Notes under the pieces: model-generated
Told to the model about the DNA's origin: nothing
What the model saw: only the letters and a program-made list of their open reading frames with translations
Database searches by the model: none
Source of the DNA: an uncultured Poribacteria bacterium
Lineage (GTDB): Bacteria > Poribacteria > WGA-4E > WGA-3G
Direction: 5' to 3'
DNA length: 64,000 nt
Assembly: GCA_951828515.1 (NCBI GenBank)
Contig: OX639992.1
Location: forward strand, 1,416,439-1,480,438
Part shown: positions 1-64,000 of the stretch, piece after piece
Layout of the letters: every line of letters begins with the position of its first letter
Position numbering within the stretch: position 1 is the first letter of the stretch
Translations under genes and position numbers: made by a program

Positions 1-198
1 GTCAGTGGAATAGTTATCGGAGGAAGCGTTGTCGGTTGTCGGTTGTCGGTTGTCGGTTAAAAGAGGATTTTGTTAAACGAGGGGAAATCCGCAGAAAGGG
101 AAACGCCCTATCAAAAACCCCAAGCAAAAACACCTCTTAACTGATAACTGATAACTGAAAGGGTTGCGTAGCAACCCGAACCGATAACCAATAAAAAA
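1..198. repeat. Intergenic repeat cluster (heptamer repeats)
   Basis: No gene is seen. Positions 30-57 hold four tandem copies of a 7-mer (cggttgt), and 138-160 holds tandem aactgat units. Positions 92-121 (agaaagggaaacgccctatc and following) recur near 41522-41550. The last stretch, ACCGATAACCAATAAAAAAA, runs directly into the start codon at 199 with no Shine-Dalgarno. The same arrangement precedes the gene starting at 34944 on the minus strand. Confidence 0.75.
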
Positions 199-3100
199 AT
201 GGACGAAAGGTTTACACAAGCCAGTGGCACGCATGTCTATACTGGATGCGAGTTGTTAGTTAAGGGTGCCTTAGAGAGTGGTGTCAGCCTTCTCACAGGT
301 TATCCAGGCTCTCCAATCGCCGAAGTATTTGACATTATCGAACGCAACGCCGAGTTGTTGAAGACCAACGGCATCGTCGCGCAGATAGCCAACAACGAGG
401 CATTGAGTATCGCTCGACTCAATGGTTCGCAGATGGCTGATGTCCGCGCGATTACGTTTATGAAAAGCGTCGGCTTCCATGTCGCTTCTGATTCTCTGGC
501 GATTAGTAACCTTGCAGGAACAACGGGTGGTGCGGTTGTGGTCGTTGGTGACGATACATGGTCGCACAGCACGCAGGTGCCTGCTGACTCCCGATTTTTG
601 GCACGGCACGTCCAAACACCGCTGATTGAGCCTGGCACATTTCAGGAACTTAAGGACTGGATTAACTGCGCCTTCCAGATTTCCGCAGCATCGAACCTCT
701 ATGTCTGCTACTTAACGACCGAAAATCAGGCAAGCGGCGGCGGCGATGTTGAACTCCACCCCAATATTTATCCCGAAATTAGCGACTTGCAGCAAATCAA
801 CTTGGATACCCAACTCATCGATGCCGACAAACGGGTTGTTTTACCGCCACATACTGCCCAGATCGAAGTAGAGGCATTGAGAGAACGGATCCCGATCGTA
901 CTTGAGACAGCACGGAACCTTGGACTCAACACAATCGAGTTCATGGAAGAAACTTCAAGTCGAAAGAAGCACCGTCTTGGATTTGTCAGTGCTGGCTTGG
1001 CTTATAGCTGCCTCCGCCACGCACTCCGAGAATTGCAGTTAGACGGTGAAATTCCGATTCTCAAACTGGGTGTGACATACCCTATTGACACGAACATCGT
1101 CAGAGAATTCGCCGCACAAGTTGACGAAATCTACGTCATCGAAGAAAAACGTCCCCTTTTAGAGAACGAAATAAAAGCATTCATTACCCACGGGTATCAG
1201 AATAGAGACATTGATCAATACGTAAATGTGTGGGGCAAACAATTTCCCAACGGCATGGCAGGAATCCCGGTCACTTCTGGCTTAGATGCCTCTATCCTTA
1301 TTCAAAAACTCATCCCACTTCTCAAACATCTCCTCGGTAATGGCAGTCAGCCGTCGGTTTCCGTCAACAGTCAGCGAGAGAACCTCTTTGCTGAAAGTCA
1401 ACAGCCGATTGCTGCCAGTCATACAGCACCCCATTACAATCCAAAAATCGATCTGGAACATCTCTCACGTGAAGAAACACTCCAAAGGCAGGTATCCGAA
1501 CAACAAATCGATATTCCACAACGCACGCCTACTTTCTGTCCCGGCTGTCCGCATCGGGATTCTTCGAGCGTTTTCCTTGAAATTACGCAGCAATTCATGG
1601 ATGTGGACTATATGAAGAAGCACCACGGCTCAGGACCTGTCGATCTTGTCTTCCATGGAGATATAGGCTGCTATTCAATGCTCAAATATGAACCGTTTCC
1701 ACGTCTCATGCACAATCTTTCTGCGATGGCATTAGGTGGCGGTGCGGGGGCTGGCATCGACCCGTTTATCAAAAACAAGCAGGTCGTTTTCATGGGGGAT
1801 TCAACCTTTTTCCACGGCGGGATAGCGGCGATTTCGGATTCAATCAAAAACAACCAAGACATCGCCTATATTATTTTAGACAACCAAACAACGGCAATGA
1901 CGGGACACCAACCGACGCCTGCTGACGAGTTTGACCTCCTCGGGAACCCGACGTTCGCACAAGATATTGAGCAAGTGGCACAAGGACTCACTGGTAATTC
2001 GGAAATAGAAATTGTGCGCACCAACCCAGAAGACAGGGTGAACTACAAAAAATATCTGGAGAAGACCATTCTCAAACCCGGTGTCAAAATTATCATCGCC
2101 GATAAAGAGTGTGCGATTACCCATCATCGTCGGGTTCGGCGTGAACAACGGCAAACGATAGCCAAAGACGGTTTTCTTAAATACGAAAAGCACATCAATA
2201 TAACGCATGAGGTGTGTGAGTTCTGTCGAGAATGCACCACTGTCACGGGATGTCCCGGTTTAAAAATAGTTGATACCGATTATGGTGAGAAAATCGCCAT
2301 CGATCAGTCAACTTGCGTCTCCGATGGTGCCTGTGCCCGGATTAAATACGCATGTCCTGCGTTTGAAGAGGTTATCGTCACACGCAAACGTCCGCCTAAG
2401 AAGCAAATAACAGAATTCGGCAATAGCGAACTCTTGAGTGATAAACCTTTACCACCACCACCCCTAAGGACGTTCGAGCGGAGTTGGAACATGTACGCCG
2501 CAGGTGTCGGCGGCATGGGGATCGGAACGATCTCGAAAGTCCTCGTCGTTGCAGGCTATCTTCAGGGCTACAACGTAACATTTTGCGATAGGAAAGGGCT
2601 GGCAATTCGCAATGGCGGTGTCTATACACATATCGCGTATATGCAACCGGGCGTTCACGCGTCCCCCATGATTCCTTATGGTAAGGCAGATCTCCTATTA
2701 GGACTCGATATTTTAGAGGCGGTCCGCGGGATTACTGCCCACTCACTCTTCCGCATCGCTTCACCGAATCGAACTGCTGCTGTGGTGAATACAGCCAAAA
2801 CTGAAACAATCACCACGCTCATCGGCAAAGACGATTTCGACCCAGAGACCCTCGAAGCGGAACTTCAGACGTATACGAAGGCGGACGCGTATTTTGGCAC
2901 AGATTTATTCACAGTTTCTGAGCGATTGTTCGGCAACACGTTATACGCGAACATGATGCTTCTTGGTACTGCTTTCCAACGGCAATTGATACCTCTCGAA
3001 TTGGAACCACTCCAATTGGCACTCAAACAGATGGTGCCGCACGCCGATTTAGATATCAACATGAAAGCGTTCACCGTCGGGCGTCGCCTTGCATTAGAAC

Positions 3101-3894
3101 ACACTGGATCTCTTGTGGACGCAAGTTCCGAAAAGCCGTTGGCAACCTACACAGAAATGCTTTCGGCAAAACAACAGATCTTAAGAAAAAAACGTAATGG
3201 GAAACGTTTAGCGCGAGAATACGTAACAATAATTGAAAGTATCATTGCGTCTCTTAATTTTAATTCAGACAGCATCCGTCGAACTCTCGCACTCTATATC
3301 TATGATTTGATTCAGTTCGAGGATATAAACTACGCACGGATATACGCTGAAAAGATTAAACAGGTGCACGCACACGACTCAGAAGCGTACCATTATCGAG
3401 CGACACAAGCTGCGATTCGCTATCTCCATAAGGTGATGCTAATCAAGGACGAGGTCTACGTCGCACATCTGCTAACGAGCGAAGAAAAATTGCAACGGGA
3501 TAAGGAACTGTATAAGGTTGACACAGCAAACGGCGATAGGATTAGATATGTTCATCTCAATCGTCCTCACGTCACCGTGATGGGGCTTGACTTTGAAAGT
3601 GACATTGACACACGAAATTGGCAATTGCATCTGATGAAACGTATGAAGTTTCTAAGACGCTGGCTTCCAGAGTGGCACGCCAAGGAAAAAGCGTTCCGAG
3701 AGTGGTATATTACCCGCGTGATCGACACCTTTTCACCGACTGACACTGAGACGTACGAAAAACATCTCCAAGCGTTAGAATGTGTGGAGGAAGTCCGTGG
3801 CTATCGAGAAATTCGCTACCCGAAAATGGAAATGGTAAAACAGAAAGTTGAAGAATGGTTGTCGGTTGTCAGTCGTCAGTCGTCAGTGGAATAG
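199..3894 (+). CDS. Indolepyruvate ferredoxin oxidoreductase, fused alpha/beta type
   Basis: Likely converts aryl-2-oxo acids such as indolepyruvate to acyl-CoA with reduction of ferredoxin, in the cytoplasm. At 1231 residues it matches the fused bacterial form. An N-terminal pyruvate-ferredoxin-oxidoreductase-type domain is followed by a TPP-binding domain (residues about 485-570, with GDIGCYSM and MGDSTFFHGG). A cysteine-rich Fe-S segment lies at about 673-720 (CEFCRECTTVTGC, then CVSDGACARIKYAC). A gamma/IorB-like domain starts near 764 (GVGGMGIGTISK), and a long C-terminal region follows as in fused enzymes. The last 10 or so residues (LSVVSRQSSVE) are encoded by a dispersed heptamer repeat, so the native C-terminus may have been replaced. 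The ATG follows a repeat with no clear Shine-Dalgarno. Confidence 0.9.
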   Translation: MDERFTQASGTHVYTGCELLVKGALESGVSLLTGYPGSPIAEVFDIIERNAELLKTNGIVAQIANNEALSIARLNGSQMADVRAITFMKSVGFHVASDSLAISNLAGTTGGAVVVVGDDTWSHSTQVPADSRFLARHVQTPLIEPGTFQELKDWINCAFQISAASNLYVCYLTTENQASGGGDVELHPNIYPEISDLQQINLDTQLIDADKRVVLPPHTAQIEVEALRERIPIVLETARNLGLNTIEFMEETSSRKKHRLGFVSAGLAYSCLRHALRELQLDGEIPILKLGVTYPIDTNIVREFAAQVDEIYVIEEKRPLLENEIKAFITHGYQNRDIDQYVNVWGKQFPNGMAGIPVTSGLDASILIQKLIPLLKHLLGNGSQPSVSVNSQRENLFAESQQPIAASHTAPHYNPKIDLEHLSREETLQRQVSEQQIDIPQRTPTFCPGCPHRDSSSVFLEITQQFMDVDYMKKHHGSGPVDLVFHGDIGCYSMLKYEPFPRLMHNLSAMALGGGAGAGIDPFIKNKQVVFMGDSTFFHGGIAAISDSIKNNQDIAYIILDNQTTAMTGHQPTPADEFDLLGNPTFAQDIEQVAQGLTGNSEIEIVRTNPEDRVNYKKYLEKTILKPGVKIIIADKECAITHHRRVRREQRQTIAKDGFLKYEKHINITHEVCEFCRECTTVTGCPGLKIVDTDYGEKIAIDQSTCVSDGACARIKYACPAFEEVIVTRKRPPKKQITEFGNSELLSDKPLPPPPLRTFERSWNMYAAGVGGMGIGTISKVLVVAGYLQGYNVTFCDRKGLAIRNGGVYTHIAYMQPGVHASPMIPYGKADLLLGLDILEAVRGITAHSLFRIASPNRTAAVVNTAKTETITTLIGKDDFDPETLEAELQTYTKADAYFGTDLFTVSERLFGNTLYANMMLLGTAFQRQLIPLELEPLQLALKQMVPHADLDINMKAFTVGRRLALEHTGSLVDASSEKPLATYTEMLSAKQQILRKKRNGKRLAREYVTIIESIIASLNFNSDSIRRTLALYIYDLIQFEDINYARIYAEKIKQVHAHDSEAYHYRATQAAIRYLHKVMLIKDEVYVAHLLTSEEKLQRDKELYKVDTANGDRIRYVHLNRPHVTVMGLDFESDIDTRNWQLHLMKRMKFLRRWLPEWHAKEKAFREWYITRVIDTFSPTDTETYEKHLQALECVEEVRGYREIRYPKMEMVKQKVEEWLSVVSRQSSVE

Positions 3895-3958
3895 AAAATT
3901 GGGCATCTCTCCTTCCATTTCTTAGCTGATACCTGCTCACTGAAGCGTGTAAAAAACA

Positions 3959-4819
3959 ATGCAGACACGACATATATTGACCGGACACACCCGCATTGTC
4001 GGTGTTATTGGTGATCCCGTTGAACACAGCCGTTCACCTCAAATGCACAACGCTGCTTTTGCCAAAGCGGATCTTGATTATGTATATGTCCCTTTCCATG
4101 TCCGTCCCTATGATCTGGCAGATGCGATTGCCGGGTTTAAAGCGATGAATGTCGTCGGTATTAACGTAACGCTCCCACACAAACAGGCAGTCATCCGGCA
4201 TCTCACATCAATCTCTCGGGAAGCGGAACTCATTGGTGCTGTGAACACCCTGACGTTTGTTGAAGGGAACATATATGGCGATAATACAGATGCCCCCGGT
4301 GTCTTAAAAGCCTTGGAAGAGGACGGAAACATGTCTGTACCAGTGGGCGAGAACATTGTCGTCTTAGGCGCGGGTGGGGCTGCGAGGGCTGTCGTCGTTG
4401 CGTTTGCGCTCAGAGGCGTAGCATCAATTACAATCGCCAACCGCACAGTGGAAAAAGCGGTCTCTTTAGCAGAAGAGATGGATCGGAAGACGGGTGTTCC
4501 TATGCAAGGAATAGGGCTTACGGACGAACGATTGCCTTTGGCTGTTAGCGAGAGCAAACTCCTTGTCAACACTGCGACAACGAGCATGGATGTCAGACAA
4601 CCCTTGCTCATTTCTGCCGACTGGCTTCAACCCAGTACTATTGTTTATGACATTGTGTATACGCCGCCGGTAACACCTTTGATGCAAGCCGCTACTGCGT
4701 CCAAATGTCAAACCCTTGGCGGCATCGGGATGTTAGTTCATCAGGGGGCTATCGCTTTTGAGAAATGGACGGGTGTCACACCGTGTACTGAGACAATGCG
4801 TCAAGCGCTACAGACATGA
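3959..4819 (+). CDS. aroE: Shikimate dehydrogenase
   Basis: Catalyses NADPH-dependent reduction of 3-dehydroshikimate in the chorismate pathway. The 286 residues match the usual AroE length. The substrate motif VIGDPVEHSRSPQMHN is near the start, the catalytic lysine is in NVTLPHK (about residue 70) and the aspartate in GDNTDAPG (about 107). The nucleotide loop is GAGGAARAV, and the C-terminal GGIGMLVHQGA carries the conserved glutamine. It lies 64 bp after the indolepyruvate oxidoreductase, so aromatic metabolism genes are adjacent. A stem-loop overlaps its stop codon. Confidence 0.95.
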   Translation: MQTRHILTGHTRIVGVIGDPVEHSRSPQMHNAAFAKADLDYVYVPFHVRPYDLADAIAGFKAMNVVGINVTLPHKQAVIRHLTSISREAELIGAVNTLTFVEGNIYGDNTDAPGVLKALEEDGNMSVPVGENIVVLGAGGAARAVVVAFALRGVASITIANRTVEKAVSLAEEMDRKTGVPMQGIGLTDERLPLAVSESKLLVNTATTSMDVRQPLLISADWLQPSTIVYDIVYTPPVTPLMQAATASKCQTLGGIGMLVHQGAIAFEKWTGVTPCTETMRQALQT

Positions 4820-4835
4820 CTCTCCGCTGGAGAGT
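4819..4835 (+). terminator. Stem-loop at the aroE stop codon
   Basis: ACTCTCC and GGAGAGT form a perfect 7-bp stem around a GCT loop, beginning in the TGA stop codon. Only a short TTTC follows, so this is either a weak intrinsic terminator or an mRNA-protecting hairpin. Confidence 0.4.
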
Positions 4836-4943
4836 TTCAAAGGAATTCCTTTTCAGCAGCCCAGCGAGGTGCAAGGTCTATAGAGTCATCTCACAACCTC
4901 ATACAGTTCACTAAGACATACGAAAGGGGTCAACAACGATACA

Positions 4944-5255
4944 ATGGAACAACAAGAACAGGATTTCATGCCGATTCGCTTCGTTATACTCGGCACACCT
5001 TATACCATAAAACCGACAGAAGAGTTAACACCCGAAGCAATCAAGGAACTGGTTGAATACGTCAAAAATTTAGTTGAGTCCTATCTCAGGAAAGGCTTTG
5101 ACGAACAAAGGGTTCCGTTGTTGGTTGCCTTCCACATCGCTGATGAAAAACGTCGTCTTCAGGAAAAGTATGAATTGCCCTTGTACCGAATAGCAGAGAG
5201 GTTACAATTTGCGATTGAAGAGGAGACGGAGCCCGAGGCTACCGCAGAAGAATAA
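4944..5255 (+). CDS. ZapA-like small protein
   Basis: A 103-residue cytoplasmic protein. An N-terminal beta-hairpin-like segment (RFVILGTPYTIKPTEE) is followed by a long helix with RVPLLVAFHIADEKRRL. This resembles the ZapA pattern (LG..Y.I, then RVAVLAALNIADEL), where the protein bundles FtsZ filaments as a coiled-coil dimer or tetramer. The tail (EEETEPEATAEE) is acidic. It stands alone after aroE and before the converging M48 protease. The ZapA call rests on pattern similarity only, and another small coiled-coil protein is possible. Confidence 0.55.
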   Translation: MEQQEQDFMPIRFVILGTPYTIKPTEELTPEAIKELVEYVKNLVESYLRKGFDEQRVPLLVAFHIADEKRRLQEKYELPLYRIAERLQFAIEEETEPEATAEE

Positions 5256-5318
5256 CTGTCGACGGTCAGCATTATCCGACAGGTTTTCGATAGCCATTTG
5301 AAGTATCTGTTGTCCATT

Positions 5319-6683
5319 CTAACGGAGCAACAACACAGCGAGAATGCCAAATACCGGTAGCAAGGCAATTAAAATTTTGACTTCGACCAGATAATTTTTG
5401 TAACGTTGAACTGCGGAATTCTGCTCTATCCACTGGTTAATGAATTCAATTCGTCGATGGATGGACGGATGTGTGTTGAAAATTTCAAAGAAACGCCGAA
5501 TCGACCTCGGTACAGAATTCAGCACTGCGAGTTTCGCCAACGCTCCTTTGAATGCTTCCGGTTTCTCTGTAAGCCTAACTGCATATAGGTCGGCTTGATG
5601 TTCGCAACGCCTCGACAAATACCGAAAGATAAATACAAAATAAATCATCAGAAAGGCCAACGAGCATAATGTCGATACCGCAGACAAAAGGGGTTGTGAT
5701 TCTCCAAGGTATGCGACCAACGGCTCCTCAACCAGGAAATAAAAAAACGGATAATTCAAGAGATAGAAGAGGGCAAAAAGCATATATGTTGGAATGTGCC
5801 TATAGCGGATATGTCCAAGTTCATGGGCGACAACAGTTTCAATTTCTTCATCCGTAAAGTATTCGAGAAGCGCGTCTGTGAGAAAAATGCGACGATTCCA
5901 CGGAAATGCGCCCGCGACAGCTGCGTTGGCTATTAACAGTGAACCGGTTTTCCACACTACAATCTCCCGATATTTTATACCGCTCTGCTTCGTCAATCGG
6001 TCCAATTTCTCCTTCAGGACCGAATTCACCGCGAGTCGTTCCGTTTTCCATAGAAACTGCATCAATAATGGGGCAAAGATATACACGGAAACAATCACCG
6101 GTAGGATCAACCCAATTAGAATATACGGATGCTCAATGATGAATACTTTTGCTGCATAAGGGAGCCAGTGAATAGCATCCATTATCGCCAAGTAAAGGAA
6201 CATCGGCAACAACGGGAAAAGCAAAAACTTGAATTGCAGACTGAGAATCTCTCTGTAGTGCCCTGGTTGGAGTCTATTCACCCGATAAAATGCAAGTCGG
6301 ATACAGATGAGTCCGATCAGTAAGGGAAGCAGCGCGAGGGTCTGGCGTAAATTTGCCATCGGTAAGAATGCAAAGTATTTTTCAATCAGCATCGGCAGAT
6401 TCAACAGATACAGATTGCAGAGGTATGCCGCTAAACTGAGGCACTCAAAAACAATCATGAAGCGTCGCAGGCGATAGAGTGTTGACAGACTTTTCTCTTC
6501 GTGGGCGGGAAAGGCTCTCGCCACATAGGATGTCACGCAACATGTGATAAGAATAGGTAACCCTGTCAAGACCAGTGTCCAGAGGATTACCTGCCCATCA
6601 CTGATGTTCATGCTTGCTTGGGGTGGCTCAAAGGAGAAAAGAAAGAGAAGCCCAGCAATTAAGATGATACTTATCTGTCCCAC
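5319..6683 (-). CDS. M48-family membrane zinc metallopeptidase
   Basis: A 454-residue membrane protease. Several hydrophobic segments fill roughly residues 1-210. The zinc motif HELGH is near residue 287 and the third ligand is in the CEHQADLYA segment near 362. The layout resembles the HtpX/Ste24 group, which degrades membrane or envelope proteins. The start is GTG, placed directly after GTAAGGTAAAATTAAAA, a truncated form of the leader cassette found throughout the window. The gene converges on the ZapA-like gene. Confidence 0.88.
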   Translation of the reverse strand: MGQISIILIAGLLFLFSFEPPQASMNISDGQVILWTLVLTGLPILITCCVTSYVARAFPAHEEKSLSTLYRLRRFMIVFECLSLAAYLCNLYLLNLPMLIEKYFAFLPMANLRQTLALLPLLIGLICIRLAFYRVNRLQPGHYREILSLQFKFLLFPLLPMFLYLAIMDAIHWLPYAAKVFIIEHPYILIGLILPVIVSVYIFAPLLMQFLWKTERLAVNSVLKEKLDRLTKQSGIKYREIVVWKTGSLLIANAAVAGAFPWNRRIFLTDALLEYFTDEEIETVVAHELGHIRYRHIPTYMLFALFYLLNYPFFYFLVEEPLVAYLGESQPLLSAVSTLCSLAFLMIYFVFIFRYLSRRCEHQADLYAVRLTEKPEAFKGALAKLAVLNSVPRSIRRFFEIFNTHPSIHRRIEFINQWIEQNSAVQRYKNYLVEVKILIALLPVFGILAVLLLR

Positions 6684-6700
6684 TTTTAATTTTACCTTAC
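6684..6700 (-). promoter_or_regulatory. Short leader-cassette copy with RBS
   Basis: On the minus strand, GTAAGGTAAAATTAAAA precedes the GTG start of the M48 gene. The AAGG acts as Shine-Dalgarno and supports the GTG start choice. Confidence 0.6.
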
Positions 6701-6713
6701 GATTTTTTAATTT

Positions 6714-6842
6714 TATAGTAGAGCCCGTAATTACTTATACACCCGTAGGAGAAGAGTCGGGAATCGGAGTTCCCTCCTACAGGGTTCATGAAGTAGGATG
6801 TGGGTTTTCCAAAATGTAAACTTATTTTCGGGTTTTACTATA
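6714..6842. mobile_element. MITE-like element A
   Basis: A 129-bp non-coding element with terminal inverted repeats (TATAGTAGAGCCCG left; CGGGTTTTACTATA right, 12 of 14 paired). Inside is a REP-like hairpin GGGAA-TCGGAG-TTCCC followed by CTCCTAC. It has the same terminal design as the elements at 13758, 22357 and 58466. No transposase lies inside. Confidence 0.7.
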
Positions 6843-7136
6843 TCTTGCGGAGGAATAACGTCCGTTTCAATTATCAAGGGCGTTTCTTAAACCTGCAGAA
6901 ACACCCAAGCAAAACCCTGCGCCTGCTTCGCAGTGAGAATGCAGGCTACGCACTTAGAACTAATTTTACGCTGGATACTATTACCATCTGCTCTATGCAG
7001 CCTTCCAAGCCGAAGTGCCTGCAAGTCAGCGAACGGAATCTCTGGCGAATCATAGAATTTTAACGCATCTCGCGTCAAAAATCAAGAACGTTTTAAAGCC
7101 TTACTTCAATTGCGTTAGTATCCTTGAAAAAAACTC
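6843..7136. other. Intergenic sequence with repeat debris
   Basis: No gene seen. Fragments such as gcaggctacgcac near 6940 resemble degraded parts of the dispersed leader cassette. Confidence 0.4.
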
Positions 7137-7166
7137 TTGACTTTTTTTTTCAAAAAGTGGTATAAT
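7137..7166 (+). promoter_or_regulatory. Strong sigma-70-type promoter
   Basis: TTGACT (7137-7142), an 18-bp spacer, then TATAAT (7161-7166). Transcription should begin near 7173, about 530 nt before the next start codon. Confidence 0.75.
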
Positions 7167-7172
7167 TAGTAC

Positions 7173-7690
7173 CAAAGTACCTGTGAGAGCATATTGCTTG
7201 CAGGTCTCCTATATTGCAAAGTTCGTGATGCAGTTTCGGGTGCTGAAAAACCGTTGTTTGCGCGGGCAGTGAATTGTCGCTTTGGCATACACACACTTTC
7301 ACTGAAAACACAGACAAGTGAAGATAAACACCTTTTTCTTTGACAATACCAGACATAAGTGATATAGTTTGTATTAGCACTTGGACAGCATTCTCACCCC
7401 GCACGCTTGTGTGGATGCTATCCCCATCGATGAGACGGTGGGCAGTGTTAGTGTGAAACCACTTAAAACATTCGGACGAGGCCTAAATCTATGGGTAGAT
7501 ACCCTCTGCCACCCGCCTCATCCATCCTAATAACCATCGCGGTCGGCTTGGTCGAGATGTAAAACACCTGCGGAGTCCGTGTAAGACCTTATACAATCAG
7601 CACTACGATGCTGTCGGAGGCACTGGATGTTGAAACAGGAACTACCTCTACAGACATAACCAGTTATCTGCAATTATCTGTAGTAAAAGG
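7173..7690 (+). ncRNA. Long structured leader or independent small RNA
   Basis: About 520 nt without a plus-strand ORF between a strong promoter and the OmpA-like lipoprotein gene. Visible stems are 7179-7183 with 7201-7205, containing inner 7188-7191 with 7195-7198. Others are 7298-7303 with 7317-7322, and 7383-7391 with 7415-7423, enclosing 7399-7404 with 7409-7414. Further stems are 7423-7428 with 7437-7442, and 7474-7482 with 7515-7523. I found no tmRNA, RNase P or SRP RNA signature. It may be a 5' UTR, a separate RNA, or both. Confidence 0.45.
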
Positions 7691-7701
7691 AGCAGGAATC
7701 C

Positions 7702-8568
7702 ATGATAAGTAGAACCGCTTTCACAATTATCGCTCTTCTGGGTGTTGCACTTGTTGTGAGTAGTTGCGGCAAGTTGGATCAGGAAGAGTTTGAAATGTGG
7801 AAGAATGAACATGTCTCGCAAATAGAGCAATCTGAAGCAGACATGTCAAACAAGATTACAATGCTGGATGGCAAGGTCGATCAGCAAGGCAAAGATCTAA
7901 CAGAAGCTATCTCCAGAGCGAAGGATGAGGCGATTGCCGCGTCCCAGCAAGGGGACGCTGATAGCATTGCTGCTGCCATGCAAAGTGCCAAAGAGCAGGA
8001 TGCGCAACTCCGCGCCGACCTAACAAAGTCTATTGATATGCAGGGGCAAAAAGCGATGGACTTTGCCAAAGGCGAAGATGCAAAACTGCAAAAACACCTT
8101 GATGCCCAGGGAGAAGACCATAAAGCCCAAGACGCAGCGATAAAGCAGCTTGAGTCTAAAGTCATGGCTTTGGAAGAAGGTTTAGCCATGGTGGCAGAAG
8201 AAGTTACCGCAGTACCGACACTGCTGGTTACCGTCACTTTCAGCAGTGGTCGCACCGCTCTATCCAGCGACGCAAAACAGATGCTTGATGGCATCGTTGA
8301 ACAACTCATGGAAGCTTCGGATGCCAAGATCAAGGTTGTTGGACACGCTGATGGCATGCCAGTCCTGCGCGGAAGCTATAGGAGCAATTGGGATCTCTCA
8401 CAGGCACGCGCGAACTCCGCTGCAAAGTATCTGCAATCAAAAGGAATTGATGCTGGTAGCATTGATGCTGTTGGTAAAGCACACACCGATCCTGTTGCGC
8501 CACAGAACACTGCCGCAGGTAGAGCTATGAATCGCCGGGTCGAAGTTATTTTGGTTCCTGCACATTAG
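7702..8568 (+). CDS. OmpA-family (Pal-like) lipoprotein with coiled coil
   Basis: A 288-residue envelope lipoprotein. The signal peptide ends in the lipobox VVSSC with lipidated Cys22. Residues about 30-165 are Ala/Glu/Lys-rich and predicted coiled coil. The C-terminal domain (about 170-285) has the OmpA/MotB peptidoglycan-binding pattern: a central VVGHADG, NWDLSQARA, and terminal GRAMNRRVEVIL. It probably ties the outer membrane to peptidoglycan, with the coiled coil spanning the periplasm. AAAGGAG 12 nt upstream supports this start. The long structured leader before it is unusual for a Pal-type gene. Confidence 0.88.
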   Translation: MISRTAFTIIALLGVALVVSSCGKLDQEEFEMWKNEHVSQIEQSEADMSNKITMLDGKVDQQGKDLTEAISRAKDEAIAASQQGDADSIAAAMQSAKEQDAQLRADLTKSIDMQGQKAMDFAKGEDAKLQKHLDAQGEDHKAQDAAIKQLESKVMALEEGLAMVAEEVTAVPTLLVTVTFSSGRTALSSDAKQMLDGIVEQLMEASDAKIKVVGHADGMPVLRGSYRSNWDLSQARANSAAKYLQSKGIDAGSIDAVGKAHTDPVAPQNTAAGRAMNRRVEVILVPAH

Positions 8569-8618
8569 CCATACCCATACACATTAATTCTAAATCATTC
8601 ATTGGGCAGAAGCCTTTT

Positions 8619-8736
8619 TATGGTAGATTTTAGAATTACTTAGACCTTCTAAAGAGGCGAGGATACAATCCTCGCCAGCGGCGGTAGAGGGTTTTCGTTC
8701 CTATTGAATGTAAAGGTATTTTTATAATTCACCATA
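8619..8736. mobile_element. MITE-like element E
   Basis: A 118-bp element with diverged terminal inverted repeats (TATGGTAGATTTTAG left; AATTCACCATA right). Its core GCGAGGATACAATCCTCGC-CAGCGGCGG closely resembles the core of elements B, C and D. It lies just after the lipoprotein gene, preceded by GGGCAGAAGCCTTTTT, a weak terminator-like sequence. Confidence 0.55.
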
Positions 8737-8859
8737 GTTTCCCTGACCCAATGCGTGCAGTCTAAGTGTTTTGTATCGACGTAGAGGCGGGTCGCTGTAC
8801 CCGCCTACTGCTGTCATATCACGACTCTATACGCGCATTGGATGAGGACTTTACCACTT

Positions 8860-9543
8860 ATGCGTTTGGTATCTGTTTGTTTCTTACTTCTGCTGTTGAC
8901 TCCCTGCCTAACACTTGCAGATACCACCGATGTGCAACCCCTACGCCCATCCCCTGTCCGAGCCTTTTTAGCAGAACACCTGCAATTTCCGTCGTTTCAG
9001 TTATCCTTATTCTCATACAAGCCGGAGTTGGGCAGCTTAACCGACATTCTCCAAAGCATCGGGGTATCTCGGATTCCGGGTGCGCTGTTACCAACGTTTT
9101 CAGTTGTATTTGAACACAGTGCCGAGTTAGATTCACGTCTGGAATTTGGATATTGGCAGATGGAGCTTGACATCCCACCGCCCACATCAGCAAGTCTCTC
9201 TACCACCCTCATCCCGATTTCGTATCAGTTTATTTATCGTCCGGTGCTTCTCGCCGAATATCTCCCAATCTACTTGGGAGGTGGTATCGGTTATTTGGGA
9301 GCCAGCTTTAGTGGTAGTGCAATCGATCTCATTGAACAGCAGGGCATCAGCTTTGACAATAGCACTTCAGGTCCGACCGGGTACATTCTCATCGGGGCAG
9401 AACTGCTGCAGTGGGACCATAACCTTTCACTCACCTTTGAGGTGAAACGGATACTCAAGACAGTAGAAACAACTGGCACAATACCACTCGATCTGATTTT
9501 AGACGGCACTGCAATCGGCTTAGGCGTCAAAATGCGATTTTAA
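8860..9543 (+). CDS. Exported protein, probably a small outer-membrane barrel
   Basis: The signal peptide is MRLVSVCFLLLLLTPCLTLA. The rest is rich in alternating polar/hydrophobic strands, with a Gly-rich segment (YLGGGIGYLGASFSGS) and a terminal aromatic residue (VKMRF*), as in 8- to 12-strand outer-membrane barrels. I set the start at 8860 because GAGGA lies 11 nt upstream. An in-frame ATG at 8842 would add six residues but has no Shine-Dalgarno. The next gene starts 5 bp after the stop, so the two are probably co-transcribed. The family was not recognised. Confidence 0.65.
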   Translation: MRLVSVCFLLLLLTPCLTLADTTDVQPLRPSPVRAFLAEHLQFPSFQLSLFSYKPELGSLTDILQSIGVSRIPGALLPTFSVVFEHSAELDSRLEFGYWQMELDIPPPTSASLSTTLIPISYQFIYRPVLLAEYLPIYLGGGIGYLGASFSGSAIDLIEQQGISFDNSTSGPTGYILIGAELLQWDHNLSLTFEVKRILKTVETTGTIPLDLILDGTAIGLGVKMRF

Positions 9544-9547
9544 ATGG

Positions 9548-10966
9548 ATGTCTTTAAAGTATGGCAAGCGCATTCTCCCATTTGCCGTCTGCCTCGTATT
9601 CGGCTGTATCATCGGCGGTTACTCGGATACGCCTCTCCCACTTCTTAGCTTGCTGGTTGTCACCAGTGCTTTCGTCTTTCTCGGCACGGAGCTTGCGGTC
9701 TATCTGCTACTCATCGCTCTGCCATTTTCATTCCGCTACATTCTCTCAGGTGGCTTTGAGATTCAAACACCAACAGAACCCCTCTTAGGGATGCTCGTCG
9801 CCGTTTACTGCGTGCGGCGAATAGTTGATCGGGTAATCCGGTCAGGAATCGGAGTTCCCTCCTACGGGGATAAATCGGAAAACACCTTCCCTTTTTCCGT
9901 CCCACTTTGCATCTACATCTTTGTTACATTCCTTTCTGCCATCAACACGCCCGATATTTTTGGCACATTCAAAGGAGCGCTCCGTGCGACAGCCTACATG
10001 CTGTTTAGTGTGGTCGTACACGCTGCCATCCAAAACAGGACTGCTCTGAAACGGCTTTTTATTTCCAGTTTTCCATCCGCTGCGGTTGCTGTCATTTGGA
10101 CAGTTATTGTTCTCATTTATCACATAGATGCCTGGCAGTGGACGAGCGCGTATCGGAGCGCGCCGTTTACGAATTATTCTGTTTACGGTGCGTTTACTGC
10201 GATCTTCTTCCTTGTCTGCCTCAGTCGTTTCCTCTTTGATAATAGTGGGTACGACCGTGTGCTCTGGACAGCGTGGTTCGTCTGTTTCGGTATAGGTCTC
10301 TTAATGTGCTTTTCGCGTGGGGTCTGGCTATCGGTCATCGTTGCGGTCGGTTTCATGTTGCTGCAACTGGGGAAAGGCGTTACGCATAAAAAGATTCTGT
10401 TCATTGGTGCCGCATGCCTTATCCTACTGATGTGTCTGAATTTACCGGGTATCTACAACATTCTCGTTGAACGCATTACATCCGCAGTGGACCTCAGTTA
10501 CGCTTCAAACCGAGCGCGCCTCTTACGATGGGGACAGGCATTCGTAATGTTCTCTGAAAGCCCTATTTTGGGTAACGGGTATGGTGCGTTTGCGATGTTG
10601 TACGAGGAGGATGTCGCACTTGTTGGAAGTTATACAGCACAGTACCAACTCGGTGCCCACAGCGAATACCTCCAAGTTATGGCGGAATTGGGAATTGTTG
10701 GATTAGGTATCTGGATTTGGCTGAACTTTGCCTTCCTACGCTATGGCTTTCGTGCCCTCAAAACCTTAGAAGATGGCTTTTACCGCGCTATCGTCATTGG
10801 ATTGATAGCAGCAGAAATTTCATTGATGGTACATTTCACGGTCAACAATCTGCTGAACGGTGACGCCATCGGGATCCCTTTTTGGGGTATCTACGGACTA
10901 CTACCAGCGGTCGTGCAAATGGCGAACCGTGAAAAGACTTCATCCGAAACCCAAGACGGTGTATAA
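9548..10966 (+). CDS. O-antigen ligase / polymerase (Wzy-WaaL) family protein
   Basis: A 472-residue inner-membrane protein with about ten or more hydrophobic segments. The large periplasmic loop has the Wzy_C pattern: ILGNGYGAF, then HSEYLQVMAELGIVGLGIWI. It likely joins or polymerises surface polysaccharide. It sits 5 bp after the barrel-protein gene. A REP-like palindrome (9844-9857, GGAATCGGAGTTCC) lies within the reading frame and encodes GIGVPS in the loop after the second or third membrane segment. This means a dispersed repeat has been absorbed into the protein. Confidence 0.85.
   Translation: MSLKYGKRILPFAVCLVFGCIIGGYSDTPLPLLSLLVVTSAFVFLGTELAVYLLLIALPFSFRYILSGGFEIQTPTEPLLGMLVAVYCVRRIVDRVIRSGIGVPSYGDKSENTFPFSVPLCIYIFVTFLSAINTPDIFGTFKGALRATAYMLFSVVVHAAIQNRTALKRLFISSFPSAAVAVIWTVIVLIYHIDAWQWTSAYRSAPFTNYSVYGAFTAIFFLVCLSRFLFDNSGYDRVLWTAWFVCFGIGLLMCFSRGVWLSVIVAVGFMLLQLGKGVTHKKILFIGAACLILLMCLNLPGIYNILVERITSAVDLSYASNRARLLRWGQAFVMFSESPILGNGYGAFAMLYEEDVALVGSYTAQYQLGAHSEYLQVMAELGIVGLGIWIWLNFAFLRYGFRALKTLEDGFYRAIVIGLIAAEISLMVHFTVNNLLNGDAIGIPFWGIYGLLPAVVQMANREKTSSETQDGV
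9844..9866. repeat. REP-like palindrome inside a coding sequence
   Basis: GGAA-TCGGAG-TTCC followed by CTCCTAC. The same palindrome lies in element A near 6760, and a variant with GGGAT/ATCCC arms occurs twice at 43941-44004. The loop TCGGAG is invariant. Confidence 0.65.
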
Positions 10967-11120
10967 TAACAGTCAGAATCAGGATTTTCAGGATTCAAGG
11001 ATTTTCAGGAGAAGAGACGACTCATCCACCGTCTTGAGTCCCGTAGGGACGCTATGTTTATAGCAGCATGTTGAGCAAAGAGCCAAGCCCTGTAAGGGCG
11101 GCATGTCGTTTTTACCAATG
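10967..11120. repeat. Intergenic repeats (CAGGATT units and GTAGGGAC hairpins)
   Basis: Contains near-direct repeats of tcaggattttcagga (10978-11012). Two hairpin motifs follow: GTCCCGTAGGGAC near 11038 and CCCTGTAAGGG near 11089, each followed by a TATG/CATG-type sequence. No gene is seen. Confidence 0.5.
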
Positions 11121-11131
11121 GAGAAATCAAT

Positions 11132-12490
11132 ATGAATATTATCCACATTATTTCAGACACATTTCGGCGCGATAACCTCGCTATCTATGGCGGAAAAGGA
11201 TACACACCCTCCCTAAACGCCTTCGCGGAAAAATGTGTCGTTTTTGACAAAGCATACGTGTGTGGTTTTCCGACTGTCCCGATCCGAGGCGAGCTCGTGA
11301 CAGGGCAAGTCAGCATCTGTCGGCGGGGGTGGGAACCCTTGAAGCGAGATGTCCCCGTCATCGCTGATGACTTAACGAACACTGGGGTTGTGAGTATGAT
11401 GATTGCGGATACACCCCACCATATCAACAATGGCTTTTTTTACAATCGCGGGTTCACCGGATGGAAGTGGATTCGCGGTCAAGAGGGGGACCACTTAGAG
11501 ACCCACCCGTACGATTACGAATCAAAGGCCGCATTGCGATATCGAGAGTACACACGAACACATCCCAATAAGTTACCCGGTGGACTTGGCAACCACATCA
11601 GAAATGCTGATTTTCGACAGACAGAGGCAGACACTTACGTCGCACAGACTATGCAAACGGCTTGTGACTGGTTGGAGCGGAACTATGAGCACGAAAATTT
11701 CTACCTGATGGTAGACACCTTCGATCCACACGAACCGTGGGATGCTCCTGAATGGTATCTAAAACGTTTCGATTCAAGCGATTACGACGGACCGGAACCT
11801 ATCTATCCGCCCTACGGTCCGAACCCGATGAATGAACGGGAAACAGAACGCCTCAACGCCCTCTACCGCGCAGAAGCGTCCCTGGTTGATAACTGGATCG
11901 GACAACTTTTGCGGAAAATTGACTATATGGGCTTGATGGAAAACACGATGGTGATTTTCATGGCGGATCACGGTTTCCTATTGGGGGAACACGGATTGCT
12001 CGCTAAGAACCTGAGCATGTATGAAGAGGTTATCCATATCCCACTTATGGTTTATCACCCAGATGCGACACCCCGTCGGACAGATGCACTCACCAGTATT
12101 ATTGATATTCCGTCTACTGTTATTGATGTGTTGGGTGCGGAACGCGGGGCACAGGTGGAAGGCAACAGTCTTCTTCCAGCTATTCTGGGAGATACGGATA
12201 CAGGACGCGAGTATACGGTTACGCATGGGGCATGGGTTGGCGGTTGGAGTCCTGATGGTGGAAGCCCACATGGGAGCATCACCGATGGCACTTGGTCTCT
12301 GCTTTTAGAGAACCAAGGCGCACCGACGCATTTGTTCCATCTACCCTCTGATCCGGAACAGGTGAATAATCGGTTTGAATCAGATACGGCAGAGGCGCGT
12401 CGACTCTACCAAGCATTTTTGGACTTCTTAGCACAGCACGGTGCCCCTGAAGCAATGGTAACAGAATTCCAGGACCGATGGCAAGATTAA
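11132..12490 (+). CDS. Sulfatase-fold hydrolase with Thr at the nucleophile position
   Basis: A 452-residue alkaline-phosphatase-superfamily enzyme. The N-terminal metal site (IISDTFRRDNLAIYGG) and the distal one (VIFMADHGFLLGEHG) look intact. Classical sulfatases have C/S-x-P-x-R-x4-T/S-G, with Cys or Ser converted to formylglycine. Here the segment is T48-V-P-I-R-GELV-TG, so the nucleophile position is Thr. Thr nucleophiles are known in nucleotide pyrophosphatase/phosphodiesterase relatives. It may therefore act on phosphodiesters or phosphonates, or be inactive on sulfate esters. No signal peptide is seen. GGAGA upstream supports the start. Confidence 0.85.
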   Translation: MNIIHIISDTFRRDNLAIYGGKGYTPSLNAFAEKCVVFDKAYVCGFPTVPIRGELVTGQVSICRRGWEPLKRDVPVIADDLTNTGVVSMMIADTPHHINNGFFYNRGFTGWKWIRGQEGDHLETHPYDYESKAALRYREYTRTHPNKLPGGLGNHIRNADFRQTEADTYVAQTMQTACDWLERNYEHENFYLMVDTFDPHEPWDAPEWYLKRFDSSDYDGPEPIYPPYGPNPMNERETERLNALYRAEASLVDNWIGQLLRKIDYMGLMENTMVIFMADHGFLLGEHGLLAKNLSMYEEVIHIPLMVYHPDATPRRTDALTSIIDIPSTVIDVLGAERGAQVEGNSLLPAILGDTDTGREYTVTHGAWVGGWSPDGGSPHGSITDGTWSLLLENQGAPTHLFHLPSDPEQVNNRFESDTAEARRLYQAFLDFLAQHGAPEAMVTEFQDRWQD

Positions 12491-12504
12491 TTTCTGTTAA
12501 AAGA

Positions 12505-13512
12505 CTACGTCCAGTCCATGATGACGCCCAAGTACTCATCCTTGCGATCCGTCAATCCGTCATAGGCAGATTGTGCGGATACCTCCGGGTCAATGACATG
12601 CGTCAGCAATTCTTCGACTTTGAACTTGCCCTCACACATCAGTGAATACACCAAACGCGAGTTGCGTTCGAGTGAATGCTTCGATTCGCCGGTGTGCATC
12701 GTCGGATAGATCCACTCATGTGCGCTTCTAAGCGTAATCGCGCCTAAACCAATACTGTGGCTATAGTTCAGAATCTCGGTTGCATTGGTGACGTATTCAC
12801 CACGCGGTGAACCGAGTAAGATGACCTCACCCTTGGTACCTGTCAATTGGTATGCGGTCTCGACGAGTCGTGGGTTTCCGATCGCTTCAACAGTGACTGC
12901 GGTTTTTTCACCATTTGTCAAGGCGATAACACGTTCCAGAGTATCCTCTTCGTCAGGATTAATCAGATGCTGGATACCGCACTGCTGGGCGATTTCAAGC
13001 CGACGCGGCACCCGCTCGATGCTGATGACTTTCATGCCTGCCAAGTTGAAGAGTTGGGATGCGGAGTTGCCGACCAACCCCAAACCGATAACCGCGACGG
13101 TATCTCCAAATTCGGCGGAAGATACTCGTAGAGAGGTCATTGCGACGGTTGCCATTCGGACGAACGGGACCAGTTTCTCATCTATCTCTAAAGGCGGTTT
13201 CAGTGCTAAAAGGACTGCCTCCGTCTTGGTGATAGAGGCGTGTGGACCATAGCAGAAAGCGAGGTCCCCCGCGACACATTTGGTCACGTTTTCACCGACT
13301 TTGAGAACTTCACCGATCGCCGTATAGCCAGAGCCGTGCGGGAACCGCGTCCCGCTTTCGAGTCCAGTATACCCCGCACCTTCGGTGCCGGGACTAATCA
13401 AACTATAGTGCGTTTTTAACAGAATTTGGTTCGGCGTGAGTGTTTCATCAAGCTCGAAATCTTCCAGCGTTGCTGAACGTTTCGCTGGCATCACAATCCG
13501 TTTGCCTTTCAT
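12505..13512 (-). CDS. Medium-chain dehydrogenase/reductase (alcohol-dehydrogenase-like)
   Basis: 335 residues. It has a GroES-like N-terminal half (HYSLISPGTEGAGYTG, then HGSGYTAIGEVLKVG) and a Rossmann domain with VIGLGLVGNSASQLF (about 140-155). The usual catalytic-zinc Cys-His pair is not evident, and the SLISPGTE signature resembles the BchC/sorbitol-dehydrogenase-like group lacking it. The substrate is unknown. AAGGAG 9 nt before the ATG supports the start. It converges on the sulfatase-fold gene with 14 bp between stops. Confidence 0.85.
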   Translation of the reverse strand: MKGKRIVMPAKRSATLEDFELDETLTPNQILLKTHYSLISPGTEGAGYTGLESGTRFPHGSGYTAIGEVLKVGENVTKCVAGDLAFCYGPHASITKTEAVLLALKPPLEIDEKLVPFVRMATVAMTSLRVSSAEFGDTVAVIGLGLVGNSASQLFNLAGMKVISIERVPRRLEIAQQCGIQHLINPDEEDTLERVIALTNGEKTAVTVEAIGNPRLVETAYQLTGTKGEVILLGSPRGEYVTNATEILNYSHSIGLGAITLRSAHEWIYPTMHTGESKHSLERNSRLVYSLMCEGKFKVEELLTHVIDPEVSAQSAYDGLTDRKDEYLGVIMDWT

Positions 13513-13571
13513 GCCGTAATGCTCCTTGTTAAATTTTTCCCACTATGGTATCATATTCGCAAAACTTTTTT

Positions 13572-13757
13572 AATAGTTATCAGCCATCAGTTATCGGTTT
13601 TCAGTTAAGGGGTTTTCGTTTAACAAGGGAAATACGCAAAAATACGCAGAAATAGGCAGAAATGCACAAGCAATACACCCTTTTGTAACCTTAACCATCA
13701 ACTCGCGTCCGTTAGAAATGTTAAAGCACGAGTTGATGGTTAAAACTGTTAACCATT
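13572..13757. repeat. Heptamer repeats and repeat debris
   Basis: agttatcagccatcagttatcggttttcagtt (13576-13607) belongs to the heptamer family. A pair of inverted copies of aaccatcaactcg / cgagttgatggtt (13688-13742) forms a long imperfect palindrome. No gene. Confidence 0.5.
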
Positions 13758-13873
13758 ATAGTAAAGTCAACAATTAACTATACACCAACGGGAAGGCGAG
13801 GTTAGAAACCTCGCCAGCGGCGGAACGGTGCTTGTGTTTCTAAAGTGTGCACTTATTTTTAGGATTTACTATA
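13758..13873. mobile_element. MITE-like element B
   Basis: 116 bp, beginning TATAGTAAAGTC and ending GGATTTACTATA. The core hairpin GCGAGGTT-AGA-AACCTCGC is followed by CAGCGGCGG. Nearly identical to element C at 22357 (about three differences in 107 bp). Its right end abuts the Shine-Dalgarno (AGGGAGAG) of the PhyH gene at 13890, so it sits in that gene's promoter region. Confidence 0.75.
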
Positions 13874-13889
13874 AGGGAGAGATTTCATT

Positions 13890-14771
13890 ATGAGACTCAC
13901 GAAAGAGCAATGCGAAACCTATTGGACACAAGGCGTACTGATCGTCAAAAATGCTTTGACTGATGAAGACTTACAGCCGGTGATTGATGAGATTTCAGAT
14001 TGGATTTCGGAACGCGCCCTTGCCTTAAAGCAGGAAGGTAAAATCGAAAACTTCTACGAAGACGAATCCTTTGACCGACGATTTGCGAAATTACTGGCAC
14101 AATCCGGTGAGATGGTGAGCGGCTTGGACATCATGCACTACCGCGGCAAAGCCATTTTTGACTTCCTGAAGAACGACAACCTTTTAGATGCTATTGAAGG
14201 CATTGTTGGTCCCGAGATTACTTGCAACCCTATTCAGCACCTACGTGCAAAGCCTCCAGTTGTAGACGGGAACGCGAGTTGGGCAGGCGGCGTACCGTGG
14301 CATCAGGATGCGGGGGTCATGATGCCGGAGGCAGAAGGATCCACTATCGTCACATGTTGGCTTCCGTTAGGCGATAGCACAATAGAGATGGGATGCCTGC
14401 AGGCATTACCCGGTATTACCGAAGATAAAGGGTATCTGAGCCACCAGAAAGAGGGTGGGACTATGATTAAACCGGAATTAATGCCGGATGTTGAACCACT
14501 CATGCTGGAATGTTACCGCGGCGACATTATCTTATTGAGCCGTTTTACGCCACATCGCTCGGAACCGAACACGTCCGACAGGTGCCGCTGGTCGTTGGAT
14601 TTACGCTACCAGACCACGGGGCATCACACAGGAAGGACCGCGCACCCAGACTTTATTGTGCGCAGTCGCAAAAATCCTGAAACTGTCTTGTCCGAACACC
14701 AAGCGTGGTGTGATATGTGGGTAGATGCTTTTGAAAACCCGCGCGGCAAATCAATGCATAGGGCGGAATAG
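13890..14771 (+). CDS. Phytanoyl-CoA dioxygenase (PhyH) family protein
   Basis: A 293-residue Fe(II)/2-oxoglutarate-dependent oxygenase. The facial-triad motif is in WHQDAG (H about 138, D about 140), the distal His in PHRSEPN (about 221), and the 2-oxoglutarate-binding Arg is probably in RCRWSLDLRY. The substrate cannot be told; this family also hydroxylates small metabolites other than phytanoyl-CoA. Element B lies immediately upstream. It is one of five PhyH genes in the window and is not closely similar to the 44217/63856 pair. Confidence 0.88.
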   Translation: MRLTKEQCETYWTQGVLIVKNALTDEDLQPVIDEISDWISERALALKQEGKIENFYEDESFDRRFAKLLAQSGEMVSGLDIMHYRGKAIFDFLKNDNLLDAIEGIVGPEITCNPIQHLRAKPPVVDGNASWAGGVPWHQDAGVMMPEAEGSTIVTCWLPLGDSTIEMGCLQALPGITEDKGYLSHQKEGGTMIKPELMPDVEPLMLECYRGDIILLSRFTPHRSEPNTSDRCRWSLDLRYQTTGHHTGRTAHPDFIVRSRKNPETVLSEHQAWCDMWVDAFENPRGKSMHRAE

Positions 14772-14822
14772 TAGTCAGCGGTCAGCCATCGGCAGTCGGT
14801 TGTCAGTTCTTGGTTAAGAGGG
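14770..14822. repeat. Heptamer repeat tract
   Basis: agtcagcggtcagccatcggcagtcggttgtcagttcttggtt, of the same family as at 1-60 and 40513-40560. It begins at the PhyH stop codon. Confidence 0.55.
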
Positions 14823-14879
14823 GGGCGGCTAACAAAGGGCTTCTCTTGAGATAGTATCAAAACCGGTAGCCTGCAACAA

Positions 14880-14975
14880 CGGCGCAGGCGGATTTACGGA
14901 ACGCACGTAAAAGTCTAAACGCACGCTGTTCCCCCGCAAGGTAAAATTAAAAATCCGCAAGGTAAAATTAAAAAG
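14880..14975 (+). promoter_or_regulatory. Leader cassette upstream of nucleotidyltransferase
   Basis: Contains GGCGGATTTACGGAACGCACGT, then two tandem copies of CCGCAAGGTAAAATTAAAAA (14934-14953 and 14955-14974). The second copy ends one base before the ATG and supplies the AAGG Shine-Dalgarno. Confidence 0.65.
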
Positions 14976-15656
14976 ATGCAAGCGATTATTCTGTGCGGCG
15001 GTCTTGCCACGCGGCTCGGTGAGACAGCGAAAACACTTCCGAAGATTCTGCTGGATATCGCTGGGAAAACAGTCTTAGAATGGCAAATCCAATTGCTGAG
15101 AGATGTCGGTGTCACCTCAGTCATTCTCGCCTCGGGACATCTTCACGATGTGCTTTATGAACGCGTAGGAGACGCTTACGCTGGGATGTGCATTCGTTAT
15201 GCCAAAGAGGAAAAGAGGCTCGGCACTGGCGGCGCGGTTCAGAATGCGATGCAGCAGATCGATACATCCCCCTTTTTTGTTCTAAACGGCGATATTTTGC
15301 TCGCGAACTTTTCGTTGCGGCGAATGTTTGATCGGTTTGATCAAGGGATGGCAGGTGTGCTGTTAAGTGTGCATGTGCCGGACATTCGTCCCTATGGCGA
15401 GATTGTATCGGACGGTGAGGGAAAAATTCAAGCGTTTCATGAGAAACAGTCTATCCGCCGCGCTGGATATATCAACGGCGGGGTGTATCTTTTCGATCGA
15501 AGCATTGCTGACGCGTTTCCAAACGACCAAGAAAACTTCTCTATGGAACGAGATGTTTTTCCTTATGTTCGTAATCTTTATGCTTTACAAACGGACGCGG
15601 ATTGGATCGATATCGGTGTCCCAGAACGTTTAGCGGACGCACGTGAACATTTTTAA
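14976..15656 (+). CDS. Sugar-1-phosphate nucleotidyltransferase (HddC/RfbF-like)
   Basis: A 226-residue single-domain NTP transferase. The nucleotide loop is AIILCGGLATRLGETAKTLPK, with the metal-binding aspartate in FVLNGDIL (about residue 107) and INGGVYLFD. The length fits D-glycero-D-manno-heptose-1-phosphate guanylyltransferase and related enzymes that make NDP-sugars for surface polysaccharide. The sugar is not determinable. The TAA stop lies inside a reversed copy of the leader cassette (15651-15741), so the last residues may have been set by that insertion. Confidence 0.85.
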   Translation: MQAIILCGGLATRLGETAKTLPKILLDIAGKTVLEWQIQLLRDVGVTSVILASGHLHDVLYERVGDAYAGMCIRYAKEEKRLGTGGAVQNAMQQIDTSPFFVLNGDILLANFSLRRMFDRFDQGMAGVLLSVHVPDIRPYGEIVSDGEGKIQAFHEKQSIRRAGYINGGVYLFDRSIADAFPNDQENFSMERDVFPYVRNLYALQTDADWIDIGVPERLADAREHF

Positions 15657-15741
15657 TTTTACCTTGCGGTTCGGTCAGGTAAGTTTAGCACTTTGACGTT
15701 TCTTTCCGTAGATCCGCTTTCCACTTCGTTCCAAGCTGCGC
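15651..15741 (-). repeat. Orphan leader cassette (reversed) at a gene end
   Basis: Read on the minus strand: GCGCAGCTTGGAACG, GGAAAGCGGATCTACGG, ACGTCAAAG, CCTGACCGAACCGCAAGG, TAAAATTAAAA, then ATG inside the end of the nucleotidyltransferase gene. No gene follows in that direction, so this copy is not acting as a conventional leader. Confidence 0.6.
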
Positions 15742-15787
15742 GATCTTTAACGAATACACCTCTTTACCGATGCTATCTTTCTGACCG

Positions 15788-16777
15788 CTACTCCTCTGTT
15801 CCTTCTGTCCGCAGCACGACATAACTCCGATACCGTTCTGCATGTATATCCCCCGCTTCAACGGCATCCTGAATAGCACAATCGGGCTCCGTAACATGGG
15901 CACAGTCGTTGTATTTACAGGTGCCGAGATACGGTTCCATTTCTGGGAAATAGTACTCAAGGTTTTCCGTATCTACACCCCACAACCCAACTTCCCGTAT
16001 ACCGGGCGTGTCCGCAACCTCGCCGCCGATGTCCAAGGGAAAAAGTTCGACAAGTGTTGTTGTATGTCGTCCTTTTTGAGTTCTGATACCAACTTCACCC
16101 GTGCGCAAGTCTAAACTTGGCTGGAGTGCGTTCAGCAGGCTGGATTTGCCGACACCCGACGCGCCAACAATAACACTAAATTTATCCTTTAGTGTCTCTC
16201 GGAGCGCGTCCAGACTCCCCGGAACATTAAGGCTGGTATAGATGACGGGGTAACCCAATTTCTCATAAACAGCAAAGGTCGCTGTGAGTTCTGTTCGTTG
16301 GGCTTCATCCACTAAGTCCATCTTGTTGAGACATACCACCGCTTCCATATCGCCAGCCTCTGCCAAGATAAGAAACCTATCGAGTGTCCGAAAGTTAAGG
16401 GGTGGCATCAGCGTAGAGACAACGGCTACGATTTGATGTGCATTCGCGACGATAACCTGCTCAATGTCCTCGTGTCTTCCGGCGTATTGCCGCGAGAACT
16501 TTGTCCGGCGAGGCAGAATATCCTCTATCACTCCCTCTTCCATATCAAGTTGCGTGAAGATGACCCAATCGCCGACAGCAACTGGGTCGGCATACAGTCT
16601 GCGTCCGGTTTCAGAGCGGTTTCTCCGTTTGAGTGTGCCACGGAGCGTGCATCGCAGGATAATATCATCATGTTGGACATCATAAAATCCTGTCCGCGCC
16701 CGGATGACTCTACCTTGTTCGCGTGTAAGGATGGACCCCACCTCCCAAAAGCGTGGAAGGAACTGAAGGGCAGCCAC
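15788..16777 (-). CDS. rsgA: Ribosome small-subunit GTPase A
   Basis: A 329-residue circularly permuted GTPase that helps mature the 30S subunit. An N-terminal OB-fold (about 20-110) precedes the G motifs in permuted order. NKMD (G4) is near 150, GASGVGKSSLLNAL (G1) near 205, the switch region TQKGRHTTT follows, and DTPG (G3) is near 256. The C-terminal zinc knuckle is CKYNDCAHVTEPDC. The start is a GTG with no obvious Shine-Dalgarno; no better downstream start is seen. It converges on the nucleotidyltransferase. Confidence 0.93.
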   Translation of the reverse strand: MAALQFLPRFWEVGSILTREQGRVIRARTGFYDVQHDDIILRCTLRGTLKRRNRSETGRRLYADPVAVGDWVIFTQLDMEEGVIEDILPRRTKFSRQYAGRHEDIEQVIVANAHQIVAVVSTLMPPLNFRTLDRFLILAEAGDMEAVVCLNKMDLVDEAQRTELTATFAVYEKLGYPVIYTSLNVPGSLDALRETLKDKFSVIVGASGVGKSSLLNALQPSLDLRTGEVGIRTQKGRHTTTLVELFPLDIGGEVADTPGIREVGLWGVDTENLEYYFPEMEPYLGTCKYNDCAHVTEPDCAIQDAVEAGDIHAERYRSYVVLRTEGTEE

Positions 16778-16804
16778 AATGGACAGCCCTACATTAAAAA
16801 TCTG

Positions 16805-17572
16805 TTAGACATACGCCTTCATGGTTTCCAAAGCTACCTCAACATCCTCGTCAAAATTGTCAAACTTGCACTCACACGAGACGCGACCGTCATAGCCCGC
16901 TTTTTGGAGTGCCGTGAAGAAATCTGTGAAATCGAAATCGTCGTTTCCGGGATAGGAGCGCTTGACAGGTTCCGCGATGTGAACATGCGCGAGCCATTCA
17001 GCAGCGTCGATGGTATTTTGCATCGGTTCTTCTTCCTGATGGATATGATAGAGGTCTGCCAACGCCTTGATACCCGGACGATTCACGCGTTTTGCCATAG
17101 CGAGTCCATCTGCGACGGTCCGAAGGATGTTTCCCTCTCGCCAACAAATGGGTTCGATGACAATCGTCATGTTGTGCGCTTCGGCATGATCCGCCGCCAT
17201 ATCGAGGAACTCAGCGATTTGCGCCAATGCCCGCTCGCGCGAATAGCCTTCTTCTATACTCCGGGAACCGCTACTGCCGTAGACGATAATTTCACCCCCA
17301 ATTTCACTGCCTCTACGACATGCAGTCTCTACATAACGAGATAAACGTGGAAAGTCCACGGTGTCGCCTACGACCCGTAAGTCCCCCGGAATAAATCCAG
17401 CGTAAGACTCCGGCTTTAAGGGCGCGTTCGCTACCTGTTCACGAATTTTCTGGAATTCCGTCTCATCCGTCTCAGGCATCAATCCCGGACGCACCCCTAA
17501 TTCAATGTAGTCATATCCAACTTCTGCGAGCCGATTGACATTCTCTAAACCTGTACAAACCCCAAATCTCAT
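16805..17572 (-). CDS. Xylose-isomerase-like TIM-barrel sugar epimerase/isomerase
   Basis: 255 residues of the AP-endonuclease-2/sugar-phosphate-isomerase fold. Visible elements are an N-terminal beta strand (MRFGVCTGL), YIELGVRP, IVIEPICWREGN with a metal-ligand Glu, IKALADLYHIHQEE, LAHVHIAEP and a terminal VSCECKFD. These acidic and His positions bind a divalent metal in the family. The substrate is unknown. AAAAGGAG upstream fixes the start. It lies 27 bp upstream of rsgA and 14 bp after uppS on the same strand. Confidence 0.85.
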   Translation of the reverse strand: MRFGVCTGLENVNRLAEVGYDYIELGVRPGLMPETDETEFQKIREQVANAPLKPESYAGFIPGDLRVVGDTVDFPRLSRYVETACRRGSEIGGEIIVYGSSGSRSIEEGYSRERALAQIAEFLDMAADHAEAHNMTIVIEPICWREGNILRTVADGLAMAKRVNRPGIKALADLYHIHQEEEPMQNTIDAAEWLAHVHIAEPVKRSYPGNDDFDFTDFFTALQKAGYDGRVSCECKFDNFDEDVEVALETMKAYV

Positions 17573-17586
17573 ACATTCACTCCTTT

Positions 17587-18390
17587 TTATGTTCCAAATC
17601 GTCGTTTTCGCTGGCTATAAGCACGCAAAGCACGAAGAAAGTCAATTTTCCGAAATGAGGGCCAGTAGGTATCGCAGAAATAGAATTCCGAGTAAACGCT
17701 CTGCCAAAGCAAAAACCCAGATAACCGCACCTCACCACTGGTACGAATGATTAACTCAGGATCCGGAAGGTTTGAGGTGTAAAGATAAGGTGTAATCTTA
17801 TCCACCGTGAGTTCGTCTGCAATCTGGTGGACAGGTTTACCACTCTCACTCTCGACTTTTAGGTGGCCGCGAAAGGCGTCAACAATTTCCTCTCGCCCAC
17901 CATAAGCGACAGCGACATTTAAGATAAACTTGTCGTAATGTTTCGTTGCTTCTTCCGCCTCCCGAATCGCTTCTTGCAGACTGGGTGGTAACAGCTCTAT
18001 CTGACCCATCGCGCGCACCTTAATCTGATTGGCATGGAGTCCCTCAATAGTAACGAGCTCCCGCATTTTCCTTTCAATAAGTCCGAGAATTCCTTCCACT
18101 TCATGTGCGGCGCGTTTGAAATTATCAAGGGAGAAAATCCAGATTGAGAAAATTTCAACGCCAAGTTCGTCGCACCAATGGAGCACCTCTTCGAGTTTGT
18201 TTGCCCCTTCGTGGTGTCCTTCAATGATATCTCCAAGTCCACTGGCTTTCGCATACCGACGGTTTCCATCTAAAATTACACCAATATGGCGTGGGATTTT
18301 CCAGGCATTGGCTTCGGATTCCAAACGCCGCTGATAAGCATTATAAAAAAATTTTTCAATTCGTCTTTTAATAGCGTGGAATGGGTTCAT
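17587..18390 (-). CDS. uppS: Isoprenyl (undecaprenyl) diphosphate synthase
   Basis: 267 residues; a cis-prenyltransferase that makes the lipid carrier for cell-wall and surface polysaccharides. IPRHIGVILDGNRRYAKASG has the catalytic Asp in the VILDGNRR motif. GHHEGANKLEEVLHWC, then FSLDNFKR, NVAVAYGGREEIVDA and IIRTSGEVRLSGFLLWQ follow, all family landmarks. The leader cassette lies directly upstream and supplies AAGG. The gene heads a likely three-gene minus operon with the TIM-barrel gene and rsgA. Confidence 0.93.
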   Translation of the reverse strand: MNPFHAIKRRIEKFFYNAYQRRLESEANAWKIPRHIGVILDGNRRYAKASGLGDIIEGHHEGANKLEEVLHWCDELGVEIFSIWIFSLDNFKRAAHEVEGILGLIERKMRELVTIEGLHANQIKVRAMGQIELLPPSLQEAIREAEEATKHYDKFILNVAVAYGGREEIVDAFRGHLKVESESGKPVHQIADELTVDKITPYLYTSNLPDPELIIRTSGEVRLSGFLLWQSVYSEFYFCDTYWPSFRKIDFLRALRAYSQRKRRFGT

Positions 18391-18482
18391 ATTTTTAATT
18401 TTACCTTGCAGAGGAATAGGGTTGCTTAGAACTGTGAAGTGATGTTCTTATATCCGCTCTCCATTCCATTACGAGCTACGCT
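18391..18482 (-). promoter_or_regulatory. Leader cassette upstream of uppS
   Basis: Minus-strand reading: GCGTAGCTCGTAATGG, GGAGAGCGGATATAAG, then CTCTGCAAGGTAAAATTAAA and the ATG. It is nearly the same as the cassette before the P-type ATPase homologue at 25420-25508. Confidence 0.65.
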
Positions 18483-18790
18483 TCTCCGTTGCAATGTAGG
18501 CATGATCTGTGAGGTCTCCCACATTGCGACATTTATTATAACACAGCAGCGTTATTTAGAAAAGTCTATAATTAGCATTAGCCGTCAGTCGTTAGCAATC
18601 GGCAGTCAGTTAAAAGAGGGATATGATACGCCTAACACTCTTTGTACCTGATAACCGAAAGGATTCTTGAAAAAAAATCGACACTGGCCCTATTCAGTAC
18701 GATGCCGATACGATTGATGGCTTAAGAAGTATAAGAGATTTTAAAGTTGACTTGTTGAAAAAAGTGTGATAAATTTATTGGAAACATTCA
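18483..18790. other. Intergenic sequence without a gene
   Basis: Holds one heptamer-repeat tract (18580-18620, gccgtcagtcgttagcaatc) and A/T-rich sequence before the IS left end. Nothing else is supported. Confidence 0.4.
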
Positions 18791-18880
18791 CCTGATGTCA
18801 CGGATTGGAGGTTTCCCAAACCTTCAGGTTTGGGAGGAAAAATCCGCCCTCTTGGAAAGGACAAAAACGCCATTTTTGAG

Positions 18881-18909
18881 TTGACATTCTGTCCGAATTG
18901 TGGTATAAT
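18881..18909 (+). promoter_or_regulatory. Consensus promoter of tnpB
   Basis: TTGACA (18881-18886), a 17-bp spacer and TATAAT (18904-18909), a full match to the sigma-70 consensus. This is unusually strong for an IS accessory gene. Confidence 0.8.
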
Positions 18910-18912
18910 TAA

Positions 18913-18998
18913 GAGTATCAAGTTGGCAAGCATACGACGCGTAGTCTCTCGGCTACGTGCTTGCCTCCCACGTCGTAGGGGATAAACGCTCGATACTT
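18913..18998 (+). ncRNA. Pseudoknot-like 5' leader of tnpB
   Basis: Stem GGCAAGCA (18925-18932) with TGCTTGCC (18958-18965) stacks on CGTAG (18940-18944) with CTACG (18953-18957). The 7-nt bulge TACGACG (18933-18939) is perfectly complementary to CGTCGTA (18971-18977) just past the stem. Outer pairing GAGTATC (18913-18919) with GATACTT (18992-18998) closes the domain 8 nt before the start codon. Confidence 0.6.
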
Positions 18999-19006
18999 GA
19001 GAGTCC

Positions 19007-20272
19007 ATGAGATTAACCTTTAAATATCCTATTTATCCAACACAGGCAGAAGAACGAACCCTCTTAGAGTGGTTTGACCACTTGTGTGACCTTCAAAATT
19101 CTGCGCGCAACAATCGCAAGCATGCCCATGAGACGGAAGGTCGTTTTGTCTCTCGATATGACCAGGAACACCTTTTGAAGGTTGCCCGTGAGACGTATGA
19201 CGATTTCCGCGCCGTGCCTCAAGATTTTCAAGTCTCCATCCTCAAGCGCGTTGATAAAGCCTTTGAGGCGTTCCGTAAGCGTTGTGAGGAGGGTGCAGCG
19301 AAAAAGGGTTACCCTCGCTTCAAAATGCGTGTGCGTTCTCTGACGTGGTGCTTGCGAAAGCACACCCTCAAAACAGGTCAACGTGTCCGCCAAAATCCCA
19401 TAATAGAAACCGATTTTAGACACAATCGTTTGAAAGTGCCGAAGTTAGGTGAAGTCAAGATACGCATGCACCGTCCCCTTCAAGGTGACCCGAAAGAAGT
19501 CACACTCGTCAAAAAAGCAAGTGGCTGGTATGCACACATTACGTGTGAGTTGCCTGACGCGCCGAAAGTTGAACCCACACACGCAATCGCGGTTGACGTT
19601 GGTACGACCCACTACCTGACCACCTCTGAAGGCGAAAAGGAAGATAACCCACGTTGGTATCGTCAAGCAGAAGGCTTGCTCCGAAAACACTCCAAAGACT
19701 TCTCTCGAAAGAAAAAAGGTAGCCAGCGTTGGCAGAAACAAAAACACAAACTCGCTTTACACCATGAGCGAACAACAAACAAACGCAAAGACTTTATCGG
19801 GAAACGCGTCTATGACCTCTACCACCACAAAGAAAACAACGTCTTAGTGGCAGAGGCGTTAAGCGTATCTAACATGGTTCAGAATAAACACCTCAGCAAG
19901 AGCATATCCGATGCGTCTTGGGCAACCTTCTTTGAGTGGTGTGCGAGTATAGCCGAAAGAGACGGCTTGCACTTCCACCAAGTTGACCCTAAGAACACCT
20001 CGCAAACCTGCTCCGCTTGTGGTAAGAAATCGCAAAAGAAACTCTCTCTTGCGATACGAACCTTTAATTGTCAGTCTTGTGGCACGTCTTTAGACCGAGA
20101 CCATAACGCCGCATTAAACATACTTTTTAGGGCGGCTTGCACCCGTCGTGGAGAGCGGTGGGTTACCACCCTCTATGAAACGAGAAACAAGAACGAAGCA
20201 CGAGACGCGGGCTTTGGGAATGCTGAACAATTGTTGTTGTTCAATGATCTCTTAACAAGCCCAAGTCTTTAG
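19007..20272 (+). CDS. tnpB: TnpB, RNA-guided nuclease of IS200/IS605-type element
   Basis: 421 residues, within the usual TnpB range. The N-terminal helix-turn-helix/OrfB domain (MRLTFKYPIYPTQAEERTL) is followed by a RuvC-like nuclease with all catalytic acids: D197 (AVDVGTTHYLT), E283 (VLVAEALSVSNM) and D365 (LDRDHNAALNIL). The zinc ribbon has C335, C338, C355 and C358. The protein should be an active DNA nuclease guided by an omega RNA from the 3' end of the gene and the right end. The stop codon lies inside the right-end hairpin, as is common for these elements. The start ATG is preceded by only a weak GAGAG. Confidence 0.92.
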   Translation: MRLTFKYPIYPTQAEERTLLEWFDHLCDLQNSARNNRKHAHETEGRFVSRYDQEHLLKVARETYDDFRAVPQDFQVSILKRVDKAFEAFRKRCEEGAAKKGYPRFKMRVRSLTWCLRKHTLKTGQRVRQNPIIETDFRHNRLKVPKLGEVKIRMHRPLQGDPKEVTLVKKASGWYAHITCELPDAPKVEPTHAIAVDVGTTHYLTTSEGEKEDNPRWYRQAEGLLRKHSKDFSRKKKGSQRWQKQKHKLALHHERTTNKRKDFIGKRVYDLYHHKENNVLVAEALSVSNMVQNKHLSKSISDASWATFFEWCASIAERDGLHFHQVDPKNTSQTCSACGKKSQKKLSLAIRTFNCQSCGTSLDRDHNAALNILFRAACTRRGERWVTTLYETRNKNEARDAGFGNAEQLLLFNDLLTSPSL

Positions 20273-20292
20273 GCTTGGGTACATTGACTGAC

Positions 20293-20386
20293 GCGCAGCC
20301 CGTAACGTAGTGGAGGGCGGTTTTACGGAAAGGCACTTCATCCATCAAATCCGCCTCAACGAACCGCTAAGGAATAATTAAAAAAT
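20293..20386 (+). promoter_or_regulatory. Leader cassette upstream of the DUF6785 gene
   Basis: GCGCAGCCCGTAACG, TGGAGGGCGGTTTTACGGAA, then AACCGCTAAGGAATAATTAA and AAAATTT. In other copies ATG occurs at this last position; here it reads ATT. Confidence 0.6.
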
Positions 20387-22347
20387 TTGAAACTTCCTCT
20401 TCGCTAACAGCACCACAAATCCCTGCCCACGGTGTCACACTCAAATCTATCCTTATTGCTGTTATTCTCATACCGATTAACTGCTACTGGGTTATTGAGA
20501 TGGAGGTTATTCGGTATTCAGGTCATCCTGTGACCATTTCCCTCTTTTTCAATGTGATCTTCAGCCTGTTCATGATTATCGGCGTAAACTACCTATTACG
20601 CCGTTTTGTCCCCAGTTTGGCATTAGCACAAAGCGAGTTAGTCATTGTTTACCTAATGCTTTCCATCGCTTCGGGAATTACTGGGCACGATATGCTCGAG
20701 ATTTTGGTGCCGATGTTAGGGCATGCCTTCCGTTTTGTGACACCGGAAAATGAATGGCAACAGTTGTTTATTCCTTTCCTGCCAAAGTGGCTCACCGTCA
20801 GCAACACATCCCTCTTATACGGTTATTATGAGGGTGAGCTACCTCTCTACACAGTTGAAACACTGCTCGGCTGGGCAACGCCCGTACTCTGGTGGACCGC
20901 CTTCATTACTATGTTGATTTTCGGTATGCTTTGCATCAATATAATTGTTCGTAAACAGTGGATCGAACATGAGAAATTAAGCTACCCGATAATTCAACTC
21001 CCACTTCAATTGACAGAGACACCACAGAATCGCTTATTCCAGAATAAATTGATGTGGCTCGGTTTTGGGATTGCTGGTGCGCTCGCACTGTGGAATGGTG
21101 TTAACTTTCTGTATCCGATTTTACCTGAACTACGGACACGCGTGCGAAGTTTCCAAATCTTTACAGAGAGCCCTTGGAACGCTATGGGGCGGATCCCATT
21201 TTCACTCTACCCGTTTGCAATCGGGCTCGGTTTCTTTATCCCGCTTGACCTTTCGTTCTCATGCTGGTTTTTCTTTTGGTATTGGCGGTTTATGCGGGTT
21301 CTCGGTGCCGCTCTTGGACTCCGGAGTCTACCCCGTTTTCCTTACATGAACGAGCAAGCATCAGGTGGTTACCTTGCGCTGTGCGTTTTAGCTATCTGGG
21401 CAAGCCGCAGACATCTATTGGATGTAGCGAAAACCGTTGTGGGACTAAATACCCAACAGGACAATGCCTCAGCGCGCGAAATGCGGGAACCGATGTCCTA
21501 TCGCGGGGCGACGCTCGGTCTTATTGCGGTAATGGTATTCCTTGTGCTTTTCTGCTACTATGGCGGTGCTGAACTTTGGGTGATGTTCGCATTTTTCGTT
21601 ATCTATTATATGATTTCGATCGCCATAACCCGGATGCGCGCCGAACTGGGGACACCTGTGCATGATCTGCACTATTCCGGTCCTGATGAAATTCTGACCC
21701 GGACTGTTGGAACACGTCGATTGGGGAGAAGCAACCTCATTATGTTCTCTATGTTTTGGTTCATCAATCGGGCACATCGGAGTCATCCGATGCCGCATCA
21801 GTTAGAAGGTTTCAAGATCATGGAACGGACTAACATGACGATGAATCGTATCATTTTCGCCTTAACACTGGCAACTATTTTGGGATCATTAGCAGGATTT
21901 TGGGCATTAATAGACCGAGGTTATCGATTAGGCATGGAGGTGCGTGCGTACTGGCCTTCCTTGAGTGCTTTTGGGATAGAACCGTATCGTCGCCTTGCGG
22001 GATGGTTGCAAGCCCCAGAAGAGACACTTATCCCTGAAAGTGGATTCATGGGCATTGGGTTCCTGCTGACAACAGTGTTGATGTTCTTTCGGATGCGATT
22101 CGTTTGGTGGCCATTTCACCCCGCCGGGTTCGCTATCTCTACAAGTTGGGGTATGAACGTTACGTGGAGTTGCCTCTTCATGAGTTGGTTAATCAAATGG
22201 CTTATTCTTCAGTACGGCGGCGTCGTTCGGCATCGCAAGATAGCCCCCTTCTTCTTAGGGTTAATCTTGGGAGAATTTACAGTCGGGAGTCTCTGGACAA
22301 TCTTAGGGATTATCGCGGGTATCCCGACCTACGGGTTTTGGGTGTAG
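20377..22347 (+). CDS. DUF6785-like polytopic membrane protein with missing start codon
   Basis: A large membrane protein with about 13-15 hydrophobic segments. It resembles the DUF6785/DUF6784 group of uncharacterised permease-like proteins from Poribacteria, Planctomycetes and similar phyla. The first in-frame ATG is at 20500, but the frame is open back to 20371. The extra 41 codons read as real protein, with a membrane helix (ILIAVILIPINCYWVI). No ATG, GTG or TTG exists in that extension. Translation would need a rare ATT or ATA start, or the true ATG has been lost, perhaps by a small deletion at the leader junction. Starting at 20500 would remove the first helix. Function unknown. Confidence 0.7.
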   Translation: MKKFETSSSLTAPQIPAHGVTLKSILIAVILIPINCYWVIEMEVIRYSGHPVTISLFFNVIFSLFMIIGVNYLLRRFVPSLALAQSELVIVYLMLSIASGITGHDMLEILVPMLGHAFRFVTPENEWQQLFIPFLPKWLTVSNTSLLYGYYEGELPLYTVETLLGWATPVLWWTAFITMLIFGMLCINIIVRKQWIEHEKLSYPIIQLPLQLTETPQNRLFQNKLMWLGFGIAGALALWNGVNFLYPILPELRTRVRSFQIFTESPWNAMGRIPFSLYPFAIGLGFFIPLDLSFSCWFFFWYWRFMRVLGAALGLRSLPRFPYMNEQASGGYLALCVLAIWASRRHLLDVAKTVVGLNTQQDNASAREMREPMSYRGATLGLIAVMVFLVLFCYYGGAELWVMFAFFVIYYMISIAITRMRAELGTPVHDLHYSGPDEILTRTVGTRRLGRSNLIMFSMFWFINRAHRSHPMPHQLEGFKIMERTNMTMNRIIFALTLATILGSLAGFWALIDRGYRLGMEVRAYWPSLSAFGIEPYRRLAGWLQAPEETLIPESGFMGIGFLLTTVLMFFRMRFVWWPFHPAGFAISTSWGMNVTWSCLFMSWLIKWLILQYGGVVRHRKIAPFFLGLILGEFTVGSLWTILGIIAGIPTYGFWV

Positions 22348-22356
22348 CAGGATTTT

Positions 22357-22468
22357 TATAGTAAAGTCAACAATTAACTATACACCCACCGGAAGGCGAG
22401 GTTAGAAACCTCGCCAGCGGCGGAACGGTGCTTGTGTTTCTAAAGTGTGCACTTATTTTTAGGATTTT
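22357..22468. mobile_element. MITE-like element C
   Basis: Nearly identical to element B but with the right terminal repeat lost: it ends GGATTTTTA where B ends GGATTTACTATA. The core GCGAGGTTAGAAACCTCGC is intact. It lies 10 bp after the DUF6785 stop. Confidence 0.7.
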
Positions 22469-22535
22469 TAATGTTCTTTGCGGTTCGGTTAGGGAGGTTA
22501 GCAAATCGACCCTCCACCGCGTTTCAGGTTACGCG
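22465..22535 (-). repeat. Orphan, degraded leader cassette
   Basis: Minus strand: CGCGTAACCTGAAACGCGGT, GGAGGGTCGATTTG, CCCTAACCGAACCGCAAAGA, ACATTAAAAA. It points into element C and the 3' end of the DUF6785 gene, so no start codon follows. Confidence 0.5.
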
Positions 22536-22539
22536 TTTT

Positions 22540-25419
22540 TTAATTCTCATCCGGACGCGAACCTATTGCCAAATTCAGTGGTAATAGCAGTAATGTTAGA
22601 CTAAACAGGAGTGTCCATTGCCATTCCCATTTGAGGCGCACCATTCCAAAAAATTGTGCCACAGGTTCGACATAGAGCGTTGTCAAATGGAGTGCTATAA
22701 TCACAAGCGAAATAATGATGAGACGAGAATTCGCGAGTACCCTCTGAACGAGTGGTTCCCATGGATAGCGTAAAGCTTGCCAACATGTAGATAGTTGTGT
22801 AAAAATAAGCGTGGTACACGCTGCTGTTCGCGCGATGGCGATATCCGGAGCATTCGGATCCCCCACATCTCCAATTGAAAGGACATCTGTCATTAATGTC
22901 GAAACACCGAATGTGTCTGACAATTCAGGGGACCGCCATAAAATAAAGAAGAACGGAATGATTGTCATCAGGCTAACAGTCACAGCGCGGCAAACGATGT
23001 CTACACCTGTCGTTTTTGAAAGGAAACGCGATCCTGAAAATAGGGTTGGACGGTGATGCCGATTGGTATCATTGGCATCAGCAAATATCCGTTCCGTGCC
23101 TATAACTAATGATGGTAATAGGGTCAGGAGAAATTGGGTCCAAATCATCTGTGTTAACGTCAATGGCATAGGCATCTTATAGAGATAGTGTAGCACCGTC
23201 CCGAAAGTCAGTGTGAGGAGTAGGGAGAGTGTACAAGAGAAGTTCCACCGTAGAAAACTGGCGGCGTTATGATACGCCTCACGAGCATGAAGCAGTGCAT
23301 CTCTGATAGCTTGGAAGCCTCCGCTGTTAATGAGTCCATCGGCTGCGGCTTGCACAACATGTGATGCATCAATTCTATTCGCAAGCGTAATATCCGCAAC
23401 GGTCATTGCTCGGAGATCTTTTCTACTTTGCCCCAGAAATCCTACTGCATGTCCCTGACGTTTTAAACTGAGGACGATATTCCGACGTTGATGCCACGTT
23501 GGTTGCGAATAAGCAATCCACTTTGCTGTTTCACCATCGAGTTGTTCACGCGAGACAGCGTCAAGTTCCTCCCCCGACACCACTGCTTTTCGGTTGTGGA
23601 TAAGCCCAAGATCCTTCGCGAGATCGACTGTTTCTTGTTCCTCGTTTTCAGTGATGAGCATAATTTTAAGTCCAGTATCAAGGCTGGACTTCAGGACTGC
23701 CTTCGTCCGTTCATCATTGTTGACAGAAAAACTGATAAACCCTAAAAAAATGGGATTGTATTCCATTTCCTGCGGTTTCAGAATAACATCAGAGGAATGA
23801 AAGGCTACGCCATACACCTGCGCTTTGGTATTCATCAGATAGTCTATAATTTCATGATACATTTCGTACCTGTCGTCTGATAAGGGTGTAGCTTCGCCAT
23901 TAATGAGTACATAACCGCAGGTGTCAAGTACTGTTCGAGCATCTCCAAAGATGATATTAAGATAATCCTCTGGTGCTGACTCGAATACTTGCATTTGATA
24001 GGGGTAGTTTCGTGTAAAGGGATACGTGTTCACTAACGGAAGTCGAGCCTTCACACCTTCGAGTTGGTAGCCGAGTTTTTTCACATCCTGTTGGATGGCA
24101 ATCTGAGGGGACGGTCCCATTTCGGAAGACATAGCTTCTGAAGCTGACCGTGTGTTAAGGGGGTCGGCACCGTCGGTATTCTGCCCATCAGCAGTACCAA
24201 GTCCTGCCGTAAACATTAAGTGGGGGGCACCCTGTGGTATTTTTCCACCAGGTGACATTGTCTCAATCGCTTCTTGCCGCTTTGCAGGGGTAAGCTCTTT
24301 AAGAGAATTTAACCATGCGTTCCATGTTTTACCATCAATCAGTTGTTCATCAACGAAAATATTTGAAATTGTTAGGGAACGTGTGGTGGAGAGCCCGTTT
24401 TCATTCGCAAAAAAAGTGGTAATACGACTTAGTTTTTCAAGGCTACGTGAATTTCTGAGCACAACCCCTTTTCCCAACAATCTTTGGGCATGTTTAGAAA
24501 AGAATAAACGGAGCAACTGAATCACATCTTGGGGGGCAGATGCGATAACAAATAGCATTCCTAAATGGATTAGAGATTGCCAATCGGTAGCATGATTCTG
24601 ATATTCAAACCACCACGCGATTGCGACAGCCACACCTCCCAGAACCATACCTACAACTTTGAGAGCGGTATATAAACCTCTCGTCTCAATTTCAGCGAGT
24701 GTCTTCGCAGCGAGCGCTGGGTGTGCATCCGGACGTTGTTTCCATATTTCCAACTGTCTTCCTGTCTGAACAACAATTGCAAATCCATGTCCTGCTACAA
24801 CATACGTCCCGCCGAACGCCATGTTTTTCTGTTCTTGAGGCGGTAAAGTACTATCTTGAATATCCGTCCCAACCTTTTGCACAGGTTCCTCGGTGCCAAA
24901 GAGGACGGACTCGTCAATCATAAGACCTTCTGATTCAATGATCCTGGCATCAGCGGGCACATAGTCTCCTGCCCTAAAAGGGAGTAGGTCCCCAGGTACG
25001 ATGTCCTCTGGGGCGCATTCATCTAATTTCCCTTGTCGAATAACCTTGATACTATGCACCATGAGTTTATTATGGTTAGTATCCCGACTGCGAATGCGAT
25101 GTTCCATCATGTATGCGGATACGGCATGAATAACCAAAACCGCCCCGACAACGCCTACTGCATGGGCCGTAACGCTACTCGTACCGTTGATTAAGGAAAC
25201 TCCAAGGATGACCGTCCCGATTCCCAAAACAATCACACGCCACGTGAGCAACGATTTCAGAAACGCTTTAAAAGGAAAAGCGTCTTCCTCTGGGGACCCT
25301 TCGTTCTTACCATGCCGTGCTTTCGCTCTCTGAAAGGCTTCGGCACTCAGTCCCTGCTCCATGTTGGAGTCGAATTTATTTAGTATTGATGCAATGTTTT
25401 CCGCATGAAAATTTGACAT
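22540..25419 (-). CDS. P-type ATPase homologue lacking catalytic motifs (pseudoenzyme)
   Basis: 959 residues with the full P2-type architecture: an N-terminal cation-ATPase segment, four core helices, N- and P-domains and a C-terminal helix bundle. Every catalytic signature is altered. At the phosphorylation loop, DKTGT reads N339-E-N-G-L, so the phosphorylated Asp is Asn. TGES in the A-domain reads FGTE (174-177). PEGL in helix 4 reads PQDV (296-299). TGDN reads TENE (590-593). GDGxND reads GQSRKD (663-668). The KGAPE nucleotide motif is gone. The frame is uninterrupted and the membrane helices are preserved, so this is not a recent pseudogene. It probably cannot pump ions by the P-type cycle. 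A leader cassette precedes the ATG. Confidence 0.85.
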   Translation of the reverse strand: MSNFHAENIASILNKFDSNMEQGLSAEAFQRAKARHGKNEGSPEEDAFPFKAFLKSLLTWRVIVLGIGTVILGVSLINGTSSVTAHAVGVVGAVLVIHAVSAYMMEHRIRSRDTNHNKLMVHSIKVIRQGKLDECAPEDIVPGDLLPFRAGDYVPADARIIESEGLMIDESVLFGTEEPVQKVGTDIQDSTLPPQEQKNMAFGGTYVVAGHGFAIVVQTGRQLEIWKQRPDAHPALAAKTLAEIETRGLYTALKVVGMVLGGVAVAIAWWFEYQNHATDWQSLIHLGMLFVIASAPQDVIQLLRLFFSKHAQRLLGKGVVLRNSRSLEKLSRITTFFANENGLSTTRSLTISNIFVDEQLIDGKTWNAWLNSLKELTPAKRQEAIETMSPGGKIPQGAPHLMFTAGLGTADGQNTDGADPLNTRSASEAMSSEMGPSPQIAIQQDVKKLGYQLEGVKARLPLVNTYPFTRNYPYQMQVFESAPEDYLNIIFGDARTVLDTCGYVLINGEATPLSDDRYEMYHEIIDYLMNTKAQVYGVAFHSSDVILKPQEMEYNPIFLGFISFSVNNDERTKAVLKSSLDTGLKIMLITENEEQETVDLAKDLGLIHNRKAVVSGEELDAVSREQLDGETAKWIAYSQPTWHQRRNIVLSLKRQGHAVGFLGQSRKDLRAMTVADITLANRIDASHVVQAAADGLINSGGFQAIRDALLHAREAYHNAASFLRWNFSCTLSLLLTLTFGTVLHYLYKMPMPLTLTQMIWTQFLLTLLPSLVIGTERIFADANDTNRHHRPTLFSGSRFLSKTTGVDIVCRAVTVSLMTIIPFFFILWRSPELSDTFGVSTLMTDVLSIGDVGDPNAPDIAIARTAACTTLIFTQLSTCWQALRYPWEPLVQRVLANSRLIIISLVIIALHLTTLYVEPVAQFFGMVRLKWEWQWTLLFSLTLLLLPLNLAIGSRPDEN

Positions 25420-25508
25420 TTTTTAATTATTCCTTGCGGTTAAACAACGTGGATTTGAACTTGACATGCTTTTCTTATATCCGTTCTCCATTTCATTACG
25501 AACTACGC
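25420..25508 (-). promoter_or_regulatory. Leader cassette upstream of the P-type ATPase homologue
   Basis: Minus strand: GTGCGTAGTTCGTAATG, GGAGAACGGATATAAG, then TTTAACCGCAAGGAATAATT and AAAAA before the ATG. Closely matches the uppS leader. Confidence 0.65.
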
Positions 25509-25544
25509 ACTTTGTTCTACAAACATGAGGTTTCCCCGCAAACG

Positions 25545-26462
25545 CTAAAAAACGGTTGCTCCGCGAGCATCTGGCTTCAAAATTTTAATATCCGCCACAA
25601 TCTGGTGCTTTTTGAAGGCAACTTGCATCTTCTCAGCAACCTGTTCTGTGTGCTCAAGACAATAGGCTGCGACAGTGGGTCCTGCTCCACTCAATGCCAC
25701 GCTAAGTGCTCCAGCGGTGGTAGCGGCTTCCGCCACATCATCAAATCCTGGAATCAGCGAAGTCCGATAAGGTTGATGCAACCTATCTTTCATTGCAACA
25801 CGCAACATTTCAAATTGCCTCGTGGCAATGCTGGCGATTAGCAGTGTGCTCCGGCTTGTATTGTAGATTGCATCTGCGAAACCCACTGACGTTGGTAGCA
25901 CCCCTCGCGCCTGTTCTGTTGACAGTGGGAAATCGGGAATTGCCAGTACAATCGAAAGGAGGGACGGACATTCTAATCGAACAGTATGAACCTGAGCATC
26001 CTCCTGCGCGGAAACGACGAGTCCACCATACAATGAGGCGGCAACGTTATCCGGATGCCCTTCAAGTTCTGTCGCAAAGTTGAGGAGTTCTGGGTTAGAA
26101 AATGGAGTACCACAGAGTGCGTTTGCAGTAAGCAACCCACCAAGAATAGCTGTTCCACTGCCACCGAGACCTCGAATCGCAGGTATCCCATTTTCGATCT
26201 GCAATTTAAAGCCCCTCGGACGTTCCGCTCCGCTTCGGTGAAAAACAAGCTCCACCGCTTGAAACGCGACATGCGCCGGCGTACTTGGGATTTTATCGGC
26301 ATCTACGCCGCACACAATAACTTCGGTGTCGGTTTCAGACGGTTCCAACGTAACTGTGCTATAGAGCTGGAGAGCGAGCCCTAAGACATCGAATCCGGGT
26401 CCCAGATTCGTTGTGCTTGCCGGGATCCGCGCGGTAGCTTTTCGGTTAAAAGTAGGAGACAT
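25545..26462 (-). CDS. thrB: Homoserine kinase
   Basis: A 305-residue GHMP kinase that phosphorylates homoserine in threonine synthesis. N-terminal IPASTTNLGPGFDVLGLAL has the family signature. The ATP loop is IRGLGGSGTAILGGLL (about 95-110), and the C-terminal LSGAGPTVAAYC is the third GHMP motif. The ATG directly follows a leader cassette (CCGCAAGGTATAATTAAAA). The adjacent gene is an aspartate-aminotransferase-type enzyme on the same strand. Confidence 0.93.
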   Translation of the reverse strand: MSPTFNRKATARIPASTTNLGPGFDVLGLALQLYSTVTLEPSETDTEVIVCGVDADKIPSTPAHVAFQAVELVFHRSGAERPRGFKLQIENGIPAIRGLGGSGTAILGGLLTANALCGTPFSNPELLNFATELEGHPDNVAASLYGGLVVSAQEDAQVHTVRLECPSLLSIVLAIPDFPLSTEQARGVLPTSVGFADAIYNTSRSTLLIASIATRQFEMLRVAMKDRLHQPYRTSLIPGFDDVAEAATTAGALSVALSGAGPTVAAYCLEHTEQVAEKMQVAFKKHQIVADIKILKPDARGATVF

Positions 26463-26520
26463 TTTTAATTATACCTTGCGGAGGAACACCGGACGTTTCG
26501 AGTTTGACGTGCGTTCCTCC
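26463..26520 (-). promoter_or_regulatory. Leader cassette upstream of thrB (short form)
   Basis: Minus strand: GGAGGAACGCACGTCAAACT, CTCCGCAAGGTATAATTAAA, AA, ATG. The upstream GCGTAGCCCGTAA segment is missing. Confidence 0.6.
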
Positions 26521-26539
26521 AATAACTGATAACTATTGG

Positions 26540-27712
26540 CTACAACTTCGAGATTGCAGTTTCCATTCTGCCTAATGCCTCTTGGATGTTATCTAACGAA
26601 TTAGCATACGAGAGACGGAGATATCCATCACCATATTTGCCAAAAGAGGTACCAGGCAACAGGGCAACATCCGCTTCATCCATGAGATAGTCGGCGAGTG
26701 GTTCACATGAAAGTGGTAGTTGCGTAACGTTAGGAAACACATAGAAAGCACCGAGCGGTTTGATGCAGCTGACTCCTTCAATTGCATTCAGTCCATCTAC
26801 TATTGCGTCGCGTCGTTTCTGAAATTCTGAAACCATTTGGGTAACAGAAACTTGTGGTCCTGTCAGTGCCTCTATCCCAGCGATTTGTGTGAAGGTGGCA
26901 GTACAGGAATTAGAGTTAATAGTTAACTGCGTGATTTTATCAGCGATTTCTTGGGGAGCAATACCATAGCCTAACCGCCATCCTGTCATTGCATAGGTTT
27001 TAGAATGCCCTTCGATCAGGATTGTTCGTTCCTTCATACCGGGCAGACTGAGAACGCTATGGTGTTGACCTTCATAGAGGATGCGTGAATAGACTTCATC
27101 TGTCAACACATAAAAATTGTGTTTCTGTGCGAGTTCGGCGATTGCTTCAAGGTCTTCAAGGGTTAGCGTGCCACCTGTAGGATTCTGAGGTGAGTTGAGG
27201 ATAAGTAATTTCGTCCGATCAGAGATTGCGGCTTCAAGATCTTCAAGCCGGAATCGGAAGCCTACCTCCTCGCGAAGGAGTAGCGGTACGGCATTTCCGC
27301 CGATGAAGTCGATAACAGATTCGTAGACGGGGAAACCGGGTTCGGGATAGATGACCTCATCACCATCATCGATTAACGCCAGAATAGTGAAGAAAATAAT
27401 AGGTTTCGCTCCGGGTGTCACTGTAACTTCGTCAGGGTGTATGGTAACACCGCGTGTCTCAGTTATATGTTGTGCGACGACCTCTCGAAACTCCGGCACA
27501 CCAGCAGATGGGCAGTAGCCGGTATGCCCGTCCTTCATTGCTTTGTACGCTGCCTCAATAATATTAATCGGTGTCGGAAAATCCGGCTGTCCTATTTCCA
27601 GATGGATGATGTCTTTGCCCTGTGCTTCTAACTGTTTGGCTTTAGCTAAGACTTCAAATGCGGATTCCGTGCCTAATCGACTCATCCGCGTTGCGAATGT
27701 GGATACTTCCAA
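26540..27712 (-). CDS. PLP-dependent class I/II aminotransferase (aspartate type)
   Basis: A 390-residue fold-type I aminotransferase. Substrate-side IGQPDFPTP is near 43, the ring-stacking segment SAGVPEFRE follows, and NSPQNPTGG carries the conserved Asn. LTDEVYSRI carries Asp/Tyr, and the Schiff-base lysine is in EGHSKTYAMTGWRLGY (about 237). It most likely interconverts aspartate/oxaloacetate or a related amino acid, which suits its place beside thrB. The start is TTG after GCGAGGTATAATT; the next internal ATG is at MSRLGTE, nine codons in. Confidence 0.9.
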   Translation of the reverse strand: MEVSTFATRMSRLGTESAFEVLAKAKQLEAQGKDIIHLEIGQPDFPTPINIIEAAYKAMKDGHTGYCPSAGVPEFREVVAQHITETRGVTIHPDEVTVTPGAKPIIFFTILALIDDGDEVIYPEPGFPVYESVIDFIGGNAVPLLLREEVGFRFRLEDLEAAISDRTKLLILNSPQNPTGGTLTLEDLEAIAELAQKHNFYVLTDEVYSRILYEGQHHSVLSLPGMKERTILIEGHSKTYAMTGWRLGYGIAPQEIADKITQLTINSNSCTATFTQIAGIEALTGPQVSVTQMVSEFQKRRDAIVDGLNAIEGVSCIKPLGAFYVFPNVTQLPLSCEPLADYLMDEADVALLPGTSFGKYGDGYLRLSYANSLDNIQEALGRMETAISKL

Positions 27713-27726
27713 AATTATACCTCGCT

Positions 27727-27800
27727 AATGGTTATCAGTTTCCAGTTATCAGTTTTCAGAGAAGAACTGATGGCTGATGGAACCGACGGCTGACGGCTAT
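27727..27800. repeat. Heptamer repeat tract
   Basis: atggttatcagtttccagttatcagttttcag and following, ending at the stop codon of the YCF48-like gene. Confidence 0.55.
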
Positions 27801-28820
27801 TTATTCTGCCTGCATTATAGCACCCGTGGAACTCGCTACCCACACATTTTGTCCGTCAAGCACAAAAACCTTGACTAATTTTTCCCTGGAATCTTCAAGT
27901 TCCCAATTTTTGCCACCATCACTGGTACGCAGAATGGCACCGACTCCAAAGTCGCCACCAACAGCCCAACCGTTCTCCTCATCTGCGAACCCAACACTCC
28001 GTAGTGTTTCTTCTGTGCCACTCACTTGATCTTTCCATGATTCGCCGCCGTCACTGGTATGAAGGATTACACCATTTTCACCAACAGCCCAACCCATTGA
28101 CGCATCAAGGAAAAAGATGTCTTCAAGGATATCCTCTCTGTCAGTCGGTTGTGTGACCCAAGTCTGTCCACCATCCATCGTTTTCTGAATCAAGGCATGT
28201 TGTCCCTGTGTACTCGGACTCACGCGGACTCCGGCAATCCATCCGGTCTCTTCGCCAAGAAATTGAATGGCGTTGTACATATTCGCGTCATCATCACCGA
28301 TCGCACCGAGTTGCCCACCTTGAAGAATCTTCCATGAGCGCCCGCCATTTTTTGTAGAAAGGATAGTGTCACTTTCTCCGACTGCGTACCCGGTCTCTTT
28401 AGTAGTAAAATAGATGCCTTTAAGTCCGTTGCCAACCTTGCTGGTTTGCATTTCCCAGTCTCTACCGTTATTAGTACTGACAATTGCTCCATTCGCACCG
28501 ACAGCCCAACCGTGTTTATCATCAAGGAAGTACACTTCTGCTAAATCGGCAGGAATTTTGATTTCCGATTTTTGCCACGATTTACCACCATCCATGGTAT
28601 ATCCGATAAAGCCGGGATTTTCAAAGTCTTCAAACGATGCAGCGCCGACGACCCACCCCGTACTCTTGCTTGTAAAAACTATTGACATGTAATCCCGAAC
28701 TTCTGGATCACGTTCTTGTAAAACACTCCAATTTCCTAATGCCGGTAGGACGGTGCCCAAAATGCCAACGATTGCGAGTAGCATTATTCCGGTCAGTAGG
28801 CGTGTCTCAAGTTTGTTCAT
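27801..28820 (-). CDS. YCF48/HCF136-like secreted BNR-repeat protein
   Basis: About 339 residues with an N-terminal signal or anchor helix (LLTGIMLLAIVGILGTVLP). Six or more seven-bladed-propeller repeats follow, each ending in a T.DGG.SW-type motif (TMDGGKSW, STNNGRDW, TKNGGRSW, TMDGGQTW, TSDGGESW, TSDGGKNW) with GWAVG strands between. YCF48 proteins act in photosystem II assembly in phototrophs. No photosynthesis gene is near, so here it is simply an extracytoplasmic propeller of unknown role. AAAGGAG before 28820 fixes the start; an upstream in-frame ATG at 28946 overlaps the promoter. Confidence 0.85.
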   Translation of the reverse strand: MNKLETRLLTGIMLLAIVGILGTVLPALGNWSVLQERDPEVRDYMSIVFTSKSTGWVVGAASFEDFENPGFIGYTMDGGKSWQKSEIKIPADLAEVYFLDDKHGWAVGANGAIVSTNNGRDWEMQTSKVGNGLKGIYFTTKETGYAVGESDTILSTKNGGRSWKILQGGQLGAIGDDDANMYNAIQFLGEETGWIAGVRVSPSTQGQHALIQKTMDGGQTWVTQPTDREDILEDIFFLDASMGWAVGENGVILHTSDGGESWKDQVSGTEETLRSVGFADEENGWAVGGDFGVGAILRTSDGGKNWELEDSREKLVKVFVLDGQNVWVASSTGAIMQAE

Positions 28821-28894
28821 TGTTATTCTCCTTTTTGTTGTTAATTTCCCCGGTGTGGGGGCATGCTGTTTTTTCGCCACTAGAATGAAATTAT

Positions 28895-28924
28895 AATATA
28901 ACCTTGAATCGGAAATCAAGTCAA
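28895..28924 (-). promoter_or_regulatory. Promoter of the YCF48-like gene
   Basis: On the minus strand TTGACT (28919-28924), 18 bp, then TATATT (28895-28900), with a shifted TATAAT nearby. It lies 75 bp upstream of the start codon. Confidence 0.6.
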
Positions 28925-29038
28925 TAGATTTTTCGCAAGCACTCAAGGGATTGGGACTTCAAAAGCAACAGGAATCCTATCCAGAAAAACTAAAGCCTCA
29001 TACTATTGCGGGGCTGAGTTTCAATGCCACCTACATAG

Positions 29039-30427
29039 CTACTTCGCAACAATTAAAGTGCCTGTCTTAAAACTCTCTCCCACTTGAAGTTGATAGACGT
29101 AAACGCCGCTTTCCACAATTTCACCGGATTCGTCGTGTCCATCCCAAATCAACTCCGTTTCACCGGGCAGAGCGGTCAGGGTCTTCACGAGCATTCCGTC
29201 AATGTCAAATATGAGTACTGTGAATTCACCTGAAGCCTCTTCAAGTGTGCGCGCCGGGAAGACAACCCGATTGAAATCCTCGTCTGGAGAAAGCGGTGTA
29301 AAAGGGTTCGGATAGGGTTTGTCAAAAATACGAAGTTTCTTTTGTACAGGTGCGGACTTGTTATCCGCCTCGTCAATGGCGATGACAGCATAAGTAAAAC
29401 TGCCTATAGACAATGGACGATCATCAATAAATCTATATTCCGTTTTTACTTCTCGGATTTCACCGTTGGGAAGAGGTTCAGGTTCGCCGGAACCCGACGA
29501 ACCGAACAAGACCCGATATGCAACTACATCACGACTGATGCTCGGTTTCCACAAGACTTCGACGCCATCACTTGAGGTGATAACGCTGAGCATTGTCGGC
29601 GGGTCTGGCGCAGCTGTGTCCGCTGATACGTTTACCATTTGTATCGGTGAACGTTCCGACTGCAAGAATAAGGTTTTGTAAGCGGTGATCTGATAGGTAT
29701 GGTTCCCCAGAGGAACGTTTACATCACGAAACGTCGTTGACGAACGATTTTCGACATCAATAGTAGTATCGTCTTTGTCTCTGTAGATGAGGTAACCGTT
29801 GACATCCTGATCTTCTGATTTCTGCCAACGGAGGGTCACATCGTTTTCTCCGGTTTCATCGGCTTCAGCGGTGAAGCCTATAACCGGGTCAGGCGGCACA
29901 TTCGGAATAACCTGTAAGGTAAAATCGTCGTTGTTGAGTTTTCCATCTGCCTGCCCTGGTCGGATGAATTCACCGATGGGGCCGTCTTGAAGGTTGCGAA
30001 GGCGCGCTCTGAAAACTGCCTCTGGAATAAGCGTATTCGGTGTCTGACACTCAAAGGTAATTTCATAGAGCGAGTTCTGAAAATCAACGATAGCGTCTGC
30101 GAGTTCAACGCGTAGAACACTTCCGCCAGAGACAACAGCCCTTGCTACAATTTGGTTGCCATCACGCGAGATACCTCTGAAATAGGACGATTGGGTTAGA
30201 AATCCGCGTGGCATTGTGATCTCAATAATTTTAATTTCTTCGCCCGGTTCCGCCAACGATCGGTCAATTACGAGCGCCACGAGCAATGGCACGGTTGAAC
30301 TTGCAGGAACAACGCCTTCCTTTTGCCCAACGACGTTAATCTCTCCAACAGAGGTAACCGCTCCATAACTGTTAGCGTTAAGGAGCAGACTACCGATAAG
30401 TATCAAAGCAATAGATATATTTTTCAT
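29039..30427 (-). CDS. Secreted protein with fibronectin-III domains and FlgD/T9SS-like C-terminus
   Basis: 462 residues. The signal peptide is MKNISIALILIGSLLLNANSYG. A cohesin-like or Ig-like beta domain follows (about 25-185), then two fibronectin type III modules (VTLRWQKSEDQDVNGYLIYR near 205; SDGVEVLWKPSISRDVVAYRV near 300). The C-terminal about 90 residues (KPYPNPFTP, then GETELIWDGHDESGEIVESG, YVYQLQVG) match FlgD-Ig/type A sorting domains used by type IX-like secretion. The next gene encodes a PorV-like barrel, a T9SS partner class. Confidence 0.8.
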   Translation of the reverse strand: MKNISIALILIGSLLLNANSYGAVTSVGEINVVGQKEGVVPASSTVPLLVALVIDRSLAEPGEEIKIIEITMPRGFLTQSSYFRGISRDGNQIVARAVVSGGSVLRVELADAIVDFQNSLYEITFECQTPNTLIPEAVFRARLRNLQDGPIGEFIRPGQADGKLNNDDFTLQVIPNVPPDPVIGFTAEADETGENDVTLRWQKSEDQDVNGYLIYRDKDDTTIDVENRSSTTFRDVNVPLGNHTYQITAYKTLFLQSERSPIQMVNVSADTAAPDPPTMLSVITSSDGVEVLWKPSISRDVVAYRVLFGSSGSGEPEPLPNGEIREVKTEYRFIDDRPLSIGSFTYAVIAIDEADNKSAPVQKKLRIFDKPYPNPFTPLSPDEDFNRVVFPARTLEEASGEFTVLIFDIDGMLVKTLTALPGETELIWDGHDESGEIVESGVYVYQLQVGESFKTGTLIVAK

Positions 30428-30593
30428 TTTTTAATTTATGGACTCCTGGACTAAAGAAACCCGAAGCAAAACCCTCCGCCACGTTTCAGACAGGTTTTCG
30501 GTGAATCGCACACTCTTTTTAGAGTTGAACAAGCATGCCATCAGAAACCATCACAGAACGTAGAGGCGTGATGCGCAGGAACTTAATCCGGTC

Positions 30594-31541
30594 TTAGAGC
30601 AATAGATTGAGTGAGAACCGCTGTGTTATATTGTCTTGAAAATTCCCACTCAGCAGTTGAAATCCATAGTCGAGTTGGAGGGCAGTACCACTGATCGGCA
30701 GCTTAGCACTCCCACCGAAACTCAGGGTTGTTGCCGAACTCCCTCCATTTTTCACGCCATAACCGCCGCGAACAGCGATAGATTTATTCAACCAGACTTC
30801 TATTCCGGTGCGTATATAAATTTCGCCATTGCGAGACGCAACCTCAAAGCTCCCAAGACTACCTTTCAACAAGTTGCTGACCGCCGCACCTTGTGCGCTC
30901 ATCTCCGCCATAGACGCAAGTCTGTATGCCAAACCGGCACGAATGTTTAACGGCACCGAATCCGTCTGCGTGTCAGATATGCTCATATCTGCGGGGAGTA
31001 GGTTCTCTACCGATGCACCAAGACTCAGACTCTGGAAAGGTTTTGCAATCACACCGAGATCAAAAGAGACAGCTGAACTCGAGGTGTTGACGAAATACGG
31101 ATTCTCTACGACGAATTCGTTTGCCTCGTCAAAAGCGGCACGGAAGAGTTTCAGATTTGCACCGATTGCGAATTGTTTGAAAAGAGCACTTCCGTAAGAG
31201 AGTCGCAACGTCTGTTCACTATAAATTTCGGAATCCTCTGCCAAACCTCCGAAACCTGCCCCAATTGCCCCTATTCTTCCGAGCGGAATAACACTACTGA
31301 GGGCATTATAGGTAATGAGTCCGTTAAAGCGTTGTGCGTGCGTAGCACCGAGATGGATCCCATCAATATAACCTAATCCTGCGGCGTTGTAATCTGCGGC
31401 GTTACTATCATCAGCGAGTGCGACGAACGCTCCACCTAAACCTAACGGTCTCGCGCCAACACCAATATTATTGAATGTAGCAGCGGCGACAGCTGGAAAA
31501 AGCAACGCGATGAGTAGAATTAGACAGAATATATGCTTCAA
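30594..31541 (-). CDS. PorV/PorQ-like (UPF0164) outer-membrane barrel
   Basis: 315 residues. The signal peptide is cleaved after PAVAAA. The N-terminal motif GVGARPLGLGGAFVALADD and YNAAGLGYI are hallmarks of the PorV/UPF0164/OMP_b-brl family. Repeated amphipathic strands end in QRFSLNLLL. In Bacteroidota PorV shuttles T9SS cargo. Here the neighbouring FlgD-domain protein is a plausible client, but no core T9SS gene lies in this window. AAGGAAATAATAG precedes the start. Confidence 0.82.
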   Translation of the reverse strand: MKHIFCLILLIALLFPAVAAATFNNIGVGARPLGLGGAFVALADDSNAADYNAAGLGYIDGIHLGATHAQRFNGLITYNALSSVIPLGRIGAIGAGFGGLAEDSEIYSEQTLRLSYGSALFKQFAIGANLKLFRAAFDEANEFVVENPYFVNTSSSAVSFDLGVIAKPFQSLSLGASVENLLPADMSISDTQTDSVPLNIRAGLAYRLASMAEMSAQGAAVSNLLKGSLGSFEVASRNGEIYIRTGIEVWLNKSIAVRGGYGVKNGGSSATTLSFGGSAKLPISGTALQLDYGFQLLSGNFQDNITQRFSLNLLL

Positions 31542-31664
31542 TCTATTATTTCCTTCATAGTGATATATGTTTTTTAGGATTATTTATCTTATTTTTCTGA
31601 AGATGTGCTTTGAAAGTGCACCCGTATCAACTCAGTGGAATTCGGGGTTACAAGCCCTCCCACT

Positions 31665-32345
31665 TTAATTCAGTCCATCTGTCATCGGCACAAAACGGAC
31701 AGAGATAATCTCGGTGGTTTCGAGAGATTGTACCGAATTCTCACCAGTTTGAAGTCCTTTCCGAATTAAAAGGAGATTTTGTTCAGCCCCCCCGACAGGA
31801 ATCACCATCCTACCACCCGGCTTGAGTTGCTGAATGAGCCGCTCTGGCACGTCCGTAGGTGCTGCGGCGACGAGCACAGCATCATAAGGCGCGTGTTCTC
31901 GCCAACCGTAATATCCATCTCCATTTTTGAGATGAATGTTTCGATAGTTGAGTGCCTTTAATCGCGCTGTCGCACTTTCGACAAGTCCGGGTATAATCTC
32001 AACAGAATACACATCTCTCGCCAATTCTGCCAGTACCGCTGTTTGATAGCCACATCCGGTTCCGATTTCAAGGACTTTTGAAGTTGAGGTAAGCTCCAGC
32101 AAGTCCGTCATCAATGCGACGATATAGGGTTGCGAGATCGTTTGGTCACAATCGATTGGTAACGCTCCATCCTGATACGCCACATTGAGGTATTGCGGTT
32201 TTACAAACAGGTGTCGCTCCACCTTTCGCATAACAGCAAGCACTTGAGGATTGTGGATACCACGCGCTTCAATCTGGTTCCGAACCATTTTGCGACGTAG
32301 TGTCGCGTAATTCTTGGCGAACAGCATTTTTTCAGTAGTAGTCAA
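31665..32345 (-). CDS. pcm: Protein-L-isoaspartate O-methyltransferase
   Basis: 226 residues; repairs isoaspartyl residues using SAM. DQTISQPYIVALMTDLL precedes the SAM loop VLEIGTGCGYQTAVLAEL (about 92-109), followed by VYSVEIIPGLVE and a C-terminal LKPGGRMVIPVG. The start is a TTG with no clear Shine-Dalgarno; an ATG six codons in (MLFAKN) is an alternative. Confidence 0.93.
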   Translation of the reverse strand: MTTTEKMLFAKNYATLRRKMVRNQIEARGIHNPQVLAVMRKVERHLFVKPQYLNVAYQDGALPIDCDQTISQPYIVALMTDLLELTSTSKVLEIGTGCGYQTAVLAELARDVYSVEIIPGLVESATARLKALNYRNIHLKNGDGYYGWREHAPYDAVLVAAAPTDVPERLIQQLKPGGRMVIPVGGAEQNLLLIRKGLQTGENSVQSLETTEIISVRFVPMTDGLN

Positions 32346-32433
32346 TTTTCAGAGAGCGAGGTGTTTTACTTGGACCTCCCTCGTCAGCGAGCGTTAAACA
32401 ATTTTATTCCACGAACAGAATACAAAAGTGATA

Positions 32434-34944
32434 TTAGTTCCCTACGCTTATATGATAAGGCATAAGAAGAAATAATCGATGCTTTCTGATTGTATTTAGG
32501 AGCCTGGCGGTAGTGCTCAAGCCACCGTACTGTGTAATAAACTGCAGCCAAGACTCAGTTCCCACGACCTTGTCTTCCTTGTGCAGGTTTCCTATAGAGG
32601 AAACCTGGGGGACAATGTTTTCAAAGGAATTCGGGGTATTTTTGCCTGGGTGTTTTCCCGTCCACAATGAGACGAATGGAAGTCCAAAGTTGCCGAGTAG
32701 TTGTGACATCCATGTTTTTTTCGGAAATTCGACGATCCCAATTGACTTCTTTCCTAATCCTGCGTGTTCTCGCGCGATTGCGATTGCGAGGCTTAAACCG
32801 CCTAATTCATCGACAAGCCCATTTTCCTTTGCCTGTCTGCCTGACCAGATACGTCCCTGTCCAAGTCTATCTACATCCTCGACTGTTAACCCGGTTCGCC
32901 CGAGCGCCACTTTTTCAATAAAATCGTCGTAAATCTCTTTAATTTGTTTCTGTACGATCGCTTTTTCAGCAAGTGGATAGTCTCCGTAATCGGTGTAAAA
33001 ATCAGCATGCTGTCCCCGTTTGAGAATCTCCTTATGGATGCCGAGTTTCTCATAAAGCCCCTTGAAACTATACTTACCACCAACAACGCCAATAGAACCC
33101 GTAATCGTTCCGGGTTCAGCAACGATTGTATCCGCGGGAGCAGCGATGTAATAGCCCCCTGATGCTGCCACATCACTCATTGATACCACGAACGGTTTAA
33201 CCTCTTTGAGTTGCACCAATTCACGCCATATAATGTCAGCGGCAACAACGAGCCCACCACCGCTGTCAATTCGCAACACAACTGCTTTTATGGAATCGTC
33301 GTCTTTTACCGTCTTGATAATACCTGCGATTGTGTCTGCTCCCATCACCTGAGTGCCCATAAATGGATCGACGAAACTATCACCCGTCAACATCAATCCT
33401 TCAGCCTTAATGATTGCCACCTTCGGTCCTGGCACTTGCCACTCTTGCGCGTACAGCCCACTTCTTACGTATTCACTCAGTGGCACCAAATCGGTCCTGG
33501 CATCAGTGAGTTCGGTCACGACATCATGCAATTCATCCTCATAGACGAGTCTATCCACCAGTTCAGCGGCAAAGGCTTGACGTGCCGTGTAAGGTCCAGC
33601 ATCAATACGTTCTTTGACCCCTTCGTGCGTCCATCCACGCCCGGCTGCGATTGCATCTATGAGTTGTTCATACAAGTCATCCAAAATAATGTTTTGGATC
33701 TCGCGATGTGCTTCAGACATATCGCGTCGAGTGAACGCCTCCGATGCGGATTTGTACTCACCGAGATGCTCAAGATTCGCCCGAATACCGAGCATGTCTA
33801 ACGCGCCCTTGTAGAAGGAATGCTCTGTGCGTATCCCAATTAACCTGACCTCAGCAGACGGATGGATCAGGATACCTTCGCATGCAGACGCGACAATATA
33901 GTCGCCAGTGGAACAATTAGAGAGGTAGCAGAGCACAACACGTCCTGATTCCCTAAAACCCAAGATGGCATCTGACATCTCTTGAAGCTGAGCGATACCG
34001 TAACCACTCCCATCAATACGGACAAGAACCCCAGCGACATCGTCATCCCATTTTGCGATAGGTAGGACCTGTTGAAGGGAGGACATCGGTAAGTCAAGGA
34101 ATGTCCTACGGCGGGGCAGTGGTTTGGTTTTGGGTGCGTTGGAAAAATGAAAATAGCCGACACTCGACTGTGCTTCTCGATTGTTGTCAAAAGCGTTGCC
34201 CGTCCCGAATCCCCAATTTCCGATATTCACACCGAACCGGACATCAAAACTCAGATCATTATTTAGGGTACCGCGGAGCATGAATTCGCGAATCGGGCGG
34301 ACCTCCAAAGCATAACGGAGTTCTACACCCTCAATTCCTTGCGTTTTCTGCATGTCAATTGAGAGTGTTGTGCGCCAGGTCCCCGGACGGAGTGCTAATC
34401 CCAAACCATAGGTGCGTCCGAGTTTTTCTCCAAGCAACTTAGGACGATTGAGATCGCGTGCGGCTGCGCCAATTGAGAAATAACGTCGTCGATACATTAA
34501 GCCCATGGAGAGCGAACGAAATCTGTCGTATTCCTCATTGTCTGAATTCATCCAACTGTAACTTGTCCCCCAATAGAGAGCGTTGCCGAGATGATAGCCA
34601 CCCGAAAACGTATAGCGCGTGAAGTCGGTATCCGCATCGGCAGTGCCGAATTCTATACCGAACCCTGCGCCAGGGACAGCAAGAAAGAAAGCGTCATCGC
34701 CTGCCCAATCGCTTTGATATGTTCGGAGGTAGTATAGGTTCAGCCCGTGTCCTGCGGCAAGTCCGGATGGATTAAAGAAGGTAGCAAGGGCATCATCACT
34801 CATAGCGATAGAACTTGAAGGCAAGTGGGTACGTGCCTTTGGCGGCGCAGCAACACAAAATGTGCTTATTCCACAGATGAGTGCCGCGGAGATAACATTT
34901 CTACCAATGTGCCCTAAATGCTTGGTAAATAAAGATGGAACCAT
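32434..34944 (-). CDS. Outer-membrane-barrel and SppA (S49) peptidase fusion
   Basis: 836 residues. A signal peptide is followed by a PorV-like segment (SSSIAMSDDALATFFNPSGLAAG) and beta strands to about residue 275. Tandem S49 domains of the 67-kDa SppA type then follow. The catalytic Lys is in GEYKSASEAFTRRDMS (about 398) and the nucleophilic Ser in SDVAASGGYYIAAPAD (about 594). The spacing is close to that of E. coli SppA (Lys209/Ser409). SppA normally digests cleaved signal peptides at the inner membrane. A barrel fusion would place the peptidase at the outer membrane. The ATG follows a heptamer repeat with no Shine-Dalgarno. Confidence 0.82.
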   Translation of the reverse strand: MVPSLFTKHLGHIGRNVISAALICGISTFCVAAPPKARTHLPSSSIAMSDDALATFFNPSGLAAGHGLNLYYLRTYQSDWAGDDAFFLAVPGAGFGIEFGTADADTDFTRYTFSGGYHLGNALYWGTSYSWMNSDNEEYDRFRSLSMGLMYRRRYFSIGAAARDLNRPKLLGEKLGRTYGLGLALRPGTWRTTLSIDMQKTQGIEGVELRYALEVRPIREFMLRGTLNNDLSFDVRFGVNIGNWGFGTGNAFDNNREAQSSVGYFHFSNAPKTKPLPRRRTFLDLPMSSLQQVLPIAKWDDDVAGVLVRIDGSGYGIAQLQEMSDAILGFRESGRVVLCYLSNCSTGDYIVASACEGILIHPSAEVRLIGIRTEHSFYKGALDMLGIRANLEHLGEYKSASEAFTRRDMSEAHREIQNIILDDLYEQLIDAIAAGRGWTHEGVKERIDAGPYTARQAFAAELVDRLVYEDELHDVVTELTDARTDLVPLSEYVRSGLYAQEWQVPGPKVAIIKAEGLMLTGDSFVDPFMGTQVMGADTIAGIIKTVKDDDSIKAVVLRIDSGGGLVVAADIIWRELVQLKEVKPFVVSMSDVAASGGYYIAAPADTIVAEPGTITGSIGVVGGKYSFKGLYEKLGIHKEILKRGQHADFYTDYGDYPLAEKAIVQKQIKEIYDDFIEKVALGRTGLTVEDVDRLGQGRIWSGRQAKENGLVDELGGLSLAIAIAREHAGLGKKSIGIVEFPKKTWMSQLLGNFGLPFVSLWTGKHPGKNTPNSFENIVPQVSSIGNLHKEDKVVGTESWLQFITQYGGLSTTARLLNTIRKHRLFLLMPYHISVGN

Positions 34945-34949
34945 TTTTT

Positions 34950-35092
34950 TATGGTTATCGGTTGTCGGTCCTCAGTTGTCGGTTAAGAGGTTTTCGTCTA
35001 ACCAAAGTCCTCTTTAACTCATAACTGATAATTGACAACTGATAACTCTTAAAACTGATAATTGATAACTCTTAAAACTGATAACTATAAAA
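34950..35092. repeat. Heptamer repeat array
   Basis: A long run of period-7-like units: ggttatcggttgtcggtcct, then aactgataattgacaactga and repeats of tcttaaaactgataa. It provides the upstream sequence of the SppA fusion gene. No CRISPR-like spacing is present. Confidence 0.6.
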
Positions 35093-35133
35093 TACCACAA
35101 AAAGCGTAGGGATTGCAATGGAAATGCTAAAAC

Positions 35134-35949
35134 CTAAGACCGTCGAGCGTATTGCGGAAACAATTCGTCATGGATATTACTACATTGCTGGAGATGGATT
35201 TGTCGTTTCGCGTCCGCAGTGTCAACCATCGTTGGGAAAAACATGCCCGCGCCTGTCTCAATTTTATATCCGCCTGCTGAATGGACGCTCAAGTACTGAT
35301 GAAGCGTCTCTAAATCTGGCTCGGTCGTGCAATGTTGTGTGCAATTCATGGTGAACATCCGTCTCCGGGTCCCACCCCCAAAAGCTGCGTGATAGGTGTC
35401 GTGGTTGAAAATCACGACATCGCCGGGTGTGCTCTCCAATGCAACACTGGTTGGAAAATCGCGCGGCGGTATACCGTATAACGCCTCTGATTGATTTGGA
35501 TCGATTTTTCCGGCTCTGACGAAGTGTGCCGGATTCTGGCTGCCGGGAATGATACGTAAGCATCCTGTGTCTTTCGTCAAAGGATCGAGGTAAAATGCCA
35601 CCTTACACGCGAAGAGCCGTCCCCAGCCTCCATCAGGATGCCAGCCGGTATCGCCGGCGTAATAGTTCCCGTCGCCTCCAGCGTAGTTGAAGTCTTCACC
35701 GAGTACCCCCCCGATGAGTCCCTTAATACGTTCATCATCAAGAAGGGTACAGAGTCGAGGGCGATGCTCAATCGGACCGCCGAACATTGTGCGGCTTGTT
35801 CCATCATGATTTTTGCCACCCCCAAATTCCTGAATCGATATTTCAAATTCTTCGATAATCCATTCCACCTCGCTTGGCGAAAACATGCCCGGTATCGCGA
35901 GATAGCCGAAAGTATTGAAGAAATTCACCTGATGTTCTGTCAGTTTCAT
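35134..35949 (-). CDS. PhyH family dioxygenase
   Basis: 271 residues. N-terminal TEHQVNFFNTFGYLAIPG is the usual PhyH opening. Metal ligands are in WHPDGGW (about 102-106) and HDTYHAAFGGG (about 186), and TRRRMFTMN probably carries the 2-oxoglutarate Arg. It is preceded on the minus strand by CCGTAAGGAAAATTAAAAAA, a variant of the leader-cassette end that provides AAGGA. The substrate is unknown. Confidence 0.87.
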   Translation of the reverse strand: MKLTEHQVNFFNTFGYLAIPGMFSPSEVEWIIEEFEISIQEFGGGKNHDGTSRTMFGGPIEHRPRLCTLLDDERIKGLIGGVLGEDFNYAGGDGNYYAGDTGWHPDGGWGRLFACKVAFYLDPLTKDTGCLRIIPGSQNPAHFVRAGKIDPNQSEALYGIPPRDFPTSVALESTPGDVVIFNHDTYHAAFGGGTRRRMFTMNCTQHCTTEPDLETLHQYLSVHSAGGYKIETGAGMFFPTMVDTADAKRQIHLQQCSNIHDELFPQYARRS

Positions 35950-36070
35950 TTTTTTAATTTTCCTTACGGTCTTTTAATTTTACCTTTTAACGAAAACCTC
36001 TTAACCGACAACTAACTGCCAACCGTAGACCCCGCGACTCAGACTGCCAACTTCCATGCATATCTCTGGA

Positions 36071-36895
36071 TTACTCCCTTCGCGCCCAGGTGTTTGGTGT
36101 GACATACCCCTCCTCAACGTACGGATCTTCGCCCGTAACGGTGATAACACCACGGTAATTCCGTTGTCCCTTCCAGCCTAACCACGACGCTGTTGAGCAA
36201 TAGTGGCTTACAAGGATACGCCGAAATGTATCGCTCCGATTCTTCTTGGAACGGTGTAAAAGGTAGCCGTTGAAAAAGAGAACACTACCGGCTGCCATCT
36301 CAATCGGGATTTCGCCGGTGTCATCAAACCCAGCTGCTTCGTGACAACTGTCGAATTCATGGCGTTTGTCGTGTGGGAAACGGTCATAAATTACACCAGA
36401 GCGGTGGCTATCGGGTAAAACCCAGAGACAACCGTTTTCAACTGTGGCATCATCTAATGTAATCCACACACCGAGCAGCGATCGATCACGCGTCGGAATC
36501 GGGTGTTCGTCCTGATGCCATGGGTTCCCCGTATGCCCCGGCACTTTGCTCAACATCATCGACTGCATACATTTCACACCACCCTCCCAAAATGGGATGT
36601 GTGCCCCAACAATCACCCGAAGGACTTCACAGATTTTTGGATGTTCAATATAACGCCGAATTAAGGGACTAAAGACATGTGGTTCGCCGACACACATGAT
36701 TCTATCCAAAACTTCCATTTCGCTTGCCGTCTCCGGCATCGGCGGGATCGCCTCACAGGGGTAATCCCCACGAAAGATTTTTAGCATCTCTGCTTTCAGG
36801 TCATTACATTCTTCCAGTGTAATGATATCTGGAAGCAGTAAATAGCCATCATTGATGTATGATTTTGCCCAAAGATTGGACTGCTCTTGTACCAT
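36071..36895 (-). CDS. PhyH family dioxygenase
   Basis: About 274 residues from MVQEQSNLWAK. I chose this start because AAAGGA lies 8 nt upstream; a longer in-frame start at 36970 would overlap the preceding gene's end. WHQDEHPIPT holds the His/Asp pair (about 125). The distal His is in LLHRSKKNRS (about 214), followed by the Arg in FRRILVSHY. It is transcribed just after the discoidin-like lipoprotein gene and may be in one operon with it. Confidence 0.88.
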   Translation of the reverse strand: MVQEQSNLWAKSYINDGYLLLPDIITLEECNDLKAEMLKIFRGDYPCEAIPPMPETASEMEVLDRIMCVGEPHVFSPLIRRYIEHPKICEVLRVIVGAHIPFWEGGVKCMQSMMLSKVPGHTGNPWHQDEHPIPTRDRSLLGVWITLDDATVENGCLWVLPDSHRSGVIYDRFPHDKRHEFDSCHEAAGFDDTGEIPIEMAAGSVLFFNGYLLHRSKKNRSDTFRRILVSHYCSTASWLGWKGQRNYRGVITVTGEDPYVEEGYVTPNTWARRE

Positions 36896-36932
36896 TTTCG
36901 GATCCTTTGTCGTCGCAGTTTGAAATCGTGGG

Positions 36933-38033
36933 TTATTCTGCCCGGATAATGCGCCATGTTTCCGCTTCATTCGCGAAAACCAACGTCAATTTGCCAGATG
37001 TCTGCTCAACCTGACCGTTCACTTTCGGGGCATATTGCAACGTGTAGCCACCCGTTACAATCGCCGTATCATCAACTATGTTCGGATGGATGTCAATGTT
37101 GGTCAGTGTCATATCAATCTGATGATAAACTTCAAAAAACTCGGATGCCTTTGTTTTAACGTCTTGATATGTGCGACCATTGGAGTGATACGCCTCTGAG
37201 AAACAGGACATAACCTCCGTTAGGTCCGCCATGTCGTATCCGAGTTCATATCGGTTTAAGACGCGCTGAATAATCTCTTTGACCGTCGGTTCGGTTTGAT
37301 TTTCACCTTTCTGTGTCTCTGTTGCGACAGGATGCGCCATTGACTCTGGCGGGATTCCTTGTGCAATCTGTTTGAGTGTATGCACTTCCGGTGCGGCATA
37401 CCCCCAAATTTCCAATTCCATAACTCGTGCAGTGCCTTCCACCTCATATACAGGTCGTTTGCCTGCCATGTGTTGGTAATTGCGGACCGTATCATTCGAG
37501 GAGACAGGAACGAGCCGGACCTTGCTCGCTATTAGGCGCTGGCGGACTTCATGAACCCGCTTACCTTTGGTATTATCTCGCGCTGTATACTGCTTGTCTT
37601 TCGTATCGCCCGATGGAATAAGCCCCCAACCGGTGCCGTGCCAATACTCAATCCGATAGTCCTTCAACCCAAATTGCGGTGCCGGATATTTCTCGGAGTC
37701 GATCGTCCACATAACAATTTTACGAATATCGACCGGTTTAGCGAGCGTCACGGATACATAAGAACGCTTGTTAAGATCTGAGGTCCGCAGATGCTCTAAA
37801 CTACTCCCCCATCCACTGCCTTCATCCCACGTCTCAGAGTTAGTATCACCATCGATTATCTCTGCTGCGCGATGGTTTGGAACGGATTGTGAAGCATCCG
37901 CGATTGCCCCATTTCGGCTCAGCGCAAAATTGATGAGCGGTGGTGGCGGTTCTAAAAGATGTTCCTGCAAAATTTGCGATTTACAACCGATTATCGAAAG
38001 TAAGAGTGTCAGACATGTACATATACGCAGCAT
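36933..38033 (-). CDS. Lipoprotein with F5/8C (discoidin)-like and NTF2-like domains
   Basis: 366 residues from MLRICTCLTLLLSIIGC. The lipobox is LSIIGC and AAAGGAGG precedes the ATG. A discoidin-like module follows (about 35-205: AAEIIDGDTNSETWDEGSG, VSVTLAKPVDIRKIVMWT, YRIEYWHGTGW, VMELEIWGY), of the kind that binds carbohydrate. Residues about 245-365 resemble an NTF2/SnoaL-like fold (VKEIIQRVLNRYELGYDMAD, then GGYTLQY and KLTLVFANEAETWRIIRAE). It was probably co-transcribed with the glycosidase-like gene upstream. Confidence 0.75.
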   Translation of the reverse strand: MLRICTCLTLLLSIIGCKSQILQEHLLEPPPPLINFALSRNGAIADASQSVPNHRAAEIIDGDTNSETWDEGSGWGSSLEHLRTSDLNKRSYVSVTLAKPVDIRKIVMWTIDSEKYPAPQFGLKDYRIEYWHGTGWGLIPSGDTKDKQYTARDNTKGKRVHEVRQRLIASKVRLVPVSSNDTVRNYQHMAGKRPVYEVEGTARVMELEIWGYAAPEVHTLKQIAQGIPPESMAHPVATETQKGENQTEPTVKEIIQRVLNRYELGYDMADLTEVMSCFSEAYHSNGRTYQDVKTKASEFFEVYHQIDMTLTNIDIHPNIVDDTAIVTGGYTLQYAPKVNGQVEQTSGKLTLVFANEAETWRIIRAE

Positions 38034-38052
38034 CGCCAACCTCCTTTTCTTT

Positions 38053-40689
38053 TCATCGTAACACTGCCAAGCGTCCGAGTGTCTGTGCTGTCTGGTCTCC
38101 GACGACAGCACGTATCCTGAAAAAATAGACACCATTGGCAAGTAATAGACCGTCAGCGTCTCGTGCATTCCACATAAACTCGTTGTAGCCTTCGTTTCCA
38201 GAAGCCCCTTTCAAGACATTTACAACCCGTCCGGATGTAGCATAAATCGTGATAGAGACTTCATCTGAATCCAGTGATAACTGATAGGTAAATGTTGTTT
38301 CTTCTTTCAGAGGATTCGGGAAGTTATGAACATCCCAAATTCGGTAAGGGGTTTCCTCTGGTGAGAAGCCCTCATCATGTTTCTGGAGCGTCTTATAATC
38401 GAAATTCGTTAACCAAGCGACTTCTGTGTTTAAGGCACTCAGCAACTCTGCTTCAATCGTCCGATGCGAATATCCGAAGAGTGGGATAAATTCCTCAATT
38501 CCTTTGATATGTGGTTGTATGGACTTTGAAAATTCTATTGCACTCGTGATTTTTGCACGGATTGCCTGCTCTGTTCCTGGCTCATAGCCGAGTGCTATCG
38601 CTTCTACCAACTTGGCTCGACTTTCAAAGAACAGGACCCACAGTTCCATTAAGTGGACGGCATCGCGTAAATCCTCGGTTGCTTCCAGATCAAAAGGTTC
38701 TGCGATCTCGTATGCGACTCGTATCTCGTTTGCCGCCTGCTGTTGTGGTGCCAAAAGTGCGGTGAACCGATTTACGGCGAGTTTCGCGATGTCCAGTTCT
38801 GGAATAGCCAATGTATCTTCAACAGCCCGTGTGCCAATCAATGTCCAGAATCGCGTTGCGAGTCCGGCGGATCCGCTGCCATAAGTGCCACCTACGGTCA
38901 AGGATCCCGCATAATCCGTGAAATAACTTGCCATGTTCCATCCATTCACCCGCAAGGCATTCAGAATATGTGGCGCGGCTTCGGTGCCGTACCGGGCAAT
39001 CAATTCGTTTCGGAGGAGTTGATAATGGTCAAGGTTGATATCCCAATTAAGGCTTGCACTGACAAGGCGATCGAGGTACCCTAACCCTTGTATCGCGCCT
39101 TGGACAGTAAACCCACCGAGACCGATGACCTCGGGGTTATTGGCAAGTTGCCGAACACCTTGCACGAACAGATCACTCTCGATCATCCAGAGCGGCATTA
39201 CCTCCTCTACTTCATGCGAAAGGACTATAAAGCGATGCCCGATTTCTCCGAGTGCCCTGACTTGTGGGATAGGTAAGCCTGCGCTCGCGACGGGTTCGCC
39301 ATCTGCGCCCCATTTTCGCGAGAAAATAGTTCCTTTCGGCAGCTGCTGTGCATAAATGCCAGCGGCATCCTTGAGCCAACTGCTGTCATACCCGGAGATA
39401 TAAAATTTGAAGTCCGGACGCACTTCGCGAGCGGCGTTGATAATCGTAAAGTAGACTTGCCAAAGTTTTGCTTGTCCCTGTTCCGTCCTATCACCACAGT
39501 CAGGACAATCACATGCGCGTGTCTCATGCCCCCAAGAACGTAGATGAAAACCGGCAAGCGCAGGATAGGCGCGCACGATCGACTGTGTCAGTTCCCTCGC
39601 AAGCGTATGAAACGCGGGTTTTGACCAGCAGAACGGACGATAAGATACCTCATTCCGAGAAGCCCCGTAAAGCACCCTCGGTCCAAGAACATCGGGACGC
39701 TGTTGAATCAGTGCCTCTGTCGGTTCGCCAGTTACATACATGAAAAGATAGGCATCAATGCCACGCCGTTCGAGTGCATCAAACCGATTTTGTAGCACTG
39801 CGATGCGTTCTCGCCGCTGTCCTATCGGTTCATCCTGCAAAGCTTCAAACGCAGGGGCATCCACATATTTAAACGCCGTCCCGAACCCATCTTCAATACC
39901 CGTGCCTGTCCAAACGCCTTCGCCGCCACTCATGTTGATGCGGTGGCGTGCAAGCCAGTCCGGATCCTCTATCTCCAAGACAGCACGCACGGGATAAAAT
40001 GGTGATGAAGTCTCGTTCATGAACGGCACGAGCAGTGCTTGTGCTTTGGCGACGGGTAACTCTGGATGGACAGGCTTTAAACCCGTCAACGCCGTAATAC
40101 AGTTTTCAATAAAGGCATACGCGCCATAGACCACGCCTCTCTCGGTATGCGCTGTCACAACAATGACGATCTCTGTGCCGACCTCTACCGTTTTGATACG
40201 ATAGCCTTCGTCTCCGAGTTCTTTTGCCAACGCCAGTTCCACGTTCGCCTGTAACCCTGCTATCGTCGGATTCGAGCTTGGGGTGCCAAGCACAATCACC
40301 GTTTGTGTCTCCGTTTGTTGGCGATTGGTACGGATGTCGAGTTTGGCACCTGTGAATTGCTGGATAAAGGATTGGATTTCGGCGGCTGCGAACTGTTCCT
40401 GTTCCGAGGCGTTCGCGCCGACCTGCAGTGTCGCTCTCGGTTCACCAGATACCGCAATCGGAATTTGATCGCTCCTCACTGGTAGGACGCACACTACACT
40501 GCAGAAGATAGCCGTTAGCAAAGAAGCGATCAGCGGTCGGCAGTCAGCCGTTAGCAAAGAGGATCGTGTAGCGGTGAAAATCGTTTGCAACTGACGTAAT
40601 GATTTACTGACGACTGAAAGTTTTTTTTCGGAAGAAAAAAAACGACCTGATTGCCGACGGCTATTCTTAGTGAAGATGTTCACCCTCAA
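38053..40689 (-). CDS. Secreted glycosidase-like protein with C-terminal sorting domain
   Basis: 878 residues. Residues about 80-200 resemble the N-terminal domain of GH67 alpha-glucuronidases and GH20-type enzymes (FAAAEIQSFIQQFTGAKL, VIVLGTPSSNP, ERGVVYGAYAFIE). A TIM-barrel-like region contains LAGFHLRSWGHETRACDC and YISGYDSSW. The C-terminal about 90 residues (VHNFPNPLKEETTFTYQL, NEFMWNARDADGLLLANGV) form a FlgD/T9SS-like sorting domain. Catalytic residues cannot be assigned. The N-terminus is odd: the signal-peptide-like segment SLLTADCRPLIASLLTAIF is encoded by a dispersed repeat. The TTG start at 40689 overlaps the ZIP gene and is uncertain. Confidence 0.7.
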   Translation of the reverse strand: MRVNIFTKNSRRQSGRFFSSEKKLSVVSKSLRQLQTIFTATRSSLLTADCRPLIASLLTAIFCSVVCVLPVRSDQIPIAVSGEPRATLQVGANASEQEQFAAAEIQSFIQQFTGAKLDIRTNRQQTETQTVIVLGTPSSNPTIAGLQANVELALAKELGDEGYRIKTVEVGTEIVIVVTAHTERGVVYGAYAFIENCITALTGLKPVHPELPVAKAQALLVPFMNETSSPFYPVRAVLEIEDPDWLARHRINMSGGEGVWTGTGIEDGFGTAFKYVDAPAFEALQDEPIGQRRERIAVLQNRFDALERRGIDAYLFMYVTGEPTEALIQQRPDVLGPRVLYGASRNEVSYRPFCWSKPAFHTLARELTQSIVRAYPALAGFHLRSWGHETRACDCPDCGDRTEQGQAKLWQVYFTIINAAREVRPDFKFYISGYDSSWLKDAAGIYAQQLPKGTIFSRKWGADGEPVASAGLPIPQVRALGEIGHRFIVLSHEVEEVMPLWMIESDLFVQGVRQLANNPEVIGLGGFTVQGAIQGLGYLDRLVSASLNWDINLDHYQLLRNELIARYGTEAAPHILNALRVNGWNMASYFTDYAGSLTVGGTYGSGSAGLATRFWTLIGTRAVEDTLAIPELDIAKLAVNRFTALLAPQQQAANEIRVAYEIAEPFDLEATEDLRDAVHLMELWVLFFESRAKLVEAIALGYEPGTEQAIRAKITSAIEFSKSIQPHIKGIEEFIPLFGYSHRTIEAELLSALNTEVAWLTNFDYKTLQKHDEGFSPEETPYRIWDVHNFPNPLKEETTFTYQLSLDSDEVSITIYATSGRVVNVLKGASGNEGYNEFMWNARDADGLLLANGVYFFRIRAVVGDQTAQTLGRLAVLR
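40513..40565. repeat. Dispersed repeat within signal-peptide coding region
   Basis: Two copies of gccgttagcaaagaagcg / gccgttagcaaagaggat flank atcagcggtcggcagtca. These belong to the heptamer family yet are translated as part of the glycosidase-like protein's N-terminus. Confidence 0.55.
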
Positions 40690-41416
40690 ATCCCTGAAAG
40701 AAATAGATAACGCAAAAGGTCAAGACGAATCCGATGACAAAAAGCACTTTTTCAAAACGGCTCAGGTTTCCTATCTTCTCGACAGTATAGTTGCCCCGAA
40801 ACCCGTCCATCACAACATGTAAGAGCGTCCCAACAGCGAATGCTGTCAGATAGTCTGCCAATTCACCGAACGCCCCACGGAGGAGCTGTTCCCCGAGTGC
40901 TGCTCCGATCACCGGTCCAAGTATCAGCGGTGTTAGCCGAAGCAGTGCCTTACTAAAGGTATGATTCCGGAGGAGCGCGACGGCGATAAGCGTCCCGACT
41001 GGTAGACGATGGATCAGTATACCGAATGCGAGTGCTCCGCCAAGTATCTCCTCTCTCGCGGCGATAACCAAATTAAGTCCGTCTGCCAGTGAGTGCAACG
41101 ATAGCCCGAGAACGGTTAAGTTGATACCCCATCTCTTGTCTGCCCCGTTTGTGTGCCTCTCCGTGTCGCCGCGTCGATGTGTCGTGAGATGTTCTACTGC
41201 TGAAATTAGGAAAAACCCACCCCACATCACAAGGATTGTGATGTAACCTACCTCGGTGTAAAGGTGCATCATCATAATTAAGACGATGCCGAGTACTGCG
41301 CCCGCTGTCAATCCAAAAATGTGTCCGAAATGTTTTTGCTGCCCCCGCGAAACAAAAGCGATTCCTGCCCCGAGCGGAACCGTCGCCACCGCAATTGCCA
41401 GATAGAATGTAAGCAT
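40667..41416 (-). CDS. ZIP-family divalent metal transporter
   Basis: 249 residues with about eight membrane segments. The metal path shows in helix 4 (LHSLADGLNLVIAA, about 105-118) and helix 5 (HRLPVGTLIAVALL, near 136), the ZIP HSxxDG and HxxPxG motifs. A His-rich cytoplasmic loop (HLTTHRRGDTERHTNG) lies between helices 3 and 4. It likely imports zinc or iron. A leader-cassette copy lies 36 bp upstream rather than abutting the start. Confidence 0.87.
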   Translation of the reverse strand: MLTFYLAIAVATVPLGAGIAFVSRGQQKHFGHIFGLTAGAVLGIVLIMMMHLYTEVGYITILVMWGGFFLISAVEHLTTHRRGDTERHTNGADKRWGINLTVLGLSLHSLADGLNLVIAAREEILGGALAFGILIHRLPVGTLIAVALLRNHTFSKALLRLTPLILGPVIGAALGEQLLRGAFGELADYLTAFAVGTLLHVVMDGFRGNYTVEKIGNLSRFEKVLFVIGFVLTFCVIYFFQGFEGEHLH

Positions 41417-41452
41417 AGTATAACTATAGCAGAATTTGGATCGTAATGCAAT

Positions 41453-41586
41453 TTTTTAATTTTACCTTGCGGTTCGGTCAGGTGAGTTGGGATCTGAAAG
41501 TGCCTCTCCGTATATCTGAAGAAAGGGAAACGCCCTATCAAAAACCCCTATCAAAAACCCCGCCGCTCCGCTTACGGGCTACGCGC
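41453..41586 (-). promoter_or_regulatory. Leader cassette upstream of ZIP transporter, with internal repeat insertion
   Basis: Minus strand: GCGCGTAGCCCGTAAGCGG, a tandem GGGGTTTTTGATA duplication, AGATATACGGAGAGGCACTT, then CTGACCGAACCGCAAGGTAA and AATTAAAAAA. It stops 36 bp short of the start codon. The inserted segment matches positions 92-121 of the window. Confidence 0.55.
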
Positions 41587-41745
41587 TTGGATTTATCTTT
41601 TTCCACCAAAACTTCCAACCCCGTAGCGACGGGGCCCCGCCCGACTGTCTTAACGGAAAATCCGCAAGGATAACGGACACAACGGCACAGGCACAAAAAA
41701 TTAAAAACCCACTTTCAGATTGCTGAATGGATTTAATTTTTTTGC
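41587..41745. other. Intergenic boundary of the accessory island
   Basis: Repeat debris (acggggccccgcccg hairpin, aaaatccgcaaggataacgg) and then A/T-rich sequence. No gene. Confidence 0.4.
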
Positions 41746-41778
41746 TTGACGCTTTTGCACATTAATGTTAGCATTAAT
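41746..41778 (+). promoter_or_regulatory. Promoter overlapped by palindromic operator-like site
   Basis: TTGACG (41746-41751), 17 bp, TAGCAT (41769-41774). The palindrome ATTAATG-TTAG-CATTAAT (41761-41778) covers the -10, as expected for a repressor-binding site. Confidence 0.5.
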
Positions 41779-41861
41779 TCTGCAACAAACAAATAAACGC
41801 GAACCAAACCCGAGTGGGTATTACGTTCACAATCTGTTATATCGTAAAGGACACATATAAA

Positions 41862-42299
41862 ATGTTAGACAAAATCTTTGATGTTATTGTTGGATTTATG
41901 CTTAATCGAGATCTGGATAAGGAGATCGGCATTCGGCGCAGTTTATTGAACGGTAAAATGGTACAGATTCCTTCAAAACTGTTAGACAAACTCATTAATC
42001 TTATAATGAGCACTCGGTATTCTTACTACTTGAAGATGCGAAGTAATATGCTCGAGGGTGGTATTGTTGAGATGCCTTCAAATATCTTTGATTGGAAAGC
42101 ACTTGAACGCGCCAGTAGTTATCTACGCGTCTATATGGAAGAATGCCATGACGGGTTCAAGGAAGAGTATGATGGAAATTTTCTTGATGAAGATTTTAAA
42201 GAGTGGTTCCGTTATTACCATATCGAACGTCCTGAACAAGAATCAGCGAAAAAATCCATATCCGCGGCTTTGCTCGCAGACGATCTACCAAGGGTTTGA
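41862..42299 (+). CDS. Hypothetical protein with an internal repeat
   Basis: 145 residues from MLDKIFDVIVGFML; AAAGGA 10 nt upstream supports this start over an ATG at 41814. No family is recognised. Two copies of a short motif are visible: RRSLLNGKMVQIPSKLLD (about residues 25-42) and MRSNMLEGGIVEMPSNIFD (about 61-79). The pattern is R-S-x-L/M-x-G-x-M/I-V-Q/E-I/M-P-S. The C-terminal half is acidic and helical. It is the first gene of the accessory island and has its own operator-like promoter. Possibly a regulatory or toxin/antitoxin-type protein, but nothing proves it. Confidence 0.55.
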   Translation: MLDKIFDVIVGFMLNRDLDKEIGIRRSLLNGKMVQIPSKLLDKLINLIMSTRYSYYLKMRSNMLEGGIVEMPSNIFDWKALERASSYLRVYMEECHDGFKEEYDGNFLDEDFKEWFRYYHIERPEQESAKKSISAALLADDLPRV

Positions 42300-42335
42300 G
42301 ATTACAGTTCCAAGATGCCGGATTTGGCGAGAGAT

Positions 42336-43076
42336 TCAAATCGGCATCTCATCATAAGTTTGTCCGTCCAAATCACGTCCGGTCTTCGATTTGCGTTTGC
42401 CACCCCACTGCTTAAAGAAAAAAGGCACTTCGGTACTTGCACACTGGTCTCGGATGTCAATGACCCAGCCTTTCTCCATTTCGCGTGCACCGGGACCGGA
42501 TTCACCACCCACAATCACCCAATCTATACCGTCTAACACTAAACTTGGAAGCGCGCCAAGCAGCGGTTCGAGTGAGAGGAATTTGATCTGCGCGCCGGTT
42601 TGGCGAAGTGCATCAATCCGATGTGTTACGCGATCGTCCTCAACGCTGACCCCCATCCAAACGTTTGGTGACCAAGGCAACTCTGGGCTGAATTTCAACA
42701 ATTGTTCTGACCGCTTTGTCAAAACTTGGAATTGGTGTTTGTTGGCTCTTTTCATGACATCGAAAACCTTTTGAATGAAAGATAATTCAACTTGTTCATG
42801 AAAGAGATCACTCATAGAGTTGACGAAGATCCGACGCGGTTTTTTCCACTTCAGCGGTTCGTTAAGCAGTTCCGGGACAAGGCGTACTTCATTTGTCCAC
42901 CGTGGTCCTGCTTTGGTGTTCTCAGCCAAGCGTTCGTAAGCCAAGCCTTTGCCTGAAAATCGTGCCGCTATCCGTTCGGCGTAACAGAACCGACAGCCCT
43001 CTGAAACACGGGTGCACCCGCGCACGGGATTCCATGTGGATTCTGTCCACTCGATTTTTGAGGATTGAGTTGCCAT
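42336..43076 (-). CDS. DUF5131 (phage Gp37/Gp68-like) three-Cys-motif protein
   Basis: 246 residues from MATQSSKIEWTESTWNP; AGGTGA precedes this ATG, and a longer in-frame start at 43118 is less likely. The motif GCTRVSEGCRFCYAE has C21, C28 and C31 (Cx6Cx2C), giving the family its three-Cys name and suggesting a radical-SAM-like Fe-S site. PRRIFVNSMSDLFHE and VWMGVSVEDDRVTHRIDAL are typical internal segments, with FFFKQWGGKRKSKTGRDLDG at the end. Such genes occur in phages and islands, next to TcmP partners. A TcmP fragment lies upstream here. Confidence 0.85.
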   Translation of the reverse strand: MATQSSKIEWTESTWNPVRGCTRVSEGCRFCYAERIAARFSGKGLAYERLAENTKAGPRWTNEVRLVPELLNEPLKWKKPRRIFVNSMSDLFHEQVELSFIQKVFDVMKRANKHQFQVLTKRSEQLLKFSPELPWSPNVWMGVSVEDDRVTHRIDALRQTGAQIKFLSLEPLLGALPSLVLDGIDWVIVGGESGPGAREMEKGWVIDIRDQCASTEVPFFFKQWGGKRKSKTGRDLDGQTYDEMPI

Positions 43077-43144
43077 TGGTTCACCTATAATAACCCAAGT
43101 TGCCAGTTTCTCATTCACATAGCACCCCTAATGAAGATTAAGAA

Positions 43145-43230
43145 TTTAATCGGGTATTTTTTACCGATGCCCGGTGCGGTTAGGAAACCGCACCTACCGG
43201 GTTTGGCGGAACATAGAATTACCCAATTTA
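43145..43230. mobile_element. MITE-like element F
   Basis: 86 bp with imperfect inverted ends (TTTAATCGGGTA left; TACCCAATTTA right). A 9-bp core hairpin is GGTGCGGTT (43173-43181) with AACCGCACC (43186-43194). The core follows the same GGTTAG-AAACC design as elements B, C and D but with different flanking bases. Confidence 0.45.
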
Positions 43231-43322
43231 TTTTTTAAACCTCATACGGGGTGTGAAGATATTCTTTTCCTAAAAAATCTGTGTTTAAACACCCAAAACC
43301 TATTAGGTAGCAACTTAGGTTA

Positions 43323-43532
43323 TTATATAGGGAGTGTTAGTTTCGGTATCTCTATGCCCTCACTGTGTTTCAGTTCACGATAACCTGTTCCAGCAAAAGC
43401 ATCTATGTATGCGAAATGAAAATCTCTATCTTTCATAATTTGTGTGTAGGCGTGCAAATATTTGCTTACACATTCCAGCTTTTGCTCCGTCCAAGGCCCA
43501 CCAAATCTATGTCCACGAGTGTTCATGTTCAC
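43323..43532 (-). pseudogene. Truncated TcmP (three-Cys-motif partner)
   Basis: 69 residues (NTRGHRFGGPWTEQKLECVS, then FAYIDAFAGTGYRELK) match the start of TcmP proteins, which are normally about 250-300 residues. The SAM-like DAFAGTG loop is present but the rest is missing. The reading frame stops 246 bp before the DUF5131 start codon, and element F lies in between. A strong promoter is retained. It is probably a decayed partner of the DUF5131 gene. Confidence 0.7.
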
Positions 43533-43567
43533 CTTCTTTTTTCGGCTTGATAAATTACTTTACTTTA

Positions 43568-43597
43568 ATTATACCAATTTTTGTTAAGTTATGTCAA
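43568..43597 (-). promoter_or_regulatory. Consensus promoter of the TcmP remnant
   Basis: Minus strand TTGACA (43592-43597), 18 bp, TATAAT (43568-43573), 36 bp before the TcmP start. It may still drive the DUF5131 gene. Confidence 0.7.
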
Positions 43598-43659
43598 GTT
43601 AATATTTTATATTATAGAGGATCGTTTTCCCAACTCAGCTAAGCGTTGCAGCACCGTCT

Positions 43660-43890
43660 TCATGTACGCTGTTTGAGTTCAAGCAGTTCGGTTTCGGCAT
43701 CATACCCCGCGACCGAGATCTCACCGGATGTTGGTTGAAGCAAGCCGACGAGCATTTTAAGGGTGGTACTTTTCCCTGCGCCATTGGGACCGAGATAGCC
43801 AACGATTTCACCCTGTTGCACTTCAAAATTGATGTCGTCAACCGCCGTGGTTCGCCCATATTTTTTTGTGAGATGTGTAACGTGAATCAT
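43660..43890 (-). pseudogene. ABC transporter ATP-binding protein, N-terminal fragment
   Basis: 76 residues: MIHVTHLTKKYGRTTAVDDI, Walker A GPNGAGKST (about 35-43) and MLVGLLQPTSGEISVAGYD. It stops before the signature and Walker B motifs. An intact NatA/CcmA-type subunit has about 230-310 residues. The sequence after the stop shows no continuation. Inactive remnant. Confidence 0.8.
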
Positions 43891-43940
43891 GTTTTTGTTT
43901 GTCCTTGAAATTGGCTGTTAGTAATCAGTGGTTCGTTATC

Positions 43941-44004
43941 AGAAAGCGTCGGGATTCGGAGATCCCTCCTACAGAAAGCGTCGGGATTCGGAGATCCCTC
44001 CTAC
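43941..44004. repeat. Tandem 32-bp repeat carrying the REP-like palindrome
   Basis: Two perfect 32-bp copies (43941-43972 and 43973-44004), each with GGGAT-TCGGAG-ATCCC and CTCCTAC. Relative to the copies at 6760 and 9844, both arms have changed from AA/TT to AT/AT, keeping the pairing. Confidence 0.75.
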
Positions 44005-44093
44005 AGAAAAAGGGAATAAGTAGACAGTAGCTTCAATTTATGATAGCATATTCAGAAGAAAGCGTGCAAAACGCACAATTTTTATAATACCAA

Positions 44094-44216
44094 GTGCGTA
44101 GTCCGTAACATTGTCCCGTAAGCTTTTATAGGAAACCTGCGCTGGGGGAACGGATTCGAGCGAGGAACGTTAGAGCTCGAATGTCGCCTGATTTAACCGC
44201 AAGGAATAATTAAAAA
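44094..44216 (+). promoter_or_regulatory. Leader cassette upstream of PhyH (long form)
   Basis: GTGCGTAGTCCGTAACATTG, TCCCGTAAGC, an internal inverted repeat (cgagctctaa / ttagagctcg region near 44158-44180), then TTTAACCGCAAGGAATAATT and AAAAA before the ATG. It is homologous to the leader at 63739-63855 of the paralogous PhyH gene. Confidence 0.65.
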
Positions 44217-45032
44217 ATGGAATTCGTCCAGTTGACAGACGCACAACGTGAGGAATTTGAGGAGAACGGATACTTCATCGTGCGGTCAGTGCTTGACAGC
44301 GACATGATAGATCGCTTGACTGAGGCGGGAGACCGGCTCATGGATTCGTTTGAATATAACGGCTACTATGCGCATAAGCGGGACGGTTTGGTGCAGGAGA
44401 CTGTTTTCGCGGAACTCACATCGCAGACAAAAGCGATTCCGTTGGTCATCCAACTGCTTGGTACAAATCTCCATATCACGAATACTGCGCTCATCTACAA
44501 GCACCCGCAACCGCCTGAGAAACTGGAAAGCCGTGGATGGCATCGAGATGCGGGTGTATTTTTAGATCTCGGACACAAGGATTGCCCACGCGTCGGCTTG
44601 AAAGTTGGGTACTGCTTGACGGATTTCGCCGTGCCGAATTCCGGTGGGACGCTGTTTGTTCCAAAAAGCCATGTATCGGGTGAACCGCTGGGTATCCCTG
44701 AAGGCGAGATTGATCCGATTGAACCTTATGATGAACCTGTTTTGCGTGCAGGCGACGCGTTTTTCTTTGAAAACCGTATCTATCACACCGCGGGTGTCAA
44801 CTTTACAGAGAATGTCGCTAAAGTCATTATCTATGGATACCACTACGCCTGGCTTAAACCGGAGCATTATCTGCTGTATTACAACGACAAATTGCAACCT
44901 GACGAGAAGGTGATGGAAAACCTCGATGACCTTGGCAAGCAATTTCTCGGTGGCGGCGGGGGTGCAGCGTCGCAGTGGGCAGCAGCGCATAATCTGCAGT
45001 TTGAGGAAGTCCCACACGTTGTGACAATTTAA
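44217..45032 (+). CDS. PhyH family dioxygenase
   Basis: 271 residues. MEFVQLTDAQREEFEENGYF opens the fold. GWHRDAGVFLDLGH holds the metal His/Asp (about 109-111), RIYHTAGVNF the distal His (about 189), and KVIIYGYHYAWLKPEHYLLY closes the core. The C-terminal tail has FLGGGGGAA. It is a paralogue of the gene beginning at 63856, which shares both the first 40 residues (about 75% by eye) and the leader. It converges with the amidohydrolase gene. Confidence 0.88.
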   Translation: MEFVQLTDAQREEFEENGYFIVRSVLDSDMIDRLTEAGDRLMDSFEYNGYYAHKRDGLVQETVFAELTSQTKAIPLVIQLLGTNLHITNTALIYKHPQPPEKLESRGWHRDAGVFLDLGHKDCPRVGLKVGYCLTDFAVPNSGGTLFVPKSHVSGEPLGIPEGEIDPIEPYDEPVLRAGDAFFFENRIYHTAGVNFTENVAKVIIYGYHYAWLKPEHYLLYYNDKLQPDEKVMENLDDLGKQFLGGGGGAASQWAAAHNLQFEEVPHVVTI

Positions 45033-45061
45033 CTAAATTTTCCTTCCAGAACTTACGCAAG

Positions 45062-45167
45062 GCGCAATGAATTGCGCTACTACAAACCGCTATGCTTTGG
45101 AGAAATGCTCGTATTTACAAGAGGTTTGTGTTCATAGCGAGGCGATCTATCGCCTATTTGCGAGCAT
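45062..45167. repeat. Stem-loop cluster between converging genes
   Basis: GCGCAA-TGAA-TTGCGC (45062-45077), AGGCGAT-CT-ATCGCCT (45140-45155) and outer arms ATGCTCG (45105-45111) with CGAGCAT (45161-45167). It may end transcription from both sides, but there is no U-tract, and the layout looks like a nested repeat. Confidence 0.45.
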
Positions 45168-45176
45168 CCTATCCTC

Positions 45177-46253
45177 TCAAAACTGATAGAAGGCGCGAGC
45201 GTTTTCTGCCATGATTTTGCGTTTGAGCGTTGGCGAGAGGTTTTTCGGAAGTGCCTGATCCGGGGAATCGAAGTCCCAGTGCGGATAGTCGGTTGCGAAC
45301 ATCAACTTATCATCGGAGTCGAGTTGCGCGAGCAGTTGATCAAAGTATTCCTGTTTGGGTGGTTCTTCAATCGGCTGCGTTGTAACCCAGAAGTGTTCCC
45401 GGATATACTCAGAAGGCAATCGTTTCAACTCAGGCACCTCATCGTGTAGTTTTTTCCATGCTCGATCCAGTCGCCACATCAACGGGGGTAGCCAAGCGAA
45501 ACCGCCCTCAATGAGAGCTACCTTAAGCGTTGGGAATTGTTCAAAGACTCCCTCACAGACGAGACTGGTTACCTGTGTCTGAAACGCCTGTGTCATTCCT
45601 GCGTGATCCTCGATGTAGTGCGAGGGTCTACCGACAGCGGTGATCGGTCCGACACCAACACCGGTGAAGTGGATGCCGATCGGGAGATCGTGCTGGACTG
45701 CCGCTTCATACATCTTCCAGTATCTACGTCGTCCTAAAGGTTCCATCGTGCGAGCGAGCAGGAGTATTTGCACGAACCCTGGATGGTTTGCCACTCTATT
45801 GATCTCAGCGGTGGCAAACTCTGCGTCGTCGCATGCGACGATGATTGAGGCGCGGAGTCTCAGTTCTCTTTCAAGCCACTCTTCGATTTGCCAGTCGTTC
45901 ACGGCACTTGCCCACGCCGCGGCGAACGCGAGATTGGGCATCTCACAGACCGGGGTCAAGCAGTTGAGGACACCGTATTCGATGTTGAAAGGGTCCAGTA
46001 GCTGCTCACGCAGGAAATCAAGATCGGATCCGGGACGATGTCCGGAGGGTGTCCACGCATCGTATCTCGCACCGAAGGGGTGGGCGCGGGGGATATATGC
46101 GCCGACGCGGTCGGTTGTCCCGACCATACCGTGATGTTTCCGCCACCGTTCGGAGAGATAGGGGTACAACACCGTCTCGGAAGCGAGGGTGTTATGCACA
46201 TCACAATCAATCACTGATGGTCTTTGTTGTTTGGGTGTTTCTATTTTTGCCAT
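45177..46253 (-). CDS. Amidohydrolase (PF04909, ACMSD-like) family protein
   Basis: 358 residues; a metal-dependent TIM-barrel hydrolase or decarboxylase. N-terminal VIDCDVHN gives the first metal ligands (D-x-H where many relatives have H-x-H). PIGIHFTGVG carries the barrel His, VALIEGGFAWLP follows, and FATDYPHWDFDSP has the C-terminal Asp. The substrate is unknown. AAGGAGGG before the ATG fixes the start. It is paralogous to 58711-59796 over its whole length. Confidence 0.86.
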   Translation of the reverse strand: MAKIETPKQQRPSVIDCDVHNTLASETVLYPYLSERWRKHHGMVGTTDRVGAYIPRAHPFGARYDAWTPSGHRPGSDLDFLREQLLDPFNIEYGVLNCLTPVCEMPNLAFAAAWASAVNDWQIEEWLERELRLRASIIVACDDAEFATAEINRVANHPGFVQILLLARTMEPLGRRRYWKMYEAAVQHDLPIGIHFTGVGVGPITAVGRPSHYIEDHAGMTQAFQTQVTSLVCEGVFEQFPTLKVALIEGGFAWLPPLMWRLDRAWKKLHDEVPELKRLPSEYIREHFWVTTQPIEEPPKQEYFDQLLAQLDSDDKLMFATDYPHWDFDSPDQALPKNLSPTLKRKIMAENARAFYQF

Positions 46254-46388
46254 CTCTTTCCCTCCTTACAGTCAAGTGCCCTGTTTCGTTATGAGCAACT
46301 GTATCGCCATTATTTTCTTGGGGTTCTCGGTATCGCTGATGCCTTCTAATGATGTCTATGTATTCTATGTTTCACCATAGTTGATTAT

Positions 46389-47108
46389 TCAATCAGAAGA
46401 ACCAGTAAAATAATCTTCACGGTACTTAGAGAAATAATATAGTACAGAGCGTTCTGCTATGTCTTTCATAATGTCAAACATTTCATCAGCGGTCCATTCC
46501 TCGGCACGGAAATAGAAACTACCGCGATTGAATCGTCCATCTTCCTCGTTATGGAGGTAGGTTTTGTTGAGTTTGCCAAACATTGCCATGGTTGATACCT
46601 TATCCAAAGTAGAGGATCCTTCCTCAAAGTCACAACCGTATCCGAAACAAACAAAGGGAAAGATACTTTCGCGCAGTAATATGGTGCGGAATCCTATTAA
46701 GTTCTTTCCAAGACGTTCAATAGCATTTCCTTTTGCTTGCTTGGATTGTCCCTCTTTTTCCCGTGAATCATTTGTTCCTTGTCTTTTGACCTCTGAAATC
46801 AAAATTGGACAGGTCAATGTACTATCCATGCTGCTCTTTATCGTAAGAATACCTCCGTCCGGTTTCATATTAGTCTTTTCAGAGTGGCAATGCAAATCAG
46901 TGTCAGGGAAATATGGTCTTAGTTCATTAATGATGTCTCTCAAAAGCCATTGTTTTTTATGAATTAAAGTGATTCTTTTGGCAAATCTGTCCTCTAAATA
47001 GCAAACAACTTCGTTAAGTGCCTTATCAAGTTCAGTTTCTTGCTTTTTTGAATCTTTATTGATTATAGTGTTTTTTCGTAGTTCTCGCAATCGTTCTTTA
47101 TTTGCCAT
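46389..47108 (-). CDS. EcoRI-like type II restriction endonuclease
   Basis: 239 residues. MKPDGGIL and LISEVKRQG match EcoRI KPDGGIV and VAEAKHQG, giving the PD-(D/E)xK triad D84, E106, K108 (EcoRI D91, E111, K113). KGNAIERLGKN matches EcoRI GNAIERSHKN, which contains base-contacting N141, A142 and R145. Recognition of GAATTC or a close variant is therefore likely. It is shorter than EcoRI (277 residues). Its start overlaps the last 11 bp of the methyltransferase gene, so the two are translationally coupled, with AGAGGAA as the Shine-Dalgarno. Confidence 0.85.
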   Translation of the reverse strand: MANKERLRELRKNTIINKDSKKQETELDKALNEVVCYLEDRFAKRITLIHKKQWLLRDIINELRPYFPDTDLHCHSEKTNMKPDGGILTIKSSMDSTLTCPILISEVKRQGTNDSREKEGQSKQAKGNAIERLGKNLIGFRTILLRESIFPFVCFGYGCDFEEGSSTLDKVSTMAMFGKLNKTYLHNEEDGRFNRGSFYFRAEEWTADEMFDIMKDIAERSVLYYFSKYREDYFTGSSD

Positions 47109-48213
47109 TGAAATTCCTCTCTACAAGAAAGAGTTGTTCAGTAACATGAATGTTTCGGTTTCTTAGATTCCTTGATCCGCGAAATGTGTTGTAACGAATC
47201 TCAAATTCATCAACAGTCCCTATTTTTCGCAGCATAGTACGCATTTCGTCTGGGGGAATGAACCCTTCATTATTAAACGAAATAAGAAAAAAACGTGTGT
47301 CAAGTGTATGCAGCAGGTCATTAAATAATTCTTTAGATTTCGTTTGGACATTATAGCCCGAACGTTTCCAGCCTTTTGGAATCCCCGAGACTCGACTTAT
47401 CTCTGTAGGTTCTTTATAATGTACAAGTAAGTTTAGCATAAAGTAGTTTGAGCCATAAGGATGTTGATTGTAAGGAGGATCAATATAAGTTAAATCAAGC
47501 TCCTTGATCTGACTAGCGATTTTATTTGTGTCGTCATGATACACTTCATAATCACATTCAAATTGACTGAGGACAGGTGGTTCTAGTTCAATTTGCCCTT
47601 TAATACGGCTTAGGGCATCGGAGTTAGTACCCCCGTATTGTCCAATTCCAGTCATCTTGTTCTTGTAGAAGCCCTTAAATATTCCTGAAGTGTTTGAGTG
47701 GACAGATGCTTTACTAAGAAGAGGTCCTAGCAGTGAATCACGAAAGTTTAAGGGGTAGTCCTCAATCATTCTACGATAGTTATCCAGCCGGCGGGCATTA
47801 TCGCGTGTGTAGAAAACCCGTTCACTTTGTGTAATTCTCGATTCATCCTTAGGAGCATAAAGTTTCTCAATAAATCCTTTAGGAGATGGTTCATTCACAT
47901 AGTGGTTGAGTTCCTCAACAATTCTGGTAATCGTAGTCAAATCAACCGAGTTGCGATTTTGGAGATAACATTGTGAAATTGACGCAGCATAGTCCTCAAA
48001 ATCGTTACTTGCAAGATACGAGGCATGGGATTTCATAAAACGAGAGACAATACCAGAACCACTGAAAGCGTCAAATACACGAAGGTGCGATTTCCCCATT
48101 CGTTTCTTCACTTGCGTAACTGCTCTACCTATATGACCCAGTAGCGAACGCTTATTGCCTATATATGTAATGAGTTGATTTGAAAGGTAGTCAAGGTCTT
48201 CTATCCCAATCAT
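47098..48213 (-). CDS. D12-class DNA adenine methyltransferase of the restriction system
   Basis: 371 residues. N-terminal QLITYIGNKRSLLGHI is followed by the SAM motif RVFDAFSGSGIVSRFMKS (about 44-61), LASNDFEDYA and the catalytic DPPYNQHPYGSNYF (near 246). This order is typical of Dam/D12 N6-adenine enzymes. M.EcoRI, by contrast, has a different architecture. It should protect the EcoRI-like enzyme's site. The methylase is placed first in the operon, so protection precedes cutting. GAGGAAA precedes the ATG. Confidence 0.87.
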   Translation of the reverse strand: MIGIEDLDYLSNQLITYIGNKRSLLGHIGRAVTQVKKRMGKSHLRVFDAFSGSGIVSRFMKSHASYLASNDFEDYAASISQCYLQNRNSVDLTTITRIVEELNHYVNEPSPKGFIEKLYAPKDESRITQSERVFYTRDNARRLDNYRRMIEDYPLNFRDSLLGPLLSKASVHSNTSGIFKGFYKNKMTGIGQYGGTNSDALSRIKGQIELEPPVLSQFECDYEVYHDDTNKIASQIKELDLTYIDPPYNQHPYGSNYFMLNLLVHYKEPTEISRVSGIPKGWKRSGYNVQTKSKELFNDLLHTLDTRFFLISFNNEGFIPPDEMRTMLRKIGTVDEFEIRYNTFRGSRNLRNRNIHVTEQLFLVERNFNGK

Positions 48214-48381
48214 GGTGAGTATTTCCTCAGGGATGCTCAGAATACATTGGTTTGTTTATAACGGTTGTATATGAAACTGTTTTCGCTACATGAAGTAGGA
48301 TAAACAATGAACACAAAAGATTTTTTGATGGAGGTTCCTGTCGATAGGTATCCGGCCACATCGCCTTCCTATCTGACGATT

Positions 48382-49422
48382 TCACGATTTTTTAACTATC
48401 TCTACTCTCAATTGAATACCAAGCCGGGAGGCAATTCTATCAAGCAAGCGTTTTTTTTCCACTGTACCATAGTCTTTCGCTATGTAATACTGACCATGCT
48501 GGAAGTTTTTGCGGAACTTCGGAGTGGTTGATATAAGTCGTTCTTCTGGGTCTACGCGTATGACCTGATCTGGTCCGAGACTTAAAATTGTTTCAATCCA
48601 GGTACGTGTGGCACTATGATGATCAATAACTTTTCCATCAGACATAGTAACAACGAGACACGTCTGCGGTGCCTTCTGCGTTCTACGCGTACGACGTTGT
48701 GTTGGTTGCACAGGCAGGATAGTCGGAGAGGGAATTTCTTTTACGTGTGACTCGATCTTTCTTTTTAAGCTTTTCAGGAAATCTAAAACTTGTTCTTCTG
48801 TTGGTTCATACCCAATCTTATTTTTCGCTGCATCCATCACAATAAGTAGCAAATCCTCATTTTTCTCCTGCACTAATTCGTCCCATACCTCTGGCAAATG
48901 TGCTTCAACTTGTCTTTGCTGAACGACTTTCTCATAGTCTTTCTTGATCGCCTCAATAGCTTCGCCCGTGCACATTGATTCATAGTTCAAGTACCTATTA
49001 AGACATTTGTCACTTTCCTCGCTATTGCTTTCATTTAGGTTCAGTTCATAGACCTTACGTTCTCTGTAGTCTCCCTGCGCGATTGGGTAAAAAAATCGCC
49101 ACTCCTGACCATCAGTGAGAATAGCGATTGGGATTCCTTCGTGAAAAGCGTATTCAAACAATTGTCTCTCAGCACCTTCAATGTTTCCAACTTGTTTAAC
49201 TTCAATGAAGGCAATCGGTTTTGATGGTGGATGACATAGAGCATAATCTACTCTTCGTCCTTCTACCGAATATTCAGGAATGATGATTTGAGGATTGTAT
49301 ATTGGCCAATCCAAGGCATCAAGCAGTCTACGCACAATACCGTTAGAAACTGCTGCTTCATTGGCATATAATCCTTTTTTTAAATTGTCACGTATGTCGT
49401 CAATGTGTTCCTTAAGTGTCAT
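48382..49422 (-). CDS. HsdR N-terminal-like PD-(D/E)xK nuclease-domain protein
   Basis: 346 residues. Residues about 1-150 match the type I restriction HSDR_N domain: VSNGIVRRLLDALDWPIYNP, GRRVDYAL (D59) and AFIEVKQVG (E74, K76), then LTDGQEWRFFYP. No helicase motifs follow. The C-terminal half has a basic linker (TQRRTRRTQK) and a small domain (CLVVTMSDGKVIDHHSATRT, then FQHGQYYIAKDYGTVEKKRL). Similar stand-alone proteins are common in islands and may be defence nucleases or DNA-binding regulators. AAAGGA precedes the start. Confidence 0.8.
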   Translation of the reverse strand: MTLKEHIDDIRDNLKKGLYANEAAVSNGIVRRLLDALDWPIYNPQIIIPEYSVEGRRVDYALCHPPSKPIAFIEVKQVGNIEGAERQLFEYAFHEGIPIAILTDGQEWRFFYPIAQGDYRERKVYELNLNESNSEESDKCLNRYLNYESMCTGEAIEAIKKDYEKVVQQRQVEAHLPEVWDELVQEKNEDLLLIVMDAAKNKIGYEPTEEQVLDFLKSLKRKIESHVKEIPSPTILPVQPTQRRTRRTQKAPQTCLVVTMSDGKVIDHHSATRTWIETILSLGPDQVIRVDPEERLISTTPKFRKNFQHGQYYIAKDYGTVEKKRLLDRIASRLGIQLRVEIVKKS

Positions 49423-49529
49423 TGCTTAACAAGTCATTCCTTTCAAAAAATTGGGTTTCGGCGTGGAGCTACTGAAAATGATCTTAGAACCCAAGGCTTG
49501 CCCAAAACAGCAGGAAGCGATTATCGCAT

Positions 49530-49730
49530 TCATTGAATGCTTTGAATCAATTGCATACTACTGCGAAGCCATTCATTGACTAGTTCCTCAACATCTTTAC
49601 CCGTCTTATCAGCGAGTTTGCGCATGAATTCATCAACGTCTTTCTCTAAATAGATGGGGAGATTAAAAACGGCTTTTGGCTGGTAGACCTTACCACGTTC
49701 CGCTTTTGAAAAGTCATATTCTGCTTTCAT
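49530..49730 (-). CDS. Small antitoxin-like (ribbon-helix-helix-type) protein
   Basis: 66 residues: MKAEYDFSKAERGKVYQPKA, then VFNLPIYLEKDVDEFMRKLA and an ELVNEWLRSSMQ tail. The MKAEYDFSKAERGK opening is a recurring start of small putative antitoxins of the CopG/BrnA-like type. No toxin gene lies next to it, so it is either an orphan or a regulator. GAGGAA precedes the ATG, and a strong promoter lies about 175 bp upstream. Confidence 0.7.
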   Translation of the reverse strand: MKAEYDFSKAERGKVYQPKAVFNLPIYLEKDVDEFMRKLADKTGKDVEELVNEWLRSSMQLIQSIQ

Positions 49731-49739
49731 GGGTTAAAT

Positions 49740-49898
49740 TCCTCGTATTGTCTAATTTTTTTTCGCGTTGCCTTGCAAGTAGAGATGATACGAGCAAAGA
49801 ATCGTCAAAGGACACCGGGCAACCAAAACTTGCCTCAAAGCGGGATGGCTGCTTCAGTCTCCGGTCTGATTAGCAAAGACCTCATGGTCGATTTTAAT
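49740..49898 (-). ncRNA. Structured leader upstream of the antitoxin-like gene
   Basis: About 160 nt between a strong promoter and the small gene. Paired arms are GGTCT (49863-49867) with AGACC (49877-49881), and GGCAA (49818-49822) with TTGCC (49830-49834). A competing pairing is ACCGG (49814-49818) with CCGGT (49861-49865). No known riboswitch was recognised. Confidence 0.35.
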
Positions 49899-49904
49899 TC
49901 CGTT

Positions 49905-49933
49905 AGTATATAGGAGTTTTATCCAAATGTCAA
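49905..49933 (-). promoter_or_regulatory. Promoter of the antitoxin-like gene
   Basis: Minus strand TTGACA (49928-49933), 17 bp, TATACT (49905-49910). The surrounding 34 bp (49917-49950) recur upstream of the DUF5916 gene at 54085-54117. Confidence 0.7.
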
Positions 49934-49961
49934 GAAAAAAAGCAGTTAGATACTATGTTTA

Positions 49962-51323
49962 TTAATTTCTTTTTTTCTCAAAATGTAGATTTCTGACCCT
50001 GTTTCCTGTCAATCTAAATCCCACAACGCGCCCGGTATCGTCTCGGATAAAGTGAATTTCTGGAAAAAACCACGCATCTCCACGGAAATGACCGTCGGCG
50101 TAGGTTAGCACTATGTCATCGTGCCGCCTGTGTTGTGCCACAAGCCCCTCTCCGCGCATACGGATGGTGTAGGTTGTATCGAGTTCTTCGGTATAATAAT
50201 CTCCCTCGAATTCTGCCAACTGTTCCGGGGGTAGAGGTTTAGATTGAATACCCTCATTCGGTTCCGCTGCTTTCTCTGACTCGGAGGCTTCTACGGGAGC
50301 GAGAACATCCGCAAGATAGAGATCGGCGACCTTTTCTGCCAACCTGAGTGGATTAAAGGTGTCGAGATTGCATAAGATGACGATGCCAAATTTCTGATCC
50401 GGAAAACGGATCAAATGACTCCGAAAGCCGCGCCATGATCCGCTGTGTCCGACTGTTTTCAGCCCTCTGTATTCACCGATGTTCAACCCGAAAGCGTAGT
50501 CAATTTGCTCTCCGTTATTAAGCACGCCTCGCTGGTGCATCTGTTCAATCACTGTTTGTTCGCCAATCCGTGTGTCATCAAAGTTCAGAATCCATTTCGC
50601 CAGATCCTCCACTGTCGAATAGAGGGAACTTGAACCGAGGGCGGTTGTATTGTTAACGGCGTGTTTAAATCGATCGTTTTCATCAGCTTGATATGAATAT
50701 GCTCGGTTCTTCAGGATCATTTCGTAGTCGTCGTGAAAGTGGGAGTTCGTCATGCCGAGAGGCTTGAAGATGTGAGTATCTGTCCATACTCTGAATGAAT
50801 CCCCAGTCACCCTTTCAACGATTTCTGCCAATAGATTGTAGCCGGTATTGCTGTATAAAAACTCTGCTCCTGGTTTAAAATTGAGTGTCTTCTGATGCCT
50901 CGCCATTTCCAAGATGTGTTTAAACGAGATTACGTCATCCATCATATCACCTGCGATGACAAGGGATTGCACCCAATCCCGCAGTCCACTGGTGTGATGC
51001 AGGAGATGCCGAATTGTGATTGTGTTCCCGAAATCCGGCATATCGGGCAGATACGTTCGGATGTCGTCATCTAACGACAGACTCCCTTCGTATGATAGCG
51101 TGGCGATAGCGAACCCCGCAAATTGCTTAGACACTGAAGCGATATCGAAAATGGTCGTCGTCGTGATTGGGATATCATATTCCAGATTCGCCGTCCCGTA
51201 ACCGCGTTTATAGACGATTTCACCATCTCTGACAACCCCCAAGGCGGCACCGGGAGAATCTGATTTGTTCCATTCTGCAAACAATTGATCGACTTTTGCT
51301 TTGAGTGTCTCGTGAGTTGTCAT
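49962..51323 (-). CDS. Beta-lactamase-fold serine hydrolase (class C / PBP4*-like)
   Basis: 453 residues. The nucleophile motif SVSK (S63-K66) is followed by the tyrosine motif YSNTGYN and the third motif HSGSWRG. About 100 C-terminal residues form a separate beta-rich domain (GDYYTEELDTTYTIRMRGEG). Members hydrolyse esters, D-amino-acid peptides or cell-wall peptides. No signal peptide is evident. AAAGGAGAT before the ATG fixes the start. It lies 31 bp after the DUF5916 gene, so the two are likely one transcript. Confidence 0.87.
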   Translation of the reverse strand: MTTHETLKAKVDQLFAEWNKSDSPGAALGVVRDGEIVYKRGYGTANLEYDIPITTTTIFDIASVSKQFAGFAIATLSYEGSLSLDDDIRTYLPDMPDFGNTITIRHLLHHTSGLRDWVQSLVIAGDMMDDVISFKHILEMARHQKTLNFKPGAEFLYSNTGYNLLAEIVERVTGDSFRVWTDTHIFKPLGMTNSHFHDDYEMILKNRAYSYQADENDRFKHAVNNTTALGSSSLYSTVEDLAKWILNFDDTRIGEQTVIEQMHQRGVLNNGEQIDYAFGLNIGEYRGLKTVGHSGSWRGFRSHLIRFPDQKFGIVILCNLDTFNPLRLAEKVADLYLADVLAPVEASESEKAAEPNEGIQSKPLPPEQLAEFEGDYYTEELDTTYTIRMRGEGLVAQHRRHDDIVLTYADGHFRGDAWFFPEIHFIRDDTGRVVGFRLTGNRVRNLHFEKKRN

Positions 51324-51354
51324 AGCTATCTCCTTTCGACAAAGGGATTCGAGA

Positions 51355-54018
51355 TTATTTTTGCAGCACTTCGTGTGGATTCAGCCAGTAGTTGAGTTTA
51401 ATTATGAATACGTTCTCTGGTGGCGTGTCAAAAAGTGTCCCGATGTCGCTGCCGAGGTTGAATTCCCCGGTAAGATCGATGTGTTGACGCCCCTGAGACC
51501 AGACGACGAAAAGCGTTGAACCCAACCGGTATTCCCACCGCAGCACCACATTTGACCGGAATTGCTTGAAGTTAAAATCTGGACTACGGATAAGTTCAGG
51601 TGTTCCGTCCGCATCAACGTCCGCTTCGTAACCAAGGCTGACAATCTCAGTTTTGAGTGGCGTGAACCGGTCTGTGTAACGTTCTCCTTTAGGATCAGCA
51701 ACCTGCTTGAACCCACTGTAACTTCCAGAGGATACAAAGGGCTGCGCGTAGAGTTGTAACGACAGATTCGGTGTGAAGGCGAAGTCGAAGCGTCCGATCA
51801 AGCCTACGGTATGGCGTGCGATGCGGCTGAAGATGTAGTGGTCAATGCTCTTGTGAATCCGTGTTACCCACTGTTTATCACTTTCACTGCTACTGTAGGA
51901 AGTCCCGATACTCGCTTGCACCCGACTTGCGGGTCTCCAGCGGAGCATCGGTAAGACATTAAAGGACCAAGAATCACTTTCCGGTTGGAAACGGGTATCA
52001 GACTTGAGTTCAAGCAGTACTTTCTTACGACTGTCACTGGTGACATCCAGCGTTACGTTGATTGAATCTTCAGTTTGGAACGCGGGTCCACCACGGAGCA
52101 TGCTGGTACTCAATGAACCTAAGATATAACTCGTCGAAGCAGAAACGAGCCAGTAGTTCAGGAACTCAACGTTTACTGACAGCCGCGAGCCGAAACTGCC
52201 CGGTTCATTACCGTAGGTTTGCCAACGCCAATTGTGCCATCGCATCTCCCATTGGCGCAGGTACTGCGTTGGTAGAGAGTGATCGTAGCCGATGCCTGCC
52301 CAACTGACGAGAAAATCCGCACGACTCATAAAACCGATGTCATTGGCTTCAAATTCGGGTGTCCGAGTGCGAAATCCTGCGTAGTAACGCCAGAAACTGC
52401 CGCCGATTTTGCTGAAGTTTGCTGATGCGCTCAAGCCACTGAGAGATGTGCGTGTCGGATCGAAAGTGAGATGGTCAGCATCGGATCGGTGCATGTATCG
52501 TCCGGGTGCCCGTTGCGTTTGGGCAATCGCGTCTTCCGATCCTGCAACATGTGATGCGAGTGCGTAACCTGAGAACCGAAAGTTATCGTTCCAGAAACGG
52601 TGGCGAAAATCGAAGCCACCCGTAAACGCGCTGGCATGAGTATTCAACATTTCGGCTTGGTCGCTGGGACGGAAGACTCCGGTGGCGATAGTACCGATCG
52701 CGCTATTGCCATCTCGGAAGTCCTTCTGGAATCGCGCCAAACTATACTGGGTTGCGGGTTCGACGATCTTATCTAAGGTATCGCCTTTAGTGGTGACGAT
52801 GTCTGCGGTCTCTCTTGCAGTTGAGGCGTGTAGCAGACCGACTGTCCATCCCGATTCCGTTTTGCCGGAGAGTTTCTCAGCGATTTGGATCGTCGTAACG
52901 TCCGGGGCATCGAAGTAACCATCCCGTGAGTCGAGTCGCCTGCGGGGTGCCCTACCGATACGGCGTGAATGGAAAAGTTCATCTCTGTCTCCAATGTTAA
53001 GGCGAAAGATATTAGAGCCTTCCACAAAGAACGGACGGCGTTCAGGAAAAAAGGTTTCAAACTCGGTGAGGTTCACTCGCGCCGGATCTGCTTCAACTTG
53101 ACCGAAGTCCGGATTCATCGTGACATCTAAGGTAAAATTGCCGGTCAGTCCATACTTGAGATCCATTCCGAGAGTTGCGAATGGATCATTTTCCTTGAAG
53201 AATGGGTCATCAGAATCACCGATGGCTCGCTGAAACCGTCCCAGTGAATACGGAGCAACTTCAAGTCGCCATTGTGATTGAATGTCTTTTAACCCGCGAA
53301 GCGTTCCGTACTTGGAGACGGTTCCGCTTTCTTGGCTGGAGAGCGGTGCCCAATAAACGAGTTCTTTCTTACGTGCGATATCGCGTGTGAACTGGATACC
53401 CCAGATCATCTCTTCAGTATGGGGGAAACGGAGTTGGGTATAGGGGATGCGGAACTCCGCCGTCCAACCGTGTTCATCGACAATGGTTGCAACGTCCCAG
53501 ACGGCATCCCAATCTGGATCTCGTCGGGTGTCGTCATAACGGTATGTATCTTGTTTGACACCTCTCGGATTCACACCGAACTGGAAAGCAGTGCGCTTAT
53601 CGTTGTATGAGTCGATTGCCACGTGAACCCAATCGGAGAAGGACTCTCTGTCGCGTCGTGTCAGTTGCCCTTCGATTGCGCTTGAATCTGTATCGTAAGC
53701 ACGGAACCCGACATAGAGTGCGTCGTCGCTGTATAGAACACGGACCTCGGAATGCTCAGTCGCTGGTTTTCCCTCATCTGGTAGGAGCTGCACGAAACCG
53801 GTTGCAACGGGTGCATGCTCCCATATATCTTCGTCGAGGTTGCCGTCTATGCGAGGTGGCGTGTCTGTTAGTTTCGCCGCTGTGAGCACCGGTGGCGGAT
53901 TTGTGGAAATATCGTCCTGTGCCATGACAGGAAGGAGAGTAGATAATAAAATTAAAAGGACTGTTCCGATGAATACAACACGCTCAAAGTTGTTATGAAA
54001 AGTAGAAAGTAGAGGCAT
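51355..54018 (-). CDS. CBM9-like plus DUF5916 outer-membrane protein
   Basis: About 887 residues from MPLLSTFHNNFERVV. The signal peptide ends VMAQDD. Residues about 40-210 match a CBM9-like carbohydrate-binding module (PPRIDGNLDEDIWEHA, VLYSDDALYVGFRAYD, EFRIPYTQLRFP). The remainder is the DUF5916 barrel-like region (FETFFPERRPFFVEGSNIF, RRIGRAPRRRL, then many beta strands). A longer start at 54075 would overlap the -10 element of the promoter at 54074, so the internal start is preferred, although its Shine-Dalgarno is weak. Role: probably surface glycan handling. Confidence 0.82.
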   Translation of the reverse strand: MPLLSTFHNNFERVVFIGTVLLILLSTLLPVMAQDDISTNPPPVLTAAKLTDTPPRIDGNLDEDIWEHAPVATGFVQLLPDEGKPATEHSEVRVLYSDDALYVGFRAYDTDSSAIEGQLTRRDRESFSDWVHVAIDSYNDKRTAFQFGVNPRGVKQDTYRYDDTRRDPDWDAVWDVATIVDEHGWTAEFRIPYTQLRFPHTEEMIWGIQFTRDIARKKELVYWAPLSSQESGTVSKYGTLRGLKDIQSQWRLEVAPYSLGRFQRAIGDSDDPFFKENDPFATLGMDLKYGLTGNFTLDVTMNPDFGQVEADPARVNLTEFETFFPERRPFFVEGSNIFRLNIGDRDELFHSRRIGRAPRRRLDSRDGYFDAPDVTTIQIAEKLSGKTESGWTVGLLHASTARETADIVTTKGDTLDKIVEPATQYSLARFQKDFRDGNSAIGTIATGVFRPSDQAEMLNTHASAFTGGFDFRHRFWNDNFRFSGYALASHVAGSEDAIAQTQRAPGRYMHRSDADHLTFDPTRTSLSGLSASANFSKIGGSFWRYYAGFRTRTPEFEANDIGFMSRADFLVSWAGIGYDHSLPTQYLRQWEMRWHNWRWQTYGNEPGSFGSRLSVNVEFLNYWLVSASTSYILGSLSTSMLRGGPAFQTEDSINVTLDVTSDSRKKVLLELKSDTRFQPESDSWSFNVLPMLRWRPASRVQASIGTSYSSSESDKQWVTRIHKSIDHYIFSRIARHTVGLIGRFDFAFTPNLSLQLYAQPFVSSGSYSGFKQVADPKGERYTDRFTPLKTEIVSLGYEADVDADGTPELIRSPDFNFKQFRSNVVLRWEYRLGSTLFVVWSQGRQHIDLTGEFNLGSDIGTLFDTPPENVFIIKLNYWLNPHEVLQK

Positions 54019-54073
54019 TTCTGACAATTTTCGGACTGATTGGCAATCGCTCACGATTGATCTTAACTTTCGC

Positions 54074-54101
54074 ATTATATAAGATTTTATCCGAAAGTCA
54101 A
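54074..54101 (-). promoter_or_regulatory. Promoter of the DUF5916 operon
   Basis: Minus strand TTGACT (54096-54101), 16 bp, TATAAT (54074-54079). It is embedded in a 33-bp block shared with the promoter at 49905. Confidence 0.7.
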
Positions 54102-54224
54102 GAAAAAAGCGGTTAGAAAATGTGAAAGGTCTTTGGCGAAGGCTTGAAATGAGGTTGGAGTCATTTCATTCAAAAACGGGTTTCAGAAGCATTCAGTTTT
54201 AAGAAATTAAGCGAAATGACGATT

Positions 54225-54276
54225 AAAAAAGCACGGCGGATTGTAGCACAAGATAGTGTTAAAAAAATCCGCCGTG
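54225..54276 (-). terminator. Intrinsic terminator of the LamG operon
   Basis: Minus strand CACGGCGGATT (54266-54276) pairs perfectly with AATCCGCCGTG (54232-54242) over 11 bp, followed by CTTTTTT. It lies downstream of the LamG gene and its 38-residue companion. Confidence 0.75.
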
Positions 54277-54323
54277 TGTAAGGATAAGGTTAGAAAAGAT
54301 GTCCATAGGAACTGTGGCGTGTT

Positions 54324-54440
54324 CTATTTGCGTTTAATATCTCCCCATGTTACTTCCAATTTTCCGACGGGATCAATAGCAAGGGCACCAGCGGCTTCGT
54401 CGAAGAAGCTTCTCTGATCTACTGCGGTGCGCGTCTTCAT
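54324..54440 (-). CDS. 38-residue ORF repeating the LamG protein C-terminus
   Basis: Begins in an ATGA overlap with the LamG gene's stop codon. The last 20 or so residues (ALAIDPVGKLEVTWGDIKRK) echo the LamG protein's own end (LAVEPHGKLTTTWVQLKQ). This is either a translated tail duplication or a remnant of a second gene copy. Terminator at 54225 follows it. Confidence 0.5.
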   Translation of the reverse strand: MKTRTAVDQRSFFDEAAGALAIDPVGKLEVTWGDIKRK

Positions 54441-55324
54441 TGTTTGAGTTGTACCCATGTCGTCGTGAGTTTTCCGTGGGGTTCGACTGCGAGTGTGTTT
54501 CCAGTCTTTGCGCCATTTTTACCCACCAGATGGTATGCGTTGCCCGATGCGTCTGAAAATTTCTGTGTTCCGCTCGGTTCATCAAAATGCCACAACGCAA
54601 TCGTCTTCGCGTCATCCCTGAACCTTCTGCGCGGCGTGAAACCGTTTTTATCCACATCGTAGCGAGCAACCGTCGAGATACGGACCTCATCAATACAGCC
54701 CGCAAAGGAACCCCAAAAGGCATTGCCGCGAGGTATCTTAATTTTCTTTCCAAACCCTCCAAGCATAAAATCCTTTGTTGGACGCTTGAATTTTGAAAGA
54801 TCGTGTGCTAGACTTATTCCTTGTGGCCCTGTCTTTGCAAGATCATTGACAATGGTTGCCCTCTGTCTCCCTTTCGCCTGATATGCGATGTGACTCCATT
54901 TATTTGGGGAAAGTGTTATCGGGGAGAATCCTGTCCCAGCGGGCTTTCCCCCAGCCATAATATGCCCTTGAATTATTAGGAATAAATCACCCTTCTGCCA
55001 ATCAATACGTTTCTTTATCTCCCTCCACCCCTCGTCATCGCTCACGGCGTACATCTCCACCTGTTGGCTGAGAATCGTTGCGTGTACATTCTCGTCAGGT
55101 GGTGTAGTCGGATAGACCCACGCTTCGACAGTGAATTCGTCCGTGCCTTTCGGGAAGAGAACACCGAAGGTTTTAAAGTCTAAAACCGCAGAGTCGTCTA
55201 CTCCGTCAAGGACTAAGTAGTTTCCACCGGCGGGGGAAGGGGGTGGGAATGCTTTGGCACTCAACGGGATGAGTGCGATCAGAAAGAGGCATGCAAAAAG
55301 CGGTAGATTTTGTAGATATCTCAT
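54437..55324 (-). CDS. Secreted LamG/concanavalin-A-like domain protein
   Basis: 295 residues. The signal peptide is cleaved near LSAKAFPPP. A LamG-type jelly-roll fills most of the protein: NYLVLDGVDDSAVLDFKTFG, DEFTVEAWVYPTTPPDEN, WSHIAYQAKGRQRATIVND, FAGCIDEVRISTVARYDVD and TIALWHFDEPSGTQKFSDAS. Such domains bind glycans or serve as structural modules. The final GKLTTTWVQLKQ is repeated in the short ORF that follows. GAGGAG precedes the ATG. It lies 26 bp after the sigma-factor fusion on the same strand. Confidence 0.85.
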   Translation of the reverse strand: MRYLQNLPLFACLFLIALIPLSAKAFPPPSPAGGNYLVLDGVDDSAVLDFKTFGVLFPKGTDEFTVEAWVYPTTPPDENVHATILSQQVEMYAVSDDEGWREIKKRIDWQKGDLFLIIQGHIMAGGKPAGTGFSPITLSPNKWSHIAYQAKGRQRATIVNDLAKTGPQGISLAHDLSKFKRPTKDFMLGGFGKKIKIPRGNAFWGSFAGCIDEVRISTVARYDVDKNGFTPRRRFRDDAKTIALWHFDEPSGTQKFSDASGNAYHLVGKNGAKTGNTLAVEPHGKLTTTWVQLKQ

Positions 55325-55350
55325 TTCCGTAATTCTCCTCGATTTTAATT

Positions 55351-58311
55351 TTATTCCTCATTTACAACTTGATTTGTTGATGAGGTGTAGTTAGATGTTA
55401 CTTGTTTCTCTTCAAGCAAGATGTAAAACAGCCCGTTCTCTTTAGCACTATCGATCTGGTCGGTAGCACCATAGAGTCTATCATTAGTAATAGCGAGAGA
55501 AACAAGTCCACCCGGTACGTCTGTAGGAACCTGCGTCCATTGATTATGGGTATCCAAACGGTAGACCCCCCCATCGCTGACCCCATAAACTTTGCTCACA
55601 TCTACAGCAAAGTTATTTATGATAGGACGCTCTCCTGCATTATCGGTTGGCACAAGCCACTGTCCCGCGGTTTTGGAAACCATAACGCCATTATCTGTTG
55701 CGATATAAAGGGTTGTCCCTACAAAGACCATATCGTTGAAGCGAGTGAAGCGGAGCGGCAGGCTTAGTGTGATGTCCCTCCAACTCTCTCCTTCATCAAG
55801 CGACTGAAACAACCTACCGTCCCGTTTACCTACGTAGACAGTTTCTCCCAGAACCGCTAATTTGAATCCCTTTCTGAAATTGTTAAAAGGTAGATGACTA
55901 TCATCTACTAATCCAGTGCTTGTCCATTCCGAATCACCAAGTTTCCATTTGAAAAGCTCTCCCAAGCACTCTATATAAAACACATCACGACTCGCCGCAG
56001 CAGTCTCAGTTTTGAGACGACCCCAACGAAGATCTTCTTGATCCTTTGACTTATGATATTTTTCATAGGCAAATTTTTTACGATCGAAAACGGGGACACC
56101 TCGAACTGGAATTAGCATATCGCCATCGGTAGATAAACGAAAAATAATCAAATTGTCCCCTACACCTGAAAGAGAATAAAGAACGTCGCCAACAGGTATC
56201 AGTTTTGACTCAAAACTCAACCTTGTAGTGGGGATGTTGAGTACAACTTCCTGCCCATGATTCCAAAGTTTTTTCCAAGACACACCCCCATCCGTTGATT
56301 GATAAACTTCATAGCCGGTATGGGCGTATAACCTGTTGTTAAACGCGACGAGATCAATTACAATAGTTCCCGTCACACCATTCATAAATATATGCCATGA
56401 TTCACCTCCATCAGTCGTGCGGTGAATGCCCCATATACTCGCTTTGTAATACGTTCTCTCGTCAACCATCAGGACTGGAAGGCGACTCCTGCCGAAAAAA
56501 TTCTGATCGTCTTCAAGTTCTGTCCACGTTTGTCCACCATCTGTTGAACGAGATTGCACGTAACTCAATGCCAAGAGCGTTTTACCTGTTGCTAAAACCG
56601 TTATACCCGCCAGTGAAGTTCTGCGCAGATGTTTATTTTCAAGCCTTATTTCAGTCCACGACGCGCCCACGTCAGTCGAATGGAATATCTTGACAAAATG
56701 TAAATCTCCGCTGTGATTTATCTGTTTTAACTCTGTTGGCGTTAATTTCACCAACAACTCATCCCCTATTCCAGCATAAAGATGATTCCCTGAAACTGCC
56801 AAGGAACAGACGGCTCCCGATGTATCCAATGGTAATTTCTTCCAGATACCTGAATCGAGACGATAGAGACCGTTCTCCGTACCCGCAAACACCATTTTTT
56901 CAACAGCAGTCATTGCGGAAATTTTTTCCGTTGTCAATCCGTCGTTCAGAGGATGCCAATGCGCGCCAGCATCTGTGGATCGGAAGATCCCTTCATCTCT
57001 CAGTGCGAGATACATCTTAAGAGGCACGTGTGAACTGGAGGCTTGTTCGGCATCTGTAGTGACGAGTTCAACAGCCTCTCCGGAGGGTCGGGGACCGAGC
57101 GTTCTCCACGTTTCACCCCTGTTATCTGAAGCAAATATCTCGTCGGCAGCAACAATATAAAGCGTTCCTTCATGCGCTGCCATTGGCATGAATGACGTGC
57201 CAATCGGGACACTCGTGTTGACGCGTGTCCACCCAGTCGCATCCGCTGTTAATCTGTATATCCCTGTTTGTATGACAGCATAGACGGTTCCATCAGGTGT
57301 AGCGAGGATATTGCGTACAGGACCCCCTGGTGGTCCGTTTCCCTGCGACCACTGTGCGGTAGAAAGCTTGGTGAAATTCTCCATCGTAGCAGAGGATGAG
57401 GTTACATTAGAGACTTGGGTACCAGCATGGCTGACTTTACCAGGACTGGTATCCCGTCCGACCTGGTTTCGCACAGCGGGTTTCGCTACTATATCAAGGA
57501 TGATTGGGGTATCGACGATTTCAATTGTCGGTTCAGATTGGGCATCGAAACTATACGGCTTCTGGACACGGGTGAGGTATCGGTTGCTCGCCCCGAGCAG
57601 TAAGGTAATTAAAACCGCTGCCGCCCCCAATGCCATCCAGGGGAGGAACGGTTTAGAAGCAGGAGAGGGTGTGGGTTTTATGTTAGGGACTTGTCGCATA
57701 ATGTTCTCGCTTACACTTGCCGGTATTTGGACACCGCCCAGAACCTCCTGAATTAACACTTCCTGCTGTTCCTGTAAACGTCTTCGCGCTCGCTGGAGGC
57801 GGCTTGTAATTGTGTTCACAGACACGCCTAAGAATTTGCTAATCTCCTTGGTGGTCATTTTACCGAGATAATAGAGTGTCACGACGGTGCGTTCGCTTTC
57901 CGGGAGTTTTGCGAGCAGTTTTTTGACGAGTTCATGGTGCTGCTCCGTGCGTTCTGTTTCTCGCTGTTCTGCTACGTGATGCGTATAAGAGACTCTCTCG
58001 ATTTCTTCCATAGGTGTGTCCTCCAGCGATTGCATGACAGATTCATTCTTTTCCAACCATTTAAGACAGAGTCGATTGGCAATGACATACATCCATCCTA
58101 AGAGTTGATTCGGATTCCTTAGCTGCGAGAGGTTCTTGTATACTTGGAGGAAAGTGTCTTGCGTAATTTCTTCAGCAATGTGAAAATCACCAATCTTCCG
58201 CCATGCAAGTGCATGAATACTCCCTTGGTATTTTTGAACTAAGGTTTCAAATGCCGTATCGTCGCCTGACAAAATTCTACGAATGAGTTGAATATCGTCT
58301 TCTCTTTCCAT
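55351..58311 (-). CDS. ECF sigma factor fused to a transmembrane segment and BNR propeller
   Basis: 986 residues. Sigma region 2 (about 8-85: FETLVQKYQGSIHALAWRKI, EEITQDTFLQVYKNLSQL, GWMYVIANRLCLKWL) and region 4 (about 130-182: LPESERTVVTLYYLGKMTTK, SVNTITSRLQRARRRL) are both complete. After a linker comes one membrane helix (about 222-241, WMALGAAAVLITLLLGA). A large BNR/sortilin-like propeller follows (SADNRGETW-type repeats: STDGGQTW, TTDGGESW, STDGGVSW, SLDEGESW). The sigma domains should be cytoplasmic and the propeller outside, so sensor and transcription factor are one chain. The LamG gene 26 bp downstream may be in the same transcript. Confidence 0.88.
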   Translation of the reverse strand: MEREDDIQLIRRILSGDDTAFETLVQKYQGSIHALAWRKIGDFHIAEEITQDTFLQVYKNLSQLRNPNQLLGWMYVIANRLCLKWLEKNESVMQSLEDTPMEEIERVSYTHHVAEQRETERTEQHHELVKKLLAKLPESERTVVTLYYLGKMTTKEISKFLGVSVNTITSRLQRARRRLQEQQEVLIQEVLGGVQIPASVSENIMRQVPNIKPTPSPASKPFLPWMALGAAAVLITLLLGASNRYLTRVQKPYSFDAQSEPTIEIVDTPIILDIVAKPAVRNQVGRDTSPGKVSHAGTQVSNVTSSSATMENFTKLSTAQWSQGNGPPGGPVRNILATPDGTVYAVIQTGIYRLTADATGWTRVNTSVPIGTSFMPMAAHEGTLYIVAADEIFASDNRGETWRTLGPRPSGEAVELVTTDAEQASSSHVPLKMYLALRDEGIFRSTDAGAHWHPLNDGLTTEKISAMTAVEKMVFAGTENGLYRLDSGIWKKLPLDTSGAVCSLAVSGNHLYAGIGDELLVKLTPTELKQINHSGDLHFVKIFHSTDVGASWTEIRLENKHLRRTSLAGITVLATGKTLLALSYVQSRSTDGGQTWTELEDDQNFFGRSRLPVLMVDERTYYKASIWGIHRTTDGGESWHIFMNGVTGTIVIDLVAFNNRLYAHTGYEVYQSTDGGVSWKKLWNHGQEVVLNIPTTRLSFESKLIPVGDVLYSLSGVGDNLIIFRLSTDGDMLIPVRGVPVFDRKKFAYEKYHKSKDQEDLRWGRLKTETAAASRDVFYIECLGELFKWKLGDSEWTSTGLVDDSHLPFNNFRKGFKLAVLGETVYVGKRDGRLFQSLDEGESWRDITLSLPLRFTRFNDMVFVGTTLYIATDNGVMVSKTAGQWLVPTDNAGERPIINNFAVDVSKVYGVSDGGVYRLDTHNQWTQVPTDVPGGLVSLAITNDRLYGATDQIDSAKENGLFYILLEEKQVTSNYTSSTNQVVNEE

Positions 58312-58465
58312 CAGGATACCCCATGATTAATGAATAGATTGAATAGACCACGTGTCCCAATACCCAAACGTTTACACAGTGTGTTAGCATCTTATAATTA
58401 AAGATACGTTTTTGGGATAGAAAACGTGCATAATATGAAAAAAATAAACGAGACGTGGAATTAAT

Positions 58466-58605
58466 TATAGTAAAGCCCATAATTACTTGGACATTGACAT
58501 AATGGACGAGGTTAGAAACCTCGCCAGCGGTGGTAGGGTGTTTTGCTGGGGTGTTTCCCTCGTTCGCTGAACAACTGTCTACATATATTTTCGGGCTTTA
58601 CTATA
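58466..58605. mobile_element. MITE-like element D
   Basis: 140 bp with perfect 13-bp inverted ends (TATAGTAAAGCCC left; GGGCTTTACTATA right) and core GCGAGG-type hairpin (CGAGGTTAGAAACCTCG) followed by CCAGCGGTGG. The best-preserved member of the family. Confidence 0.8.
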
Positions 58606-58710
58606 AAGGGGTCTGGGAGAACTGGGTTGGGAAACTCGCTAAATCGCCAATTGTGAGGAATACACAGAAACTGTCTCGGAAACGCATTTTACACAATACG
58701 AAGCACAGGC

Positions 58711-59796
58711 TCAAAAGTGATAGAATTCCCTTGCATTTTCGGATAGGATTTTGCGTGCTAATGACTGGGGTAACTGTGCGGGAAAAGCCTCGTCGGGTGA
58801 GTCGAAGTGCCAATGCGGATAGTCGCTCGAAAACATCAACATGTCCTCGGAGTCGAGTTGACCAACAATCTGAAGGAGTTCTGCAGCGGTTGGTGGCGCA
58901 TCGATCGGTTGGAGCGTCATACGGATATGTTGGCGGATATATGCCGACGGTGGCTGTTTGACCCACGGTGTCAGAGGTCGTAAGCCGCGCCACTCCTTAT
59001 CGAATCGCCACATGAGTGATGGCATCCAGGTGACACCGGTCTCTATGAGCGCAACGCGTAAGTCGGGAAACACCTCAAAGACTCCCTCTGATACGAGACT
59101 CAGCACCTGCGCCTGAAACACCTGCGACATGCCGACGTACTCCTCCAAATAGGTCGAGGTCCATCCCACGGAGGTCGGTGGTAGTCCGGGTGCCCCGCCG
59201 TAATGGATGCCGATTGCGAGTTGATGCCGCACTGCCGCGGCGTAGATCGGATGATAACGTCTGTTGCCGTAAGGTGCTTGTGACCGGGCGGGTAGCATGA
59301 CCTGTACGAACCCTGGATGTCCACCCAGACGCTCAATTTCCTTCGCGGCGAGTTCTGGGTTTTGGCTCGGCACAATCAGCGAAGCGCGTAATCGGGGTTC
59401 TGGATCCAGATAGTGTTCGATCTGCCAGTCGTTGACCGCTGAAGCGAGTGCCGCTGCGAAGTCTTCGTTGTGTACGCTCTGGACCCGATACCCACAAGTG
59501 AGTATACCGTATTCGACTTCCCAGAAATCGAGGGCGTGTTGACGCAGAAGTGCCAAATCCGATGCGGGACGGTTTTCTGACGGATGTATAATTTCCGGGC
59601 GTGATGAAGTCGGGACACCCTCGGGATAGTCGTCCGCGTCTGGTCCAGGGAAACCGGATTCCTCGCAATAGTCGCACCAATAATCGGGTAGGTACGGGTA
59701 GAGCATCTGATGTGAAGGGAGTCGATTGTGGAGATCGCAGTCGATGATGGCCCTGCCAGACTGAATAAAATTGGGTTTACCGTTCTCGTTTTCCAT
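58711..59796 (-). CDS. Amidohydrolase (PF04909, ACMSD-like) family protein
   Basis: 361 residues. IIDCDLHN is at the start. SAVNDWQIEHYLDPEPRLRA, LAIGIHYGGAPG, VALIETGVTWMPSLMWRFD and MFSSDYPHWHFDSP match the paralogue at 45177-46253 segment by segment, roughly half identical by eye. Both end with an ENAR-F-Y-x-F tail. The substrate is unknown. AAAGGAAA precedes the ATG. The gene is 17 bp after the desulfhydrase-like gene and is likely co-transcribed. Confidence 0.86.
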   Translation of the reverse strand: MENENGKPNFIQSGRAIIDCDLHNRLPSHQMLYPYLPDYWCDYCEESGFPGPDADDYPEGVPTSSRPEIIHPSENRPASDLALLRQHALDFWEVEYGILTCGYRVQSVHNEDFAAALASAVNDWQIEHYLDPEPRLRASLIVPSQNPELAAKEIERLGGHPGFVQVMLPARSQAPYGNRRYHPIYAAAVRHQLAIGIHYGGAPGLPPTSVGWTSTYLEEYVGMSQVFQAQVLSLVSEGVFEVFPDLRVALIETGVTWMPSLMWRFDKEWRGLRPLTPWVKQPPSAYIRQHIRMTLQPIDAPPTAAELLQIVGQLDSEDMLMFSSDYPHWHFDSPDEAFPAQLPQSLARKILSENAREFYHF

Positions 59797-59813
59797 ATAT
59801 TTTTTCCTTTGTA

Positions 59814-60785
59814 TTACGTTGTACCATAGGTATTCCAGAAGAGGGCGTGCTCGCCTTCACACCCGTGCTCCTTTATGTAGTGAGCCATCCCTGCTAACGT
59901 TTTGCCTGTGTAGGTATTCTCAAGTGTAATACCTTCATGCTCAGCCATCATCGCGACCGCACGGGTACCGGCTCCTGTTGGGATGGCATACCCTTTTCCA
60001 AAATCACCGTGCCAGAGTTCAATACGGCGTGGATTGATGTCATGAGCGTCCACTGCCCCGATGAGACGCAGGATACGCCGTACCATACGGGAGATCGTCC
60101 ACGAATTTGCTACTACTGCGTCAGCGACACGTACACCAACAATTTGGGTTCGCAACCCGGCGAGTCGTACGCCAACGATCAAACCCGCTATGGTCCCACA
60201 GGTACCCACTGGAACAAAGATAAATCGTGGCTCTGGCAAAATGTCCGCCTCAATCTGAGATTTCAGTTCTAAAACCGCCTTCACATAACCGACGGAACCG
60301 AGAGGCGACGAACCCCCCGCTGGAATGAAGTAGCGTTCCTCCCCGATTCCAAGAACCGTTCTCGTCTGTTCGTAGGCGTAACGGGCGAACATTGTATGCA
60401 TACGTTTCACTTCGTAGATTCGGTAGGCATTCTCACAAATCGTGCGATAGTTTGCTTCGGAATATTCGGTAGGTGGTTGTTTAAAGAGCAAGCATTCCAC
60501 GCGAAACCCCGAAACCTTCCCATAAACGGCTGTCGCTCGGACGTGGTTGGAACCTGTTGGGCCGATCGTAAAAAGTATCTTTTTCTCACCTCCATCGGGG
60601 GTCCCCTGTGCTGCTGCGAACATATACTCCAATTTGCGTACTTTATTACCGCCGCCTAACGGACCGCTGAGATCATCTCTTTTTATCCAGAGCGACTTGA
60701 AACCGAGAGCACGTTCAAGGTTTGAAAGATGCTCCACCGGTGTTGGGAAGTTTCCGAGCGGAAGGGAGGGGATGGACTCAATCAT
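59814..60785 (-). CDS. D-cysteine desulfhydrase / ACC-deaminase-like PLP enzyme
   Basis: A 323-residue fold-type II PLP enzyme. LGNFPTPVEHLSNLERALG and LWIKRDDLSGPLGGGNKVRK open the protein. The Schiff-base lysine is in GGNKVRKLEY (about 50), followed by IGPTGSNHVRATAVYG. The phosphate-binding loop is near VPVGTCGTIAGLIVG, and the terminal ENTYTGKTLAGM is also typical. D-cysteine desulfhydrase and 1-aminocyclopropane-1-carboxylate deaminase are hard to tell apart here. It lies between the GMC oxidoreductase and the amidohydrolase on the same strand. Confidence 0.87.
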   Translation of the reverse strand: MIESIPSLPLGNFPTPVEHLSNLERALGFKSLWIKRDDLSGPLGGGNKVRKLEYMFAAAQGTPDGGEKKILFTIGPTGSNHVRATAVYGKVSGFRVECLLFKQPPTEYSEANYRTICENAYRIYEVKRMHTMFARYAYEQTRTVLGIGEERYFIPAGGSSPLGSVGYVKAVLELKSQIEADILPEPRFIFVPVGTCGTIAGLIVGVRLAGLRTQIVGVRVADAVVANSWTISRMVRRILRLIGAVDAHDINPRRIELWHGDFGKGYAIPTGAGTRAVAMMAEHEGITLENTYTGKTLAGMAHYIKEHGCEGEHALFWNTYGTT

Positions 60786-60841
60786 TTTGTTGGCTCGTCT
60801 TTCGTTAGTGGGCAGGCACGAGACCTGCCCCTACAGTAAAA

Positions 60842-62395
60842 CTACACGATACCGCTCTCTGTTATCCGATGGGCAACATGCGTAGCGAGCGCGGCGATCG
60901 TCAATGTCGGTGGCACACCGATGGAGGTTGGGAAAAGGCTTGCATCGGCAACAAATAAGCCTTTCACGGCATGGGATTCTCCTGAAAGATTAACGACGCT
61001 TCTGTTCGGATTTTCGCCCATCCGAAGTGTGCCCTGCGGATGACTGGAAGCCAGCATGATGTCATTCGGCACGATGCCACGTCGGCGGATAATCTCAAGA
61101 TCAGCCTCCGTTTTAATAGGGAGATGTTGTGTGTAAGGCATCAGGATTTCTGTCGCGCCTGCAGCAAAAAGCAGGCGGGCAGCGTTGATGATCCCTTCAA
61201 CGAGTAGTTTTTTATCCGAACGGCGCAGTCGGTATGAAATGTCCGGAGAACCTTTAAAATCTACCGATACTCGTCCGTCTGTTCTGTCATGCAAAAGAAC
61301 AAGAAGCGCGGCGATGTGGTGATAGCGTTCCATCAATCCCCGATGATCCTCACCGAATCCCGGCAGACTCGCCGCAACTATCATCTGTGAACCGAAAGCC
61401 GGCATGAGCAGATAGCCGCTGTCTGGGGCGCGTCGCAAGTCGAGGAACTGGTCGATATAGTAACTTTGAGGGATGCCGAGATGTCCGTTAATCGTTTCGT
61501 TAAAGATGCCGCCGACGAAAGCAGCGGGATGCAGATGGAGATTTTTCCCGACTCGACGGTTTGCATTGGGAAGTCGACTTTTTAACCAGAGTTGTGGTGA
61601 GTTGATCGCACCTGCGGCGAGTATTACTATATCGCTTTGAACATACAATTCGCCTGATGGTAATTGGGCGGAAACGCCAATGACTCTACCTTTTTCTATA
61701 CGGATTTTCTCAGCCACGCAGTCGCTGTAGAGTGTCGCACCTGCGGCAAGTGCCAAAGGGATATATGTAACCGCCATGCTCTGTTTCCCTGTTCTTGTTG
61801 AATCGCTTTGCGAGGCTTTGGAAACAGGACACCCAAAAAGACACTGAGTTCCACATGTAGGGCATTCGCCGCGATTGTGTCTTTGGACGCCCCCTCTCCA
61901 TCCCATCGCTTCGCATCCACGGCGGATAACGGTATTTAATTGATTTACGTCTGTTTCTTGTATCTGCGTAACACCGAGTGTCTGCTCTACTTGTGCAAAG
62001 TGGGGCCAGATCTCAGGAACACCCCAGTTGTATAGTGGTACTTGTGGTGGACGGACTGCATAGCAGAGATTGTGCACCGTTGAACCGCCAACACCTTTGC
62101 CCTGCGAAATGACAATCGCGTTGTCGCGCGTGCACCGCAAACCGCTATCCCAGAAAAGGCGACGCAGCATTTCCGGTTCGTAACTGCCGAAACTGCTCGG
62201 ATCGTGATTTTCGCCTGCCTCTAAAATAATTACCGATAGCCCGGCTTCAGCAAGTTCTTTCGCGACGACCGCGCCACCCGCGCCGGAACCGATAACGCAT
62301 ACGTCAGCACGTTCCTGCCGTTGTAAACCTTTCTTCTTCAACCATGAGGGTCGGATATTGGCAGCATTTGAAAGCCAAGATTGTGATTTATTCAT
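60842..62395 (-). CDS. GMC-family FAD oxidoreductase
   Basis: About 517 residues. The FAD-binding Rossmann motif is VCVIGSGAGGAVVAKELAEA (about 33-52), then VIILEAGENH and GKGVGGSTVHNLCYA. A cysteine cluster (ECPTCGTQCLFGCPVSKAS) sits in the middle. The C-terminal SSHPQGTLRMGENPNRSVVN and GLFVADASLFPTSIGVPPTL match GMC_oxred_C with its catalytic His. It oxidises an alcohol of unknown identity. An in-frame ATG seven codons upstream (62416) lies in heptamer-repeat sequence, so I place the start at MNKSQSW. Confidence 0.87.
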   Translation of the reverse strand: MNKSQSWLSNAANIRPSWLKKKGLQRQERADVCVIGSGAGGAVVAKELAEAGLSVIILEAGENHDPSSFGSYEPEMLRRLFWDSGLRCTRDNAIVISQGKGVGGSTVHNLCYAVRPPQVPLYNWGVPEIWPHFAQVEQTLGVTQIQETDVNQLNTVIRRGCEAMGWRGGVQRHNRGECPTCGTQCLFGCPVSKASQSDSTRTGKQSMAVTYIPLALAAGATLYSDCVAEKIRIEKGRVIGVSAQLPSGELYVQSDIVILAAGAINSPQLWLKSRLPNANRRVGKNLHLHPAAFVGGIFNETINGHLGIPQSYYIDQFLDLRRAPDSGYLLMPAFGSQMIVAASLPGFGEDHRGLMERYHHIAALLVLLHDRTDGRVSVDFKGSPDISYRLRRSDKKLLVEGIINAARLLFAAGATEILMPYTQHLPIKTEADLEIIRRRGIVPNDIMLASSHPQGTLRMGENPNRSVVNLSGESHAVKGLFVADASLFPTSIGVPPTLTIAALATHVAHRITESGIV

Positions 62396-62455
62396 AGCGG
62401 AATAGCTGTCAGCCATCGGTTGTCGGCAGTCAGAAGAATAGCTGTCGGCTGACTC
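62396..62455. repeat. Heptamer repeat tract
   Basis: agctgtcagccatcggttgt, cggcagtcagaagaatagct, gtcggctgactcc between the TPR gene stop and the GMC gene start. It can be read as the first codons of the longer GMC frame. Confidence 0.5.
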
Positions 62456-63595
62456 CTATTTTGTTAAGGAGCGGTAACGCCGATACGCCTGCTCCGCTTT
62501 CACCTGTTCGCCAACCTGTCGATATGCATTCGCCAAGTTTCGGTACAGTTGTGGATTTGTTGTGTTAAGACGTGTTGCTGTTTCAAACTGAGGGATCGCC
62601 TGTCGAGGTTTCTTTTGCATCATATAGATAATGCCGAGACTATTCCGGTATATCGCGCTCTCTGGGTGTGCTTCAACGAGACCGCCATAGACTTCAAGTG
62701 CCTCTGGATAAGCCTCTGTTTGCAGGTAGATGTAACCGAGCAGTTCAGATGCCTTTTCATCATGCGGCGCGATGGTGAGACCTGCTTTAAGTTCCGCCGT
62801 AGCCAGTTCCCATTCGGTTCTTTTCATAAATAGTTCTGCAAGCTCATAACGCGGTTGCAGGCGTTGCGGATCGTTATGAATCAAACGCTGCAGTGATACC
62901 AATTGCTCCTCTTCGCGTGTGAGTTTCTCAAACATGCGGAGGGCAGCGCGTCCTTCGGCGACTTTCCCTGTACGGAGATAACAATTCCCAAGATTGAAAT
63001 GCGCTTTGGCATGCCGACTTGCGCGTTTAATAACTGCCTCAAAGTGTGGTATTGCTTGCGCGAAATCCTCTTTTTGGAAGTAGGCAAGACCGAGGAGGTA
63101 ACGGGCTTCACTATCCTGTACCAACTGTTTAAGGTGATGAATCGCATCGTCGATTCGGTTCTGTCGGAGGTATGCATCGCCTAAAAGCCTTCGTGCGCGT
63201 AAGTGGTCGGGCTGCAACTGCAGTGCGTGTTCCAAGGGTTTAGCTGCATCTTTAGCACTCGCCATGCCGATAAGGTATGCCTCGCCAAGGCGAACGTGTG
63301 CATCAGCGAAATCGGGTGAGAGAATAATCGCAGTCTGAAGCGCATCAATGGCTGGTTTCCATTGCGATTGTTTGCCGTAAATCACACCGAGTTGATAATG
63401 TGCTTCAGCGTGGGTCGGATCCAGTTCTACTGCTCGCTGAAACGCTGTAAAAGCCTCATGGTTTTTTCCTTGTGTGAGTGCCTGTAAGCCTACCTCATAG
63501 GCGTGTGTCGCTTCACTGGACTTGCCATCTTCTGCCCGCGCAAGGCATACGATTGATAGGAAAATTAGTAAAGAAAGGCGGAGCGAAAGTCCCAT
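62456..63595 (-). CDS. Exported tetratricopeptide-repeat protein
   Basis: 379 residues. The signal peptide is LSLRLSLLIFLSIVCLARA. About nine TPR units follow, each near 34 residues (for example HEAFTAFQRAVELDPTHAEA, PLEHALQLQPDHLRARRL, AIPHFEAVIKRASRHAKAHF, PQFETATRLNTTNPQLYRNL). It probably scaffolds envelope protein complexes; no enzyme domain is present. A promoter lies 46 bp upstream, and no strong Shine-Dalgarno is seen. Confidence 0.88.
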   Translation of the reverse strand: MGLSLRLSLLIFLSIVCLARAEDGKSSEATHAYEVGLQALTQGKNHEAFTAFQRAVELDPTHAEAHYQLGVIYGKQSQWKPAIDALQTAIILSPDFADAHVRLGEAYLIGMASAKDAAKPLEHALQLQPDHLRARRLLGDAYLRQNRIDDAIHHLKQLVQDSEARYLLGLAYFQKEDFAQAIPHFEAVIKRASRHAKAHFNLGNCYLRTGKVAEGRAALRMFEKLTREEEQLVSLQRLIHNDPQRLQPRYELAELFMKRTEWELATAELKAGLTIAPHDEKASELLGYIYLQTEAYPEALEVYGGLVEAHPESAIYRNSLGIIYMMQKKPRQAIPQFETATRLNTTNPQLYRNLANAYRQVGEQVKAEQAYRRYRSLTK

Positions 63596-63640
63596 AGTTA
63601 AAAATAGGTTCTATGTATTAGTAGACGTTATTTTGTATTT

Positions 63641-63669
63641 ATGATAGCATACTTCCACGTATCTATCAA
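63641..63669 (-). promoter_or_regulatory. Promoter of the TPR gene
   Basis: Minus strand TTGATA (63664-63669), 17 bp, TATCAT (63641-63646). The TATGCTATCATAAAT context also occurs near 44037-44050. Confidence 0.55.
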
Positions 63670-63738
63670 GCCTCTATCAGAGTGCGGCTTGCAAGTCCAT
63701 CTATGAAGAAAGTTTTCTTAAGAACAATCTAAAGACAA

Positions 63739-63855
63739 CGCAGCCCGTAACATTGTCCCGTAAGCCTCTATAGGCTTGCGCTAGGAGGGCGGATATACGT
63801 GAAGGCACGTCACACATGAAACTCAGCTCACCGAACCGCAAGGAATAATTAAAAA
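63739..63855 (+). promoter_or_regulatory. Leader cassette upstream of PhyH (long form)
   Basis: CGCAGCCCGTAACATTGTCC, CGTAAGCCTCTATAGGCTTG (hairpin), GGAGGGCGGATATACGTG, GGCACGTCACAC, then CACCGAACCGCAAGGAATAA and TTAAAAAG before the ATG. Homologous to 44094-44216. Confidence 0.65.
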
Positions 63856-64000
63856 GATGGAATTTGTTCAGTTGACGGAGACACAACGCCAAGAATTTGA
63901 GGAGAATGGTTACCTCATCGTGCGCTCAGCAATTGATGAAGAGATGATTCAACGTCTGACCGCAGCAGGCGATCGGCTCATGGAATCGTTTGAGTACCAC
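63856..64000 (+). CDS. PhyH family dioxygenase, 5' part only (cut by window end)
   Basis: The 48 visible codons read MEFVQLTETQRQEFEENGYL, then IVRSAIDEEMIQRLTAAGDR and LMESFEYH. They are a close match to the start of the PhyH protein at 44217. The leader cassettes also match, so gene and leader were duplicated together. The catalytic residues lie outside the window. Confidence 0.85.

Follow-up and report, generated by a model that had tools for sequence, protein, structure and literature searches.

The defining feature of P-type ATPases is an aspartate that becomes phosphorylated, and a gene that keeps the full architecture of such a pump while the residues of its reaction cycle are replaced raises the question of what its product is retained for. 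Such a gene lies on the minus strand at positions 22540 to 25419 of the stretch of Poribacteria DNA analysed here (64,000 nucleotides, hereafter the window). It had been described in an earlier note, made from the letters alone, as a full-length P-type ATPase whose catalytic motifs had all been replaced, and the five motif readings given there were found to be exact. The reading frame was confirmed to run from ATG to stop over 959 codons with zero internal stops, and the 959-residue product comprises A, P and N domains and ten predicted membrane helices, which bears out the intact frame and helices that had been claimed.

Searches with Pfam models placed PF00690 (Cation_ATPase_N), PF00122 (E1-E2_ATPase) and PF00689 (Cation_ATPase_C) on the protein above their curated cut-offs, with the N domain model PF13246 scoring below its own; PF00122 was detected in 26 of 26 family members, and the HAD hydrolase model PF00702 in only nine of them. 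The best named family for the window protein was the PMR1-type Ca2+-ATPase of NCBIfam, with a score of 205 bits where the cut-off is 798, the nearest solved structures were SPCA1 and LMCA1, and a profile of the family matched PDB entries down to an E-value of 5e-146. By homology, the window protein is a P2A-type (Ca2+-ATPase-like) P-type ATPase homologue with A, N, P and M domains in order. The family is homologous over nearly its full length to the bacterial P2A Ca2+-ATPase LMCA1 of Listeria (PDB 6zhf) and to SPCA1/PMR1 (PDB 8iww), sharing with them the A domain, the M4 proline and the ten-helix plan, but differs from these pumps in having all five catalytic motifs and the cation ligands of M4, M5 and M6 replaced. 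AlphaFold, supplied with the window protein plus 25 rather similar relatives (56–89% identical to it; 26 sequences in all), gave a mean pLDDT of 47 for the full protein, with the membrane helices at about 70–87 across most of their length, and a pLDDT of 35 for the P/N fragment, the cytoplasmic domains being poorly predicted. When the full model was searched with Foldseek, the 50 matches listed were all P-type ATPases, at a TM-score of about 0.3.

The motif columns were compared between 73 near-complete family members, the most divergent of them about 20% identical to the window protein, and 42 intact pumps that are invariant at all catalytic positions counted. At the former phosphorylation motif DKTGT (24391–24405, minus strand, as for all motifs given here) the window protein reads N339-E340-N-G342-L343, and DKTGT occurred in none of the 73 members. 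The acceptor aspartate (equivalent to Asp351) was nevertheless retained in 27 of them, in contexts such as CSDEKG, CVDEVG and CFDPQG; the position after it, the former lysine occupied by E340 in the window protein, was Lys in one member and Glu in 65. The dephosphorylation motif TGES (24889–24900) has become F174-G-T-E177, with threonine for Glu183, a glutamate kept in 1/73 members against 42/42 intact pumps. At the former TGDN motif (23641–23652; T590-E591-N-E) the Gly626-equivalent was acidic in 71 of the 73 members and glycine in all 42 pumps. The hinge and Mg motif GDGxND (23416–23433) reads G663-Q-S-R-K-D668, in which the first aspartate is gone and the second retained, as in the family at large (Asp703-equivalent 0/73, Asp707-equivalent 72/73). 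The equivalent of Lys684 in HAD motif III, R645 (23485–23487), is still basic, with Arg or Lys in 72/73, and the motif residues surviving in the window protein are G342, the glycine of DKTGT, and D668, the second aspartate of GDGxND. Across the 91 columns at least 95% invariant in the intact pumps, 41 were conserved in fewer than 10% of the family and 26 still in at least 90%, a loss of motifs far beyond chance. In the deepest member, L101, the motifs are already NKKGI, TGVS and GKNSSD; its gene adjoins a minus-strand frame (2292–3707 of that locus) that combines a caspase-like domain with a cyclophilin-type peptidyl-prolyl isomerase. By what is established for P-type ATPases, the window protein, taken on its residues, could not run the canonical phosphorylation cycle: it lacks the acceptor and Mg-binding Asp residues, the Lys and Thr of catalysis and the dephosphorylating Glu.

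The membrane ligands were found to be replaced as well, and those of M5 and M6 add to what the earlier note had observed. In M4, the PEGL motif (24523–24534) has become P296-Q-D-V, with Q297 in place of Glu309 and the helix-breaking proline retained; across the family, proline was found in 71/73 members and glutamate at the Glu309 position in 8/73. The M5 ligands Asn768 and Glu771 (23221–23232) correspond to T730 and L733, and those of M6, Asn796, Thr799 and Asp800 (23122–23136), to Q762, L765 and T766. Thr stood at the Asn768 position in 57/73 members, Gln at the Asn796 position in 55/73, and Asp at the Asp800 position in 0/73. Because the M5 and M6 ion ligands are gone too, ordinary Ca2+ pumping by the window protein is ruled out as far as its sequence can tell, and with neither the ATP chemistry nor the cation ligands it would therefore not be a slow or leaky Ca2+ pump either.

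Some match was obtained in each of 85 Poribacteria genomes searched. In some of these it was only a CopA-type or intact P2 pump (G030 and G002), and the others carry the pseudo-ATPase family, so that nearly every sampled Poribacteria genome has one full-length pseudo-pump. A search of genome contigs yielded 26 loci, all from Poribacteria and all with open frames (one, L019, clipped by the start of its contig), with best segments 53–89% identical. No near-complete Poribacteria member scored below 884 bits with the family profile, and no match elsewhere exceeded 628 bits; the Poribacteria matches below 884 bits were fragments and one partial member (G009). Orthologues with intact DKTGT, which the earlier note had named as counting against its reading, were looked for, and no member with intact motifs was seen inside the clade among the 73 aligned. 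Within the phylum, intact P2-type pumps were confined to the two deepest genomes (G001 and G002), and the intact Poribacteria pumps placed on the tree (L104 and L107) fell outside the pseudo-ATPase clade. When 40 intact relatives from other phyla were included in a tree, a branch with an SH-aLRT of 100 set the family apart, and this single-clade grouping persisted under a mixture model with the catalytic columns removed; both trees are quick searches without bootstrap, and support for the deep branches within the family is weak. DKTGT was present in 40/40 of the best relatives outside the phylum. The pseudo-ATPase family is best explained as ancient, of one origin and phylum-wide in Poribacteria. 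A 38-row tree required at least 1 change at the Asp707 position, 6 at Lys352, 7 at Gly626, 8 at Asp351, 14 at Asp703 and 16 at Glu309; some sites are released and drifting, and others are fixed in a new state.

Selection was examined by pairwise NG86 estimates over 175 pairs, which gave a median omega of 0.117, a figure that is approximate with dS near 1, although the contrast among regions is large. The lowest values of the whole protein were those of the former phosphorylation domain (0.061 near the former Asp, and 0.065 for the second segment of the P domain), followed by 0.10 in M5–M10, 0.13–0.18 in the remainder and 0.35 in an N-domain linker. The overall value is similar to those of other functional genes: neighbouring genes on the same loci gave 0.036–0.129, and pairs of intact P2A pumps from other phyla 0.09–0.29. 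Relaxed selection over the whole gene, for which the earlier note had proposed that dN/dS be computed, was thus not seen, and the gene has been retained at full length by strong purifying selection for function. The altered motif residues are themselves conserved: E340 was Glu in 39/39 close relatives, encoded by GAA or GAG, and in the same relatives Arg was invariably kept at R645 and Gly at G342 through four codons each, and Asp at D668 through two, with synonymous-only variation at R670 too. At the deeper scale of the whole family, the A domain had 25 conserved columns against 25 in intact pumps and M5–10 had 17 against 18, compared with 12 against 42 in P2, 7 against 17 in P1, 6 against 15 in the N domain and 2 against 12 in M3–4. 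Conserved residues specific to the family in M5–10 were W725, D807, R811, Q881, R884 and P947.

The neighbourhood, which had been called stable, proved to be so in most loci. Directly upstream of the gene, on the same strand, lies thrB (homoserine kinase; 25545–26462), preceded by a class I aminotransferase resembling aspartate/LL-DAP aminotransferases (26540–27712) and a YCF48/BNR beta-propeller protein (27801–28946), all on the minus strand. The adjacency of thrB was found at 59 loci with a median gap of 65 bp and extends from the genus to families f6, f7 and f8, and the one-strand order propeller, aminotransferase, thrB, pseudo-ATPase was kept in most loci, with PorP/SprF-like, PCMT and SppA/S49 genes farther upstream. 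Because genus g9 has the gene elsewhere, beside those for ribosomal protein L27 and RNase E/G, the linkage to the thrB cluster is strong but not obligatory, and the idea of a strict dependence on a thrB operon is weakened. The PorP/SprF-like gene of the window lies at 30594–31541, and at another locus (L088, 11892–13493, minus strand) a PorX-like fusion of a response regulator with PglZ was noticed; together with weak T9SS-type C-terminal signals, these are hints of a type IX secretion system in Poribacteria.

The "own leader cassette" attributed to the gene did not hold up as such. The element CCGCAAGGAATAATTAAAAA immediately before its ATG (25420–25439, minus strand) is one of many near-identical copies of a leader of about 20–21 bp, CCGCAAGG(A/T)A(A/T)AATTAAAAA, found mostly immediately 5' of start codons. 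The genome holds 266 copies at up to one mismatch, with 0 for the reversed control and 0 for shuffles, and the leader is missing before most pseudo-ATPase orthologues; a gene-specific leader or RNA element was rejected on account of this genome-wide occurrence. Copies in the window lie at 14934–14953, 14955–14974, 44197–44216 and 63836–63855 and, on the minus strand, at 15650–15669, 18392–18411, 25420–25439, 26462–26481 and 41453–41472. A separate 37-bp intergenic repeat, GCGTAGTTCGTAATGAAATGGAGAACGGATATAAGAA, occurs at 18445–18481 and about 25472–25508 (minus strand) with 92% identity and may be a mobile or REP-like element. Elsewhere in the window, the stretch from uppS to a DUF6785 gene (15788–20272) contains an IS605/TnpB-like gene (19007–20272) that is extra relative to many relatives, and the RsgA and TIM-barrel genes after uppS (15788–17572) have no matched counterpart there in many relatives.

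With a probability of roughly 0.6, the protein is a P2A-derived pseudoenzyme of single origin, spread through the phylum and retained as a ten-helix membrane scaffold or receptor. What favours this reading is that constraint within the genus is strongest in the former P domain, whose pocket carries a new, stable charge pattern (E340, E591, D668 and R645). The protein would act without pumping, as a scaffold or receptor in the inner membrane; the headpiece would hold its fold, and perhaps switch shape when a ligand or protein partner binds, by virtue of the conserved A domain together with the M4 proline and the D668/R645 pair, and the old phosphate pocket with its four charged residues would be a putative binding site. 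Co-expression with the cluster of homoserine kinase, aminotransferase and envelope-protein genes is plausible in most lineages but would not be required, since one genus has the gene elsewhere. A more specific version is held only tentatively: that the phylum's sole Ca2+-ATPase-type protein became a membrane receptor or transceptor that works independently of phosphorylation, the nucleotide and phosphate pocket having been rebuilt as an acidic, phosphate-excluding site for ligand or protein docking (E340, E591 and D668 with R645) that drives conformational change in the A and M domains. Counting against repurposing, the Asp351-, Asp703- and Glu309-equivalents drift on the tree, as is expected of released sites.

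The main rival to a scaffold or receptor, though an unlikely one, is a passive transporter, channel or lipid-handling protein not driven by ATP, whose membrane domain would form a gated path for a polar or lipid substrate and whose cytoplasmic domains would serve only as the gate. The ten predicted helices, the persistent M4 proline, the nearly undiminished conservation of M5–10 with its family-specific residues and the uniformly polar, uncharged character of the former ligand sites (T730, Q762 and T766) fit this, but it leaves the lowest omega, that of the former P domain, unexplained, and the neighbouring genes point to no transport substrate. Pseudoenzymes frequently regulate active paralogues, and the earlier note had offered, within a retained non-enzymatic role, the possibility that the protein regulates an active pump as its partner. 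The retained pseudoenzyme stands, given the complete absence of DKTGT and an omega of 0.12, but a candidate partner is lacking: the sole other P-type ATPase of the window genome is an intact CopA of P1B type (L002), a second P2-type pump was looked for in that genome and not found, and PF00689 is single-copy in nearly all Poribacteria genomes, which makes a regulatory subunit highly improbable. A decaying pseudogene without function could account for the drift of several catalytic positions, but not for phylum-wide presence, an omega of 0.12, synonymous-only change at motif codons and full-length orthologues free of disabling mutations; its probability is negligible, and pseudogene and assembly error alike were rejected on the strength of 85 genomes and this omega. 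An active enzyme running a non-canonical ATP-driven cycle is improbable, if less so than a regulatory subunit. Its precedent is human ERMA/TMEM94 (DKQGI, GSSANL, no TGES), for which ATP-driven Mg2+ uptake without canonical motifs has been claimed (PMC13322241), and the retention of Asp707 (72/73), of Arg or Lys at the Lys684 position (72/73) and of Asp351 (27/73) is compatible with it. However, the acceptor position of the window protein is occupied by Asn and the D427N substitution abolishes ERMA activity (PMC13322241), that activity is itself disputed by a report of no nucleotide at the proposed site and no detectable ATPase activity (PMC12134183), the acidic residue in place of Gly626 in 71/73 members should repel phosphate, and the cation ligands are lost. 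Residual phosphotransfer may persist in the Asp-retaining lineages, and a cryptic ATPase is possible mainly in those clades.

The closest precedents for the family are TMEM94/ERMA and the degenerate P4-ATPase-like domains of apicomplexan guanylate cyclases such as PfGCbeta (PMC6592433). TMEM94 resembles the family in combining P-type architecture with the loss of TGES and GDGxND; it was absent from the best 60 PDB matches listed for the family profile, and unlike the window protein it keeps the Asp and Lys (DKQGI), is eukaryotic and is longer. PfGCbeta likewise keeps a degenerate P-type domain in a membrane protein, but is of P4 type, fused to a cyclase and eukaryotic, whereas the Poribacteria protein is free-standing and P2A-derived. 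Searches of the open-access literature turned up no prokaryotic family of P-type pseudoenzymes. Inventories of P-type ATPases drop sequences without DKTGT (for example PMC10763278), and free-standing pseudo-pumps would therefore be overlooked. As an ancient family of 73 aligned members, the Poribacteria proteins suggest that the P-type fold can be selectively useful without phosphorylation or ion binding; they offer a natural test of what uncoupled A, P and M machinery can do and bear on the ERMA/TMEM94 dispute over whether P-type proteins lacking the motifs can be active. For Poribacteria, a sponge-associated phylum, the finding would mean that a pump was converted, phylum-wide, into a membrane protein that does not pump.
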